Positions 1-46,507 of a stretch of DNA of 46,507 nucleotides are shown here, one piece after another. The notes under the pieces are model-generated. The model had not been told where the DNA came from. It searched no databases and saw only the letters and a list, made by a program, of their open reading frames with translations. The stretch comes from Sulfurovum sp. (GTDB lineage Bacteria; Campylobacterota; Campylobacteria; Campylobacterales; Sulfurovaceae). Location of the stretch: assembly GCF_015493435.1 (NCBI RefSeq), contig NZ_WGDD01000003.1:1-46507 (forward strand). The letters are read 5' to 3'. Position 1 is the stretch's first letter. The number at the start of each line of letters is the position of its first letter. The translations under genes were made by a program, and so were the position numbers.

Positions 1-107
1 TCTGTGGGAATGTAGGTCGCTGCCACTTTGAGTTTATAACCTCCAATCCTTTTACTCTTAGTCATTTTTCTTTTTATCAGGCTATTTTTCTGCGCTTTAT
101 TTTTCAT
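1..107 (-). CDS. Start of an unidentified gene (runs off the window)
   Basis: An open frame enters from the left edge on the minus strand. In-frame ATG codons lie at 107 and 65, and I cannot tell which is used because neither has a strong ribosome-binding site. The visible 35 residues are very basic (Lys/Arg runs around a second Met, then KRIGGYKLKVAATYIPT). I do not recognise the family. It lies about 100 bp downstream of mutS7 on the same strand and could be co-transcribed with it. The product cannot be named from this fragment. Confidence 0.35.
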   Translation of the reverse strand, partial: MKNKAQKNSLIKRKMTKSKRIGGYKLKVAATYIPT

Positions 108-204
108 TATGTGCAAATCTCGAGGTGCTTACATCTTAGCGGCATATTGGGCGGGACTTTGATATATCTTTCTGTCTGTGGCACAAGCTACCTGCTACAA
201 ATAA

Positions 205-3135
205 TTATTCTTTCACCTCATAATGCAGTTTCAGTCCTTCCGAGGTCATTACGAATCCCGAGATGATGATCTTGCCTTCATGGACGAGTTTGTGGTGTTT
301 TTTGCAGAGTGGTATGAGGTTGTACTTATGGTTTTTATGAAAATGGTCTATCTGTCCGTCACGGTTCGCCTCTTTCTGTTCGGCGATGTGATGTACGTCT
401 TCCACATTGGCATCACATAATGCGCATTTACTAAGATAGAGTGCCTTGTTGTATTTGCTGCTTTTCTGCTTCTGCAGTTTTTTGATGTCGCTTCCTGAGC
501 GGTTCAGGTCCTCTCTGATCCTCTGGGCAGTCTGAAGGAAGTTTTTGTCCATATGCAGTGATTTGGCGAACTCTAGTCCGTAGAGACTGTCTCCTTGTTC
601 AAGCTGCAGTACTCTGTTGTAAATGAGTGTATCGTTGCTTTCGTCATACTTGATACCCAGGTGCAGGAAGATGAGATGATCGAGATGCTGCAGTTGTGGT
701 ATGTTTCCGAGTTGGTGCAGGTGTGTGGCAAAAATAAAGGTCGATTTCAGGGAGATCAGTTTGAGTATGGCGCTCGAGACAATGGCAAGGGCTGACTCTG
801 TCTCTGTCCCTTGGCTGATCTCGTCTCCCAGGATCAATGAACGCTCATCTGCCCGATTGAAGATATTCTTAAGTTCGAGCATTTCAATGGCAAAGGTAGA
901 AAGCCCTTTGTAGAGGTTGTCTTTGGAAACGATACGGGTGAAAAGTTTGTTGTAAAGTCCGAATCGCAGTTCTGCCGCCGGTACAAAGAAACCTGCCTGC
1001 GCCAGTACGATGGATAGACCGATACTTTTCATCAGAGAAGATTTTCCAGAGGAATTGATACCGTAGAGCAGTACGCCATAAACATCTTCCTCATCACTGG
1101 CATTGAGGGTTATATGATTATGTACCGGGTTATTATTTTCTCCGAGAAACATATCATTGGGCACATAGATGCCCCTTTCATCGTTAGCTTCTATGATGGG
1201 ATGGCGCAGTCCAATCGCTTCATAGAAGTTCCCCTCTTCGATGATGGGGCGGGAGAGGTTCATACTTTTGCTGCATTTGGCATTGGAAATTGCTACATCA
1301 ATGTTGGCAATGAAGGCAATAAGATTGTCGAGCAGCAGAGAAAAACGGTTTTCCAGCATATCGAGGCTTTCAAGGTAGCGTTGTTTGACAAGCGAGATTA
1401 ATTTGACCTGTGCTGTTTCGTAAGAACGTGTTATTTCTTCAAAAAGCGGTGCCTGTACCTTGACGGTATTTTTGAGATATTTGTATTGAAAGTCTTTAAA
1501 AAAATGGTGCTGGTTGTCAATAGTGACAAATGAATTTTTCAGCTCTTTTTCTATCAGTGTAAAACGGTTCTTTGTCAGATTTAGATAGTATCCTTCGCTT
1601 TCGAGATAGCTTACTGTTGCATATTTTGTATTGCCGCTGAAGAGTTTGTCTTTGTTGAACAGGGTTTCTACATGCGCGGCAACCCTATCCATTTTATCAA
1701 CCTCATATTGTTGCTTCTTGACAATAGTGTCAATAGTCGGGTAGATACCGCTTTTAAAGATGTTGTCATTGATCTGTTCGATACGGAAGCGGGCACAGAC
1801 ATTCAGCTCGAAGGTTTCTTCGAGTACGGTAAGCATTTCCCTGCTTTCATCGAGCAGTCTGCCGTCTATATCGAGTCCATTTTCTTTTGCGTCTTCAAGC
1901 AGTTTGAGGATCGACTCAAGTGACATGGCAATGTAAGTGAGTTCGACCGGATGGAGTTTTTGCAGTTTGATTCTCCGTGCGATACGCTCAAGATCGTAGA
2001 TCTGTTTGAGGTGGGTTTCGAAACGGTCGATGTTCGGGAGCAGTTTTTCTGTCAGGGCATAACGTTCCTCAAGAAGTTCTCTGTCACATATAGGATTGAG
2101 CAGTCTCTCCTTGAGCAAACGTTTTCCAAAAGCCGTGGAGGTTTTGTCTATGAGGTCAAGCAGCGTAATGTCTGCAGGGTCACGGGATATCACCGAGAGC
2201 TGTTCCATGGCATTATTTCCGATGTACATATATCGATTATTGCCAAGAAATTGCGGCCGGTTCATCTTTTCGATGATACTTTCATCGTGTTCTATGATAA
2301 AGTCTATGAGAATAGCCAGAGACTCGGTAGTGTAGGGATGGCGTTCAAGATCCAGATATTCTATGGCAGAAAGAAATGAGTTGATCTCGAAGATACGGGT
2401 AAAGAGTTCGTTTTGAAAACCAATCTTGAAACGTTTGGTGTTGATACTGTAGTGTATAGAAGAGAGTTCAAGATAATGGATGATCCACTCCCTGTCTATC
2501 TCTTTGTTTTCTATGGTGATGATTACTTCGGAAGTGATGTATGTCTGCAGCAGGTTGAAGGCTTCATCCAGTGCATAGGTTTTGTCATCGCGTGTCGAGT
2601 GAATTTCATTGCAGATGGTTTTTCCCGTGCTGACATCGATTGCAGCGTATCCCACAGAATAGATACCGGTATTCTGGTCGATGATCAAAGAGACAATATT
2701 GTTCTCATTGGGCTCGGAAAGATATTCGAAATTGGTACCCGGAGAGATAATATTGGCTACATAGCGTTTGACGTTGGGCATTTCCCCCTTCTGCTTTATC
2801 ACGATGATGGTGTATTTCTTGGTGGCAATGAGCCGTGAGAGGTAACGGTCAATCGATACTGCAGGCACCCCTGCAAGAAGAGGGTTCGAGAGAGAGTTCT
2901 CAAGTATGGCTTTGCTCTTACGGGTGAGCTGTATATTCAGCAGTTCGGCGATCTCTTTGGCTTTTCCGATCTTAAGGTCGTCGTTATTTACTTCATAGGT
3001 TTCAAAGAAAGTTCCGATCTCCATGAGCACAAGGGCATCCTTGCCGTACTTTTCTTCAAAGTAGCGCTGCAGATCAAAATAAACTTCTGTAAGAAGTTTA
3101 TTTTTCTGGGAAAGTATTTCTGCTGCTCTGTCCAC
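205..3135 (-). CDS. mutS7: MutS7-type DNA mismatch-repair ATPase with C-terminal HNH nuclease domain
   Basis: A 976-residue MutS family protein. Seen: near the N-terminus the segment GTFFETY keeps the Phe-x-Glu mismatch-reading motif (F43, E45). The C-terminal ATPase has a Walker A (GINSSGKSS, about residue 695), a Walker B (LILGDEIS, about 768) and the ATHLHQL switch. After the ATPase comes an extra tail with CALC, DVHHI, an Asn and [10 protein letters not shown] (about 905-945), the layout of an HNH endonuclease with zinc-binding cysteines. Known: MutS plus HNH is the MutS7 subfamily, described from Campylobacterota, giant viruses and octocoral mitochondria. The HNH is thought to nick DNA in cis, replacing the MutL/MutH step; that step is inference here. 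The start is GTG (3133-3135), preceded by an AGAGGG ribosome-binding site. Divergent from rpmI. Confidence 0.93.
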
Positions 3136-3184
3136 GGATCGCCCTCTTGTTTAATAGCATAGATTTTATCATGAGGCGCGTTAA

Positions 3185-3210
3185 ATAAAGGTGAACCGCT
3201 TCACCTTTAT
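3185..3210. repeat. 11-bp perfect inverted repeat between mutS7 and rpmI
   Basis: ATAAAGGTGAA (3185-3195) and TTCACCTTTAT (3200-3210) are perfect reverse complements around a four-base CCGC loop. It lies between two divergent genes, about 50 bp upstream of the mutS7 start. It has the shape of an intrinsic terminator or a regulator site. There is no gene end on either side, so an operator or the remnant of a lost gene's terminator are both possible. Confidence 0.5.
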
Positions 3211-3312
3211 AGCGCCGGAACCGAAACGGTCGGAGCGAAGCGAAGCCGTGTAGGCAAAAGCGTTAAGCAAGCATGAACTGCTACGTTTTATAAATCTTTT
3301 AGATAATTTGGG

Positions 3313-3318
3313 TATAAT
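3313..3318 (+). promoter_or_regulatory. -10 box of the rpmI-rplT promoter
   Basis: TATAAT preceded by TTTGGG and T-rich tracts, 67 bp upstream of the L35 start. No recognisable -35 hexamer is present, as is usual for vegetative promoters of Campylobacterota. Confidence 0.6.
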
Positions 3319-3385
3319 ACTGTCCCATTTTATATCGATACAACCATGTTCTATTGAGATGAAAAATTCTAAAGGGAGTAAGCAT

Positions 3386-3577
3386 ATGCCAAAAATGAAA
3401 AGTGTAAAAGGCGCTGTAAAGCGTTTTAAAATAAAAAAAAGCGGCAAGATCAAAAGAGGGACTGCATATAGAAGTCACATTCTTACCAAAGTCGACGGCA
3501 AACACCACAGACAAATGAGAAGTTCCAAACATGTTGACGGCGCGGATGCTAAAAACATCAAAGAGATGATAAACTAA
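3386..3577 (+). CDS. rpmI: 50S ribosomal protein L35
   Basis: 63 residues beginning MPKMKSVKGAVKRF, the invariant L35 opening, and rich in Lys/Arg. L35 is a small protein of the large ribosomal subunit. I chose the ATG at 3386 over an upstream in-frame ATG because GGGAG lies just before it and the family begins exactly here. L20 follows 110 bp downstream in the same direction. infC and thrS are not upstream: the divergent neighbour is mutS7. In many bacteria infC-rpmI-rplT is one operon, and in Campylobacterota L35/L20 commonly stand apart. Confidence 0.97.
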   Translation: MPKMKSVKGAVKRFKIKKSGKIKRGTAYRSHILTKVDGKHHRQMRSSKHVDGADAKNIKEMIN

Positions 3578-3687
3578 GATATTCTTAGTGATTCAGTACG
3601 ATTTCCCCCGATCAGGGGCAAGTTCAAACAGAGAGAATGTTTGACACCGATTCTTAAGATTCTAAAAAGATAAGGTAAAGGAAAACC

Positions 3688-4044
3688 ATGAGAGTAAAAA
3701 CTGGTGTTGTAAGACACAGACGTCATAAAAAACTGTTAAAACAGGCAAGAGGGTTCTACAGCGGTAGAAGAAAACATTTCAGAAAAGCGAAAGAACAACT
3801 CGAGCGTTCACTCGTATATGCTTACAGAGATAGAAGACAGAAAAAAAGAGATTTCAGAAAACTCTGGATCGTTCGTATTAATGCGGCTGCAAGACTAAAT
3901 GACTTGAACTATTCAAGATTCATGCATGGTCTTAAATTGGCAAATATCGAGCTTGACAGAAAGATCCTTGCCGATATGGCAATGAACAACCCTGAAACAT
4001 TTACAAAAGTTGCAGATGCTTCAAAAGCTGCCTTGGCCAAATAA
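3688..4044 (+). CDS. rplT: 50S ribosomal protein L20
   Basis: 118 residues, the usual family length, beginning [20 protein letters not shown] with the conserved basic N-terminal extension and the later [12 protein letters not shown] and RFMHGLK segments. L20 binds 23S rRNA early in large-subunit assembly. It represses its own operon in several bacteria. The 110-base spacer from rpmI contains a small hairpin (CCCC-GATC-AGGGG type), but I cannot show an L20 control site there. A hairpin follows the stop codon. Confidence 0.98.
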
Positions 4045-4063
4045 GCCACTGCGCTCTATCTTT

Positions 4064-4086
4064 TGAGGGGCCTTATTGTCCCCTCA
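4064..4086 (+). terminator. Probable terminator after rplT
   Basis: TGAGGGG (4064-4070) pairs with CCCCTCA (4080-4086) around a nine-base loop, followed by a short interrupted T run (CCCTTTTAAT). The convergent lipoprotein gene ends 42 bp further on. Confidence 0.6.
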
Positions 4087-4127
4087 TCCCTTTTAATCTT
4101 CCCTTCCTATTTTACGTCTTTTGTAGT

Positions 4128-4619
4128 TTATCTGGATTTTACGGATGTTCCGTTAAGTTCCTGGACGACATTTTCAAGTTCTTTGACGTACCCTTGCATT
4201 TTTTTACCCATAATGTCAAGAAAACTTTTGGTTTTGTTCAGATCGATGTTGATATGTGTCTGATTGATTTCTATTCCTGCCTCTGTTTCATCGATAGTTC
4301 CGTTCTCAAGTTCTTTGTTCATCTGTTCAACTTTCACCTTCATTTGTTTTGCAAGCCGCTGAAAATAGCTTTTGCTTTTATTCATGTCGATAATGATCTT
4401 TCCGTCAGATGTTTTCCGGAAACCCATTTGGGCTAACTTGCTTTGCTTTTCATTCTCAGCTTCTTGCTTTTTCTGGGCTTCTTCTTTTGCTTTCAGCTCT
4501 TTGAGCAGTGCTTTTCTTGCCTGCTGTGCCACTTTGGCATCATGCTCTTTCTGGCTCTCCTGGCATCCTGAGAAAAAAAACAGTGAAGCGAGTATGAGGG
4601 AAACAAACGTATATTTCAT
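4128..4619 (-). CDS. Putative lipoprotein with Lys/Glu-rich helix
   Basis: 163 residues. The N-terminus is a hydrophobic signal followed by FFSGC, a lipobox with Cys19, so the mature protein should be lipid-anchored in the periplasm or outer membrane. Residues about 25-65 are a charged Lys/Glu/Gln-rich stretch likely to form a coiled coil. Two later segments have a similar pattern (IIIDMNKSKSYFQRLAKQMK and INIDLNKTKSFLDIMGKKM), suggesting an internal duplication of a short helix-strand unit. I do not recognise the family. Convergent with rplT; the next gene upstream, on the same strand, encodes a Cys-rich peptide. Confidence 0.75.
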   Translation of the reverse strand: MKYTFVSLILASLFFFSGCQESQKEHDAKVAQQARKALLKELKAKEEAQKKQEAENEKQSKLAQMGFRKTSDGKIIIDMNKSKSYFQRLAKQMKVKVEQMNKELENGTIDETEAGIEINQTHINIDLNKTKSFLDIMGKKMQGYVKELENVVQELNGTSVKSR

Positions 4620-4741
4620 GACAATATCCTCCTATAAGTGTGGTAATAGAGAGATATTATACTGTTATTTGTGTAGGATATGTGAAGTATGGGACCTTTT
4701 CAACAGAAAAAATCCCATGGAGGAAGAATTGTTAGGAAAAA

Positions 4742-4993
4742 TTATTTTCCCCCGCCGCATTTCCCCTGACCGCATTTACCTGCAGCTTTTGGTTTTGCCG
4801 ATTTATTGGCATCCGCTTTCTTGTCCATACCTGCTTTGCCTGAATCACATTTTCCGCTCTGGCATTTACCTGCCTGGCATTTCATGGTTTTTGGGGCTTC
4901 TTTGGCTACGCCTCCACATTTGGCATTTGCCATCGTCAGGGAAAGAGCCATTGCCGCTGTAAGTATAAGTCCTGCTTTAAGTATTTGTTTCAT
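4742..4993 (-). CDS. Secreted Cys-rich GKC-repeat peptide, HvfA/BufA-like
   Basis: 83 residues: a signal peptide (cut near ANA, residue 24), then a low-complexity region with repeated Cys-x-x-GKC spacings (CQAGKC, CQSGKC, CGQGKCGGGK), eight cysteines in all. The ATG at 4993 was chosen over a longer frame because AAAGGA precedes it and a clean signal peptide starts there. Known: secreted peptides with repeated GKC(G) motifs next to DoxX proteins include the HvfA/bufferin class. Its cysteines are modified by MNIO (DUF692) enzymes and bind metal. Here DoxX is the upstream partner (19-bp gap), but no MNIO enzyme or DUF2063 partner is in view. Metal binding is inference. Confidence 0.7.
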   Translation of the reverse strand: MKQILKAGLILTAAMALSLTMANAKCGGVAKEAPKTMKCQAGKCQSGKCDSGKAGMDKKADANKSAKPKAAGKCGQGKCGGGK

Positions 4994-5012
4994 TGTATGT
5001 CCTTTAATTATA

Positions 5013-5450
5013 TTATTGCTCGTCACCGAATATGAGGTGATCCAAGCTGAGTTTTCCGGCTCCAAATGAAGCGAAGATAGAGAGAAAGAGCAGATAATAC
5101 AGAGGTATTTCAAAGCCATTGTCTCCTGCCGAGAATCCGTGTGCCAAATGTACGGTCGTTATCGCGACGATCATGACGACCATCAAAGGGATAGAAATGA
5201 GACGGGTAAAAAGGCCCAGTGTCAAGAGTATCACCCCCGAGAGTTCTGTCGTTGCTGCCATATAGGCATTCAGGGTAGGAAAAGGAATACCCATGGAGCC
5301 GAACCATGTTGCAATGGCTCCGATATCCGACCATTTCTGCATTGCCGGCTCATAGAACCCGTAAGCCACTGCCAGTCTTGCCAGAAAAAGCGAAAGACTC
5401 TGGCCGTGACTCAATATATTCTTTGCAAAGGGATAAATTGTTTTTAACAT
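5013..5450 (-). CDS. DoxX family membrane protein
   Basis: 145 residues with four hydrophobic segments. The pattern is that of DoxX/DoxD: an N-terminal LARLAVAYGFYEPAMQKW segment, a TTELSGVILLTLGLFTRL helix with the conserved Glu and Gly, and a Gly/His-bearing third helix. DoxX proteins sit in the inner membrane and are often linked to thiol or sulfur redox functions; the substrate is unknown here. AGGAGGTG precedes the ATG, a very strong ribosome-binding site. It is the middle gene of a three-gene minus-strand operon between two Cys-rich peptide genes (gaps of 28 and 19 bp), a layout like the HvfD position in hvf clusters. Confidence 0.85.
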   Translation of the reverse strand: MLKTIYPFAKNILSHGQSLSLFLARLAVAYGFYEPAMQKWSDIGAIATWFGSMGIPFPTLNAYMAATTELSGVILLTLGLFTRLISIPLMVVMIVAITTVHLAHGFSAGDNGFEIPLYYLLFLSIFASFGAGKLSLDHLIFGDEQ

Positions 5451-5478
5451 AGTTCACCTCCTGGGGCGGGTTCGTTCT

Positions 5479-5670
5479 TTAGCTGCCGCACTTTTTAGCG
5501 GCTGCTTTTGCATCACCGCATTTTTTTGCCATGGTTTTATCTGTTTTTTTGTCACCCTGGCATTTACCCGATTGGCATTTGCTGCCTACTGTAGCATCTT
5601 TGCTGTCAGTACAGCCTGTAAATGCAACAAGTGCCAATCCGACAAGTGACCCCAATAAGATCTTTTTCAT
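5479..5670 (-). CDS. Small Cys-rich lipoprotein
   Basis: 63 residues: a signal with lipobox FTGC (Cys20), then a short mature part with CQSGKC, KKCGD and KKCGS. It shares the Cys-x3-GKC spacing of the peptide at the other end of the operon but is lipid-anchored and shorter, so the two may be a tethered and a free version of one metal- or thiol-handling peptide. This is inference. It is first in the operon, with AAGGAGA before its ATG. An inverted repeat lies in its leader. Confidence 0.65.
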   Translation of the reverse strand: MKKILLGSLVGLALVAFTGCTDSKDATVGSKCQSGKCQGDKKTDKTMAKKCGDAKAAAKKCGS

Positions 5671-5688
5671 TGTGTCTCCTTTCGATTC

Positions 5689-5704
5689 GGATAGATAGCT
5701 ATCC
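5689..5704. promoter_or_regulatory. Inverted repeat in the leader of the Cys-rich/DoxX operon
   Basis: GGATAG (5689-5694) and CTATCC (5699-5704) around ATAG. It lies between the ribosome-binding site and a TATACT-like -10 (minus strand, about 5720). It could be an operator for a metal- or redox-sensing repressor or simply a leader hairpin. Confidence 0.35.
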
Positions 5705-5790
5705 TTTAGACAGTACGAAGTATAATCTTTTGTACGTGTAAGGTTTGTGTACTCTTCTACACTGTTGTTACACAGATATTTGGTATTATA

Positions 5791-6056
5791 TTACCGCACC
5801 AACTAAATACCCAAAGGTTTGAGAGATCGAGATGAGGTGAGATGTGCGTGAAAAAATCTGAAGAACTGGCCGTAGTCAATTCAAAGATTTTTTTGCGTGC
5901 AGGTTGCCTCATATCGTTCTCCCCGACGGGTGCAGCACTTTCGCCCATACTCTGCGTTAGATTTTTTTGAATTCGCTAAGGCGAGTCCTTCAAAATCTGC
6001 CTTGATTATGAACGAAATTGCAGCATCAAACTTTTGGGTATTTAGTCGGTGTGGTA
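5791..6056. repeat. 266-bp imperfect palindromic element
   Basis: The outer arms 5791-5821 and 6027-6056 are reverse complements over about 30 bp with a few transitions. Both carry ACTAAATACCCAAA on the 5' side and its complement on the 3' side. A second inner pair (about 5859-5886 and 5965-5992) matches over about 27 bp. The whole stretch could fold into one long hairpin, and no convincing gene lies within it. It resembles a miniature mobile element (MITE) or an old palindromic repeat. It ends about 35 bp upstream of the dehydrogenase small subunit and separates it from the divergent Cys-rich operon. Confidence 0.65.
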
Positions 6057-6091
6057 ATAGAAGCATGATAAACAACAGAAAGTGACATAAT

Positions 6092-6592
6092 ATGAAACGA
6101 AGAAGTTTTTTAATACTGGGGTCATTGATCGGACTCTCTTCTACTATAAAAGCAAAATCACCTGATAGTTTTGGGAAAAGTTTTAAAGAAGTGGAAGCAA
6201 CAATACGTGCAGTACAGGAACACATGTTCCCTTCTGGCACAGAATTGCCTTCCGCCAGAGAAATGAACGTAACAAAATTTCTTTTTGAAACGATATCTGA
6301 CAGAACATACGACAAGGATATACGGGCTTTCGTAATTGAGGGGGCAAAGGAACTGCAGGTAAGGGAAAAAGGAAGATTTGCTTCGATGAGTCCCAGGGAA
6401 AAAGAGAAGGCCTTGCGTCGCTACGAGGAAAGCAGCTACGGACAGAACTGGCTTTCACGCATACTGACACTTACAATGGAAGGTATGTTCGGGGATCCTG
6501 TCTACGGATCCAATGTAAAAGAATACGGCTGGAAAGCACTGCATGCCTTTGGCGGACAGCCAAGACCCAAAAACAGGTATATAGAATTATGA
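6092..6592 (+). CDS. Gluconate 2-dehydrogenase subunit 3-like protein
   Basis: 166 residues with an N-terminal MKRRSFLILGS signal of Tat-like type (twin Arg, hydrophobic run). The body has the small-subunit pattern: EVEATIRAVQEHMFPSG near residue 35, a YDKDIRAFV helix, and a C-terminal GMFGDPVYGSNVKEYGWKALH block. Known: this subunit accompanies a GMC-type FAD subunit in membrane-bound sugar or sugar-acid dehydrogenases and is needed for its export. The large subunit overlaps it by 4 bp (ATGA). The natural substrate in a chemolithotroph is unclear. Confidence 0.85.
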   Translation: MKRRSFLILGSLIGLSSTIKAKSPDSFGKSFKEVEATIRAVQEHMFPSGTELPSAREMNVTKFLFETISDRTYDKDIRAFVIEGAKELQVREKGRFASMSPREKEKALRRYEESSYGQNWLSRILTLTMEGMFGDPVYGSNVKEYGWKALHAFGGQPRPKNRYIEL

Positions 6593-8265
6593 ATGAAACA
6601 GTTTTCGATGTAGTCATTGTAGGCTCCGGTGCGAGCGGTGGGGCAGTGGCATATACACTTTGTAATGCCGGATATAAAGTGGCTGTTCTTGAAAAGGGCA
6701 GACTGATCAACAGAGAAGAGTTCTCCAAAGATGAGATCGCCTATGCACGAAGAGATATTGTGACTCCCAGCCTTTTCGACGAGTACCATACCATCGAAGA
6801 AAAAGTGGATGGTCAGTGGATCGCAACCCCTACCTATGAATCAGGTTGGAGTTTCTGGAACGGTAATATAGTAGGAGGTTCTTCCAATTTCATGAGTGGT
6901 ATGCTGCACCGTATGCACCCCGATGACTTCCGTCTGAAAAGCAAATATGGCGCGATCGATGGTGCCAATGTAGCGGACTGGCCAATTTCATATGAGGATC
7001 TTGAGCCTTATTATGCCAAAGCGGAAGAGATCATAGGTATCTCGGGCCACTTTGAAGCCCATCCTTTTGAGCCGCCGCGGAGCAGAAAAAACTTTACGCA
7101 GCCTCCGACAAAAGAAAATATGGTTGTCAAACTGCTTGACAAAAGCTGTCAATCATTGGGTGTTAAATCACTGGTGACCCCGCGTGCGGTTCTCTCCCGG
7201 GATAAAGGAGACCGGAATGCCTGTTACTACTCCAACTTCTGCGGCAGCTACGGGTGTTCTTCCGGTGCCAAGGGAAGTGCCAGAGAAGCATTGCTCAAAC
7301 CGGCTTTGGCTACCGGTAACCTGACCCTCATGAGCAACAGTTATGTCAAAAAACTGCATGCCGGAAAAAAAGACGAGGTGGAGTATGCCATCGTTATTGA
7401 TGCGATCACAGGGAAAGAGAAAAAGGTCCGGGGCAGGTTTTTTGTTGTTGCGGCACAGGCGCATGAAAGTGCCAGGCTGCTTCTCAATTCTGCCAACAGG
7501 CATCATCCTGACGGTCTTGCCAACAGCAGCGGCACACTGGGGAAGAACCTGATATTCTCTGCGGGTGGTTCAGGGCAGGGAGAACTGCATAAAGATGCGC
7601 TCAAGGAGATCAAGTTCGAGGAATTGATGCAGACGGGGCTTTTTGTCAACCGCTCTATTCTTGACTGGTATTTTATAGATCACTGGTGGGATGGAAAATT
7701 CAAAGGGGGGCTGGTAGAATTTATGTTCGAGCATCAGAATATTATTTCACGCGCCCGAAAGAACAATGAGGAAGAAGGAAAACTGGTCTGGGGCAAGGCA
7801 CTTGGTGAAAAACTTGTCAAGCGGTTTACTCTGCAGAAAAGTATCCGGTTCGAGATCTTTAATGACTGGTTGCCCAATGACAACTGTTTTGTCTCTTTGG
7901 ATCCGACATATAAAGACAAATATGGTATGCCTGTGGGCAAACTTCGTGTTGAGGGACACCCCCATGACTTGAAGGTGGGAAACTATATTTCCAAAAAATG
8001 TGTCAAAATCCTTGAAGAGATGGGAGCAAAGAACATTGATGCTTCTGTTTCGGCTGCTCCGCCTCAGAACCTGGTTGCCGGGGGCTGCCGGTTCGGTACA
8101 GACCCTTCTATATCCGTATTGAATGCCGAATGCCGTGCACATGATGTAAAGAATCTTTATGTTGCAGATGCCTCCTTCATGCCTACAGGAGGTTCTGTTC
8201 CCTATACCTGGACCATTTATGCCAATGCCTTCCGAGTGGCTGATCATATTCTTAAAGCATTATGA
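6589..8265 (+). CDS. GMC-family FAD oxidoreductase (gluconate dehydrogenase-like large subunit)
   Basis: 558 residues. The N-terminus has the FAD dinucleotide-binding loop VVIVGSGASGG followed by VLEKG. GGSSNFMSGM near residue 100 and the C-terminal block with GTDP, NLYVADASFMPTGG and PYTWTIYANA are typical of the GMC family flavoprotein of gluconate/2-ketogluconate/fructose dehydrogenases. It oxidises an alcohol group of a sugar or related compound and passes electrons to a carrier. The usual third partner, a multihaem cytochrome c subunit, is not adjacent: the next gene is a cell-wall hydrolase. No signal peptide is seen, so it is probably exported with the Tat-bearing small subunit. Confidence 0.9.
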   Translation: MNETVFDVVIVGSGASGGAVAYTLCNAGYKVAVLEKGRLINREEFSKDEIAYARRDIVTPSLFDEYHTIEEKVDGQWIATPTYESGWSFWNGNIVGGSSNFMSGMLHRMHPDDFRLKSKYGAIDGANVADWPISYEDLEPYYAKAEEIIGISGHFEAHPFEPPRSRKNFTQPPTKENMVVKLLDKSCQSLGVKSLVTPRAVLSRDKGDRNACYYSNFCGSYGCSSGAKGSAREALLKPALATGNLTLMSNSYVKKLHAGKKDEVEYAIVIDAITGKEKKVRGRFFVVAAQAHESARLLLNSANRHHPDGLANSSGTLGKNLIFSAGGSGQGELHKDALKEIKFEELMQTGLFVNRSILDWYFIDHWWDGKFKGGLVEFMFEHQNIISRARKNNEEEGKLVWGKALGEKLVKRFTLQKSIRFEIFNDWLPNDNCFVSLDPTYKDKYGMPVGKLRVEGHPHDLKVGNYISKKCVKILEEMGAKNIDASVSAAPPQNLVAGGCRFGTDPSISVLNAECRAHDVKNLYVADASFMPTGGSVPYTWTIYANAFRVADHILKAL

Positions 8266-8416
8266 TCATATTATAAAATAAACTATGATAATTTTATATT
8301 ATTTAAGTTCATTTTAAACCTGTGTTTATGATTCATTAATTAAATGCCGTTACAATTCGGGGTATATTTTTTAGTATTAAGCAAATGGATACTGAACTAT
8401 AAAAGAGGAGGATTTA

Positions 8417-9220
8417 TTGAAAAGGATTTCTACACTACTGTTTATACTGACCTTAGGGACAGCATCACTAAGTGCCGCAGGAAAAACGGCTAAACATACG
8501 ATAAAGAGCGGAGATACACTTTATTCTATCGCCCACAAGAATCATATTGCTATTGCAAAACTCAGAAAGATCAATCATCTTCCAAAAGGGGCCACCCTGA
8601 AGATCGGCAGTGTGCTGAAGGTACCTTCCTCTTCAAAACATAGGAAGAAATCTGCGGCTCTTGCGAAAAAAAGTAAAAAACATTCTATAAAATACTCCAA
8701 GAATACCAAGCATCATACCGAAAGAAAACTGGCGCTGGCACTCAAGGGCATCAAATCCCGCAAACTGTCAAAGGTCAGAAATCACAGCAAGTTTGTTCTG
8801 TCTGATATCATCTTTAACAAAAGCGGCCGGTCAAGTGTAAAGGGAAAAAAGCTGATTGCCCTTGCCAAACAGAAGCTCGGCAGAAGGTATGTATGGGGAG
8901 CAACCGGACAGAAAAATACGTTTGACTGTTCAGGGCTTACTTCGTATGTATGCAAGAAAAACGGTATCAATATTCCAAGAAGAGCAATTGCACAATCAAA
9001 ATATGGTAAATATGTAAGCCGAAGCCACTTAAAGCCCGGAGATCTTATTTTCTTTGATACTTCCAAACATCGCAGAGGCTATGTGAATCATGTCGGAATC
9101 TATATCGGACACAATAAGTTCATCCACGCAAGTTCAGCAAAGAAGAAAGTGATTATCACCAGTTTGAGCAAGCCTTTTTATTCGCAAAGATTCAAACTTG
9201 GAAGAAGGGTCGGAGCATAA
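8417..9220 (+). CDS. LysM plus NlpC/P60 cell-wall hydrolase
   Basis: 267 residues: a signal peptide (cut near SAA), one LysM domain (about 25-72, IKSGDTLYSIAHKN), a Lys/Ser-rich linker (about 73-140), and a C-terminal NlpC/P60 domain. The domain has the catalytic Cys in FDCSGL (about 171), the His in NHVGIYIG and the third polar residue in FIHASS. Such enzymes cut the D-Glu to meso-DAP bond of peptidoglycan stems, in line with the meso-DAP MurE encoded later. The start is TTG at 8417, six bases after a strong AGAGGAGG. A terminator follows. Confidence 0.92.
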   Translation: MKRISTLLFILTLGTASLSAAGKTAKHTIKSGDTLYSIAHKNHIAIAKLRKINHLPKGATLKIGSVLKVPSSSKHRKKSAALAKKSKKHSIKYSKNTKHHTERKLALALKGIKSRKLSKVRNHSKFVLSDIIFNKSGRSSVKGKKLIALAKQKLGRRYVWGATGQKNTFDCSGLTSYVCKKNGINIPRRAIAQSKYGKYVSRSHLKPGDLIFFDTSKHRRGYVNHVGIYIGHNKFIHASSAKKKVIITSLSKPFYSQRFKLGRRVGA

Positions 9221-9242
9221 ATTCCAATCCTCTTTTGTCTCC

Positions 9243-9268
9243 CTGCCTCTGTAACGCGGAGGCAGTTT
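9243..9268 (+). terminator. Terminator after the NlpC/P60 gene
   Basis: CTGCCTC (9243-9249) pairs with GAGGCAG (9259-9265) and TTT follows. From there to 9535 the sequence is AT-rich with no gene; it should hold the promoter of the next gene. Confidence 0.65.
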
Positions 9269-9535
9269 AACTATTCCTGTTCATACATCTTCCTATCCTT
9301 CGTAACTTTCATATCAGGTAGAAATTGTTAATTTTTGATTTACTTATGAAAACAAGTGACCAAAATTATAGTTTAAAGCTATGGCTGCAATACAGCGTTA
9401 TAATTCTAATAATTTCATATTAAATAACTTTAAATTCTATTAATTTTTTGTTAATTTAAGGTTGGACTTAAGGTTAATTGCTTAAACTGTTTGCACATGT
9501 TTTGTTTGGACAAACATAAATTAAAGGAGTTAAAC

Positions 9536-11119
9536 ATGAAAAAAATTGTATCTTTGTCAGTAATGGCAGCGGCAGCGACGAGCTTTGCATTTGGTTCTAC
9601 AGCAGATGATATCGCAAATCTTCAGGCCCAAATCGATAAATTAAAAGTAAAGCAGGGTAAAATCAATGCCCAGTCGGCACATGACAATATTAAATGGAAT
9701 GTAGATTTTAGAACTGCATATGACAATATCAATTACGATATGGCAAACGGCAGTTCCGTCGGCAATGACGCACTGTTGAGTATGAGACTCTGGCTGAATA
9801 TGGCTTATTCGCCAGATGAGCGCAATGTATTCAAAGGCCAGCTTTCCATGAACAAAGCGTTCGGTGCTGATTTTGGTACTGCCAATGGTCAGACGAGAGC
9901 CCTTAGTATGGGTGGAATGTTTGACTGGACTGCGAATGAAGCGTTGACAGACAATTCCCTTAAAGTAAGACAGGCATACTGGCTGTATCTTGGTGACAAA
10001 GCGTTTGGTGCAGATATTCCCTGGACATTCTCTATCGGTAGAAGACCTTCAACAAACGGTTTCCTTGCAAACCTTAGAGAAGACGATGCTGCTCAGTCTC
10101 CGCTTGGTCATGTGATCAATGTTGAATTCGACGGTTTGAGTTCCAAGCTTGACCTTTCCAACGTTACCGGTATTCCGGGTATGTCATTCAAAATTTGTCT
10201 GGGATACGGTTCAACCAATGCACAGCCATTGTTTACAAATGCAACACCGTATGCAGATACTGAAAATAATATTGACGATATCAAATTAGGCGGATTTATC
10301 TTTGAACCCTATAATGACGGTCAGTTCATTGTAAAAACAACCTGGTATAAAGCGTTTGACCTTCCGGGACAGGACCAGCCGACTCCAATTATATCTGGTA
10401 ACCCTATGAACCCATCTGTCTCACTTGGTATTGACCCAAATTTCCACCAGTATGGTGATATGCAGGGTGCGGCGCTGTCTGTACTCGTTGACGGCATTAC
10501 CGAAGACGGTTACTTTGCCGATGCCAAAGTATTCGGTTCATTCGCATGGAGCCAGACAGATCCATATGCAGGTTCCCAAATGCTTGGTTCCTCAGACAGC
10601 AAGTCAGGTACTTCCTGGTGGGTCGGTACACAGCTCCCTGTAGGCGATGATGCCCAATACGGTGTGTTCGGCCTTGAATATAACCATGGTTCTCAGTACT
10701 GGAGACCATTTACCTATGCAGAAGATACAATGATCGGTTCCAAGATCGCTGCACGCGGTGATGCATGGGAAGCATACTTCACATACCAGATCAACGATGC
10801 CTTGAGTCTTCAGGCAAGATATACAGACATTTCTTATGACTATACGGGAAGTAACGGATTCTTCGGAGACCTTTCTGGTAATGCTATGAAGATTGATGAT
10901 ATTAAGCAGGGTGCGGCAGCCTTTAGTGCAATGGGTGGTACGGTTGATGCAACAGGTGCTCATAACCTCGGTGTTGTTACAGGTAACTTAATGGCGCAAG
11001 GGATGCCTCAGGCGCAGGCGCAGCAGGTTGCAGGTCAAATGGCAGGTGCTGCATTATTTGCTCCACAAGTTGTGGAAAAAGCACAAGACTTCAGATTCTA
11101 CCTCAGATACAGATTCTAA
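9536..11119 (+). CDS. DUF3373-type outer-membrane beta-barrel protein
   Basis: 527 residues: a signal peptide (cut near AFG), a short coiled-coil of the IANLQAQIDKLK type, then a long Gly/Asp/Tyr-rich barrel ending in RFYLRYRF with a terminal Phe, the outer-membrane insertion signal. The segment VDFRTAYDNINYDMANG and the following LWLNMAYSPDERNVFKGQL match my memory of DUF3373 proteins of Campylobacterota. Probably a porin-like channel; the cargo is unknown. AAAGGAG precedes the ATG at 9536; a longer upstream frame lacks a signal peptide at its start. Near the C-terminus is an unusual Met/Ala/Gln-rich patch (MAQGMPQAQAQQ). Confidence 0.82.
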   Translation: MKKIVSLSVMAAAATSFAFGSTADDIANLQAQIDKLKVKQGKINAQSAHDNIKWNVDFRTAYDNINYDMANGSSVGNDALLSMRLWLNMAYSPDERNVFKGQLSMNKAFGADFGTANGQTRALSMGGMFDWTANEALTDNSLKVRQAYWLYLGDKAFGADIPWTFSIGRRPSTNGFLANLREDDAAQSPLGHVINVEFDGLSSKLDLSNVTGIPGMSFKICLGYGSTNAQPLFTNATPYADTENNIDDIKLGGFIFEPYNDGQFIVKTTWYKAFDLPGQDQPTPIISGNPMNPSVSLGIDPNFHQYGDMQGAALSVLVDGITEDGYFADAKVFGSFAWSQTDPYAGSQMLGSSDSKSGTSWWVGTQLPVGDDAQYGVFGLEYNHGSQYWRPFTYAEDTMIGSKIAARGDAWEAYFTYQINDALSLQARYTDISYDYTGSNGFFGDLSGNAMKIDDIKQGAAAFSAMGGTVDATGAHNLGVVTGNLMAQGMPQAQAQQVAGQMAGAALFAPQVVEKAQDFRFYLRYRF

Positions 11120-11126
11120 AACTTTT

Positions 11127-11155
11127 TTCACGAAGGGATCTTCTCCCTTTGTGAA
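11127..11155 (+). terminator. Terminator after the DUF3373 gene
   Basis: TTCACGAAGGGA (11127-11138) pairs with TCCCTTTGTGAA (11144-11155), a 12-bp stem with one G-T pair. T tracts occur on both sides, so it may work in both directions. Confidence 0.65.
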
Positions 11156-11299
11156 TTGCTTCTTGCACGGCATACGTTAAATACAAATTTTCTTTTTATC
11201 TTTCTAAATTTTTTTTATCATTATATCCTGCTTATATAGGCTTTACGGGTTTATACGCCATCTACCCAAAGACCTAAATTTGGATTAAAGAAGTTCGGT

Positions 11300-11346
11300 T
11301 ATAATAGTTATACTCAATGGCGGATATGCTTTAAGTACCGTATAAT
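11300..11346 (+). promoter_or_regulatory. Two candidate -10 boxes upstream of the DUF302 gene
   Basis: TATAAT occurs at 11300-11305 and again at 11341-11346, 125 and 84 bp upstream of the start codon. No clear -35 box is seen at 17 bp from either. The rest of 11156-11429 is AT-rich leader with no gene. Confidence 0.45.
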
Positions 11347-11429
11347 AGGCATTTGTTATGTTTGTCTTTAGCAAAAGTTATATGGTTTTTGAAGTATGTT
11401 TTTCATAGAAAACAGACTAAAGGAACACA

Positions 11430-12359
11430 ATGAAAAATCTGATCAAAGGTTTACTGGTAACACTACTTGTAGTGTCAGGATTGATAGCTGGCGAAGCTAA
11501 TCATGTGAGAGTATTTACAATGGATAACAGCAACGGAAAAATAACTCCGGCGACTATTCAGGCTGCTTTTGAAAAAGAAGGTATGATGGTAGAGGCGAAT
11601 AACGATATGAATACGCCTTTTAAAAGAGACTTTAAAGTGACATACTATGATGTATACAATCTGATGGTTCTTTGGGATAAAGATACCTTTAGAAAGCTGG
11701 CAGTCAAATATCCGAAGATTGCACTTTTTACACCGCTGAGCATGTCTATCTATACCAAAAAAGGTGATAAAACTATTTCTGTTGCTTCTCTTTCTCCTGC
11801 AGGGATTGCTGCTATGACCGGTATCCCCGCGAATGAGCCTGCCCTGGTTGCACTTGGAAAAAAGATCGAAAAAGCGCTGAAAACAGCAATGCCAAAAGGT
11901 AAATTCGTCAATATGCCATATAAAATGGTTAAGGCAGAAGGGCCTCTGATCCATGAAGCAAGCTTCAAAGTAGGTAAAGAGTGGGAAGATGAAAAAGATG
12001 ACCTTGAAATGGCATTTGAAGGTGAATTGGCACCCAATGGTTTTGTCAGTCCTGCATTTGTAGATCTTAACTATGATCTTGATGAACATGACATTGATGC
12101 CTATCAATTCTTTGATGCCTATTCTATCTGTAAAATCAAAGTGATCTATACTGTATCACAAAAACACCCTGAAGCGGGAGCTCTTGCACCATGTACAATG
12201 TATCTTTACCTGAAAAAGGATGATAACACGATTCATATGGCATTCCCGACAGTATATAAATGGTTTAGTGCACTGGATATCAAAGATAAAGCATCAAGAG
12301 ATGTACTTTTGGATGCACAGAAAAAATTTGAAGCTATTTTAAAGAAGATTACCAAATAG
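11430..12359 (+). CDS. Secreted protein with two DUF302-like domains
   Basis: 309 residues with a signal peptide (cut near IAG). Two halves each resemble DUF302. The first (about 25-125) has IQAAFEKEGMMV, a central KVTYYDVYNLMVLWD and TPLSMSIYTKKGDKTISVA. The second (about 195-290) has YQFFDAYSICKIKVIYT, LAPCTMYLYLKKDDNTIHM and a final FPTVYKW. DUF302 proteins are small, often periplasmic, and of unknown function. The tandem pair is longer than the usual single domain. It may form a unit with the preceding outer-membrane protein, but each has its own terminator, so this is weak. Clean ATG after AAAGGAA. Confidence 0.65.
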   Translation: MKNLIKGLLVTLLVVSGLIAGEANHVRVFTMDNSNGKITPATIQAAFEKEGMMVEANNDMNTPFKRDFKVTYYDVYNLMVLWDKDTFRKLAVKYPKIALFTPLSMSIYTKKGDKTISVASLSPAGIAAMTGIPANEPALVALGKKIEKALKTAMPKGKFVNMPYKMVKAEGPLIHEASFKVGKEWEDEKDDLEMAFEGELAPNGFVSPAFVDLNYDLDEHDIDAYQFFDAYSICKIKVIYTVSQKHPEAGALAPCTMYLYLKKDDNTIHMAFPTVYKWFSALDIKDKASRDVLLDAQKKFEAILKKITK

Positions 12360-12375
12360 TTTTCCTTCAAACGTT

Positions 12376-12401
12376 CTCTCCTTTCCGGAGAGGATTTCTT
12401 T
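12376..12401 (+). terminator. Terminator after the DUF302 gene
   Basis: CTCTCC (12376-12381) pairs with GGAGAG (12387-12392), followed by ATTTCTTTTA. From here to 12593 I see no gene. Confidence 0.6.
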
Positions 12402-12593
12402 TATTGCCCTCTTTTTTAACCAGGAATGTATTTCCACTTTATAACAGGCTGAGGTTTATCCTCTGTATCAATGCTGTATGACAAGGCAGGAAATGAAAAA
12501 AACAGGATGAAGGCAAAGCATCTTCTGCCTTCCGGGAGCCATATCGTTTGGAAGCAGAAGAATGATTTGATGTAAAAAGACGTATACGGAAGC

Positions 12594-14282
12594 CTACTCT
12601 GCTTCGAGCACTGCTCCGTGACTTGCATTGGTCACTAATGCTCTGTATTGTCTGAGCCATTTACTTTTCAGCGGTTTAACGATCGGTTTGAATTTGTCTT
12701 TTCTTTCTGCAATCTCTTCAAATGTGAGTTTTGCTTCCAGGATATAATTGTCTACATCAAGATGAATTTCATCGCCGTCTTCCAGCAGACCTATCAGGCC
12801 ACCTTCCGCTGCTTCAGGGCTTACGTGCCCGATACTTGCGCCTCTGGTCGCCCCCGAGAATCTGCCATCGGTGATCAGTGCGACCTTGTCCCCGAGACCC
12901 ATACCCATGATCAGGCTGGTTGGGCTGAGCATCTCCTGCATTCCAGGACCTCCCTTTGGACCTTCATAGCGGATCACTACGACATTGCCGGCTTTTACTT
13001 TTCCGCTCAAAATACCCTCAATAGCATCATCCTGGGAGTCAAAACAGACAGCGGTCCCTGTAAAGACCCTGTCTCCTATGATCCCTGCGGTTTTAATGAC
13101 GGCTCCCTGTTCTGCCAGGTTTCCGTAGAGGATCGCCAAACCGCCTACTTCGGAGTAGGGGTTGTCAATGGTATGGATGATGTTCGTATCGAGGATCTTG
13201 GTATCTCTGATACGTTCGTAAAGAGTCTCTCCCGTCACAGTGAGATTATCCATAAGAATGTCATTTCCGCGTTTATGCATTTCATGCATAACAGCACTGA
13301 CACCTCCGGCTGTATTGATGTCTTCCATATGCACAGTTGTCAGTGATGGAGAGATCTTTGCAATATGTGAAACCCTTTGTGAAATGGCATTGACATCTTC
13401 AAGGTTGAAGTCCACTTCTGCCTCTTTTGCAATGGCAAGCATATGCAGGACTGTATTGGAAGAACCGCCCATTGCCATATCTACAGCAAAAGCATTACGC
13501 ACAGCATTTTCATTCAAAATATTTTTCATACGGAATTTTTCACGCTGTGCCGCTTCAGATTTTGCGATTTCACAGATGCGTTTTGCCGCTTTTTTGTAAA
13601 GCGCTGTCCTCTCCGGAGTCAAAGCGAGGATAGTGCCGTTGCCCGGCAGTGCGATCCCCATGGCTTCCATCAGCGTATTCATGGAATTTGCAGTGAACAT
13701 TCCAGAGCATGACCCGCCGCTCGGGCAGGCATTGCATTCCATTTCAGTCAGTGTTTCCTGTGTGATCTCGCCTGCTTCAAATTCGCCTACCCCCTCAAAG
13801 ACAGTAGCAAGATCGATAGGTGTACCGTCATCCATATGTCCTGCCGCCATCGGACCGCCGGAAACAAATACGGTAGGAACATCTACGCGCAGCGCGCCCA
13901 TGATCATTCCCGGAACGATCTTGTCACAGTTGGGAATCGCGATCATGGCATCAAGCTTGTGTGCATTCATGACTGTTTCTATGGAATTGGCGATGATCTC
14001 CCGGCTTGGCAGTGAATAAAGCATTCCGTCATGGCCCATGGCAATACCGTCATCGACACCGATCGTATTGAACTCGAAAGGGACACATCCGTTGGCGCGT
14101 ATCTCCGCCTTGATGACTTCCGCTACTTTGTTTAGAAAATAGTGTCCCGGGATCAATTCAATAAAAGAGTTGGCGACACCAATGAATGGCTTGTCAAAAT
14201 CTTCATCTCTCAAGCCGGTTGCACGCAGCAGACTTCTATGCGGGGCACGGTTGTACCCTTTTTTTATTTCATCACTTCTCAT
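12594..14282 (-). CDS. ilvD: Dihydroxy-acid dehydratase
   Basis: 562 residues, the family's usual length. It dehydrates 2,3-dihydroxy-isovalerate and its methylvalerate homologue to the 2-keto acids in valine, leucine, isoleucine and pantothenate synthesis. Iron-sulfur ligands are visible in PNCDK (about 120) and [11 protein letters not shown] (about 190). [12 protein letters not shown] near residue 475 is the C-terminal signature. The ATG at 14282 follows AAAGG. It stands alone: upstream are divergent tRNAs, downstream a convergent secreted-protein gene. The leader gives no clear attenuator. Confidence 0.98.
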
Positions 14283-14318
14283 GGGAAAGCCTTTGTTATG
14301 ATTTTAATTAGTGTAAAG

Positions 14319-14324
14319 ATTATA
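14319..14324 (-). promoter_or_regulatory. -10 box of ilvD
   Basis: Minus-strand TATAAT (reads ATTATA on plus), 37 bp before the ilvD start. The -35 region has no good match. Confidence 0.5.
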
Positions 14325-14397
14325 GCACTTTCGTATTCAAAAAAAGATAAGATGTTTCCTCTAAATCTTAAATCTCTGCAAAAATCTTTCTTTTCTC

Positions 14398-14426
14398 TTT
14401 ACATTCAATCCTTTTTTAGCTATAAT
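14398..14426 (+). promoter_or_regulatory. Promoter of the tRNA cluster
   Basis: TTTACA (14398-14403) and TATAAT (14421-14426) with a 17-bp spacer, ending 42 bp before tRNA-Gly. Confidence 0.65.
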
Positions 14427-14468
14427 CTCACTCCAATTTTAGCTTAAACTCTATTATTGTATGGATAT

Positions 14469-14543
14469 GCGGGCGTAGCTCAGCGGTAGAGCATAACCTT
14501 GCCAAGGTTAGGGTCGACGGTTCGATCCCGTTCGCCCGCTCCA
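14469..14543 (+). tRNA. tRNA-Gly (anticodon GCC)
   Basis: Full cloverleaf with encoded CCA. Acceptor GCGGGCG/CGCCCGC, anticodon loop TTGCCAA between ACC and GGT arms, T loop TTCGATC. It is the first of four tRNAs reading the same way. Confidence 0.97.
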
Positions 14544-14589
14544 AAAAAAATAAAAAAATAAAATGTTTAATAAACATGGTACCTGCAAT

Positions 14590-14676
14590 GCCCGGGTGGT
14601 GGAATGGTAGACACAGGGGACTTAAAATCCCCCGGTCATTGTGACCGTGCCGGTTCAAGTCCGGCTCCGGGTACCA
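14590..14676 (+). tRNA. tRNA-Leu (anticodon UAA)
   Basis: 87 bases with the long variable arm of class II tRNAs. Acceptor GCCCGGG pairs with TCCGGGT, anticodon loop CTTAAAA, encoded CCA. The final A also begins the inverted repeat that follows. Confidence 0.96.
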
Positions 14677-14774
14677 TTTGACGGTACATCAAATGGTACA
14701 CGATTGTTCTGCTTCGCGCAGGGCTCAAACGGTTAGCCGTTTTTTAGTGTACCTGATTTGATGTGCTGTCAAAT
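14676..14774. repeat. Nested hairpin element between tRNA-Leu and tRNA-Cys
   Basis: The outer arms are 14676-14701 and 14747-14774: ATTTGACGGTACATCAAAT plus GGTACAC against its near-perfect complement (two mismatches and a two-base bulge). Inside is a second hairpin, AAACGG (14727-14732) and CCGTTT (14737-14742), followed by a T run that would act as an intrinsic terminator on the plus strand. It could attenuate read-through to the last two tRNAs, or be a small palindromic repeat inserted between tRNAs. Confidence 0.65.
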
Positions 14775-14784
14775 CATTTTCTAT

Positions 14785-14860
14785 GGAACCATCGCCAAGT
14801 TGGTAAGGCTGCAGCCTGCAAAGCTGCCATTCGCCGGTTCGAGTCCGGCTGGTTCCTCCA
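14785..14860 (+). tRNA. tRNA-Cys (anticodon GCA)
   Basis: 76 bases. Acceptor GGAACCA/TGGTTCC, anticodon loop CTGCAAA between GCAGC and GCTGC, T arm GCCGG-TTCGAGT-CCGGC, encoded CCA. Confidence 0.95.
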
Positions 14861-14912
14861 TAAATGTCATTTTTATCTTTTTAAGATAGAATTGCATACT
14901 TCTTTTTACTGT

Positions 14913-15000
14913 CGGGAGATGTCAGAGCGGTTGAATGTGCCGGTCTTGAAAACCGGTGAGGGTAATACCTCCGGGGGTTCGAATCCCCCTCTCCCGGCCA
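14913..15000 (+). tRNA. tRNA-Ser (anticodon UGA)
   Basis: 88 bases with a long variable arm. Acceptor CGGGAGA/TCTCCCG, anticodon loop CTTGAAA, T arm GGGGG-TTCGAAT-CCCCC, encoded CCA. The first base pair is C-G rather than the more common G-C. The accessory island begins right after this tRNA. Confidence 0.93.
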
Positions 15001-15042
15001 TCCATTTTAAACAATCCAAACTAAGTCCCAATACAGTGTAAC

Positions 15043-15228
15043 TTGAGAGCATTTAAGCTATTTTACTATTCTCGTTCTCCCCACGTATTCTCCACATCAA
15101 AGTACAATCCAGAGCATGGAGTGAAAACAAAAGATATTTCAACAGATACTCTTAGAAAGATACTGCACCGCCTTCATGATAGAGGGATCATTACAATCGC
15201 TGGAAGAGGGGGGAGTTTAAGTGTATAG
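15043..15228 (+). pseudogene. Possible winged-helix regulator fragment
   Basis: The frame encodes about 60 residues. Only the last 35 look protein-like: STDTLRKILHRLHDRGIITIAG resembles the recognition helix and wing of a winged-helix domain. There is no good start and no further domain. Probably a remnant near the left edge of the island, just after tRNA-Ser. Low certainty. Confidence 0.25.
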
Positions 15229-15242
15229 AGCCTTTTAGAGAG

Positions 15243-15323
15243 ATGCTTTTTGTTTACGGCTCTCTCAAAAAAGGCTTTGACAACAACCATCATCTGTTAA
15301 ACAAATATGCCAAAATCACCCGA
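15243..15323 (+). pseudogene. Gamma-glutamylcyclotransferase-like N-terminal fragment
   Basis: The frame opens with MLFVYGSLKKGFDNNHHLL, the hallmark FVYGTLkkG start of the gamma-glutamylcyclotransferase/AIG2-like fold. After about 26 residues the similarity stops at a sequence reading CACCCGACCCCTTATT, and the rest of the frame is the antisense of the regulator gene. A full domain needs about 110-150 residues with a catalytic Glu, which is absent. So this is a truncated gene cut at the edge of the TA module. Confidence 0.55.
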
Positions 15324-15346
15324 CCCCTTATTCTTAATTTATACTC

Positions 15347-15721
15347 TTATACAGCTATTTCGCCTAATCCAAACTCTACTTTAAATTCGGTTGCTTTCAC
15401 CTCAGGTATCACTCTGTTTTTTTCTTTATGCAACGCTACAATGCCATATCTCTCCAATGTCTTCAGCGTACGAGACAAATTAGACTTTTTTCTGCCTGTC
15501 ATCTCCTCAAGTTCTGCAAGAGAAGCAGGTTTCTTATCTAAAATTGTTCTAAGAAGCCGTCTGTTCTCATTACTGAGGATCTGAGACATAGACTTCAGAG
15601 ACTCGAACCAAATTTTCGGTTCATTCTTCTTTGGCGTGTATTCGCCTCTTGCTATAGCCATCGTTCTTTGCTTGTATGCCTCTTTAGACATAATCCCTAT
15701 ATAGATTGTTTTAGCTCTCAT
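15347..15721 (-). CDS. TumA-like winged-helix antitoxin
   Basis: 124 residues. A MarR/ArsR-like winged helix spans about 45-105 (LSNENRRLLRTILDKK, LAELEEMTGRKKSNLSRTLKTLERYGIVAL). The protein resembles the HVO_A0114 type of putative DNA-binding proteins that commonly accompany DUF6516 (TumE) toxins. The ATG at 15721 follows AGGAG, which overlaps the TAG stop of the upstream gene, so the two are tightly coupled. Likely role: binds the toxin and represses the operon at the palindrome near 16090. Confidence 0.75.
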   Translation of the reverse strand: MRAKTIYIGIMSKEAYKQRTMAIARGEYTPKKNEPKIWFESLKSMSQILSNENRRLLRTILDKKPASLAELEEMTGRKKSNLSRTLKTLERYGIVALHKEKNRVIPEVKATEFKVEFGLGEIAV

Positions 15722-15729
15722 ATTCACTC

Positions 15730-16089
15730 CTAATTGTGTTCCATATACTGTTCAACGCTGTTCCAAAAATCTTCTATAAGCTGCACTGCCGACTCAAACT
15801 CATAAGGGAAAGTTTCCATTCTTTTATGCAGATGATCCCAGGTCTCTTTCTTTGCACCATATTTACCTTTTCTTGGCTTGAAACTGTGTGCATTGTCATA
15901 ACCTATAACCCTATGATTACTTTTGTCGTGCAAAGTAAGAGAGTACCTGATACCATGAGGTATTTCTTTACTGACCTCTACCTTTTTGGCTTCAAACTTG
16001 ACCCAGTATTGATTATCCATAGGAAATATCTCACCGTCAAGCATCAGCAAGTTTTCAAGATCATTCACTAGAGTCCTTTTAGTTATCAT
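15730..16089 (-). CDS. TumE-like toxin (DUF6516 family)
   Basis: About 119 residues from the ATG at 16089; a GTG start at 16164 would give 144. Family pattern: LENLLMLDGEIF, YWVKFEAKKV, IRYSLTLHDKSNHRVIGYDNAHSF, and a C-terminal YEFESAVQLIEDFWNSVEQ helix. Known: DUF6516 proteins include TumE, the toxin of type II TA pairs with a DNA-binding partner. The antitoxin follows. A strong promoter's -10 lies at 16093-16098, so transcription should begin at or just after the ATG at 16089. The message would be leaderless, or the real start is a later Met (residue 16 or 24). Confidence 0.7.
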   Translation of the reverse strand: MITKRTLVNDLENLLMLDGEIFPMDNQYWVKFEAKKVEVSKEIPHGIRYSLTLHDKSNHRVIGYDNAHSFKPRKGKYGAKKETWDHLHKRMETFPYEFESAVQLIEDFWNSVEQYMEHN

Positions 16090-16121
16090 GGGATGATAAC
16101 ATGTTTTGTATGCTTTGTCAA
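16082..16121 (-). promoter_or_regulatory. TumE/TumA promoter with overlapping operator palindrome
   Basis: Minus strand: TTGACA (16121-16116), 17-bp spacer, TATCAT (16098-16093). The palindrome GTTATCAT-GGG-ATGATAAC (16082-16100) covers the -10 box and the first codon, a natural place for autorepression by the antitoxin. Confidence 0.75.
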
Positions 16122-16271
16122 TAATTTTAATACTCCCAAATTGATTTTGCTTCACTCTGATCACTAAAGTACAGGATATGGCATAGCCTTCTTTTCGGGA
16201 AGTTGCGAGATCTAATACCTGTTTAAGGTTGTTTTCATATAATAAATCAACATATATGATAAAGGATAAAT

Positions 16272-16535
16272 ATGAATACTATATCTATCTCAGAAATACA
16301 GAGAAATCTTCATAAATTGGACAATTTTGATATTGTTGAAGTGGTAGACAAGAAGCGTCATCAGGTAAAAGGATATTTTCTCGATAAAAAATACCATGAT
16401 GTCGTAGAAGCGCTTTTCCAGGAAAAAATGAATAAAAACCGGAAAAAACTTGATGCATTGGAAAGTTTGGGAACTTATGCTTTGGGCGGCAATGATATAG
16501 ATGAGATCAAAGAGCAGATGTATGATGATAAGTAA
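16272..16535 (+). CDS. Phd/YefM-like antitoxin
   Basis: 87 residues. The N-terminal half (ISISEIQRNLHKL...VVDKKRHQVKGYFL) has the Phd/YefM DNA-binding pattern. The C-terminal half is charged and probably unfolded until it wraps the toxin. The PIN toxin gene starts inside its last codons (11-bp overlap). AAAGGATAAAT lies before the ATG. A TATAAT at 16238-16243 is a likely -10. Confidence 0.75.
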   Translation: MNTISISEIQRNLHKLDNFDIVEVVDKKRHQVKGYFLDKKYHDVVEALFQEKMNKNRKKLDALESLGTYALGGNDIDEIKEQMYDDK

Positions 16536-16947
16536 GATTTTTTTTGATGCAAATATCATTCTGGATCTGATTGACAGCGACAGGGGAAACATCGAAGATG
16601 CGCGTACTTTGGTCTATAAAGCACTGACAAAAGGCATAACACTTTACACTTCATGTGATATTTTGAGTAATGTCTATTATGTTGCCAGACGAAAGATAAA
16701 AAAGGCCTCGCTTGTAGAAGAGATGTTGAGATTGATCGAGATTTTTGAAATTATACCGATAGATGGATCTGCAGCGGAAAATGCATTACTGGAAAATCAA
16801 AAAAACAGTGCTTTGGATTTTGAAGATCTTTTGCAAAGAGGGTGTTCCGAAAGGGCACAATGCGAAATGATAGTGAGCAACGATAAAAAATTTGTATCAG
16901 GCACGATCAAAGTGTTTTCTACAAAAAAGGCTTTGGAACATCTGTAA
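16525..16947 (+). CDS. VapC-like PIN-domain ribonuclease toxin
   Basis: About 140 residues from the ATG at 16525. PIN-domain acidic residues are visible: FFDANIILDLID at the N-terminus, a central Glu-rich helix (LVEEMLRLIEIFE), NSALDFEDLLQ, and a C-terminal MIVSNDKKF in the usual D/N-D place. PIN toxins cut RNA, often initiator tRNA or rRNA; the target here is unknown. It overlaps the antitoxin gene, the usual antitoxin-toxin order. Confidence 0.85.
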   Translation: MISKIFFDANIILDLIDSDRGNIEDARTLVYKALTKGITLYTSCDILSNVYYVARRKIKKASLVEEMLRLIEIFEIIPIDGSAAENALLENQKNSALDFEDLLQRGCSERAQCEMIVSNDKKFVSGTIKVFSTKKALEHL

Positions 16948-16993
16948 TAATTTGATGTATTAGCCAATTGTACGGCAATTGACCCAGAGTCTC

Positions 16994-17281
16994 CTATGCT
17001 ACAGCCTGCAGTCGTATTCCAAAGGCATTTAGTACTTTTATAACAGTTTCAAATTTGGGTTTTGCCCCTGCACGGAATGTCTTATAGAGACTCTCCCGTC
17101 CCAGGCCGGTTTCTTTCGCTATCTGCGTCATACCCTTTGCTTTGGCAATATGGCCTATGGCTCTCAAAAACTCCTCATTGTCGCCGTCTTCCAACACTTG
17201 AGAAAGATATTCGGCTATTGCTTCATCGCTGTCAAGATACTTCGCAATATCAAAAGGTATCAATTCATTGCTCATTGTCAT
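16994..17281 (-). CDS. HigA/addiction-module antidote-like XRE antitoxin
   Basis: 95 residues. The opening (ELIPFDIAKYLDSDEAIAEYL) followed by a helix-turn-helix (MTQIAKETGLGRESLYKTFR) is the putative addiction module antidote family. These proteins bind a RelE/HigB-type toxin and their own promoter. The gene looks intact. Its toxin, directly upstream with a 4-base ATGA overlap, is cut to 28 codons, so this is now an orphan antitoxin. It could still repress its promoter, neutralise a toxin encoded elsewhere, or be decaying. Confidence 0.85.
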   Translation of the reverse strand: MTMSNELIPFDIAKYLDSDEAIAEYLSQVLEDGDNEEFLRAIGHIAKAKGMTQIAKETGLGRESLYKTFRAGAKPKFETVIKVLNAFGIRLQAVA

Positions 17282-17364
17282 ACTCCTTTAGCAATACGTC
17301 CTTTCATATCTTTAAGTTTTAACAGCCACTTAGAGAAAAGATCTGTTTCTTTTATCTTATACAT
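17278..17364 (-). pseudogene. HigB/RelE-like toxin reduced to 28 codons
   Basis: MYKIKETDLFSKWLLKLKD matches the first 20 or so residues of the HigB-like toxins that pair with this antidote family. Only nine residues follow before a TGA stop that overlaps the antitoxin ATG. A whole toxin has about 100 residues. Start codon, stop codon and the antitoxin's ribosome-binding site (AAAGGAGT) are all preserved, so the loss looks like an internal deletion of the body of the gene. The remnant may act only as a leader peptide that keeps the antitoxin translated. Confidence 0.7.
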
Positions 17365-17368
17365 AATT

Positions 17369-17397
17369 AGTGTATCCTAAAAGATACAATTTGTCAA
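17369..17397 (-). promoter_or_regulatory. Promoter and operator of the HigBA remnant
   Basis: Minus strand: TTGACA (17397-17392), 17-bp spacer, TACACT (17374-17369). The spacer holds GTATC-N6-GATAC (17372-17387), likely the antitoxin's operator. The region 17398-17565 beyond it has no gene. Confidence 0.7.
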
Positions 17398-17565
17398 GGT
17401 AAATGATATGCATATATTTCTCCGTATTTAAATAAGATTATTTTAGCTGTTCATTTCTGGAAGTATTTAAAATATGACACATTGTCATATTTTATGATGA
17501 TAAGTATGGTTTTGGAACATTTTGAAATAATCCGGTATGGATTTTAGACCATAGTATTGTGATTC

Positions 17566-18279
17566 TTACCCTTTCAGGTCGATAATCCATGCATCCGGAA
17601 CGGCATAGGCAATGACCTCCCGGGCCAGGTTGCACCAGTGTGCTGTGCGGTCGAGTATGGCGGAGTCACAGCTGACGACGATGTGTCTGCTCTCTGTCAG
17701 CAGTGCATCGGTGCGGTCTGTCGTTTCGGTGGTGAAGGGCCAGTTGTGTGTATCGCCCACCTGTTGAACCATTCCGGCAAGCCTGCCGCTGTTGGAAACG
17801 GGCCTGTCAAAAAGCCAGTTGACCTGCTTTGGATGATGTTCGGCCAGCAGATTGCCGATGAGTTCAATGGCGGGGAGCGTCTCTTCGACCGGCCTGTAAC
17901 TGCCGTAAACGGAGGAAAGGTCACGGTAGCAGCCATCCAGACAGTCAAATACGGCACCGCCTCCAAGAGCGGTTTCGATGGTAATGATGAGATTGAACCC
18001 GTCAATGAGGATCTCACGCCCCTTCAGCGCCTCCAGGCCGACACGCTTCGACTGCCGCGCCGCGATCTTGCCATCCGCACAGGCTATCCGCCCGACGGCA
18101 AGTCTCTGACGCGTACTGAGCTGATGATGGTCACCCACCAGTGTCAATGCGGCTTTCATACTGTATCTCCGGCCAAGCAGCCATGACAGCTCTTCGACAG
18201 CCGTCGCAAGTTTCGGCAGCTGGCTTTTGGCAAAATACTCAGTATCTTTGGGATGGACACCGCGATGGCGCAGGGGCAT
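17566..18279 (-). CDS. DUF434 domain protein
   Basis: 237 residues. The N-terminal about 60 residues (MPLRHRGVHPKDTEYF, LPKLATAVEELSWLLGRRY) are the DUF434 pattern. The rest (EILIDGFNLIITIETAL, NWLFDRPVSNSGRLA, VVSCDSAILD) looks like a PIN- or NYN-like nuclease fold with conserved Asp residues, as in the DUF5616 region that follows DUF434. Function unknown. The base composition is clearly GC-richer than the flanking TA genes, so it was either acquired separately or is an older core gene caught within the island. AAGGAA precedes the ATG. Confidence 0.75.
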   Translation of the reverse strand: MPLRHRGVHPKDTEYFAKSQLPKLATAVEELSWLLGRRYSMKAALTLVGDHHQLSTRQRLAVGRIACADGKIAARQSKRVGLEALKGREILIDGFNLIITIETALGGGAVFDCLDGCYRDLSSVYGSYRPVEETLPAIELIGNLLAEHHPKQVNWLFDRPVSNSGRLAGMVQQVGDTHNWPFTTETTDRTDALLTESRHIVVSCDSAILDRTAHWCNLAREVIAYAVPDAWIIDLKG

Positions 18280-18400
18280 GTATATTCCTTTTTAGAGGTT
18301 CTTCTTTGGTTTATTCTATCATATCCTTTTGGAGAAAGTGTTTTTTAATATAGCCCCTTTTGATAGTATCACCAGACCCCTTGCCTCCATTTTCAGTTTC

Positions 18401-18443
18401 GGTATCAGGATTAAAGTTATTTTAATGTGATACCGTATATAAT
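18401..18443 (+). promoter_or_regulatory. Inverted repeat and -10 box of the PIN/RHH module
   Basis: GGTATCA (18401-18407) and TGATACC (18428-18434) form an inverted repeat just upstream of TATAAT (18438-18443). A short palindrome TGATAGTATCA also lies at 18361-18371. Likely operator for the antitoxin. The rest of 18280-18449 has no gene. Confidence 0.5.
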
Positions 18444-18449
18444 ACCATT

Positions 18450-18860
18450 ATGGCAAATATTGTAATAGACACAAATGTATTACTCGCTGCTGTTTTTTCA
18501 AATAGAGGAGCTAGTTATAAATTATTATCTATCATAGACAGTGAAAAATTTACAGTAAATATTTCTATTACTCTTTTATATGAATATGAAGAGATATTAA
18601 AATTAAAATCTAAGTTGGGTACATCCTATGTAAATGCCATTTTAGATTATATTTGTTTAATTGGGAAGAAAAACAGTATCTTCTATCTTTGGAGACCCAA
18701 GTTAAAAGATGTGGATGATGACTTTTTATTGGAACTTGCAGTCAAATCAAACTCCATTATAGTTACACTCAATGGTAAAGATTTTAAACCTGCTTCAGAG
18801 TTTGGTATTAAAGTTATGACACCTAAAGAATTTTTACAACATATAGGAGAAATATCATGA
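18450..18860 (+). CDS. PIN-family toxin
   Basis: 136 residues. It opens IVIDTNVLLAAVFSNRGASYKLL, the start of the PIN_3 type (putative TA toxin component). LYEYEEIL gives the conserved acidic residues, DVDDDFLLELAVKSNS the D-D pair, and IIVTLNGKDF the last Asp. Probably an RNA-cutting toxin. Its antitoxin overlaps its end by 4 bp (ATGA), so toxin precedes antitoxin, opposite to the PIN module at 16525. Confidence 0.88.
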   Translation: MANIVIDTNVLLAAVFSNRGASYKLLSIIDSEKFTVNISITLLYEYEEILKLKSKLGTSYVNAILDYICLIGKKNSIFYLWRPKLKDVDDDFLLELAVKSNSIIVTLNGKDFKPASEFGIKVMTPKEFLQHIGEIS

Positions 18861-19093
18861 AAACAATGAGTTTAAGAATGCCTGACTATTTAAAAAATGC
18901 TGTCAATGATGTCTGTGCAAATGAAAAAATCTCACTCAATCAATTTATAGTCAATGCTTTAAGTGAAAAAGTTTCTGCTTTACAGACTTTAGACATCATA
19001 GAAAAAAGAGCTGAAAGGGCTTCAAAAGAGTCATTTTTAGAGGCTTTAAGTAAAGTACCAAGTGTTGAACCTGATGAAAGAGATAAATTATAG
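18857..19093 (+). CDS. Ribbon-helix-helix antitoxin
   Basis: 78 residues. MKTMSLRMPDYLKNAVNDVCANEKISLNQFIVNALSEKV is a ribbon-helix-helix of the HicB/CopG sort, with a first strand (SLRMP) and two helices. The charged C-terminal tail (about 50-78) is the likely toxin-binding part. Partner of the PIN protein just upstream. Confidence 0.82.
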   Translation: MKTMSLRMPDYLKNAVNDVCANEKISLNQFIVNALSEKVSALQTLDIIEKRAERASKESFLEALSKVPSVEPDERDKL

Positions 19094-19179
19094 AATCAGA
19101 GTATTCCTTGCTTCTTATCTGATGCAAGAAGGTGGAGTAAGTGTTTATCTAATAGTGAAACGATAAATTTAATCTAGCC

Positions 19180-19214
19180 TGTCCCCATTTGCTTTGCCTT
19201 TGTCCCCATTTGCT
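19180..19214. repeat. Direct repeat of TGTCCCCATTTGCT
   Basis: Two exact copies, 19180-19193 and 19201-19214, spaced by 21 bp from start to start. They lie between the PIN/RHH module and the YbhB gene. They look like a scar of a lost small mobile element; no gene lies with them. Confidence 0.55.
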
Positions 19215-19264
19215 GTAATCAAATTGCACTTTTGGGTTACATTACGGGTGCGAAAGGATCTAAA

Positions 19265-19717
19265 ATGTTTGTACGAAGTCCCGCGTTTGAAAATGGCGAT
19301 CAGATACCTTCCGAATATGGCTGTCACGGGAGTGATGTTTCGATCCCTCTGATCTTTGAAAATGTGCCGGAGGGTACGCGTTCTCTGGCTTTGATCATGG
19401 ATGATCCGGATGCTCCGGCAGGTATCTTTGTGCATTGGGTAGCATACAATATACCCTCTGACCTGCAGGGGTTACCGGAAAATATCCCCGGTGCACCGCT
19501 GCTGGCTGACGGCATCAGACAGGGTATCAATGATTTTGGCACCATAGGATATGGCGGCCCGTGCCCTCCTGACAGGCCTCACAGATATTTCATCAAACTT
19601 TACGCGCTCGATGTTCCTCTTGAGTTAGATCCGGGCCTCAGCAAAGAGCAGCTGCTTTGGGTTATGAGAGGACATGTGATAGAAGAGGCTGAACTGATGG
19701 GGATCTATGCCCGCTAA
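19265..19717 (+). CDS. YbhB/YbcL family Raf-kinase-inhibitor-like protein
   Basis: 150 residues of the bacterial phosphatidylethanolamine-binding-protein fold: FENGDQIPSEYGCHGSDVSIPLIFENVP, LALIMDDPDAPAGIFVHWV (the DPDAP and HW ligand-pocket motifs), GYGGPCPPDRPHRYFIKLYAL. Known members are soluble and of uncertain function. The ATG at 19265 was chosen for the AAAGGATCTAAA before it and the family start. GC content matches the core genome rather than the TA neighbours. Confidence 0.93.
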   Translation: MFVRSPAFENGDQIPSEYGCHGSDVSIPLIFENVPEGTRSLALIMDDPDAPAGIFVHWVAYNIPSDLQGLPENIPGAPLLADGIRQGINDFGTIGYGGPCPPDRPHRYFIKLYALDVPLELDPGLSKEQLLWVMRGHVIEEAELMGIYAR

Positions 19718-19843
19718 GGCATATGTCGGTACCTCTTTTCCACTAAAAATATTTGGGTCATGACAATGTATCAAACTGTTTATATTGCATATGATTTTTG
19801 AAGTATTATTATTTCAAGTTTGCTGTAGAAGGGTTGATAAGGC

Positions 19844-19934
19844 GAGTTATCATTATCACTGACCCTTAAATTTTTAAATTCAGGTGGTGGTGAAGAGGGG
19901 TAGGAGATGAGTTGTCATTGTCACCTGGCACCTT
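19844..19934. repeat. REP-like degenerate repeats
   Basis: GAGTTATCATTATCACTGACCCTT (19844-19867, given here only to mark the span) recurs in diverged form at 19909-19934. A partial copy in the other orientation lies at about 23417-23432 (AGGTGTCTGGTGACAA against the complement of TTGTCACCTGGCACCT). The HipA-like module sits between. The remainder of the 490-bp gap 19718-20208 holds a GACCCCTTT motif at about 19948 and the promoter of the next gene. Confidence 0.4.
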
Positions 19935-20127
19935 TTTTCTTCACTTGACCCCTTTGCCCTTTGACTCATTTCATTTCACTTGACCAAATGTGTACCCTGC
20001 AAAAAGCTCTCTTACCTTCATCCTCTGCTCGGTGATCTCTTGAAGCGTTGCTCAGTACGTTTTGGATTTTTAAAAATCTCGGTGACACGTTTTGGTGTGT
20101 AATCTTTGTCTATTTATGCTAATTAGA

Positions 20128-20188
20128 TATAATTTATTACTGTAGTTGTAAATAGCTAATGATACCACACCATCAAATGAAAGTATCA
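20128..20188 (+). promoter_or_regulatory. Promoter and inverted repeat of the HipA-like module
   Basis: TATAAT (20128-20133) with a weak TTTGTC 17 bp upstream. Downstream, TGATAC (20160-20165) and GTATCA (20183-20188) form an inverted repeat between the likely transcription start and the first gene, well placed for repression by the HTH protein encoded next. Confidence 0.5.
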
Positions 20189-20208
20189 TCAAGGAAAGTG
20201 GGTGTATT

Positions 20209-20760
20209 TTGAAAAAAAACGAGAAAATAACCAAAGTTGATTATGCGTTTGAACGTATTAAGAAAGTATTGAAGGTCGGTACATATAAATCATGCTTGGA
20301 ATATCTTGGCATAAAAAGAGGGACATTTGATACATGGAAAAGCCGCGGCGAGATACCTGACTCAAAACTTTACAAAATAGCATCAAAGCTTGGTGTTAGT
20401 AAAGAATGGCTTGAATTTGATGATGGTGTAATGCTTGCAGGAGAAGGACAAGGCGCAGTGAGAGATCAAGGGAGGTGGTATGGACACAAGGAGATCGTTT
20501 TACCTTACTATTCTGAAAACTATGCCAGTGCCTGCGGCAGTGCATTCAACGGGTTTGATGCGAGTTCGCCTGTGAGCATCAGCCGCGATTTGCTACAATC
20601 GTACTTCGGGATATCTGCTGCGAAAGGGCAGCACCCCATCACCAAAGAGTACACGTTTATATGCGACAACCCGGACGTAGCCGACATCACATTCATCATC
20701 GACGAGAGCAGCGACTGCAAGTTCATTGGCCGTGTGGTCGGCAGTATGGGAGTGGTGTGA
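20209..20760 (+). CDS. CI-type phage-repressor-like HTH protein without the S24 protease core
   Basis: 183 residues. Residues about 10-70 are the CI-repressor helix-turn-helix (YKSCLEYLGIKRGTFDTWKSRGEIPDSKLYKIASKLGVS). The rest resembles a LexA/CI C-terminal region at both ends only: LPYYSENYASACGSAFNG...ISRDLLQSYFGIS at the start, and FICDNPDVADITF...KFIGRVVGSMGVV at the end. The middle, which should hold the catalytic Ser (GDSMxP) and Lys, is missing between AAKGQ and HPITKEY. It should therefore not self-cleave upon RecA activation. The start is TTG at 20209. The HipA-like kinase follows after 2 bp. Confidence 0.75.
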   Translation: MKKNEKITKVDYAFERIKKVLKVGTYKSCLEYLGIKRGTFDTWKSRGEIPDSKLYKIASKLGVSKEWLEFDDGVMLAGEGQGAVRDQGRWYGHKEIVLPYYSENYASACGSAFNGFDASSPVSISRDLLQSYFGISAAKGQHPITKEYTFICDNPDVADITFIIDESSDCKFIGRVVGSMGVV

Positions 20761-20762
20761 TA

Positions 20763-21602
20763 ATGGTTCAGATAGATCTGCTTGACGCGCTACGTCCTGT
20801 GCGACTAAATGTACCAGATAGAGATGGCAGGTTTTTTGTGCTTGTGGAAGCGAGTGACGGCTGCATATACCAGGTCAAGTTCAATACACCAAACACTACT
20901 TCAAACCAAAATGAATTTATAGGGTACATGATTGCCAAAGAGTGTGGTGTTCCTGCTATAGACGGAGCATTGCTTAAAATCGACAAGACAGTATTTGATA
21001 GCATTATTAATAGGGTGTCCAAATATAAAGTTGTGCCGCCTGTTGATATTTATAGACAAAATATCATGTTTGGTGTTTTATGGAAAGATGTGAGTGTTAC
21101 ACCGCAGACGAATGAACAGCTGTCGGTGATGATTGATGGTTGCAGAAACAAGCAATCCTTTTACTCCATATTCCCCTATGATCAATACCTTAGAAACTAT
21201 GATAGGCAGCCTTTTAATCACTTGATACTTCTGGAGGGAGCAAACAGAAAACCGACATTCTACGCTGCTATAGATACAGACAGGATATTCGGTAACCTAA
21301 ACTGGGATCGCGCAGCTTATGAAAAAGAGCTTTACGACTGTTTCCACGAGTCTTTTCATGATTTTCTCTACAGTCTCATAGATGATAGCTCTTTTACAAA
21401 TATCTTTCGTAGTGCCGGGAAAATAGACTGTATACCGGATGACTACTTGCACAACATTGTAGATACAGTTGATAGACTCTATGTCTGCGATAATGATAAA
21501 CTTGCTATAATTAGAGAGTTTCTTGTTGATCGGAAAGTTCAGATCATTGACAAATGCGCAAAAGCTTTGTGCTTTAAAAATGTGCGCCAAAAGGGGCTTT
21601 AA
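20763..21602 (+). CDS. HipA-like kinase
   Basis: 279 residues. It resembles the single-domain HipA-like kinase family: a GCIYQVKFN strand with a likely ATP-site Lys39, EFIGYMIAKECGVPAIDGALL helix and strand, the catalytic-loop pattern NYDRQPFNHLIL (Asp147, Asn152) and a metal-binding Asp171 in AAIDTDR. All three key residues are present, so it should be active. HipA kinases phosphorylate proteins such as GltX and cause growth arrest; this family's target is unknown. It lies between the HTH protein and, with no gap (TAAATG), the next gene. The ATG at 20763 follows the upstream stop by 2 bp. Confidence 0.75.
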   Translation: MVQIDLLDALRPVRLNVPDRDGRFFVLVEASDGCIYQVKFNTPNTTSNQNEFIGYMIAKECGVPAIDGALLKIDKTVFDSIINRVSKYKVVPPVDIYRQNIMFGVLWKDVSVTPQTNEQLSVMIDGCRNKQSFYSIFPYDQYLRNYDRQPFNHLILLEGANRKPTFYAAIDTDRIFGNLNWDRAAYEKELYDCFHESFHDFLYSLIDDSSFTNIFRSAGKIDCIPDDYLHNIVDTVDRLYVCDNDKLAIIREFLVDRKVQIIDKCAKALCFKNVRQKGL

Positions 21603-22424
21603 ATGTTGGATTTTATTAATGACAAAACGACAAATACATTAAGAACAATCCTTTACGCCCCTATACGCCTACACATAACAGGTACAGGCGAAACTATCAA
21701 TATAGGCGTGTCTTTGACTGATGGAGACGAGTATGTATTCAAAACGATTCCATCATTCGACACGATAGACAAATGTGTACATATAGAAAATACCAGAGCA
21801 TTCGATTTTGTTCTAAAGCAGATTAACGAAAAATACCATCACCCAGATGTTGCGTCACGTGTGCATGTTTCAAAAACAATATATATAGATGAAGCCGTAC
21901 CGTACATGGCGTCCGATGATCTTCATGCCACAGCAGAGAAACTCTTTGAACAGATGGTTACAATCTATGAGCCACGTACAATAAAAAATAATGATAGATC
22001 ATCTAATGCTATCGTGTCGCATATTAAAATGATAGCCTCGGATCGATTCAATGACCATATTGTTTTTAGAAAACATATTCAGGAAGCATTTAACAAGCAG
22101 ATAGATACCGTGGTTGAAAACGATGAGCGCAATCCTATAGTGCTTGGAGAGGTGTGCTCCCCCGTGGTTTCCTCTTTTCATCATGATGTTGCAACATCTA
22201 TTATGGCGCTTGAAATGTCCATGCGTATGGTTGCCTCAACCCTACTGTATATGCCGGCATACAGAGGGTTGAAGTCGTCAGTTGTAGACACTTACCGGTA
22301 TGCCATGCAAACAGCAAGAGAGAAAAGAATAGAGGTGATAGATACGACTGATGCTGATGAGTTTGCTGGGATAATTGCAGACGTCGCGGCCGCTAATGGA
22401 GTCATCATTGAGACTGGCCAATAG
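21603..22424 (+). CDS. DUF3037-like partner of the HipA-like kinase
   Basis: 273 residues. The first 65 (LRTILYAPIRLHITGTGETINIGVSLTDGDEYVFKTI) resemble the DUF3037 pattern, whose core is a strand followed by the (V/I)NVGV motif; here it reads INIGVSL. DUF3037 proteins of about 120 residues are frequent neighbours of HipA-like kinases. This one is twice as long, with an additional helical region (about 110-273) that I do not recognise. It starts immediately after the kinase stop codon. Possible roles are antitoxin, kinase substrate or sensor; the sequence does not decide. Confidence 0.5.
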   Translation: MLDFINDKTTNTLRTILYAPIRLHITGTGETINIGVSLTDGDEYVFKTIPSFDTIDKCVHIENTRAFDFVLKQINEKYHHPDVASRVHVSKTIYIDEAVPYMASDDLHATAEKLFEQMVTIYEPRTIKNNDRSSNAIVSHIKMIASDRFNDHIVFRKHIQEAFNKQIDTVVENDERNPIVLGEVCSPVVSSFHHDVATSIMALEMSMRMVASTLLYMPAYRGLKSSVVDTYRYAMQTAREKRIEVIDTTDADEFAGIIADVAAANGVIIETGQ

Positions 22425-22457
22425 TATGATGACTGTTAGTTTGTCTGTGGTGGCTGA

Positions 22458-23162
22458 ATGAAAAAGATAACATATGCAGTCATAGTCAGTTCTCTTGTTG
22501 GCATTCTTACAGGGCTTGCTTTTATACTCTATTTTTACGATATGGATACGAAATCGCTGATTATTGCTAAAATTGTATTTTCAACTTTTATTGTCCTGTC
22601 CATTTTCATTGCGGCGATGCAGTTCAGGCTAAACAGGAAACAGGCAGAAATTACAAACAAATGGAACAAAAAGCAGTCAGCCATTACGCAGATGCATGCA
22701 AGCAGAAAGGTAATGAAAGAAGCCATAATAAAGCTACACAGCACATTTGGAATTCTTGAACGCAAAGATCCTTATGAACTGTATGAAATACATGACATTT
22801 ACGGGGTGATGCTCAAAAACGGTAAATTCTGTTTTCACGGGGAGCAGACAGAAGAAGACATAAAGCAGCTGCCAGATACACAGACAGACGATGAATATAG
22901 ATGTATTAGCTTCAGGAATGACATAAACGGAAGAGAGATGAAAGATGCAGTTATAAATTACCTGAGCGAATACGAGTATATCTGTTCTGCAGTAAATAAT
23001 GATATTTTTGATGACAAGACGGTAAAAAGCTTATTGAAAGGGAGCATTGTTGGTAAATACAAGCTGTTTGAAAAATATATTAAACATCAACAGGAATCAA
23101 CAGGAAATGAAACTTATTTTGCAGAATTTGCGTCTGTAGCTAAAAGATATGCGGAGGAATAA
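22458..23162 (+). CDS. Two-TM protein with DUF4760-like cytoplasmic domain
   Basis: 234 residues. Two hydrophobic helices (about 5-27 and 36-56) are followed by a Gln/Lys-rich coiled segment (about 58-85) and a soluble domain. The pattern INYLSEYEYICSAVNNDIFDDKTVKSLLKGSIVGKYKLFEKYI near residues 165-210 resembles DUF4760, a family of membrane proteins of unknown role. It is last in the four-gene operon and has a terminator overlapping its stop codon. A membrane partner of a kinase module suggests an effector or sensor at the inner membrane; that is inference. Confidence 0.55.
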   Translation: MKKITYAVIVSSLVGILTGLAFILYFYDMDTKSLIIAKIVFSTFIVLSIFIAAMQFRLNRKQAEITNKWNKKQSAITQMHASRKVMKEAIIKLHSTFGILERKDPYELYEIHDIYGVMLKNGKFCFHGEQTEEDIKQLPDTQTDDEYRCISFRNDINGREMKDAVINYLSEYEYICSAVNNDIFDDKTVKSLLKGSIVGKYKLFEKYIKHQQESTGNETYFAEFASVAKRYAEE

Positions 23163-23185
23163 ATGCGGATAAGATCCCGCATTTT
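23162..23185 (+). terminator. Terminator of the HipA-like module
   Basis: AAATGCGG (23162-23169) pairs with CCGCATTT (23178-23185), eight-base loop, followed by TATTTATAT. The stem begins in the stop codon of the DUF4760-like gene. Confidence 0.75.
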
Positions 23186-23900
23186 ATTTATATGGGTATT
23201 GGTTAAACGTCAACCCACTCGTTAATTTGTGTTCTCATATTTTACCCTTCTATGATATTATATACTACTCAATGTTCATGAAAGCGAACACTGAAACTCA
23301 TTAATATTCCTTTTTTGCGTCACTAAATCTAACACAAAAAGTAAAATAAGTCAATTAAAATACATCAATTTTCATTCAATTTTTAAAAATCTCCGTTTTT
23401 GGCACACTTTAGGGCAGAGGTGTCTGGTGACAACTAACAACTTTCTCAGTCACAACTTCCGGCAATAACCGGAAGAAAAGGAGAAAAGGGATACGAGGTG
23501 ATAATGATAGCTCAGTTTCAGCTGCTTTTGAAGTGCCCAATACTTTTCTATTTCTATGCTGAGAATAGCCCTTGTTCATTGGTATTTATGATTTATTTGT
23601 TACGCTCTTTTATGGTCTGTGCATCTGAAAAAACATCTTTTGTAATTTTTACACACAGGATTTTTATCTATGTTGCAAGCCTTTATCAGAGAAGATATTT
23701 TTTTGAGTTTGTGAAGGATGCTGATATAAGCTTTCCTGTAAAATATTTTCTTGATCCCTTCAATATCTTTATCTTTACCAAAATTTTGTACGACCCAAGC
23801 ATTTGCAAATGATCTGGTAGGTTTTTTGTGAATCTTGATTTGATAAAAATGAGACGTATTGTCCGTTGTTTTATTGTCTTCGATTAGAGTAAAATTTATT
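23186..23900. other. Gene-poor spacer between two defence-like modules
   Basis: I see no convincing gene in these 715 bases, although weak frames exist on both strands (about 105 codons each, overlapping). It is AT-rich. It holds a REP-like partial repeat (about 23417-23432), a hairpin CTTCCGG-CAATAA-CCGGAAG (23456-23475) and, at its right end, the leader of the XRE gene. It may contain the debris of a former gene. Confidence 0.4.
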
Positions 23901-24137
23901 ATGACAGATGAAGAACAAGAACTATTAAACAAACTTGCAAAAAGAATAAAATATCAAAGAAATAAACTTGGTATTTCTCAAGAGAAATTAGCGGAAAAAT
24001 GTGAATTTGATAGAACATATATAAGTTTGCTGGAAAGAGCAAAGCGGAATCCATCTTATTTAAGCTTGAAAAAATTATGTCATGGTTTAGAAATTGAATT
24101 AAGCGATTTATTGAAAGAATCTATAATAGATGACTAG
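23901..24137 (+). CDS. XRE-family regulator
   Basis: 78 residues, nearly all one helix-turn-helix domain: LAKRIKYQRNKLGISQEKLAEKCEFDRTYISLLERAKRNPS. The shape is that of restriction-modification controller proteins and small phage-type regulators. It overlaps the helicase gene by 8 bp, so it is probably the regulator of that operon. The ATG at 23901 is chosen because the family begins here. Very AT-rich, like the next three genes. Confidence 0.8.
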   Translation: MTDEEQELLNKLAKRIKYQRNKLGISQEKLAEKCEFDRTYISLLERAKRNPSYLSLKKLCHGLEIELSDLLKESIIDD

Positions 24138-26106
24138 AGCTTATTATTCAAATACTATAAAGAATTTTTTACATGATAGTAATAATGATATTTTAGGACA
24201 ACTCGCAAGACATCATAATCATGCATTAGAAGACTTACAGAGAAATGCGTGGTTAAAACAAATCGATATTTTAAAAAATACATTACAATATTTTGAAAAA
24301 GATGGATATATATTTTTTGAATTTGCAATTCCTAGAATGGGGAAAAGAGTTGATAATATTATCATCATAGATGATTCAGTTTTTATTATTGAATTTAAAG
24401 TTGGATCAATTACATATGATAATTATGCTATTGAACAAGTTTTAGATTATGCAGTAGATTTAAAAAATTTTCATGAAGGAAGTCATGATAATAAACTCTT
24501 TCCTTTTCTCATAGCTACAGAAGCTAATCCTGTAAATAATAAAGTTGAAATTTTAGATGAAAAGCTATTTAATCCATTACTTGTAAATAAAGACACAATA
24601 CTTGAAAACATTAAAGCTTGCTTGACATATAGTAATACAAATAAAATTGATCCACTTCTTTGGGCTAATGCAATTTATAAACCTACACCAACAATTATCG
24701 AAGCAGCACAAGCTTTATATAAAGGGCATAACGTCAAAGAAATATCTCGTTCAGATGCTGGAGCTATAAATTTATCTATTACAACTGAGAAAATTAATGA
24801 AATTATAGAATATTCAAAAAGCAATAATTTGAAATCTATATGTTTTATAACGGGTGTTCCTGGTGCAGGTAAAACACTTGCTGGTTTAAATATTGCAAAT
24901 GAAAGAATGAATATCGATGAAAATGAACATGCAGTGTTTTTATCAGGGAATGGCCCATTGGTTGAGGTTTTACGAGAGGCATTAACAAGGGATGAAGTTT
25001 CAAATGCAAAAGAAAATGGAAAAAGGTTAACAAAAAGAGAAGCTGCAATTAAATCTCATGCTTTCATTCAAAATATACATCATTTTAGAGATGATGCATT
25101 AATCAATGACAAGGCTCCTATAGAAAAAGTCGTAGTATTTGATGAAGCCCAAAGAGCATGGGACAAAAAACAGACAAGCAATTTTATGCAAAGAAAAAAA
25201 GGTCAAGATAACTTCAATGTCTCAGAACCCTATTTTTTAATAGAAGTTATGAATAGGCATGCTGATTGGTGTACAATTATATGTTTAATTGGTGGCGGGC
25301 AAGAGATTAATGTAGGTGAAGCAGGTTTAGAAGAATGGATAAGTTCATTAAAAAATAATTTTTTTGAATGGAATGTATTTTACTCAAATTTAATTATAGA
25401 AGATAAAAATTATTTGAAAAATAATGATTTAAAACAATGGCTAAAAGAGAATGCTAAAGCTGAAGAAAACTTACATTTATCAGTATCTGTCCGTTCCTTT
25501 AGATCTGAAAAATTATCTGAATTCATACACTCTGTACTTGATATAAACTTACTAAAATCTAAAGAAATATATAAGCAGTATATAAAAAATCATTATCCAA
25601 TTAAAATTACTAGAAATTTTGAGAAGGCAAAACAATGGATAAAAGGAAAAACACTTGGAAGTGAAAGAAATGGTGTGGTTGCATCTTCTGGTGCATATAG
25701 ATTAAGACCTTATGCAATTAATGTAAAAAGTAAAATAGATGCACCTATTTGGTTTTTGAATGGTAAAAATGATGTTCGTTCTTCATGTTTTCATGAAGAA
25801 ATAGCAACAGAGTTTGATATTCAAGGCTTAGAATTAGACTGGATATGTGTATGTTGGGATGGTGACTTTTATCTAAAAAATAATGAATGGATATATAGGA
25901 AGTTTAAAGGTACCAAATGGCAAAACATACATAAAGAGATTACAAAAAACTATTTATTAAATGCTTATAGAGTATTGTTAACTAGAGCAAGACAAGGAAT
26001 GATAATATTTATTCCCTATGGATCAAAAGAGGATAAAACTAGACTACCTGAGTATTATGATGCTACATTTAAGTACTTAAAGGAAATTGGAATTGAAGAG
26101 GTTTGA
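24130..26106 (+). CDS. PD-(D/E)XK nuclease fused to Schlafen-type (DUF2075) helicase
   Basis: 658 residues. N-terminal part (about 50-140): FEFAIPRMGKRVDNIIIIDDSVFIIEFKVG, a PD-(D/E)XK nuclease core with an Asp followed by the E-x-K pair. Central to C-terminal part: a DUF2075/SLFN group-3 helicase with Walker A GVPGAGKT (about 241), Walker B VVFDEAQRAW (about 335), an ICLIGGGQEINVGEAG motif (about 390), SVSVRSFRS, EFDIQGLELDW, and NAYRVLLTRARQGM (about 620, an arginine-finger-like motif VI). It would be a motor coupled to a nuclease, typical of phage-defence genes. The four-gene cluster is AT-rich, indicating transfer. Confidence 0.8.
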   Translation: MTRAYYSNTIKNFLHDSNNDILGQLARHHNHALEDLQRNAWLKQIDILKNTLQYFEKDGYIFFEFAIPRMGKRVDNIIIIDDSVFIIEFKVGSITYDNYAIEQVLDYAVDLKNFHEGSHDNKLFPFLIATEANPVNNKVEILDEKLFNPLLVNKDTILENIKACLTYSNTNKIDPLLWANAIYKPTPTIIEAAQALYKGHNVKEISRSDAGAINLSITTEKINEIIEYSKSNNLKSICFITGVPGAGKTLAGLNIANERMNIDENEHAVFLSGNGPLVEVLREALTRDEVSNAKENGKRLTKREAAIKSHAFIQNIHHFRDDALINDKAPIEKVVVFDEAQRAWDKKQTSNFMQRKKGQDNFNVSEPYFLIEVMNRHADWCTIICLIGGGQEINVGEAGLEEWISSLKNNFFEWNVFYSNLIIEDKNYLKNNDLKQWLKENAKAEENLHLSVSVRSFRSEKLSEFIHSVLDINLLKSKEIYKQYIKNHYPIKITRNFEKAKQWIKGKTLGSERNGVVASSGAYRLRPYAINVKSKIDAPIWFLNGKNDVRSSCFHEEIATEFDIQGLELDWICVCWDGDFYLKNNEWIYRKFKGTKWQNIHKEITKNYLLNAYRVLLTRARQGMIIFIPYGSKEDKTRLPEYYDATFKYLKEIGIEEV

Positions 26107-26166
26107 AACAACTTAATATGTGCCATTTTATATTCAATTTTGGGAAAATATATAAAAAGGAAATCA

Positions 26167-27075
26167 ATGGTTTTTAAGAAGATTGATGACAAAAGTCAAG
26201 AGATATCTATTCTCAAAAATTTACTGAAAGAAAGTAATAGTGAAAAGCAAAAATCTTTTATACAAAAAGATATTACATCATTGGAAAATGGCTACAAAGC
26301 AGAAAAAGAAAATGCTTATTATCTTGATTTTCATTTTGAAAGCAAAGATAGACTTGTGTTATTACATGATATAAGAATAGAGCACAAGGGAAGAACCGCA
26401 CAGTTTGACCATATACTCATTGCACCACTGGGCATAACTATTTTGGAAAGTAAAAGTTTTCAAGGTGAATTGACGATAAAAGATGATAACTCATTGGTTG
26501 TGAAATACGGGAAATACACTAAAACATTTCCAAACCCTATAGAACAGAATATCCGTCATGAAAAAGTTTTATATGATTTCATTCATGATGCTTTGGAAAT
26601 ACCTGTACGATTTAAATTGATGGGAGGTATCCCTATAGATAATAAAGTACTTATTCATCCAAATACAACAGTGACCAATAATCATCTGCCAGAAGGTTTT
26701 GAGAGAAGTGATGCTTTTGCATCAAGAAGAAATCAAGACATAGACAAAATGGGAGTAACTAAGACCTTATTGTCGACTGTAACATTTATAACAAAAGATT
26801 TTACCAAAGAAATTGCAGATGATTTAATCAAAGCACATACCCCTGTAAAATTTAATTATACTACCAAGTATAGAGTAAGTCAAAAAGAGTCTCAAATGCC
26901 TAAGCAGCCTGTTGGAGCAAAAGAAAATGTGGAAGAGAAAATTTGCCCCCGATGTAAAGAGGGTAGGTTGGTTAAGAGAAAACGTAAATCTAAAAAGTTT
27001 GGTACTCAGTATGCTTCTGATGAATTTTATGGGTGCAATAGATTTCCAAAGTGTCGATATACTGAGGAAATTTAA
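26167..27075 (+). CDS. NERD nuclease-related protein with C-terminal Zn ribbon
   Basis: 302 residues from the ATG at 26167, which AAAAGGAAA precedes; an upstream TTG at 26140 would add nine. The NERD core reads LENGYKAEKENAYYL, VLLHDIRIEHKGRTAQFDHILIAPLGITILESKSF, giving the E...D...E-x-K nuclease set. The C-terminus has CPRCKEGRLVKR...YGCNRFPKC, a topoisomerase-type zinc ribbon that binds DNA. It is likely a DNA-directed nuclease of the Mrr-related fold. The stop codon overlaps the next ATG (TAATG). Confidence 0.85.
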   Translation: MVFKKIDDKSQEISILKNLLKESNSEKQKSFIQKDITSLENGYKAEKENAYYLDFHFESKDRLVLLHDIRIEHKGRTAQFDHILIAPLGITILESKSFQGELTIKDDNSLVVKYGKYTKTFPNPIEQNIRHEKVLYDFIHDALEIPVRFKLMGGIPIDNKVLIHPNTTVTNNHLPEGFERSDAFASRRNQDIDKMGVTKTLLSTVTFITKDFTKEIADDLIKAHTPVKFNYTTKYRVSQKESQMPKQPVGAKENVEEKICPRCKEGRLVKRKRKSKKFGTQYASDEFYGCNRFPKCRYTEEI

Positions 27076-27947
27076 TGGCACAAAAAGACTGGGAAGAAGT
27101 TATAGGGATTATCGAAGATAAATCACCCGGACTTTTTAAAAAATTTCTAATATCGGAACAAAGTTTCTTGCCAAACGAAACTTTTCCCAATCCTTTCAAT
27201 GAGGAACACTCAAACTTCAGTGCTTCTGACCTTGGTAAGGGGAAACCGGGACAATGGATCCCGGTATATTACACCAAAGACATTCCTGAATATTTTCGGG
27301 AAAACAGTGTAGTACCTGTAAGAGCAGGGCCGGCGGAATTCTTTTTTTATAAGGGTGAAGTTTTTTTCGATCTGAAGAGCGTCGATTTTGAGAAGATAGA
27401 CACAGATAGGATCAACCCTATAGAAAGTTATATCCCCGTTACGCTCAAGGCAAAGTTTCAGAGAAATGAAAATGCCTACCTGAACAAAGCCATTGCACTT
27501 GGGTACATCAATCATTTTGTAGATGATGTCGGGCTTGCCGTATTTGAACATGAGATAGAAACAAAGACTCATAAACGCCTGCTTTATGGACAATTCGGGA
27601 AGATAAAAATAACCAACCCTCTACAGTTTAAAACAAGCAAAGGAAGCAAAACCCTTCACCCCGGATTTCAGTTTGAAATAGACCTTGTTCTTGAAAACAG
27701 GGATGAGATCATTATCTTCGAAGCCAAGACAGGAAGCAAACCCTTCGACAACTTCTCCATCCTCCAACTCTACTACCCCTTGATCTACCTGCGATCGATC
27801 ATCGACGAACCAAAGCCGATACGTACCATCTTCATGGACATCACCGCAACCGAAAAAAAAGAAGCCTACCGCCTGCTGGAAGTCCGTTTTAATGAAGACC
27901 TGTTTGATGAGCTTGAAGTTCTATCTGCGTGTAAGTATGTGAAATAG
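27075..27947 (+). CDS. PD-(D/E)XK nuclease-like protein
   Basis: 290 residues. The C-terminal half holds FEIDLVLENRDEIIIFEAKTG, with E201, D203, E216 and K218 as the likely active site, then a Gln/Tyr helix (FSILQLYYPLIYLRSI). The N-terminal 120 residues are not recognised. It is probably the endonuclease of the operon that begins with the XRE gene. The 3' half of the gene is GC-richer than the preceding genes, and its last 180 bp recur in diverged pieces at 28581, 29639 and 30415. Confidence 0.7.
   Translation: MAQKDWEEVIGIIEDKSPGLFKKFLISEQSFLPNETFPNPFNEEHSNFSASDLGKGKPGQWIPVYYTKDIPEYFRENSVVPVRAGPAEFFFYKGEVFFDLKSVDFEKIDTDRINPIESYIPVTLKAKFQRNENAYLNKAIALGYINHFVDDVGLAVFEHEIETKTHKRLLYGQFGKIKITNPLQFKTSKGSKTLHPGFQFEIDLVLENRDEIIIFEAKTGSKPFDNFSILQLYYPLIYLRSIIDEPKPIRTIFMDITATEKKEAYRLLEVRFNEDLFDELEVLSACKYVK
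27771..27947 (+). repeat. Repeat copy A (3' end of the nuclease gene)
   Basis: Complete parental copy. Its head (27771-27874) matches 28581-28683. Its tail (27875-27947) matches 29641-29712 and 30421-30493. The head-tail junction is ACCGCCT followed by GCTGGAAG. Confidence 0.85.
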
Positions 27948-28024
27948 TGAAAATATTACAATATGTCATACTTTTCACTATGTCTGCTTTTTTGTTCTAA
28001 AATCAAATTATAAAATTTGAATAT

Positions 28025-28053
28025 TTGACAAAAGTTATCAAATATGATATCAT
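28025..28053 (+). promoter_or_regulatory. Promoter of the HigBA-like module
   Basis: TTGACA (28025-28030), 17-bp spacer, TATCAT (28048-28053). ATGATATCAT (28044-28053) is a perfect palindrome over the -10 box, the likely operator. Confidence 0.75.
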
Positions 28054-28068
28054 CCAAAGGTAGACAAA

Positions 28069-28299
28069 ATGTCGTGGGAAGTTACTTTTTATAGTGAACG
28101 GGTTGAGAAAGAGATACTGGGCTTTCTTGCCGGGATATTGGCTGATCTTTTACATATATTGGAAATGATTGGACGATCCTTTTTTGCAATAGTCGTTAAT
28201 GATGAGATCGTTATCTTGCATTCTTTTGTAAAGAAATCCCAAAAAACACCTAAAAAAGAACTTGACAAAGCACGAAAAAGACTCAAGGAGTTACAATGA
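28069..28299 (+). CDS. HigB/Gp49-like toxin with central deletion
   Basis: 76 residues. The N-terminus (MSWEVTFYSERVEKEILGFLAGILADLL) and C-terminus (IVILHSFVKKSQKTPKKELDKARKRLKEL) match the phage-derived Gp49-like/HigB toxins. Those have about 105-115 residues. The middle block, which contains the GLxELR(V/A)K strand and helps form the RNase site, is absent: LEMIG runs straight into RSFFAIVV. So the frame is kept but the toxin is probably inactive or altered. The antitoxin overlaps by 4 bp. Confidence 0.72.
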   Translation: MSWEVTFYSERVEKEILGFLAGILADLLHILEMIGRSFFAIVVNDEIVILHSFVKKSQKTPKKELDKARKRLKELQ

Positions 28300-28580
28300 G
28301 CAGAACATCATTAAAAGAATTTAAAGAGAAAGCGTTTCTCAATAGAGCAGTAGAAAAAGAATACAATGCTTTAAAACCGGAATACATCATTAAGAAAAAA
28401 CTTATTGCAATGCGCAAAGAGGCAGGACTGACCCAGGAAAAACTGGCTGAACTCATGGGGACAAAAAAGAGCAATATTTCAAGACTTGAGAGCTTTAAAA
28501 ACAATATATCTCCACGGATCGATACTTTAATGAGCTATGCCAAAGCTACAGGACATGAGCTGAAAGTAGATTTTGTGTGA
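28296..28580 (+). CDS. HigA-like XRE antitoxin
   Basis: 94 residues. A basic N-terminal arm (SLKEFKEKAFLNRAVEKEYNAL) is followed by a helix-turn-helix: LIAMRKEAGLTQEKLAELMGTKKSNISRLES. This is the usual partner of Gp49-like toxins, in toxin-antitoxin order with an ATGA overlap. It appears intact. Confidence 0.85.
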   Translation: MSRTSLKEFKEKAFLNRAVEKEYNALKPEYIIKKKLIAMRKEAGLTQEKLAELMGTKKSNISRLESFKNNISPRIDTLMSYAKATGHELKVDFV

Positions 28581-28683
28581 TACTCCCCCTGATCTACCTG
28601 CGATCGATCATCGACGAACCAAAGCCGATCCGTACCATCTTCATAGATATCACCGCAACCGAGAAAAAAGAAGCCTACCGCCT
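28581..28683 (+). repeat. Repeat copy B, head part
   Basis: About 103 bp almost identical to 27771-27874 of the nuclease gene (the visible differences are few and mostly silent). It ends at ACCGCCT, exactly at the head-tail junction. The next TA module's promoter begins three bases later. Confidence 0.85.
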
Positions 28684-28685
28684 AT

Positions 28686-28714
28686 TTGACAAAATAGGTT
28701 TTATAACCTATAAT
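28686..28714 (+). promoter_or_regulatory. Promoter and operator of the winged-helix/nucleotidyltransferase module
   Basis: TTGACA (28686-28691), 17-bp spacer, TATAAT (28709-28714): a perfect consensus promoter. ATAGGTT-TTAT-AACCTAT (28694-28711) fills the spacer, the likely operator for the winged-helix protein. Confidence 0.8.
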
Positions 28715-28747
28715 ATAGGTATTAAAAACTATATTTAAGGTTTTAAA

Positions 28748-29089
28748 ATGTTGGAAGCGATTTTTGGATCTAAAAACCGTGAACGTGTATTGCAGTTTAT
28801 TCTTGCCAATGATGAAGGATATGCTAAAGAGATAGCCGATTTTTACGGTACCAGTTTAGACCCGATTCAAAAGCAGTTGGAAAAACTGGAGTTGGGCGGT
28901 GTCTTGGTCAGTAAAAATGTAGGGCGTACACGACTTTTTATGTTCAATCCGCGCTATGCTTTTCTAAATGAACTGAAAGCCCTTTTGGAAAAAGCAAGAA
29001 GTTACTATAGTGCAGAAGAGATAGAAAAACTGACAATGAGGCGAAAACGCCCAAGAAGAACAAAAAAACCTATGGTAAAGTCTTCATGA
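28748..29089 (+). CDS. Winged-helix antitoxin-like regulator
   Basis: 113 residues. LEAIFGSKNRERVLQFILANDEGYAKEIADFYG...IQKQLEKLELGGVLVSKNVGRTRLF is a winged helix of the ArsR/MarR sort with a wing ending in NPRYAFLNEL. The tail is very basic (MRRKRPRRTKKP). It is common as the first gene of nucleotidyltransferase TA pairs, like the AbiEi/AbiEii arrangement. It overlaps the next gene by 4 bp. Confidence 0.75.
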   Translation: MLEAIFGSKNRERVLQFILANDEGYAKEIADFYGTSLDPIQKQLEKLELGGVLVSKNVGRTRLFMFNPRYAFLNELKALLEKARSYYSAEEIEKLTMRRKRPRRTKKPMVKSS

Positions 29090-29619
29090 AAAGTATTAAA
29101 GAGATGAGTATGGAAGAGCTGGCAGCTTACATATGCAGAGAACTTGAAAAGGAAGGAATAGAAACTGTCCTTTCAGGCGGTTCCTGTGTACAGATCTATT
29201 CTCAGGGAAAATATACTTCAGATGACATAGATCTCATTGACAGGTATAACGGAGGTCATACTAAAATTAAAAATGTAATGCTAAGACTTGGTTTTAAAGA
29301 ATATAATCGTTATTTTGTACATGATGACACATCGTTATTTATTGAATTCCCACGTGGCCCTTTAGGGGTAGGAGATGCACCAGTAAGTGAGGTGGCATCA
29401 AAAGAAGAGGAGACTGGTATATTGAAGTTACTTACTCCGACTGACTGCATAAAAGACAGACTTGCAGCATATTTTCACTGGGATGACCTGCAGAGTCTGG
29501 AGCAGGCAGTTTGGGTAGCAGAACAAAATGAGTACGATATGAAATCTGTTCAAAAATGGGCAAAGAACGAAAAAGAGATTGAAAAATTTGAGATTTTCAG
29601 GAGTCGATTGAAAAAATAA
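29086..29619 (+). CDS. Nucleotidyltransferase-fold toxin-like protein
   Basis: 177 residues. The nucleotidyltransferase signature is visible: VLSGGSCVQIYSQGKYTSDDIDLI, i.e. G-G-S followed by D-x-D, plus a later acidic residue in FIEFPRG. Then comes LLTPTDCIKDRLAAYFHWDDLQSLEQAVW, the helical segment typical of AbiEii/MNT-like enzymes. Such enzymes can add nucleotides to proteins or tRNAs. Paired with the winged-helix protein it forms an antitoxin-first TA module. The target is not known. Confidence 0.75.
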   Translation: MKSIKEMSMEELAAYICRELEKEGIETVLSGGSCVQIYSQGKYTSDDIDLIDRYNGGHTKIKNVMLRLGFKEYNRYFVHDDTSLFIEFPRGPLGVGDAPVSEVASKEEETGILKLLTPTDCIKDRLAAYFHWDDLQSLEQAVWVAEQNEYDMKSVQKWAKNEKEIEKFEIFRSRLKK

Positions 29620-29638
29620 CTGAAAGTAAAACCCACCA

Positions 29639-29712
29639 CCTTCTGGAAGTCTGTTTCAAAAATGATATGTTTGATGAGGTTGAGGTTGTTTCTGCGTGCA
29701 AGTATGTGAAAA
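29639..29712 (+). repeat. Repeat copy B, tail part
   Basis: About 72 bp matching the tail of the nuclease gene (27875-27946), with about 11 differences. It still reads LEVCFKNDMFDEVEVVSACKYVK but lacks the stop codon. Together with 28581-28683 it makes one copy split by the winged-helix/nucleotidyltransferase module. Confidence 0.8.
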
Positions 29713-29793
29713 GTATTACAGATTGGCACCGCAAATTTTTCCAAGACCAGAGCATTACCATATGCATTTACAGAGCAGGGTGTCTATATGCAT

Positions 29794-29822
29794 TTGACAC
29801 TCATCTGGTATTATTGTATCAT
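29794..29822 (+). promoter_or_regulatory. Promoter of mazEF
   Basis: TTGACA (29794-29799), 17-bp spacer, TATCAT (29817-29822), 25 bp upstream of the mazE start. Confidence 0.75.
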
Positions 29823-29847
29823 TATGTATATACTGAAAGGACCTATC

Positions 29848-30084
29848 ATGACAGTATCCATAAAAAAATGGGGTAATTCTTTAGCCTTGCGAATACCGAA
29901 AGACATAGCCAGAACATTGCACATAGAAAATAATTCTATTCTTGAATTAAACATACGGAATGGAGCACTTGTCCTGGAACCACAAAATGAAACATTATTG
30001 GAAAGTTTAGTATCTCGTATAGATTCTGACAACCTGCATGCTGAAGTAGACACAGGTAAGGCAGTGGGTAATGAAGAGTGGTGA
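29848..30084 (+). CDS. mazE: MazE-like antitoxin
   Basis: 78 residues. MTVSIKKWGNSLALRIPKDIARTLHI is the MazE/AbrB swapped-hairpin DNA-binding domain, and the acidic tail (about 50-78) is the toxin-binding part. The ATG at 29848 follows GAAAGG. It overlaps mazF by 14 bp. Confidence 0.9.
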   Translation: MTVSIKKWGNSLALRIPKDIARTLHIENNSILELNIRNGALVLEPQNETLLESLVSRIDSDNLHAEVDTGKAVGNEEW

Positions 30085-30412
30085 TTATGTACCCGACAGA
30101 GGTGATATAGTCTGGTTAAACTTCACACCACAAACAGGACATGAGCAAAGAGGCAAACGCCCAGCGCTTATACTGTCACCTAAAATTTATAATGAAAAGA
30201 CTTCGTTATGTATTTGCTTACCTATTACCTCAAGAGTAAAAGGCTACCCATTTGAAGTACCATTGCCAAAAGATTCAGAAGTAACAGGTGTTATACTCTC
30301 AGATCAAGTCAAAAACCTGGATTATGTAGCAAGGAAAGTATCTTATATATGTGAAGTACCTCATGATGTGTTAGTCCATGTTCAGAAGAATGTATTGGCT
30401 TTGCTGGGGTAG
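30071..30412 (+). CDS. mazF: MazF-like endoribonuclease toxin
   Basis: 113 residues, full family length. YVPDRGDIVWLNFTPQTGHEQRGKRPALILSP is the MazF/PemK start with the catalytic Arg in the GKRPALI loop. ICLPITSRVKGYPFEVPL and GVILSDQVKNLDYVAR give the Thr/Ser and the second active-site region. It cuts mRNA at short motifs. Of the island's toxins this one looks the most complete. Repeat copy C starts just after its stop. Confidence 0.93.
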   Translation: MKSGDYVPDRGDIVWLNFTPQTGHEQRGKRPALILSPKIYNEKTSLCICLPITSRVKGYPFEVPLPKDSEVTGVILSDQVKNLDYVARKVSYICEVPHDVLVHVQKNVLALLG

Positions 30413-30414
30413 CT

Positions 30415-30493
30415 GCCGCCTGCAGGAAGTCCGTTTTAATGAAGACCTGTTTGATGAGGTGGAGGTTGTATCTGCGTGTGAGTATGTGAAATA
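30415..30493 (+). repeat. Repeat copy C (tail only)
   Basis: CCGCCTGCAGGAAGTCC opens a 79-bp stretch matching the nuclease-gene tail with about six differences. It reads QEVRFNEDLFDEVEVVSACEYVK with no stop. The matching head is absent. It starts at the same junction at which copy B is split. The remaining 30494-30661 has no gene. Confidence 0.8.
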
Positions 30494-30661
30494 TTATTTA
30501 AAGCAGCCTATAATGCAGACAGTTATTTGCCTGAGTTTAGCGTGTGACGACCGGATGAAGTAAAAAAATACTCGTGGGATGCAAAGTTTTAGGCAAACTT
30601 TGAATAAAATGAGAGACATAATAAAGGGTACCTATGATTAGAAGTCCCCTAAAGGAAACCC

Positions 30662-31453
30662 ATGACTCCTACACTCTATTTTGTTGATGTGGAATCAACA
30701 GGTGTCGATCTTAAAAATGACAGACTGATACAGTTAGCCTTCTTGAAAGTGCAGGGCGATAACATCGAAGCGTTCAATGACCTCTGTTATACCGATATCG
30801 AGATGAACGATACGGTGGTCAATATTCACCATATCACCAATGCCATGCTGGAAGACAAATACTGGCCGTATGAGACGGATGCCTTCATAGAACTTGAAAA
30901 AGGGAACAGCCCTTCCAACTATTTCATCGCACACGGTAACGAACTGGATGTTGCCATGCTGGAGCATGAAGAACTCAGCCTGGAGATGCAGAAGATCGAT
31001 ACAGACAAGTGTTCCAGGCTGCTGTTCAAAGAAGCCGGCAGTTATAAGCTGGAAGACCTCATTACCCGGTATCAACTGACCCAAAAAGCGGAAACGGTAG
31101 CAAAACAGATCGGCTTAAAAGACATCGATGCCCACGATGCCCTGAGTGATGCGTTATGGCACTATGTATTGTTTGAAGCACTTCTGGAAAGAGCGGAGGG
31201 TGACATTGACGCTTTGGTCACACTGACCGCTGAACCCATGATGCTGGAAAAAATTACGTTTGGCAAATACAAGGGGAAAAGCTTCGAAGAGGTATTCCAA
31301 AAAAGCCCTCTTGATCTGGTCTGGATGTATGCCAATATGGCACAGGACTGGCCCGATCTGGATTTTACGCTTGCTTACTGGTTAAAACAAAAAGCATTTT
31401 TCTGGCAGAAGGCGCAGGATGAAAGGAAGGAAGCGGAACAGCTTCGGTTTTGA
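30662..31453 (+). CDS. DnaQ-like 3'-5' exonuclease with ExoX-like C-terminal domain
   Basis: 263 residues. DEDDh exonuclease motifs: FVDVESTGVD (ExoI), FIAHGNELDVAMLE (ExoII), DAHDALSDAL (ExoIII with His and Asp). The C-terminal block ITFGKYKGKSFEEVFQKSPLDLVWMYANM is the ExoX-like C-terminal/DUF3820 pattern found in such exonucleases. It probably takes part in DNA repair or recombination as a single-strand exonuclease. Core-like base composition. It marks the right border of the island. Confidence 0.88.
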   Translation: MTPTLYFVDVESTGVDLKNDRLIQLAFLKVQGDNIEAFNDLCYTDIEMNDTVVNIHHITNAMLEDKYWPYETDAFIELEKGNSPSNYFIAHGNELDVAMLEHEELSLEMQKIDTDKCSRLLFKEAGSYKLEDLITRYQLTQKAETVAKQIGLKDIDAHDALSDALWHYVLFEALLERAEGDIDALVTLTAEPMMLEKITFGKYKGKSFEEVFQKSPLDLVWMYANMAQDWPDLDFTLAYWLKQKAFFWQKAQDERKEAEQLRF

Positions 31454-31507
31454 GTGAGCGTTGTTAAGCACAGACATCGCATACTTCTATTTCGAGATCC
31501 GGGAATA

Positions 31508-31536
31508 TTGACAAACTAATCATTTTAGTGTATAAC
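31508..31536 (+). promoter_or_regulatory. Candidate promoter of the nfu-murE operon
   Basis: TTGACA (31508-31513), 17-bp spacer, TATAAC (31531-31536). A second -10, TATAAT, lies at 31579-31584. Confidence 0.6.
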
Positions 31537-31623
31537 CCGTATAAAGAGTCAGTAGTATACTATTTACTCGGATTTTGATATAATAAAATATATTAATAAT
31601 GGATATATAATAAAGGAGAAAGA

Positions 31624-31902
31624 TTGATCCCGTTTACAGATGAAGAGTTGGAACCGGCAGTCAGCGATGTGATAGAGAAGGTGCGGCCTTCTATTAAACT
31701 CGACGGTGGAGATATCGATCTGATCGCTATCAGGGACGGAGTGGTGTATGTACAGCTTCAGGGTGCCTGTGTCGGGTGCGGAAGTGCGGGTACGACCATC
31801 AAGTTCGGTGTGGAGCGGCAGCTGAAAACACTGATACACCCGGAAATAACAGTGATGAGTGTTCCAAGCGGATGGGAAGACAAACTGGATCAATTAGGTT
31901 AA
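31624..31902 (+). CDS. NifU C-terminal (Nfu)-like iron-sulfur carrier
   Basis: 92 residues of the NifU-like domain: VIEKVRPSIKLDGGDIDLIAI and the cluster-binding GACVGCGSAGTTIKFGVE with the Cys-x-x-Cys pair. It hands Fe-S clusters to apoproteins. TTG start at 31624 after a strong AAAGGAG. Followed at once by the TPR-like gene and murE; the three are probably one transcript. Confidence 0.92.
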   Translation: MIPFTDEELEPAVSDVIEKVRPSIKLDGGDIDLIAIRDGVVYVQLQGACVGCGSAGTTIKFGVERQLKTLIHPEITVMSVPSGWEDKLDQLG

Positions 31903-31903
31903 A

Positions 31904-32485
31904 ATGAGTAAAATAAGTCAAGACATATTATTGAAAAGAGCTGAAAAAGCATTTCTTGAGGGTAAATATACGGCAGCACTGCGTTCGTACGGGTTGATTT
32001 TGAAAGATTACCCTTCCCTTGACGAAGCGAAAGTAGGAGCATACCTGAGTGACCTCGGACTTGAAAGCGAAGAGGAAGCCCAGGCCCTGTTCGACTATTA
32101 CCTGATGATCAAAGACAACAAGAAAAATGCGGTTGAGATCATCCATTCGCTGATAGAATCGCTCGATACAACCAAAGAAAGTATTCGCCAGCTTCTGACT
32201 TCTCCCGAAGAAGAGGAAGTAGAATACGGAGATGGTATCCGTTATGCGGACTTTCTTGCTCTGGTCGAGAGCAGAGGCAGCTTCAAGCAGGCATTTGAGG
32301 ACATTATGTTCTCTACCAAAGTAGTGATCACGGATAAAGATGAATTCATCGACTTTGTGACCAAGCTTGCCGATGAAGGATTTGACGAAATGGCACTGGG
32401 ATACCTGGATGCTACGGCAAGTCTTTTCGGCAATGACCAGGAAGTACTGGCACTCTATAATGTCGTGCAGGGAATCAAAAAGTGA
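31904..32485 (+). CDS. TPR-like hypothetical protein upstream of murE
   Basis: 193 residues, predicted all-helical and acidic. RAEKAFLEGKYTAALRSYGLILKDYPSLDEAKVGAYLS resembles one or two tetratricopeptide repeats; the rest has no motif that I know. No signal peptide, so cytoplasmic. Its ATG is one base after the Nfu stop, and its end overlaps the murE GTG by 4 bp, so it is translationally coupled to both. Confidence 0.8.
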   Translation: MSKISQDILLKRAEKAFLEGKYTAALRSYGLILKDYPSLDEAKVGAYLSDLGLESEEEAQALFDYYLMIKDNKKNAVEIIHSLIESLDTTKESIRQLLTSPEEEEVEYGDGIRYADFLALVESRGSFKQAFEDIMFSTKVVITDKDEFIDFVTKLADEGFDEMALGYLDATASLFGNDQEVLALYNVVQGIKK

Positions 32486-33780
32486 AAATCAATTTTGACC
32501 TGGAAGGTTTTGCCTTTATTACCGACAATACCGCTAAACTTGACAGTGAAACCCTTTTTCTTAAAACGGCACAAAATACACCCTATTTTGAAAAACTTGA
32601 AAAGAAGCCGGATTTCATTACCCCGGAAGCGCTGATCGCTCTCTGGGAACTGGAAAAGATGAAAGTAGTGGGCGTAACGGGTACAAACGGCAAAACAACT
32701 GTAACGGCAGCCATCTACTCTTTTCTGCTTGACCTCGGCGAAAAGCCGGCACTTCAGGGTACGCGGGGACTTTTTGCAGAAGAACAGCGCCTAGAAGAAA
32801 AAAGTATGACAACCCCATCGATACTCGAAACGCTGCACAATATGAAGCAGACAGCCGACAGGGGATGCAATTACTTTATTATGGAGGTCAGTTCGCATGC
32901 GATCGATCAACAGCGTATAGAAGGACTTGTATTTGCGCTGAAAGTGCATACCAATGTTACCAGTGACCATCTGGACTACCATGGAACAGTCGAAGAGTAT
33001 AGGCGTGTCAAGAGCCTTTTCTTTGCCGATGATACGATGAAACTGCTCAACAAAGATGATATTAAACATATTAGCTATAACCCGAAGCATGCGTACAGTT
33101 ACGGCGTAGACGAACCGGCAACCTATAAAGTGCAGGCATTTTCTCTGCTGCACGGCATTACCGCGGGGATCAAGTATATGCAGGAAGAAGCGACATTCCA
33201 TTCACCGATGATGGGCCTCTTCAATCTCTTTAACCTGATGGCTGCGATAGGGGCAGTACACTTGCTGACCAAGCGCCCCATTCAGGAGATCTGCGATGTG
33301 GTTGAAAACTTTGCCGGTGTAGCCGGACGGATGGAAGTCGTGAGCCGTGAGCCGCTTGTCATCGTCGACTTTGCCCATACGGATGACGGGATACATGCCG
33401 TACTGGAGTCCATGAAAGACAGAGATATCTCTGTAGTCTTCGGTGCCGGCGGCAACCGAGACAGAGAGAAGCGTCCCCGTATGGGAGCCGCGGCAGGCAG
33501 ATATGCAAACAAGATCTATGTGACTTCCGACAACCCGCGCAATGAAGTGCCGGAGATGATACTTGAAGACATTCTTGTGGGGTTGCATGGCAAAGAACAT
33601 GTGACGGCGACACCGGACAGACGACTTGCGATAAAAATGGCATTGGAGGCATTGGAGCCGAATGAAGTGCTGCTTATTCTGGGTAAGGGTGATGAGGATT
33701 ACCAGGAGATCAGAGGAGTGAAACATCATTTTGATGACAGGGAAGTTGTTCGGGAGTTGCTGGCTGAACGACAGAGTTGA
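32482..33780 (+). CDS. murE: UDP-MurNAc-tripeptide synthetase
   Basis: 432 residues. It adds meso-diaminopimelate to UDP-MurNAc-L-Ala-D-Glu with ATP. ATP loop GTNGKTT (67-73), the HTNVTSDHLDYHGT stretch with the carbamoylated-Lys neighbourhood (YRRVKSLFF), and DNPR near residue 350, the motif that selects meso-DAP over Lys. The N-terminal UDP-binding domain is short, as in other Campylobacterota. Start GTG overlapping the preceding TGA. Confidence 0.96.
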   Translation: MKINFDLEGFAFITDNTAKLDSETLFLKTAQNTPYFEKLEKKPDFITPEALIALWELEKMKVVGVTGTNGKTTVTAAIYSFLLDLGEKPALQGTRGLFAEEQRLEEKSMTTPSILETLHNMKQTADRGCNYFIMEVSSHAIDQQRIEGLVFALKVHTNVTSDHLDYHGTVEEYRRVKSLFFADDTMKLLNKDDIKHISYNPKHAYSYGVDEPATYKVQAFSLLHGITAGIKYMQEEATFHSPMMGLFNLFNLMAAIGAVHLLTKRPIQEICDVVENFAGVAGRMEVVSREPLVIVDFAHTDDGIHAVLESMKDRDISVVFGAGGNRDREKRPRMGAAAGRYANKIYVTSDNPRNEVPEMILEDILVGLHGKEHVTATPDRRLAIKMALEALEPNEVLLILGKGDEDYQEIRGVKHHFDDREVVRELLAERQS

Positions 33781-33868
33781 CCTAACCCTCTATCGCGCAG
33801 GGTAATGTACCCTTAATGGTGACTTTCTCATTCTTTTGTGTCAAAATTCTGCGGAGCAATGCGCAACA

Positions 33869-35170
33869 CTATGCCTGCGGCATATTCATTTCAAATTTTT
33901 CTCCTGTCTCCTGTGTATGTCTGTAGAGTTTCCATGCATGAATGATCTGATAGGCCATCCATGCGAAAGACAGTATGGTCAAGAGACCGGCAAAATAGAT
34001 GAAGGGTGCAATAAAAAGTGACACTGTAAATGTGACAAGTGTTGTCAGGTGGATGTAAAGATGTTTGTTGGCTGTTTTGGGATGAATGACTTCATGCATC
34101 ATGGGAGCAGTAAAGTAGCCCTGACTGTTGAGGTGGAACCAGGTAAGGAACGGGATGATCTTGTAGAACATGGCAAAGACAATGCTCAATGCAAAAAAGG
34201 CAAAGAAAAGATAGCTGAGTGCTTTGATGCTTTCTATGTCAACAAACCGCGAAAATACCAGTGCGGCCATGGAGAGAAGAAGCGAGGCAAGCCCCGTTCT
34301 CCAGAACCATACGGTTGCGTCGGACAGGGGACGTTTTTTCTGTGTCAACCTCAAAAGTGTCAACAGTGCATAGGCGCTTAACACCAGTGCCAGCACTATA
34401 TCTGCAATGACCCATGCCGCAGGGAAGAAAAGTCCCGTAATGAAAGTGATGATGAGCAATCCCAGAATACCCATGGGCAAATAGTAGCTGACAGCCTTCG
34501 GGTAGGGCGGTGTGACATAGAACATTTCTATGACCTGGAAAGAGATGGAGATGATCAGCAGGCTGATCCATCCGAAGAGTCCGAAAGAATAGTGTCCTTC
34601 TTTCATTTGGACGAAATAGCTTCCTGCGATCGTTCCCGAGAGTGCCGCAGTCAGGTAGAGTGCCAGGATGACGAGTATGGCGAGAGATAGAAGCGCCATG
34701 ACCATGCCTTTTGAAGACGCACTGTGGTAGGTCAGTTCAAAAAGATTTTTGAGCATCACTGCGACAATATAGAAAATGCTGCTGCCCAACAGGAGGGAAG
34801 CCAGTGCATAGAGCCAGGGCAGTGATGTCTGAAAAGCGGCAAGCAGGGCAAAAATACCGGCAGTAAAAGGATACTGAAGCAGGTTGGCTTTCTGCTGAGG
34901 TGCAGCGAGTCTGACCCCCGCAATGACAGGCAGCATCTGGAAGAGGGCTGCAAACATAAAGGAAAGCATGACCCCGAGGGTCAGTGTATGAGTCAGAATG
35001 ACGGCCTGCATGCTCTGTGCATCAAATATGGCCGTACCGAAAAAGAGGATGAATATGCCGGCGAGAATACCAAAAAGCGCACCGGAAAAAAAGAAACGCA
35101 GAACGACCGAGATTGGAGGTGCCTGGTCGAGAGAGAGTCCGTTCTGGTTAAACACGCAGGAGTTCCTCAA
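33869..35170 (-). CDS. Multi-spanning (about 12 TM) membrane protein, NnrS/haem-copper-oxidase-like
   Basis: 433 residues, nearly all hydrophobic helices. HTLTLGVMLSFMFAALFQMLPV, SFQVIEMFYVTPPYP and MFYKIIPFLTWFHLNSQGYFTAPMMHEVI carry His residues placed as haem or metal ligands might be. I see a general likeness to NnrS and to subunit I of haem-copper oxidases but no diagnostic motif. It is last in the minus-strand operon with DUF2249, hemerythrin and FmdE-like genes; its start overlaps the DUF2249 gene by 23 bp. Context suggests nitric-oxide or anaerobic respiration stress. Confidence 0.6.
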   Translation of the reverse strand: MRNSCVFNQNGLSLDQAPPISVVLRFFFSGALFGILAGIFILFFGTAIFDAQSMQAVILTHTLTLGVMLSFMFAALFQMLPVIAGVRLAAPQQKANLLQYPFTAGIFALLAAFQTSLPWLYALASLLLGSSIFYIVAVMLKNLFELTYHSASSKGMVMALLSLAILVILALYLTAALSGTIAGSYFVQMKEGHYSFGLFGWISLLIISISFQVIEMFYVTPPYPKAVSYYLPMGILGLLIITFITGLFFPAAWVIADIVLALVLSAYALLTLLRLTQKKRPLSDATVWFWRTGLASLLLSMAALVFSRFVDIESIKALSYLFFAFFALSIVFAMFYKIIPFLTWFHLNSQGYFTAPMMHEVIHPKTANKHLYIHLTTLVTFTVSLFIAPFIYFAGLLTILSFAWMAYQIIHAWKLYRHTQETGEKFEMNMPQA

Positions 35171-35408
35171 GTTCTATGGCCGGGTTTCTGGCCACAAGTA
35201 CGTGCCAGTTCCCCTCATCGTCTTCCCTGCTGAGTGACTGGAAGCCCTGTTCCTTGGCAAGGTCGAGCAGGGGGACGGGGTTTTTTCGGTGAAGCATATA
35301 GAAATAACTGTCATCATCGAGCTTTTGGAGTGCCCTTATGGCGTGTTCAAGCGGTTTTGGGTGTTCCAGTTCTCTTGCATCGAGATCAATTTTTTTCAAT
35401 TCCGACAT
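35148..35408 (-). CDS. DUF2249 domain protein
   Basis: 86 residues. IDLDARELEHPKPLEHAIRALQKLDDDSYFYMLHRKNPVPLLDLAKEQGF is the DUF2249 pattern (DxR-ExPxP, then HxxxPxPLL), a fold near SirA/TusA without the catalytic Cys. Its genes often sit with hemerythrins and denitrification genes. It overlaps the membrane protein gene. Confidence 0.85.
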   Translation of the reverse strand: MSELKKIDLDARELEHPKPLEHAIRALQKLDDDSYFYMLHRKNPVPLLDLAKEQGFQSLSREDDEGNWHVLVARNPAIELEELLRV

Positions 35409-35410
35409 GA

Positions 35411-35851
35411 TCAGAGCACTACCTCTTTCATTTTCCCAAGTGTTTCCGTTTTGATTTCAGGCGGCAGTACTCTGTCACACATGGCATAGAGCATTTGTTC
35501 CTCCTTCATATTGTGCTGCTGCAGAAGGATCATCATGGATTCACACAGAGAAAGGTAGGCATCTCTGTCTTCTGATTCAAGGGCTTCGGCCAGTTTGCCT
35601 ATGAGGCCTCTGACCTGTTCATGTTCATAGCGCATAACCTGCGTCGGACCTTCTGCACTGCCTGTCTGGGCTTCAAAAGCAGGGAAAAGTTCATCTTCTT
35701 CCCGTTTAAAATGCCTGAGTGTATCATCGGCAAAGTGTAAAAAAGCTTTTTCCGCCTCTTCCCATTTCCCTTCTGCCGCCAACTGTTCTGCCTGTGCAAA
35801 CTCCGTATCGCAGTCTCTGTGTTCCTGTGTCATGAATTGTGAAATGATCAT
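35411..35851 (-). CDS. Hemerythrin-domain protein
   Basis: 146 residues. His/Glu residues of a di-iron four-helix bundle are visible: TQEHRDCD, FADDTLRHFKREEDELF, MRYEHEQVRG and LLQQHNMKEEQMLY. It probably binds O2 or NO at a di-iron centre and may act in oxygen/NO sensing or Fe-S repair, as in RIC-like proteins. It lies 2 bp from the DUF2249 gene. Confidence 0.88.
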   Translation of the reverse strand: MIISQFMTQEHRDCDTEFAQAEQLAAEGKWEEAEKAFLHFADDTLRHFKREEDELFPAFEAQTGSAEGPTQVMRYEHEQVRGLIGKLAEALESEDRDAYLSLCESMMILLQQHNMKEEQMLYAMCDRVLPPEIKTETLGKMKEVVL

Positions 35852-35875
35852 GTTTAGATCCTTGAAAGTTTTTTA

Positions 35876-36478
35876 TTATTTAATGGTGATCATTTGATCC
35901 CAAAGTGCTGCAGAGAGGAGGATCTTCTCTACACGTGCCTGCCACAGCTGTCCGAACTTTTTGCGTTCTCCTGCAGATGCGAGCCCCTGAAGACTTTTTC
36001 CCATCAGCGGCTGCATGGCAGGATCAGCCGGGATAATGGAAGGGTTGTAGCTCAGTGTTACACTGCGGTTCGTGTCAGTCCTTGTCAGTGTGACTTCTCC
36101 TTCCATAGGAACATCGTAATGCAGAAGATTGTTCCTGGAAAAGTGGCCGCCGATCCCTTTGAAACCGCCGATCCCGTTCGCTCCTGCGATAAATGCAATG
36201 ACATTGCCGATCACTCCGGTCACGCCTTCTGCTTCATTTTCATGCAGGGAAACACGAATGGAACCGCGCCGCGGCAGTTCGTTGCCATACAGTGCCGCAA
36301 GTCCTTTTTTGGCCATGAGGTAGGCACCTGCCACTGTAGGGCAGGAGTGCCCTGCCAGTTTGACACAGTCAAGATAAGTGATCTCCATCAAGCCTTCTTC
36401 AAAAGCTCCGAGAAAGTTACTGAGGGGGTCTTCCAACTCTATGGGTTCGACCTGGTCAAAAAAATCAGGATATGTCAT
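35876..36478 (-). CDS. FmdE-like protein
   Basis: 200 residues. CVKLAGHSCPTVAGAYLMAKKGLAALYG near residue 40 is the FmdE pattern (Cys and His residues as likely metal ligands), followed by GVTGVIGNVIAFIAGANGIGGFKGIGGHF. FmdE was named from formylmethanofuran dehydrogenase operons, but related proteins occur in anaerobes that lack that pathway; the role here is unknown. First gene of the operon, directly behind the FNR-type box. Confidence 0.75.
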   Translation of the reverse strand: MTYPDFFDQVEPIELEDPLSNFLGAFEEGLMEITYLDCVKLAGHSCPTVAGAYLMAKKGLAALYGNELPRRGSIRVSLHENEAEGVTGVIGNVIAFIAGANGIGGFKGIGGHFSRNNLLHYDVPMEGEVTLTRTDTNRSVTLSYNPSIIPADPAMQPLMGKSLQGLASAGERKKFGQLWQARVEKILLSAALWDQMITIK

Positions 36479-36509
36479 GGGCGTCCTTCCGACTGTTGTA
36501 TTGAAAGAG

Positions 36510-36551
36510 ATTATAGAATAAAAAAGTAAATCACAGCTTGATATTTATCAA
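36510..36551 (-). promoter_or_regulatory. FNR/CRP-type box and -10 of the FmdE-hemerythrin operon
   Basis: TTGATATTTATCAA (36538-36551) is a perfect FNR-type palindrome. On the minus strand TATAAT lies at 36515-36510, so the box centre is 32 bp from the -10 centre, i.e. about -41.5, the class II activator position. A plus-strand TAAAAT (36570-36575) puts the same box at about -37.5 for the divergent ferredoxin gene. Confidence 0.8.
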
Positions 36552-36604
36552 GAATTAAGTAATTAAGAGTAAAATACTCCTAATTAAATATTAAAGGATT
36601 ACCC

Positions 36605-36982
36605 ATGATGCAAGGTGTACCACAACCAGCGTTCTATATTTTCAAATGTCAGCAGTCGGCACCTCCGGGCATGCCAAAACCAAGCTGTGTAAGCCAGAAT
36701 GACCCTGAATCACAGCAGCTCTTCCAGCATTTGGCACAAAGTCTTATGATGAAGGGGATCATCGGGACTGTCCAGCCGATACAGACAGGATGTCTCAACC
36801 GATGCCAGCAGGGGCCTGTGATGCTTGTAGAGCCTGGCCATACCATGTATGTCGGCTTGACCAAAGAGAAGATCGACAGGATCATTGATGAGCATATTAT
36901 CGGAGGAAATGTTGTAGAAGAATATGTCATTCCGCCTGAAATGTGGGGCGAGCCCGTACCTCCGTCGGAAATGATCCGATAA
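36605..36982 (+). CDS. Thioredoxin-like [2Fe-2S] ferredoxin
   Basis: 125 residues. AFYIFKCQQSAPPGMPKPSCVS and QTGCLNRCQQGPVMLVEP give four cysteines in the pattern of the thioredoxin-fold ferredoxins (NuoE-like): C-x11-C and C-x3-C. It would carry single electrons. ATG-ATG start after AAAGGA. Divergent from the FmdE operon and sharing the FNR-type box region, so possibly induced under low oxygen. Confidence 0.88.
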   Translation: MMQGVPQPAFYIFKCQQSAPPGMPKPSCVSQNDPESQQLFQHLAQSLMMKGIIGTVQPIQTGCLNRCQQGPVMLVEPGHTMYVGLTKEKIDRIIDEHIIGGNVVEEYVIPPEMWGEPVPPSEMIR

Positions 36983-37075
36983 TTATTTTCATGTATCGGG
37001 GCCCCTGTGCTCCTGCATGATTACAATTTCTTCATAATTACAGTATAATACAATGATAAGATTTTAAGATTTCGG

Positions 37076-37081
37076 TATAAT
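37076..37081 (+). promoter_or_regulatory. -10 box of panD
   Basis: TATAAT 34 bp upstream of the panD start. A further TATAAT is at 37044-37049. Confidence 0.5.
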
Positions 37082-37114
37082 GCCGTCAATTTAACAGAAT
37101 CAGGTAGGACTATT

Positions 37115-37483
37115 ATGAATATTACCATGCTTTATTCTAAGCTGCATAGAGCGACCGTTACCGATGCCAACCTTAACTATGTCGGTTCCATTACCATAGA
37201 CCAGGACCTTCTCGATGCCGCGAATATGCGTGTGGGACAGAAGATCGATATCGTCAATATCAATAACGGTGAGAGATTTTCCACCTATATTATCTCCGGC
37301 GAAAGAGGCAAGGGAGATATTTGTCTGAACGGTGCGGCGGCACGAAAAGTGCATAAAGGCGACAAGATCATCATTATTGCGTATGCAACGATGAGCGAAG
37401 CGGAAGCGGACAGTCACAGTCCGAAGATCGTGATCCTGGATGACGAGAACGGTATCGCACAGGAATTTGAGGGATTGGAGTAA
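37115..37483 (+). CDS. panD: Aspartate 1-decarboxylase
   Basis: 122 residues. Makes beta-alanine for pantothenate. The self-cleavage site Gly24-Ser25 (NYVGS) is in place, as are Lys9 and the later Tyr/Asn-rich core ([26 protein letters not shown]). The chain is cut between Gly24 and Ser25 to give the pyruvoyl group. ybaB follows after 4 bp. Confidence 0.97.
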
Positions 37484-37487
37484 GCCT

Positions 37488-37799
37488 ATGTTTGAAGGAT
37501 TGGATCTCGGTAATATGGGAAAGATGATGGAGCAGATGCAGGAGAAAGCAAAAGAGCTTCAGGAACAGGCAAAAAATGTTGAGTTTACGTCCAAGGCAGG
37601 GGGCGGTCTTGTTGAAGTAACCGCGAACGGTGCGGGTGAAGTGATCGATCTGAATATTGATGATTCGCTGCTTGAAGACAAAGAGTCTTTACAGATACTG
37701 CTGATCTCGGCGATGAATGATGTGAATAAAATGATAGAAGACAATAAAAAATCCCAGGCTATGGGTATGATGGGCGGCATGAACCCTTTTGGTTCATAA
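37488..37799 (+). CDS. YbaB/EbfC nucleoid-associated protein
   Basis: 103 residues from the ATG at 37488. MGKMMEQMQEKAKELQEQAKNVEFTSKAGGGLVEVTANGAGEVIDLNIDDSLL is the typical YbaB sequence: a helical arm followed by a strand core. It binds DNA as a dimer. Directly behind panD, so co-transcribed. Confidence 0.95.
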   Translation: MFEGLDLGNMGKMMEQMQEKAKELQEQAKNVEFTSKAGGGLVEVTANGAGEVIDLNIDDSLLEDKESLQILLISAMNDVNKMIEDNKKSQAMGMMGGMNPFGS

Positions 37800-37800
37800 G

Positions 37801-37926
37801 TCAGCGGTTCAGATCGACAAGATAGTTGAACTCTCTGGAGTGCTTCAGTTTTAGAATGCGTTTGGCACTGATGGAGGATTTACCCTCTTTTTGGCGGATG
37901 TTCTGCATGGTTTTACTCAGTTTCAT
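37801..37926 (-). CDS. 41-residue basic protein
   Basis: The reading frame MKLSKTMQNIRQKEGKSSIS... ends one base after the ybaB stop (convergent). An excellent AAAGGAG ribosome-binding site stands before the ATG at 37926, the main reason for calling it. It has many Lys/Arg residues and no membrane segment. I do not know the family. Short enough to be missed by most gene finders. Confidence 0.5.
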   Translation of the reverse strand: MKLSKTMQNIRQKEGKSSISAKRILKLKHSREFNYLVDLNR

Positions 37927-38015
37927 CTTTTCTCCTTTCTTGGTTGGTAGTCTGTCCTTATCGGACGGTGCAACTATAGCGGCCGGATATAACACAATGG
38001 TAACAAGGAGTTACA

Positions 38016-38549
38016 ATGAATGAGCTCACACAAGCGATAGAAAATGATTCGATCGCCAAACTCAAGTCTCTGCTTCAGGCAGGGACAGACCTGAATAAGC
38101 CTATTCTCATAGGCGAAGAGTACGATCTTGAGGAATATGATGAGATCAGTCCGCTCTTTTATGCTATCAGAAAGTATGCTTCTCTTGAAATGATAGAGCT
38201 GATGCTTGAAAACGGTGTAGATCTCTACGCGACAGACAGTGACGGCATATCGGCACTGGATATGGCGATCAAATTCAAACGAAAAGAGATCATACGGTAC
38301 TGCATTGACAAAGGGATGGAACTGAACAGTACCAAACGAAAAAGCGGTATTCTTCCGGTTATGCTGGCTGCCTGTTTTTCTGATACCGAACTGGTCCAGA
38401 TGCTGCTGGACCATGGGGCAGATATCAACGCGACGGATGCTTCCGGAATGAGTGCCAAAGACTATGCCAAAAAGCTCGGGCAGAAAAAGATGGTCGCCTA
38501 TCTTTCCGAAAAAGGCGCCAGGCATAACCTTTATCCCGAAGAAGCATGA
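38016..38549 (+). CDS. Ankyrin-repeat protein
   Basis: 177 residues with about four ankyrin repeats: LLQAGTDLNKPI, DEISPLFYAIRKYASLEMIELMLENGVDLYA, DGISALDMAIKFKRKEIIRYCIDKGMELN, GILPVMLAACFSDTELVQMLLDHGADINATDASGMSAKDYAKKLG. No signal peptide. A protein-binding scaffold with unknown partner. AAGGAG precedes the ATG. Confidence 0.9.
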   Translation: MNELTQAIENDSIAKLKSLLQAGTDLNKPILIGEEYDLEEYDEISPLFYAIRKYASLEMIELMLENGVDLYATDSDGISALDMAIKFKRKEIIRYCIDKGMELNSTKRKSGILPVMLAACFSDTELVQMLLDHGADINATDASGMSAKDYAKKLGQKKMVAYLSEKGARHNLYPEEA

Positions 38550-38569
38550 TCTTCTTCATCGGGCATTTT
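38535..38569 (+). terminator. Probable terminator at the end of the ankyrin gene
   Basis: CCCGA..GAAG (from 38535) pairs with CTTC..TCGGG (ending 38563), overlapping the stop codon; CATTTTC follows. Confidence 0.5.
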
Positions 38570-38609
38570 CTCTGCGCATAACATACTTGAATTATCTTTC
38601 TTTCTGCGT

Positions 38610-38641
38610 GTAATCGTTCTGTAACTATTTTTTTCTATACT
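38610..38641 (+). promoter_or_regulatory. Pho-box-like promoter of the first porin
   Basis: GTAAT (38610) and GTAAC (38621), 11 bp apart, then TATACT (38636-38641) 15 bp after the second repeat. The same spacing occurs at 41862, 43185 and 44855. Confidence 0.7.
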
Positions 38642-38674
38642 TCCGCCATCTTAAACAAAACAAGGAAGATAAAC

Positions 38675-40033
38675 ATGAAAAAAATCGTACTTTCATCCGT
38701 CGCAATTGCAACACTGGCTTTGACAGGGGCAAATGCAGACAGTACAAGTGATATTGCCGAAATGAAGGCGATGATGAAGCAGATGAACCAGCGTCTGGCG
38801 AAGCTTGAGACAGAGAACAGGCAGCTTAAAACAAAAGTAGCACAGAATAAAAAAGCAATGACTCACAAAAAGAAGTCTACGCATGTAGCGGCCAAACCGG
38901 CACATCATAAAGAAGCAACAGCTGAAGAAGAGAATGTCATGCAGAAGTTCGCGAAAGCGACACCGACATTTGCAAAAGCATCCAAGCTGAAATTCTCCGG
39001 TGTCCATTACCTTGGGTTCGTACATGGCAACAATAAAGACCATTTGACAGGAAAATCAAACAGTTATAATGATTTTGAATCAAGACGAAACTATATCCAG
39101 GTCAAGGCATATTTATTTGATGATCCAAAGAGTTACGCAAGAATTACACTTGATACCCACCAGGTAGGGAACGGTAAAGATGTCAATAACGGTGATGTTG
39201 TCAAAGGCGGCAATACGGGAGACTGGGAAGTACGTCTCAAATATGCATACCTGTATATTAATGACATTCTTCCGTATACGGGCGTAGAGTTTGGCCAGGC
39301 GCACAGACCATGGATCGATTATGAAGAGCACCATGGATGGCTGTACAGATCTATCTCAAAAACCTTTGTTGAGAAGGGACAGGATGCCGACTTTACCAAT
39401 TCTGCTGACCTTGGGGTGAACTTCAAGACAAAAACAGAATACTTTTCTTCTGAAATCGGTCTCTTTAACGGAGAAGGGTATCATGGCCTTCTTGACAAAG
39501 ACAGCAATAACGGTTTGAGTTTTGAGTGGAGACTGACAGGAAACCTGCTCGGAACCGGTGAAAAACATGTACATAAGTCAGACACTTATGCGGATGTTTC
39601 TTTTTACGGACAGTACAATACCAGTATGACGAAAAAAGGTGAATTCAACCCGGATACAGGAAAATTTGATGGTGATTTTGTATGGTACGGGTTCAATGCG
39701 GTATACAACCAGCCCGAATTCCTGATTGCCGGAAACTATTTGAAGTCCACCAAAGCGAGTCCTTCCTATAAAGGTAACGGCTGGTCAGTCAATGGTGAGT
39801 TGAGACTGCTGACCTTTGATGAAAATCTTGATGACTGGAATATTATCGGTAGATATGACAAATGGGATCTTGACAGCGGTGAGTCCAGAAAAACGTGGAT
39901 TGCCGGTCTCGGTTATACATGGAATAAAAATGTTGAATTCATTCTGAACTATGAGGATGATACCGATACACGTACTGTGGCGATCGACAATGAAACACAA
40001 AGAGTGCTCTTTACTGCAGATGTGAAGTGGTAA
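38675..40033 (+). CDS. Porin, probably phosphate-selective (OprP/OprO-like)
   Basis: 452 residues: a signal peptide (cut near ANA), a coiled-coil (about 27-60), a Lys/His-rich linker (about 65-85) and a beta-barrel. FESRRNYIQVKAYLFDDPKSYARITLDTHQ and the VRLKYAYLYINDILPYTGVEFGQAHRPWIDYEEHHGW block resemble OprP/OprO phosphate porins. It ends in VLFTADVKW, a final aromatic residue. The Pho-box-like promoter supports a phosphate role. Confidence 0.8.
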   Translation: MKKIVLSSVAIATLALTGANADSTSDIAEMKAMMKQMNQRLAKLETENRQLKTKVAQNKKAMTHKKKSTHVAAKPAHHKEATAEEENVMQKFAKATPTFAKASKLKFSGVHYLGFVHGNNKDHLTGKSNSYNDFESRRNYIQVKAYLFDDPKSYARITLDTHQVGNGKDVNNGDVVKGGNTGDWEVRLKYAYLYINDILPYTGVEFGQAHRPWIDYEEHHGWLYRSISKTFVEKGQDADFTNSADLGVNFKTKTEYFSSEIGLFNGEGYHGLLDKDSNNGLSFEWRLTGNLLGTGEKHVHKSDTYADVSFYGQYNTSMTKKGEFNPDTGKFDGDFVWYGFNAVYNQPEFLIAGNYLKSTKASPSYKGNGWSVNGELRLLTFDENLDDWNIIGRYDKWDLDSGESRKTWIAGLGYTWNKNVEFILNYEDDTDTRTVAIDNETQRVLFTADVKW

Positions 40034-40240
40034 TTTTTATATCTCTCTGTCCTCCCCATGCGGACTGACGGGGGTATCGTCTGATGATATCTCGGCCAGC
40101 CTGCTCTTGAAATATGTTTGAATACCCTTTCCCTTGTTGCACTTCAGGCAATATCTTTGCTATTCCATGCTATTATTAGAGGTGTCCTTACTCTGTCAGG
40201 GGTTGCTACAGGTATGAGTGTGTGAAGAAAGAGGGAAATA

Positions 40241-41704
40241 ATGAAACGCTTCGGAGTGAGAATTTTAACGGTTTCGTATATGGTTTTTTCCGGTGTGCCG
40301 TTGTCTGCTGCTGCGAATATACTTGAAAATACTGCTGTTAAAAAGCATCAAATACCCAACGTTCCTTCTTTTGATCTTTCCCACAAGGGAGAGGCTCTCC
40401 GATGCTACCCTTCTTCACTTGTTGAAACAAATAGCAAAAAGAAACTGGTAGAATTTGTCTGTGTGCAGCGGAACCTGGCAGAAAAACTCGTGTCTGATGC
40501 CGATGATATCTCTTCCGAGGAGGACAGGGGACGTCAGGAGACAAAGCGTTTCCAGCAGCTCTTGAAAGACAAGAAGGAAATCGGAGCCATCTATCATGTC
40601 AAGATACCGGCAGGAGATGCACGCTACCCGGGGATTGCCGCACATGAGGCAAAGCAGATGCTTCAGAACAACCATTACTTCGGCAAGTACATTCGCTGGC
40701 TTCTGCCTGCCAAATTCTATATCAGCCTGCGACCGCAATATGCGGAAATGGCCGGAAGCAAAGAAGGCAAACATTTTCATAATGCCGGTTCAAGGGCAGG
40801 GTTCTTTTATGCTTACAAATTCAATAGCGGCATCAATATTACAATGCAGTATGAGGGCAATATCAACAAGGAAAACAAGGGAAATTTTATTAACCTTTCT
40901 GAACAGTCCGATTCAAATCGAAGGTTAAGTTATCTTGCTGCGGAGTACAAGGGTATTACTTTGTTGGGAGGGAAATACTGGTCGGCCTATTACGATATAG
41001 CGGGGATAACCGATTATTTTATGGCATACGGTGCACAGGCGAGCGGAGTATACAACAATTCCGGAGACGGTTCTGTTTCCGGGACAGGCCGGGCGGACAA
41101 GGTTTTGCAGGTGCATTTCGCTATCGATGATTTTGAAAGTACCCTGCAGTATCAGTACGGGCATGCCAGTCCTGAAGGTATCGATGGTGAATTTGGCTAC
41201 AGAATGGGTGCCAGTCTTGTCTACAAGGGGTGGAAAAAGGACGGATGGAAAGCAGGAGCGGCTTTTGCCTATGGGAAGTATGATGAAATAACCGCCATGA
41301 TGCGGCAAATGGGGATCACGGGAAATGACCAGGCCTATATTGCAGGTTTGTCATTTAAAAAAAACTGTTTCCTGGTGAACGGGAACCTCTCCTATACCCG
41401 GAACCATATGAATGATGACCAGGGTGTCTATTTTGACGGAGTAGGTGTAGAAATTTATGCCCGATATGATGTGAGCAGCCAGATCCGTACGGTAGCAGGT
41501 ATCAACTGGCTGAAACCCACAGGGGGCTATCGGGGGCAATACGAAATAAAAAAAGGTATCCTCTCTTTTCAATATACATTCGGCAAAAGAACATTCGATG
41601 ATGTGGTCTATCTGGAGATCGCACTGCCGCACGGCTCCTTTGCTTCCGGAGTCCGGGGCAATACGAGTGTAGCCATAGGGTTACGCTATCTCATCGACAT
41701 TTAG
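40241..41704 (+). CDS. Outer-membrane porin-like protein
   Basis: 487 residues with a signal peptide (cut near SAA). An N-terminal extension (about 25-150) with two Cys residues precedes a barrel of many alternating strands (FYAYKFNSGINITMQYEGN, LSYLAAEYKGITLLGGKYW, ...TSVAIGLRYLIDI). It resembles general porins but I cannot name a substrate. Lying between two porins that have Pho-type boxes, it has no such box itself, so it may be regulated otherwise. The ATG at 40241 follows AAGAGGGAAA. Confidence 0.7.
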   Translation: MKRFGVRILTVSYMVFSGVPLSAAANILENTAVKKHQIPNVPSFDLSHKGEALRCYPSSLVETNSKKKLVEFVCVQRNLAEKLVSDADDISSEEDRGRQETKRFQQLLKDKKEIGAIYHVKIPAGDARYPGIAAHEAKQMLQNNHYFGKYIRWLLPAKFYISLRPQYAEMAGSKEGKHFHNAGSRAGFFYAYKFNSGINITMQYEGNINKENKGNFINLSEQSDSNRRLSYLAAEYKGITLLGGKYWSAYYDIAGITDYFMAYGAQASGVYNNSGDGSVSGTGRADKVLQVHFAIDDFESTLQYQYGHASPEGIDGEFGYRMGASLVYKGWKKDGWKAGAAFAYGKYDEITAMMRQMGITGNDQAYIAGLSFKKNCFLVNGNLSYTRNHMNDDQGVYFDGVGVEIYARYDVSSQIRTVAGINWLKPTGGYRGQYEIKKGILSFQYTFGKRTFDDVVYLEIALPHGSFASGVRGNTSVAIGLRYLIDI

Positions 41705-41861
41705 TCATACATTATGAAGGATAATATGTAACACTTTTTGTACATAAATAAATTTTTTATTATATTTATGAATAAATATATTTTACAAATATAATTTTAC
41801 TGTTACAAATAGTCACATATATTTAACCAAATATTAAAAATTACAAATAGTTACACTTTTA

Positions 41862-41893
41862 GTAATACTTTTGTAACTATTTGCTCCTATATT
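41862..41893 (+). promoter_or_regulatory. Pho-box-like promoter of the second phosphate-linked porin
   Basis: GTAAT (41862), GTAAC (41873), TATATT (41888-41893), with 11- and 15-bp spacings. Upstream, 41705-41861 is extremely AT-rich with more TTAC/GTAA motifs and no gene. Confidence 0.7.
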
Positions 41894-41924
41894 GTTTCCA
41901 AATCAAATACAGAGAAGAGACAAG

Positions 41925-43097
41925 ATGAAAAAAATCATATTATCAATGGCAGCAATAGCAACAGTATCCATGGGTGCGTCAGATGTCAAACACCCACATG
42001 AACGAATAGAGACAAAAAAACAGAAAATACTAGAAACTGAAACCCAAGTACCCGTAGCTGAAAAAAGTATTTTAGACAGATTTCATTTCAAAGGTGATTT
42101 AAGATTACGGTATGAGAGTATCGAGAGAGATGACGCTGATAATAAGTATAGAAATAGATATCGTTTAAGACTAGGCTTAACGACTGTTATAACAGATAAT
42201 CTTGAATTTAAGGTTGGTATGAGATCTGGTTTTGCAAACCCAACTTCAGGAAACCAAACATTCCTTGATGACGAGCCTTTGCGTGACTACTTTTTTCAGT
42301 CGCTTAGATTCAATGTTCTAGGTTTCAAGTATAAGTCTGATAGCTCTACTTACGAAATAGGTAGACTACCATACATGATGTATAGACCTATAAAAACACA
42401 ACTTATTTGGGATAATGATGTTTCACTGAACGGGGTAAACTATCAGTATAAAGATGACACAAAGATTATCACTTTAGGTGTAAACCAACCAACTTTGGAA
42501 GAAGCAGCTTCAAACGATGCAAATGTTGTTAACCTCATTATAGCACAATATGTACATAAGTCTGAATTAGATTTTGCAAAACTTTACTTGGGTACCGGTC
42601 TCTATTATTATGATGGACTCAAAGGCAACATACCGCTTTTTGGTAAAGGAAAAGGTAACACCTTGGATGAAAATGGTTTGTATGTAAATAATTATCATCT
42701 TATAGAAGGATTTGGTGAGCTGCAGTTTAACGATGTATTTGGTATGCCGCTAAAAGTCGCAGCAGGGGTTGTGTATAACTTTGGGGCAGACGACAATAAC
42801 TTTGGGTACGACTTGGCAGTAATGCTGGGTAAGGCGAAACATGTTGGCGACTGGCAGGTAAAATACTCCTACACAGATCTTCAAGCGGATGCGGCATTTG
42901 GTGCATATTCCGATTCGGATAACTTTGGTGGGGGTACTGCCGCAAAAGGTTCTGCAATCAGAGCAAAATACAAAATGGGCAAAAACCTCTACCTTGCCGG
43001 CAACTTCTTCTTCGATACACTCTATGCAAGCAAAAGTAAAACAGGTGCAGAAGCAGACTACGAGCGTGTACAGCTGGATGCAATCATCAAGTTCTAA
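41925..43097 (+). CDS. Beta-barrel outer-membrane porin (Pho-type promoter)
   Basis: 390 residues from the ATG at 41925 (a longer frame lacks a signal peptide at its start). Signal peptide, short charged linker, then a barrel: FHFKGDLRLRYESIERDDADNKYRNRYRLRLGL, NLEFKVGMRSGFA, ... and a C-terminal VQLDAIIKF with the terminal Phe. Resembles putative porins of Campylobacterota. The 5' part is AT-richer than the 3' part (from about 42780), as if two alleles had recombined. A terminator follows. Confidence 0.75.
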   Translation: MKKIILSMAAIATVSMGASDVKHPHERIETKKQKILETETQVPVAEKSILDRFHFKGDLRLRYESIERDDADNKYRNRYRLRLGLTTVITDNLEFKVGMRSGFANPTSGNQTFLDDEPLRDYFFQSLRFNVLGFKYKSDSSTYEIGRLPYMMYRPIKTQLIWDNDVSLNGVNYQYKDDTKIITLGVNQPTLEEAASNDANVVNLIIAQYVHKSELDFAKLYLGTGLYYYDGLKGNIPLFGKGKGNTLDENGLYVNNYHLIEGFGELQFNDVFGMPLKVAAGVVYNFGADDNNFGYDLAVMLGKAKHVGDWQVKYSYTDLQADAAFGAYSDSDNFGGGTAAKGSAIRAKYKMGKNLYLAGNFFFDTLYASKSKTGAEADYERVQLDAIIKF

Positions 43098-43111
43098 CAT
43101 ATACATTTCAT

Positions 43112-43131
43112 AGATGGGCTTTGGCCCGTCT
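43112..43131 (+). terminator. Terminator after the porin
   Basis: AGATGGGC (43112-43119) pairs with GCCCGTCT (43124-43131), loop TTTG, followed by TTCTTCCATTTTTTT. Confidence 0.8.
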
Positions 43132-43184
43132 TTCTTCCATTTTTTTCACACTTTACATTTCTTTTTTTATTTGATTACAATTTG

Positions 43185-43216
43185 GTAACAAAATTGTAAT
43201 ACTTTTTTCCTATACT
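43185..43216 (+). promoter_or_regulatory. Pho-box-like promoter of the PiT transporter
   Basis: GTAAC (43185), GTAAT (43196), TATACT (43211-43216). A third upstream TTAC repeat at 43175 keeps the 11-bp register, so three tandem half-sites may be present. Confidence 0.72.
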
Positions 43217-43242
43217 CCCGAAATTTTATACTTCAGGGGATA

Positions 43243-44790
43243 ATGATGAACAATACGATCAAACTTCTACTCGGTGCCGCTTTTGCTGCAGCAGTGGCTT
43301 TTTACGCCAGCAGTATCATAGGACACGGCGTCCATGCGGGCTTTATGGTACTTGCTGCGGTGTTCGGTGCCTATATGGCCATGAACATCGGTGCGAACGA
43401 TGTTGCGAACAATGTGGGGCCGGCTTACGGTTCCGGAGCGATCTCCATGGGCGGGGTTATTGTCATTGCGGCGATCTTTGAAGCGACGGGTGCGCTGGTT
43501 GCCGGCGGTGATGTGGTCGGTACCATTAAAAAGGGTATTATCGATCCGGCAGCGTTCGGGAACGATCCGATGCTGTTCGTGTATGCCATGTCTGCCGCAC
43601 TGCTTGCCGCAGCGCTCTGGCTTAACCTTGCTACCTGGCTTAAGGCGCCGGTCTCCACGACGCACTCCATTGTCGGCGGTGTTGTCGGTGCAGGAATCGC
43701 AGCAGGCGGATTTGCCATCGTTTCCTGGGGAACTATGGGCAAGATTGTAGCGTCATGGGTGATCTCTCCGGTCCTTGGCGGTGTGATCGCAGCGATTTTT
43801 CTCTATATCATCAAGTCCCAGATCCTTTACCGGAAAGATATGCGCACGGCAGCCAAAAAAGTGGTTCCGGTCCTTGTGGCGGTTATGGCAGCGGCATTTC
43901 TGACCTACCTGACGCTCAAAGGGCTCAAGCATGTGTGGAAAGACTTTACTGAAGTGTTCAGCTTTTTGCCGCAGACGAAAAAACCGACCTTTCTGGCAGC
44001 TCTGATCATTGGTCTGATCGGCGGATTTATCACTTATCTGATCGTGAAACCCAGAACCCTCAAACGTGTGGAGAATGGGCTTGGTGAGAGCAGGGCTGAC
44101 ATCAATATACTGTTCGGTATTCCACTTGTTTTTGCTGCCATATTCCTCAGTTTCGCCCACGGGGCGAATGACGTTGCCAATGCCGTCGGTCCATTGGCCG
44201 CAGTGTACGATGCCCTGGCACATGCTGTCATCGCGAAAAAAGCGGCCATTCCTCTGTGGGTCATGGTGGTAGGCGGGGTGGGTATCTCTATCGGTCTTGC
44301 CCTGTATGGACCGAGGCTCATCAGAACCGTTGGTTCGGAAATTACGGAACTCGATGAGATGAGAGCTTTTTCCATCATGATGGCCGCGGCGATCACCGTG
44401 ATCATTGCGTCACAGCTCGGTCTTCCTGTATCTTCAACCCATATTGCGGTCGGTGCGGTATTCGGTGTCGGGTTCCTTCGCGAATGGCTTGACAGCAAGA
44501 ATATGGACGAGAAGCAGAAAAAACTGCAGATCGAAGTGGAAAAACTTGATGCAATCAAACGTGAACTTGAAGCGCTCAAAAGCGAAGAGGATTACAAAAA
44601 GCAGGTTGAGCTTATCGGTGCACAGAAAAGTCAGAAGAAAAAGGTAAAAAGTCTTAAGCGTTCACTGCGTGAGAACTATGTCAAACGCGGTATGGTAAAA
44701 AAAATTATTGCTGCGTGGGTCATTACCGTACCTGCGGCAGCCTTCCTCTCTGCGATCATTTTCTATGTGATCAAAGGGTTTGCTTCTTGA
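43243..44790 (+). CDS. PiT-family inorganic phosphate transporter
   Basis: 515 residues. Two copies of the PiT signature: NIGANDVANNVGPA near residue 48 and AHGANDVANAVGPL near 307, plus two STTHSIVGG/SSTHIAVG segments. About 10-11 membrane helices. A charged coiled-coil stretch near 415-490 lies between the last helices. It imports phosphate with H+ or Na+. ATG at 43243 or 43246, both downstream of AGGGGA. The PhoB-like gene follows. Confidence 0.95.
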   Translation: MMNNTIKLLLGAAFAAAVAFYASSIIGHGVHAGFMVLAAVFGAYMAMNIGANDVANNVGPAYGSGAISMGGVIVIAAIFEATGALVAGGDVVGTIKKGIIDPAAFGNDPMLFVYAMSAALLAAALWLNLATWLKAPVSTTHSIVGGVVGAGIAAGGFAIVSWGTMGKIVASWVISPVLGGVIAAIFLYIIKSQILYRKDMRTAAKKVVPVLVAVMAAAFLTYLTLKGLKHVWKDFTEVFSFLPQTKKPTFLAALIIGLIGGFITYLIVKPRTLKRVENGLGESRADINILFGIPLVFAAIFLSFAHGANDVANAVGPLAAVYDALAHAVIAKKAAIPLWVMVVGGVGISIGLALYGPRLIRTVGSEITELDEMRAFSIMMAAAITVIIASQLGLPVSSTHIAVGAVFGVGFLREWLDSKNMDEKQKKLQIEVEKLDAIKRELEALKSEEDYKKQVELIGAQKSQKKKVKSLKRSLRENYVKRGMVKKIIAAWVITVPAAAFLSAIIFYVIKGFAS

Positions 44791-44806
44791 CCACGGAATC
44801 TGTTCT

Positions 44807-44820
44807 GACGGAGTTCCGTC
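44807..44820 (+). terminator. Weak hairpin after the PiT gene
   Basis: GACGGA-GT-TCCGTC (44807-44820) without a T tract. It may slow rather than end transcription into the response-regulator gene. Confidence 0.3.
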
Positions 44821-44854
44821 GGAATATTGCATCCACTTCCCCCTGCACAGAACG

Positions 44855-44886
44855 GTAATAGAAATGTTATCAATACATATTATGAT
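44855..44886 (+). promoter_or_regulatory. Pho-box-like promoter of the response regulator
   Basis: GTAAT (44855), GTTAT (44866), TATGAT (44881-44886) with the same 11- and 15-bp spacings. Start codon only 6 bp after the -10, so the transcript would have almost no leader. Confidence 0.6.
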
Positions 44887-44892
44887 ACTGTT

Positions 44893-45576
44893 ATGCAAAA
44901 GAAAAATATAGAAATTGTTATCATTGAAGATGAGGCTGATATACTGGAACTGCTTGAGTATCATCTTGCCAAAGAAGGCTATGATACAACAGGATTCCTT
45001 TCTACCGAAAATGTGGAACAGTTCCTCGAAGAAGAGAATCCTGCACTGATGATCGTAGACCGTAACCTTCCCGGTATCGAGGGAAGTGCGTTCGTCAGGC
45101 AGATGCGGGAGATCGGGTATGATGTTCCTGTGATCTTTCTGACGGCAAGGGACAAAGATGGGGATGTGGAAGAAGGGTTTTTGGCCGGAGGTGATGACTA
45201 TATGACCAAACCTTTCAATGCCAGGGAGCTGTTGCTTCGTATTCAGGCCATTTTAAAAAGAAAAGGCGGGGGCAGTACCGACAAAATAAAATACAGAGAT
45301 ATCCTGCTTGACTTGAAGAGCCGTGAAATCTATGTAGAAGAACAGCTCGTAGAGTTGACCAACCTCGAATTCAAACTGCTGCATACGTTCATCAAAAATC
45401 CCCACCAGCCTCTTGACAGAGATTTTTTGAGAGATGAAGTGTGGGGCGATGATTCTGTAGGTTTTCATGACAAAACCATTAATGTGGCTATGAACCGGCT
45501 TAAAAAGAAAATAGACCCCAGTGGGGAAAAAGAGTATTTTGCTCCTGTGTGGGGTGTAGGATATAGACTGGTATGA
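44893..45576 (+). CDS. PhoB/OmpR-type response regulator
   Basis: 227 residues. Receiver domain: acidic pair E12/D13, phosphate-accepting Asp56 (MIVDRNLPG), Thr in FLTARD and Lys in MTKPF. The C-terminal winged helix of the OmpR/PhoB class (about 130-227) ends in VWGVGYRLV. Its gene is directly behind PiT and has a Pho-type box itself, so it is probably the phosphate regulator (PhoB/PhosR equivalent) and controls itself. No histidine kinase follows. I chose the ATG at 44893, where the family begins. Confidence 0.85.
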   Translation: MQKKNIEIVIIEDEADILELLEYHLAKEGYDTTGFLSTENVEQFLEEENPALMIVDRNLPGIEGSAFVRQMREIGYDVPVIFLTARDKDGDVEEGFLAGGDDYMTKPFNARELLLRIQAILKRKGGGSTDKIKYRDILLDLKSREIYVEEQLVELTNLEFKLLHTFIKNPHQPLDRDFLRDEVWGDDSVGFHDKTINVAMNRLKKKIDPSGEKEYFAPVWGVGYRLV

Positions 45577-45581
45577 CTCCC

Positions 45582-45860
45582 TTATTTTTTTAAAACACTT
45601 TCTTTTCTCTTTGTTTTGGCAAATCCTGCACCTTTTTTTGTTTTTGCTTTGAGTTCTAGATTCTCAATTATTTTACGATAATCAATCCCTTCATTTTGCA
45701 TGTGTGCAAAACAAGTAACCGCAACTGCTATGGCATTGGGAACTTCACCTTTTTTCTTATAGGATTGAAGGTTTTTTTCACTTACCTGTATCAATTTTGA
45801 AAATTTAGGCAGACTTATTTCTGCATCTAAAAGCTTTTTTTTAAACTCTATAAAAGTCAT
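45582..45860 (-). CDS. Small HTH-like hypothetical protein
   Basis: 92 residues. LPKFSKLIQVSEKNLQSYKKKGEVPNAIAVAVTCFAHM has the shape of a phage-type helix-turn-helix (CI/Cro-like with YKKKGEVP turn). The tail is basic (KAKTKKGAGFAKTKRKESVLKK). Probably DNA-binding; I do not recognise the family. Convergent with the response regulator (5-bp gap). Its leader has repeated TGTTAC/GATAAC motifs that might be its operator. Confidence 0.6.
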   Translation of the reverse strand: MTFIEFKKKLLDAEISLPKFSKLIQVSEKNLQSYKKKGEVPNAIAVAVTCFAHMQNEGIDYRKIIENLELKAKTKKGAGFAKTKRKESVLKK

Positions 45861-45917
45861 TTTTCACCTTTTTGTTACAAAATGTTACGAGATGATAACA
45901 TAGATTTCTTTTTATAT

Positions 45918-45979
45918 TTGACAATAAAGTATTTTTTATATACAATACCTATATTATATTACTAATAGTAATGTATAAT
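45918..45979 (+). promoter_or_regulatory. Promoters of the histone-H1-like gene
   Basis: TTGACA (45918-45923), 17-bp spacer, TACAAT (45941-45946); and a second -10 TATAAT at 45974-45979. ATTACTAATAGTAAT (45958-45972) is a palindrome between them. Confidence 0.6.
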
Positions 45980-46002
45980 ACCAAAAATTAAAGGAGCCCA
46001 AC

Positions 46003-46242
46003 ATGGCAAAAACTGTAAAAAAAGCGACCAAGAAGCCCACAGCAAAAAAAGTACTTAAGAAAAAAGTAGTAAAGGGTGTTGTGAAAAAAGCAACAAAAAA
46101 AGCAGTAGCGAAAAAAGTGGTCAAAAAGAAAAATGCTAAAGCAGTAGCAAAAAAAGTGACTAAAGTAGTTCTTAAAAAAGCACCTGCCAAGAAAAAAGCA
46201 GCAAAAAAAGCAGCAAAAAAAGCGATTAAAAAAGCGGCATAA
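46003..46242 (+). CDS. Lys/Ala-rich histone-H1-like DNA-binding protein
   Basis: 79 residues, about half Lys, the rest Ala/Val/Thr in AKK/VKK repeats, much like the C-terminal tail of eukaryotic histone H1 and bacterial Hc1/AlgP-like proteins. No hydrophobic segment. Likely binds DNA through charge and compacts the nucleoid. Strong AAAGGAG start and a perfect terminator show that it is a real gene rather than a repeat artefact. Confidence 0.85.
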   Translation: MAKTVKKATKKPTAKKVLKKKVVKGVVKKATKKAVAKKVVKKKNAKAVAKKVTKVVLKKAPAKKKAAKKAAKKAIKKAA

Positions 46243-46252
46243 TGCCATCAAC

Positions 46253-46282
46253 AAATATAGAGGCGTTTTCACCTCTATATTT
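46253..46282 (+). terminator. Terminator after the histone-H1-like gene
   Basis: AAATATAGAGG (46253-46263) and CCTCTATATTT (46272-46282), an 11-bp perfect stem with an eight-base loop. Confidence 0.8.
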
Positions 46283-46398
46283 ATCTCTCCTCTTTATTTT
46301 AATGTGTTAAACTTCCTTCATATGCTTACCTAACGTAATTAAAAGGATTAATAACGTGTTTCATTCATTAGACAAGCGCTGCATATGAAGAATGTGAA

Positions 46399-46507
46399 AT
46401 GCATATCGTAGGACATAAAATTTTTGTACGTCTTAAAGATATACCGATGTATTTGTCTAAAAAGACACGAGACAGCATTCGTAACAGATATAGCCACTCT
46501 ATAGAAG
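46399..46507 (+). CDS. Start of an unidentified gene (runs off the window)
   Basis: An open frame from the ATG at 46399 to the edge: MHIVGHKIFVRLKDIPMYL, then a basic helix with DSIRNRYSH. The frame might be the N-terminal DNA-binding part of a transposase or integrase, but the fragment is too short to say. The ribosome-binding site is weak. The region 46283-46398 holds no gene. Confidence 0.35.
   Translation, partial: MHIVGHKIFVRLKDIPMYLSKKTRDSIRNRYSHSIE

Follow-up and report, generated by a model that had tools for sequence, protein, structure and literature searches.

The functional unit at this locus is, with a probability of about 0.6, a two-gene module at positions 23843-26106. It comprises an operator, a restriction-modification controller (C) protein and the nuclease-helicase PDC-S41 (S41), and would act as a C-timed, methylase-less defence module. 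The same figure covers the joint reading that the NERD gene, the DUF6997 gene and the toxin-antitoxin cassettes downstream were each acquired separately and ended up beside this pair. The window, meaning the whole stretch of DNA analysed, is 46,507 nucleotides of a Sulfurovum sp. contig (NZ_WGDD01000003.1), and its central elements are the following.

23853-23878, + strand: predicted C-box operator, with the left half-site pair GAC-N5-GTC (GACGTATTGTC), CGTTG and the degenerate right site TTTTATTGTC
23901-24137, + strand: XRE, a predicted restriction-modification controller (C) protein, 78 aa
24130-26106, + strand: PDC-S41 (S41), 658 aa, an N-terminal PD-(D/E)XK-type nuclease domain with an SF1 Schlafen-group-3 helicase
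26167-27075, + strand: NERD nuclease (PF08378) with a C4 Zn ribbon, a separate mobile gene
27075-27947, + strand: DUF6997 (PF22518), most likely an orphan type II restriction endonuclease

Organization and composition of the locus

The four genes lie on the same strand, with overlaps of 8 bp (XRE/S41) and 1 bp (NERD/DUF6997) and a 60-bp gap between S41 and NERD (26107-26166), exactly as given in the original prediction, which had taken them for one candidate defence operon. Its domain calls of an XRE regulator, a nuclease-Schlafen helicase fusion and a NERD nuclease are upheld by Pfam (HTH_3, 7e-13; PF09848 (SLFN-g3_helicase), 6e-79; NERD, 1e-17, together with a topoisomerase-type Zn ribbon), and the fourth gene matches DUF6997 (6e-20). 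The count of three PD-(D/E)XK-type cores and one helicase motor also agrees with the alignments, in which the nuclease motifs of S41, NERD and DUF6997 and the Walker A and DEAQ motifs of S41 are invariant. The GC content is 0.27 for XRE, 0.285 for S41, 0.32 for NERD and 0.41 for DUF6997, with flanking housekeeping genes at 0.46-0.48. The AT-richness read as a sign of transfer is found in the first three genes (0.27-0.32) and not really in DUF6997, which is compositionally unlike them; horizontal acquisition and a nuclease-rich, defence-like character were judged right. Gene order around murE varies too much among relatives for an empty-site comparison to set the ends of the island.

A predicted C protein and its operator precede the nuclease-helicase

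The best solved relatives of XRE are C.BclI (7e-10), C.Esp1396I (2e-8) and C.AhdI (5e-7), and its best PADLOC call is Control_protein (3e-16), which identifies it, as far as sequence can tell, as a C protein. The predicted operator GACGTATTGTCCGTTGTTTTATTGTC lies upstream of XRE, 22 bp from its start codon. A search of the window that allowed up to 3 mismatches returned this match and no other, against an expectation of 0.00 from shuffles. The sequence resembles the operator of Esp1396I. A GAC/GTC dyad followed by a weaker second site is the architecture described for C operators (PMC3758141). The arrangement is shared with C-controlled type II restriction-modification systems (Esp1396I, AhdI, BclI, PvuII) in the C protein family, in the GAC-N5-GTC operator with its weaker site and in the overlap of the C gene with the start of the nuclease gene. 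It differs from them in that the window carries no methyltransferase, and in that the ‘R’ gene encodes a Schlafen-type nuclease-helicase rather than a simple restriction endonuclease.

In genome G063, DNA homology to window positions 23843-26106 (operator, XRE and S41) extends over 2267 bp at 82% identity and ends at the S41 stop codon. The operator is the same, the C protein is 90% and S41 83% identical, and a tyrosine integrase follows. The operator is also conserved in G164, where the same C protein (81%) precedes an HNH endonuclease to which a C5 methylase lies convergent, forming a C-R-M arrangement; the C module has thus been swapped between effectors. In Marinirhabdus an independent C-like gene overlaps S41, and the operator is degenerate.

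S41 is a full-length member of the PDC-S41 family

S41 aligns with the PADLOC profile PDLC05014 at E 9e-291, residues 1-657 of 658 covering profile positions 1-652 of 657, and the profile is matched by all 28 aligned homologues. The combination had not been recognised as a named system; the PADLOC run identifies its second gene as the listed candidate PDC-S41. This entry of PADLOC-DB v2 is a phage-defence candidate, ‘PDC’ denoting prediction only, and its model covers one gene. The window gene is the same full-length, single-gene nuclease-helicase as the candidate, with the difference that a C protein and C-box precede it. What is new is the C control of PDC-S41, which is otherwise a known candidate.

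The nuclease motif (D75, E88-x-K90), the Walker A motif GVPGAGKT (242-249) and the DEAQ box (338-341) are invariant across the 28 homologues. The AF2 model of S41 (pLDDT 82.5) contains a nuclease-like alpha/beta domain at residues ~1-190 and an SF1 motor. Its best folds in Foldseek are SLFN11, SLFN14, Upf1 and RecD-like SF1 helicases, with further similarity to UvrD and HelD. In the structure alignment, S41 pairs from its first residue with SLFN14 and SLFN11 from residue ~390 onward, and the rmsd is high. S41 and human Schlafen group III (SLFN11, SLFN14) have the helicase family PF09848 and the best PDB fold in common, whereas Pfam detects no Schlafen core RNase domain in S41, giving only PF09848 and ResIII, and the S41 N-terminal domain bears the D..ExK motif. 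Sequence searches return no significant solved relative, and a literature search found no publications on PDC-S41, DUF2075 or prokaryotic PF09848 Schlafens.

A comparable layout, with an N-terminal nuclease and an SF1-type helicase in one protein and no methylase, is seen in AbiO and in Nhi (S. epidermidis SERP2475), a single-gene nuclease-helicase linked to phage SSB (PMC12904381). The window S41 matches neither the Nhi nor the AbiO model, the Nhi model PDLC02372 giving no hit at E 0.05. A few S41 relatives do match these models, but the similarity is confined to the Walker A region (E about 1e-5 to 1e-3).

S41 is sparsely distributed and moves alone

S41 has relatives at 50-73% identity in Bacteroidota, Campylobacterota, Proteobacteria and marine Thaumarchaeota, as well as in one Gracilibacteria record; the last assignment, and those of some MAGs, may be binning errors. 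Within the family of the window genome, S41 is present in 4 of 175 genomes. It is usually a lone gene, often with housekeeping genes as neighbours. Among plasmid and phage records, it appears on two plasmids of Persicobacter (64%) and in a single phage-like record (49%).

At five Bacteroidota loci (L100, L101, L102, L104 and L114), S41 is bounded by attC-like sites or a matching cassette edge. The sites have a long stem with terminal GTTA/TAAC pairing, and their bottom-strand fold relative to shuffles gives z of -2.1 to -4.1 at four of the five sites folded, clearly better than shuffles, and -1.1 at the fifth site. A XerC/integron-type integrase lies immediately upstream of S41 in L114, and in L101 it is two ORFs away on the upstream side; the integrase near Bacteroidota S41 passes NF040815 and fails TIGR02249. 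With these features S41 is an integron-type cassette in some Bacteroidota. In L106, S41 is placed between 307-bp direct repeats that are 98% identical, and shorter repeats flank it in L108 and L117; since 3 of 156 control genes also have such repeats, only those of L106 are convincing. PDC-S41 is thus seen to move in two ways, by insertion with long target duplication and in the form of an integron-type cassette. In either case S41 is the only gene carried, strong evidence that a single gene is enough to make up a unit. The PDC-S41 family does not depend on C control, since most S41 genes lack a C protein.

Proposed action of the C-S41 module

On entry into a cell, a weak C promoter would yield little C protein. 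C dimers would then fill the strong left GAC-N5-GTC site, activating the C-S41 operon, and would subsequently occupy the weak right site, causing repression. The nuclease would appear late and be held at a set level, as the C-box architecture and known C systems suggest. S41 would be the effector: its SF1 motor may load on a DNA end, single-stranded DNA or replicating DNA and unwind it, while the N-terminal PD-(D/E)XK domain would cut, an action consistent with the intact motifs and the fold. The prediction of a defence role for S41 rests on the PADLOC candidate listing, the mobile context and the domain content, and antiphage activity is predicted for the XRE-S41 module.

No methylase is located near the cluster, as originally noted, and DNA methylases of the C5 (PF00145), D12 (PF02086) and N6/N4-type (PF01555) families are absent from the window and from its entire genome (61 contigs, 99.6% complete; the search covered these three families). 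Since the methylase classes usual for type II systems are missing from the genome, self and non-self are probably told apart independently of methylation. Discrimination may operate through the state of the DNA (ends, single-stranded DNA, phage replication intermediates) or through modification of the invader, in the manner of Nhi or of type IV enzymes. DNA-state sensing of the Nhi kind would be the first choice for the sparing of self, and modification dependence the second.

The rationale given for C proteins is that methylation has to precede cutting. This explanation becomes directly testable with a conserved C-box/C-protein/nuclease-helicase unit whose genome lacks the usual type II methylases, and the question arises of what the delay protects when nothing is methylated. 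We tentatively propose, at slightly less than even odds, that a C-protein timer was captured by a Schlafen-type nuclease-helicase, perhaps on two independent occasions (in Campylobacterota and in Marinirhabdus), to give an autonomous immune module that works without a methylase. If true, delayed expression, thought to shield cells until methylation is complete, would also serve methylation-free nucleases; the delay could, for example, let the incoming carrier DNA establish before the nuclease appears.

Two other functions of S41 are to be weighed against defence of this kind. The similarity of its SF1 fold to RecD, UvrD and HelD would suit a nuclease-helicase of the RecBCD/AddAB or HelD kind that acts in DNA repair or recombination and has no defence role, and the many housekeeping neighbours make such a role possible. 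It is nonetheless unlikely in view of the sparse presence in the family, the transfer across phyla and into archaea, the integron cassette and integrase contexts and the C-protein control. Less probable again is that S41 and the C protein constitute a modification-dependent (type IV) restriction enzyme cutting methylated or modified incoming DNA. Such an enzyme needs no methylase and would fit a host free of DNA methylases, as the absence of the three families indicates, and its layout would be likened to McrBC-like enzymes, in which a helicase is combined with a nuclease. Against it, Pfam finds no modification-reading domain in S41, and family members are also present in further genomes, which need not be free of methylation. 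The C-timed defence module is the preferred reading.

The four-gene cluster as a mosaic

By its sequence the cluster is a mosaic, in which three independently mobile pieces have come together by chance. NERD has DNA homology to other genomes over about 26154-27077 only, and its neighbours there are unrelated; the homology of DUF6997 begins at its ATG (27074-27947) and is likewise to other genomes, at unrelated sites. Close NERD relatives are found in about a dozen of the 175 family genomes and DUF6997, full or partial, in 13-15; in none of the 175 does S41 share a contig with NERD or DUF6997 outside the window. On one G164 contig, which lacks S41, a NERD gene is separated by 2.2 kb from a DUF6997 3' fragment. 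Among 35 S41 loci from other genomes (profile searches, 429 kb), DUF6997 occurs at none, NERD at one and an adjacent C-type XRE at two. NERD relatives adjoin cysteine-biosynthesis, radical-SAM or MutS-like genes, and DUF6997 relatives adjoin dnaE or methylases, these neighbours being named partly from their sequences. The predicted co-occurrence of the four families resolves into single-gene homologues without linkage, the only conserved pairing being XRE-S41, in G063 and as an independent pair in Marinirhabdus. Both outcomes named beforehand as counting against a joint system, a match to a listed system and scattered, unlinked homologues, were observed.

A new multi-nuclease defence operon, in which the C protein would drive a polycistron and the three nucleases would act jointly, is consequently most improbable and already largely refuted. 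The tight spacing on one strand favours it, as do Noviherbaspirillum (L121), where S41 is divergent to a distantly related NERD gene (26-28%), and G164, where the C gene is divergent to a NERD gene, but linkage is missing at every other S41, NERD and DUF6997 locus examined, homology breaks precisely at the gene borders, the modules differ in GC and S41 moves alone. The four-gene system first claimed shrinks to one two-gene candidate, which makes for simpler experiments.

DUF6997 is most likely an orphan restriction enzyme

The catalytic motifs of NERD (D81, E94-x-K96) and DUF6997 (D203, E216-x-K218) are invariant in their alignments. The AF2 model of DUF6997 is poor (pLDDT 53.6, six sequences) and gives weak matches to Cas4-like ACE1 and HincII. 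No significant solved relatives were found by sequence, no copies in a search of plasmid records and no publications on DUF6997 in a literature search. Members of the family adjoin a C5 methyltransferase in G065 (with Vsr) and G163. In G003 and G010 the member is a longer DUF6996-DUF6997 protein, encoded next after a D12 adenine methylase; these neighbours make DUF6997 most likely a type II restriction endonuclease family. Copies in G115 and G102 are next to dnaE, with no adjacent methylase. The window locus lacks the cognate methyltransferase of a type II restriction-modification system. As no member of the three tested methylase families is present, the window DUF6997 appears orphaned, its motif nonetheless intact, and is most likely an orphan restriction enzyme. 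Least probable of all is that it serves as a genuine restriction enzyme within a C-driven transcript, shielded by some other modification: its catalytic residues are intact and TAATG couples it to NERD, yet a partner methyltransferase of the three families is absent from the genome, the G115 and G102 copies likewise stand without one beside them, and the gene heads an array of its own 3' fragments.

DUF6997 3' ends form the seams of a toxin-antitoxin array

The array, which is a second finding and merits separate study, consists of three cassettes, each followed by a fragment of the DUF6997 3' end.

28069-28580, + strand: HigBA-type toxin-antitoxin cassette, in which an internal in-frame deletion leaves HigB with 76 aa, against 106 aa at full length in G094
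28581-28683, + strand: DUF6997 3'-end fragment, corresponding to nt 697-800 of the gene at 94-95% identity
28748-29619, + strand: cassette with a winged-HTH and nucleotidyltransferase-like pair; the same pair is in G066
29629-29711, + strand: DUF6997 3'-end fragment, nt 788-870
29848-30412, + strand: MazEF cassette; a 94% identical cassette in G122 has the same junction of MazF stop and fragment
30413-30493, + strand: DUF6997 3'-end fragment, nt 792-872, beginning directly at the end of the MazF stop codon

The DUF6997 3' end (80-200 nt, 79-95% identical) recurs after HigBA, the winged-HTH-nucleotidyltransferase pair and MazEF, and the fragment starts 0-10 nt past the stop codon in all three window cassettes. 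An integron origin of these seams was rejected, as z ranges from -0.3 to -1.4 with no attC-like stem, and no integrase is seen in the window. Most likely, a toxin-antitoxin pair moves with its fragment as a unit and would integrate through recombination with the 3' ends of DUF6997. The products would be those of the insertion with long target duplication that Kobayashi and colleagues described for restriction-modification genes (Nobusato et al. 2000, as related in PMC3031569). The duplicated target flanks are alike, both in the L106 307-bp repeat and in the DUF6997 3' ends around the toxin-antitoxin cassettes, whereas the payload here is a lone nuclease-helicase or toxin-antitoxin pairs, and in the array the restriction endonuclease gene is itself the repeated target. 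DUF6997 fragments also lie near cassettes in G122 (four fragments), G094 (HigBA between fragments), G074 and G066, and in G065 a TumE pair is situated between the DUF6997 gene and a fragment. The fragments in G065, G074 and G094 have a common inserted GC-rich, hairpin-like element.

Toxin-antitoxin cassettes and DUF6997 fragments

At least six genomes of the genus have toxin-antitoxin cassettes separated by seams made of 3'-end fragments of the DUF6997 gene, which most likely encodes an orphan type II restriction endonuclease (REase). The MazF-stop/fragment junction is identical in the window's genome and in G122, a genome of the same family.

DUF6997 3'-end sequence and inserts
27776-27946, 28581-28683, 29629-29711, 30413-30493: 3'-end sequence, window
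L089-L094: 3'-end fragments, other genomes of the genus
L091 5009-5065/4773-4904 and 5794-5931; L092 7301-7500; L089 11720-11893: hairpin-like insert in fragments

A short GC-rich hairpin-like insert splits the fragments at the same position in G065, G074 and, twice, G094; it contains ..GATACCCCC..GTTAAAAC..GAGGGGTGCG...

The window HigB toxin (28069-28299) lacks about 30 internal residues found in the G094 and G065 copies, and is probably inactive; the antitoxin beside it is intact. Further toxin-antitoxin genes lie upstream at 15347-19093 (TumE with an HVO_A0114-type HTH, two PIN toxins, an HI1420-type antidote), so the window contains a toxin-antitoxin-dense island.

PDC-S41 and its controller in other genomes

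In five Bacteroidota loci (L100, L101, L102, L104, L114), the nuclease-Schlafen helicase candidate PDC-S41 forms a single-gene integron-type cassette, adjoining the integrase in L114. In L106, it stands alone between 307-bp direct repeats of 98% identity (3082-3388 and 5452-5758), an insertion with long target duplication.

In the structural alignment, PDC-S41 starts at residue 1 and SLFN11/SLFN14 at about residue 390, so that the stretch of the Schlafen proteins preceding their helicase is paired with the start of PDC-S41.

24130-24700: PDC-S41 residues 1-190, window

The nuclease domain and this pre-helicase region may have a common origin.

In G164 (L086 3136-5085), a controller protein 81% identical to that of the window, with the same operator, is followed by an HNH REase and a C5 methylase convergent to it; a NERD gene adjoins the locus in divergent orientation.

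Three overlapping or adjacent window ORFs at 20209-22424 (an HTH, a weak HipA_2-like and one without assigned family) weakly match the defence candidate PDC-M66A (E 0.0055).

Follow-up and report, generated by a model that had tools for sequence, protein, structure and literature searches.

The window, that is, the whole stretch of 46,507 nt that was analysed, is a portion of contig C3 of a 2.16-Mb, 61-contig Sulfurovum sp. genome. Five of its genes are preceded by a promoter of one and the same geometry. These genes and promoters are as follows.

37801–37926, minus strand: basic small protein of 41 aa, function unassigned, divergent from the ankyrin gene
37973–38004, minus strand: fifth putative Pho box and −10 element, small ORF; GTTAC-N6-GTTAT-N10-TATAGT; −10 to ATG, 46 nt
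38610–38641, plus strand: putative Pho box and −10 element, porin-like gene 38675; GTAAT-N6-GTAAC-N10-TATACT; −10 to ATG, 33 nt
38675–40033, plus strand: outer-membrane porin-like protein, 452 aa, without a family match
41862–41893, plus strand: putative Pho box and −10 element, porin gene 41925; GTAAT-N6-GTAAC-N10-TATATT; −10 to ATG, 31 nt
41925–43097, plus strand: porin, profile match to PF16930 (Porin_5)
43185–43216, plus strand: putative Pho box and −10 element, PiT gene; GTAAC-N6-GTAAT-N10-TATACT; −10 to ATG, 26 nt
43243–44790, plus strand: PiT-type phosphate transporter (PF01384, 371.7 bits)
44855–44886, plus strand: putative Pho box and −10 element, response-regulator gene; GTAAT-N6-GTTAT-N10-TATGAT; −10 to ATG, 6 nt
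44893–45576, plus strand: PhoB-like orphan response regulator, 227 aa, receiver and winged-helix domains

Genes and boxes of the window

The initial annotation described the four plus-strand genes as two porins, a PiT phosphate transporter and a PhoB-like regulator. The PF01384 match bore out the transporter. One porin, 41925, was confirmed by its PF16930 match, but the 38675 ORF matched no Pfam or NCBIfam model and is a porin only by its look; a search of solved structures in the PDB gave no useful match for it, nor for 41925. The 44893 protein has the receiver and winged-helix architecture expected of a PhoB-like regulator, but scored 169.3 bits on the PhoB model TIGR02154, whose curated cut-off is 296.2.

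At all four plus-strand coordinates (38610, 41862, 43185 and 44855) we observed two 5-bp arms separated by 6 bp and a −10 hexamer 10 bp after the second arm, and the fixed spacing claimed earlier for these promoters holds with no deviation. The letters that they had been said to share, GTAAY-N6-GTAAY-N10-TATAYT, are exact at 38610, 41862 and 43185 only. The 44855 box reads GTAAT-AGAAAT-GTTAT-CAATACATAT-TATGAT and has three mismatches to that pattern. As it fits only with GTTAT and TATGAT, the core is to be written GTWWY; GTAAY was rejected as too narrow, both from this box and from the boxes of relatives, in favour of GTWWY or GTHWY. The spacers between the box elements are A/T-rich, and by eye no −35 hexamer separate from the box was seen in the boxed promoters of the window. 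We also observed that the minus-strand box of the small ORF (38004 to 37973) had been overlooked in the initial annotation.

The strict pattern, GTAAY-N6-GTAAY-N10-TATAYT, had three exact matches in the window against a mean of 0.00 in 100 dinucleotide shuffles, and when up to three mismatches were allowed it had eight matches against 2.7. GTWWY-N6-GTWWY-N10-TATRNT was found five times, where 0.02 matches were expected.

Occurrence in the genome and in relatives

In the whole genome the strict pattern had four exact matches, three of them in the window, and the reversed control had none. The form GTWWY/TATRNT gave 10 matches against 1 in the reversed sequence, and the loosest form, with TANNNT as the −10, gave 20 against 13, so that this form needs gene context. 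Seven of the 20 are the five window boxes and two boxes in contig C61, upstream of pstS (GTAAT-N6-GTTTC-N10-TATACT) and of pstC. The gene order in this contig is acyltransferase-pstSCAB-phoU-regulator, where the acyltransferase is the ornithine-lipid synthase OlsF (774 bits, cut-off 620). The first gene of the olsF operon, a 69-aa ORF, is preceded by GTAGT-N6-GTTAT-N10-TATGAT, with one mismatch in arm 1, which brings the total in this genome to eight promoters of a single geometry. The fourth strict match in the genome (C47:39081, minus strand) lies ∼230 nt 5′ of a gene that we read as soxC-like and that is not a phosphate gene.

For the comparison with relatives, 78 named loci were collected by similarity to the regulator; together with one further locus (L018) and the window they make a set of 80. 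The 300 bp upstream of each gene were scored with GTWWY-N6-GTWWY-N10-TANNNT. Rows were excluded from the counts when less than half of the query was covered, when the match started after query residue 60, when identity was below 52% (regulators) or 60% (pstB), or when the gene lay within 100 bp of the locus start. In many of these loci the porin, PiT and regulator genes and a pstSCAB-phoU-regulator operon are clustered together.

The box was present upstream of 131 of 175 porin, PiT, regulator, pstS and pstC genes of Sulfurovum relatives, and upstream of only 3 of 123 pstA, pstB, phoU and operon-internal regulator genes. It precedes the 38675-type porin-like gene in 6/6 scored relatives and the 41925-type porin in 14/17, our genome included in both, PiT in 25/33 (own included; 8/33 without), the window-type regulator in 35/59 (24/59 without a box by GTWWY), pstS in 29/33 (4/33 without) and pstC in 22/27 (5/27 without). 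Inside the operons the counts were 0/29 for pstA, 1/31 for pstB, 1/31 for phoU and 1/32 for the regulator. Arms of the form GTHWY rescue two regulators and two pstS genes that are unboxed by GTWWY.

The reversed-sequence control gave no match in any gene class (0/175 overall). An arm gap of 6 bp was present in 136 of the 175 promoter regions, and no other gap in more than 33; the distance of 10 bp to the −10 was present in 131, and no other distance in more than 27. Reverse-complement counts were also raised at an arm spacing of 6 (49/175), which we attribute to GTAAC and GTTAC being complements of each other. The A/T-rich spacers could suggest a chance repeat in AT-rich promoter sequence with extended −10 elements, and a phylum-wide GTWWY scan without gene context, which was set aside as not discriminating, was not obviously above its reversed control (columns not summed). 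This explanation is hardly credible: only 0.00–0.02 matches were expected in the shuffles, and the reversed control of 0/175, together with peaks at the 6-bp and 10-bp gaps only, already refutes it.

In the 80 loci there were 208 box matches against 8 in reversed sequence. Genes of the query set account for 161 of these; among the other 47 are sites at the small ORF and at genes for PsiE-type proteins and a calcineurin-like phosphoesterase. The PsiE-type gene (PF06146, 33.8 bits, cut-off 23.9) is boxed in three relatives.

The idea that the motif is exclusive to Pho genes had to be rejected, because strict matches fall into two classes. In 100 genomes of the family the strict pattern had 69 matches, spread over 40 genomes; the reversed control had 2, as counted from the table. 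A T stands before arm 2 in 42 of the 69, as in the Pho type, and two purines in 17. The pattern as stated probably covers at least two regulons, and a T before arm 2 with an A/T-rich spacer appears to mark the Pho type. In ten loci of the second class or similar, chosen as examples, there was no recognisable phosphate gene; they hold lipoproteins, small secreted proteins, two-component genes and others. Our genome has five second-class sites (contigs C1, C32 twice, C46 and C47), and the one at C46:9217 stands before a gene for a 294-aa lipoprotein beside a regulator gene.

Occurrence before unrelated genes had been named in the initial annotation as grounds against its Pho reading, and it is found in part (17 of the 69 strict matches and the ten loci), but the window-type boxes stay with phosphate genes. 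The second class invites the explanation that the box belongs to another regulator of the OmpR/PhoB family, acting in envelope or redox stress with the same geometry, so that the phosphate genes would be only part of a broader regulon. We consider this improbable. The second class has a different spacer and no match in the 80 Pho loci, whereas the window boxes have the T before arm 2 and adjoin phosphate genes, as they do in relatives. Taken together with the boxes before pstS and pstC, the conservation outside operon interiors and the geometry of E. coli phoA, these data strongly support the earlier Pho-box reading; very likely the motif serves this Sulfurovum-type bacterium as its Pho box, an activator site that acts in the way proposed below.

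The regulators, their predicted leaderless message and the small protein

The 44893 regulator has up to 80% identity to records from Sulfurovum and other Campylobacterota, and the regulator of the C61 pst operon is its paralogue (63% identical). Three other regulators of this genome (C42:59241, C14:15115 and C14:11697) score 174–185 bits on the PhoB model; none reaches the cut-off. Rather than the best-scoring PhoB homologue, we favoured the 44893 protein and its C61 paralogue as the regulator, on gene context, and these two are equal candidates for the box binder.

According to the available part of PMC3973317, Arg201 of PhoB touches a guanine, Thr194 and Val197 touch thymines, and Arg219 contacts, in the minor groove, bases between the half-sites. 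In an alignment with PhoB, Arg201 and Val197 are kept in both of our regulators; Thr194 is kept in the 44893 protein and is Ala in the C61 paralogue. Other positions have changed: Asp196, His198, Arg200 and Arg219 of E. coli PhoB are Asn, Ala, Asn and Trp in our own regulator. The first three replacements occur in 69 of 92 Sulfurovum-type regulators, and Trp for the wing residue Arg219 in 87 of 92 (Arg in one, four not parsed). Arg does stand at position 219 in the aligned regulators of other families and also in G007, a genome of the same family. Five regulators of a genus in another family (f3/g20), whose arms are GTTTC, stand apart: they have Thr or Ile at PhoB position 200, Arg at 203 and, in all but one, Ile at 197; with one lineage, these residue changes and the GTTTC arms may be read as a correlation only.

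No sensor kinase gene adjoins the regulators at our own loci or in the Sulfurovum clusters that were read. A kinase does adjoin the regulator in Sulfurospirillum (L099) and in other families; the best match in our genome to the Sulfurospirillum kinase (C54:137816-138703, 45% identity, HisKA and HATPase domains) is unlinked.

Next, we consider how far the −10 lies from the start codon. Among the window-type regulators 34 have a near box, and in 32 of these the distance is 5–7 nt. The two exceptions (L031 and L080) are start-calling errors, where ATGs chosen by eye give 6 and 5 nt; with these corrected, the −10 ends 5–7 nt 5′ of the ATG in 34/34. A ribosome-site match of at least 4 nt was found in 12 of the 34 regulators, compared with all 29 pstS and 23 of 25 PiT genes, and several of the 12 fall within the −10 hexamer. 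As the −10 ends so close to the ATG, the regulator mRNA is probably leaderless. The boxes of PsiE-type genes and some phosphoesterase boxes likewise end 5–7 nt before the ATG. pstC was dropped as a second leaderless gene, its homology-based start having lain upstream of the real ATG, and its ribosome-site counts were set aside for that reason.

Relatives of the small protein (query, the L038 member) were found in 20 of 80 family genomes and in 2 of 11 genera. An ankyrin gene adjoins the ORF in 20/20 loci, and a box lies within 200 bp upstream in 19/20, mostly at −68 to −80. Differences between members by codon position were 4271 at the third position against 2324 and 2132 at the others (pairwise counts, not independent); from this concentration at third positions, the 41–42-aa protein is very probably translated. 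It had no Pfam and no NCBIfam match. We propose this family as a previously undescribed candidate member of the phosphate response.

Proposed mechanism and comparison with known systems

Our model is as follows. The Pho box would consist of two head-to-tail half-sites, each TGTWWY followed by an A/T-rich stretch, set 11 bp apart, which take the −35 place with 10 bp between them and the −10. Under phosphate shortage, the phosphorylated PhoB-like regulator (the 44893 protein, its C61 paralogue or both) most likely binds there as a tandem dimer and would recruit the sigma-70 polymerase. The genes switched on would be the two porins, PiT, PstSC(AB)-PhoU-regulator, the ornithine-lipid synthase, the 41-aa protein and the regulator itself, whose promoter ends at the start codon and may thus give a leaderless, self-activated mRNA.

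We infer activation rather than repression. Lying over the −35 region, the boxes could conceivably block polymerase and would then be repressor sites, occupied at high phosphate. This seems very improbable to us, since their position is that of activator sites in E. coli, phoA for example, and the boxed promoters of the window, viewed by eye, have no −35 hexamer outside the box. Returning to activation, a wider proposal may be made, more tentatively: that Sulfurovaceae use two kinase-unlinked PhoB-like regulators with a relaxed TGTWWY half-site and a Trp wing, one of them leaderless and self-activated, and a basic 41–42-aa protein in phosphate adaptation. This possibility we rate at somewhat under an even chance.

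For this group of sulfur oxidisers from vents and sediments, the model would supply a Pho regulon that is open to testing. Ornithine lipids, which contain no phosphorus, are predicted to be produced when phosphate is low, and there is a clear prediction for the expression of an uncharacterised small protein. In the titles and abstracts of open-licence literature on the Pho regulon, PhoB or PhosR in Sulfurovum, Sulfurimonas and Epsilonproteobacteria, the box is undescribed; in the available part of the S. lithotrophicum genome paper, the 'PhoB' strings refer to the program Phobius. The predicted leaderless regulator mRNA, the boxed 41–42-aa family and the Trp in place of Arg219 appear to be new here.

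The E. coli Pho regulon includes pst, porin and psiE genes, and the same gene set is met here. E. coli phoA (GTCAT-N6-GTCAC-N10-TATAGT) is laid out in exactly this way, its arms being GTCAY. In phoE (GTAAT-N6-TTAAC-N10-TAAAAA) two cores lie 11 bp apart, the second 10 bp before the −10; pstS has GTCAC-N10-TATTTT, and in phoB the −10 spacing is not cleanly fitted. The difference lies in the third core base, which is C in E. coli and as a rule A or T in Sulfurovum; the E. coli core TGTCA is absent from our own boxes (GTWWY). The Pho box core varies between species, as stated in the available part of PMC4415409.

Within Sulfurovum, arm 2 is characteristic of the gene, and in most cases is GTAAC for porins, GTAAT for PiT, GTTAT for the regulator, GTTTC for pstS and GTTAC for pstC. 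Two Sulfurovum MAG loci (L026 and L027), the only ones with GTCAY arms, have GTCAY as arm 1 in their regulator and pstS boxes and combine GTCAT with GTTTC.

The PhosR box consensus of C. jejuni, which Wosten in 2006 is said to have given as GTTTC-N6-GTTTC, shares the 11-bp register, and most Sulfurovum pstS boxes have GTTTC as the second arm; the first arms and most second arms, by contrast, are GTAAY or GTTAY. Our genome has no box with GTTTC in both arms; GTTTC occurs there only as arm 2 of pstS. In the f3/g20 genome, probably a Campylobacter, the pstS and pstC boxes are GTTTC-N6-GTTTC-N10-TATACT. In other families of the phylum, boxes of the same geometry lie beside pst genes in six of ten regions (L151, L153, L154, L155, L156 and L158) but not in the other four; these ten were chosen by eye from the phylum-wide scan and are a biased sample.

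The 11-bp register that the initial annotation had likened to Pho boxes elsewhere agrees with phoA and with the GTTTC boxes alike. Its GTAAC core does differ in letters from TGTCA and GTTTC, but is too narrow, and on the sequences compared the true core, GTWWY or GTHWY, grades into the GTCAY of E. coli and the GTTTC of Campylobacter: the core letters drift and the geometry is constant. Judged in this way, the box is a lineage variant of the known Pho box at the −35 position. One promoter geometry would then extend from E. coli through the Campylobacterota with drifting half-sites (GTCAY, GTAAY, GTTAY, GTTTC), and this drift alongside changed DNA-reading residues would form a natural series for winged-helix specificity.

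Finally, C. jejuni and H. pylori are known to have leaderless mRNAs, with a TAnAaT −10 directly before the ATG and without a ribosome-binding site, the same arrangement as predicted here; among them no phosphate regulator is named in the available part of that report (PMC3847290). Here, by contrast, the predicted leaderless start would be tied to an autoregulatory Pho box.

Genes at the Pho-boxed loci

The features concerned, in the window and at other individual loci (L-numbers), are:

window 37801-37926 (-) and L131-L150, family of 41-42-aa basic proteins
window 40241-41704, ORF of 487 aa flanked by the two porin genes
L018 12620-12589 (-) and 10637-12352 (-), operon for the ornithine-lipid synthase OlsF, and its Pho box
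L040, L042, L047, L049, L056, calcineurin-like phosphoesterase gene downstream of Pho box

The OlsF operon opens with a conserved ORF of 69-73 aa, and we predict that its Pho box would place lipid replacement under phosphate control. The boxed calcineurin-like enzyme is possibly a lipid phosphoesterase; at four of its five loci (L040, L042, L049 and L056) the -10 lies 6-7 nt ahead of the ATG.

The small basic protein is an undescribed family. An ankyrin gene adjoins its gene in every one of 20 loci, and a Pho box precedes it in 19 of them. The 487-aa ORF showed neither an upstream Pho box nor a family match, and is single copy among the fetched loci.

Similar promoters elsewhere

Second-class sites in the window's genome (motif matches): C1:19142, C32:40342, C32:41027, C46:9217, C47:39081
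Second-class or similar sites (opened loci): L178-L187
L160 6519 (-), GTAAY box, locus from another family

Promoters of the second class keep the 5-6-5-10 geometry of the Pho box but carry purines ahead of arm 2. Envelope, lipoprotein and two-component genes follow them, and the class is probably the regulon of another OmpR-family regulator. Downstream of the L160 box lie the gene of a DeoR-type regulator and an operon for ABC uptake, named by look only; this operon may import phosphorus compounds.

The regulator

The regulator gene of L031 carries at its start a tandem duplication of 24 nt (about 7913-7978), which gives it two in-frame ATGs. The wing residue is Trp in the regulator of the window (44893-45576) and in 87/92 Sulfurovum-type regulators, whereas PhoB has the minor-groove Arg219 at this position.
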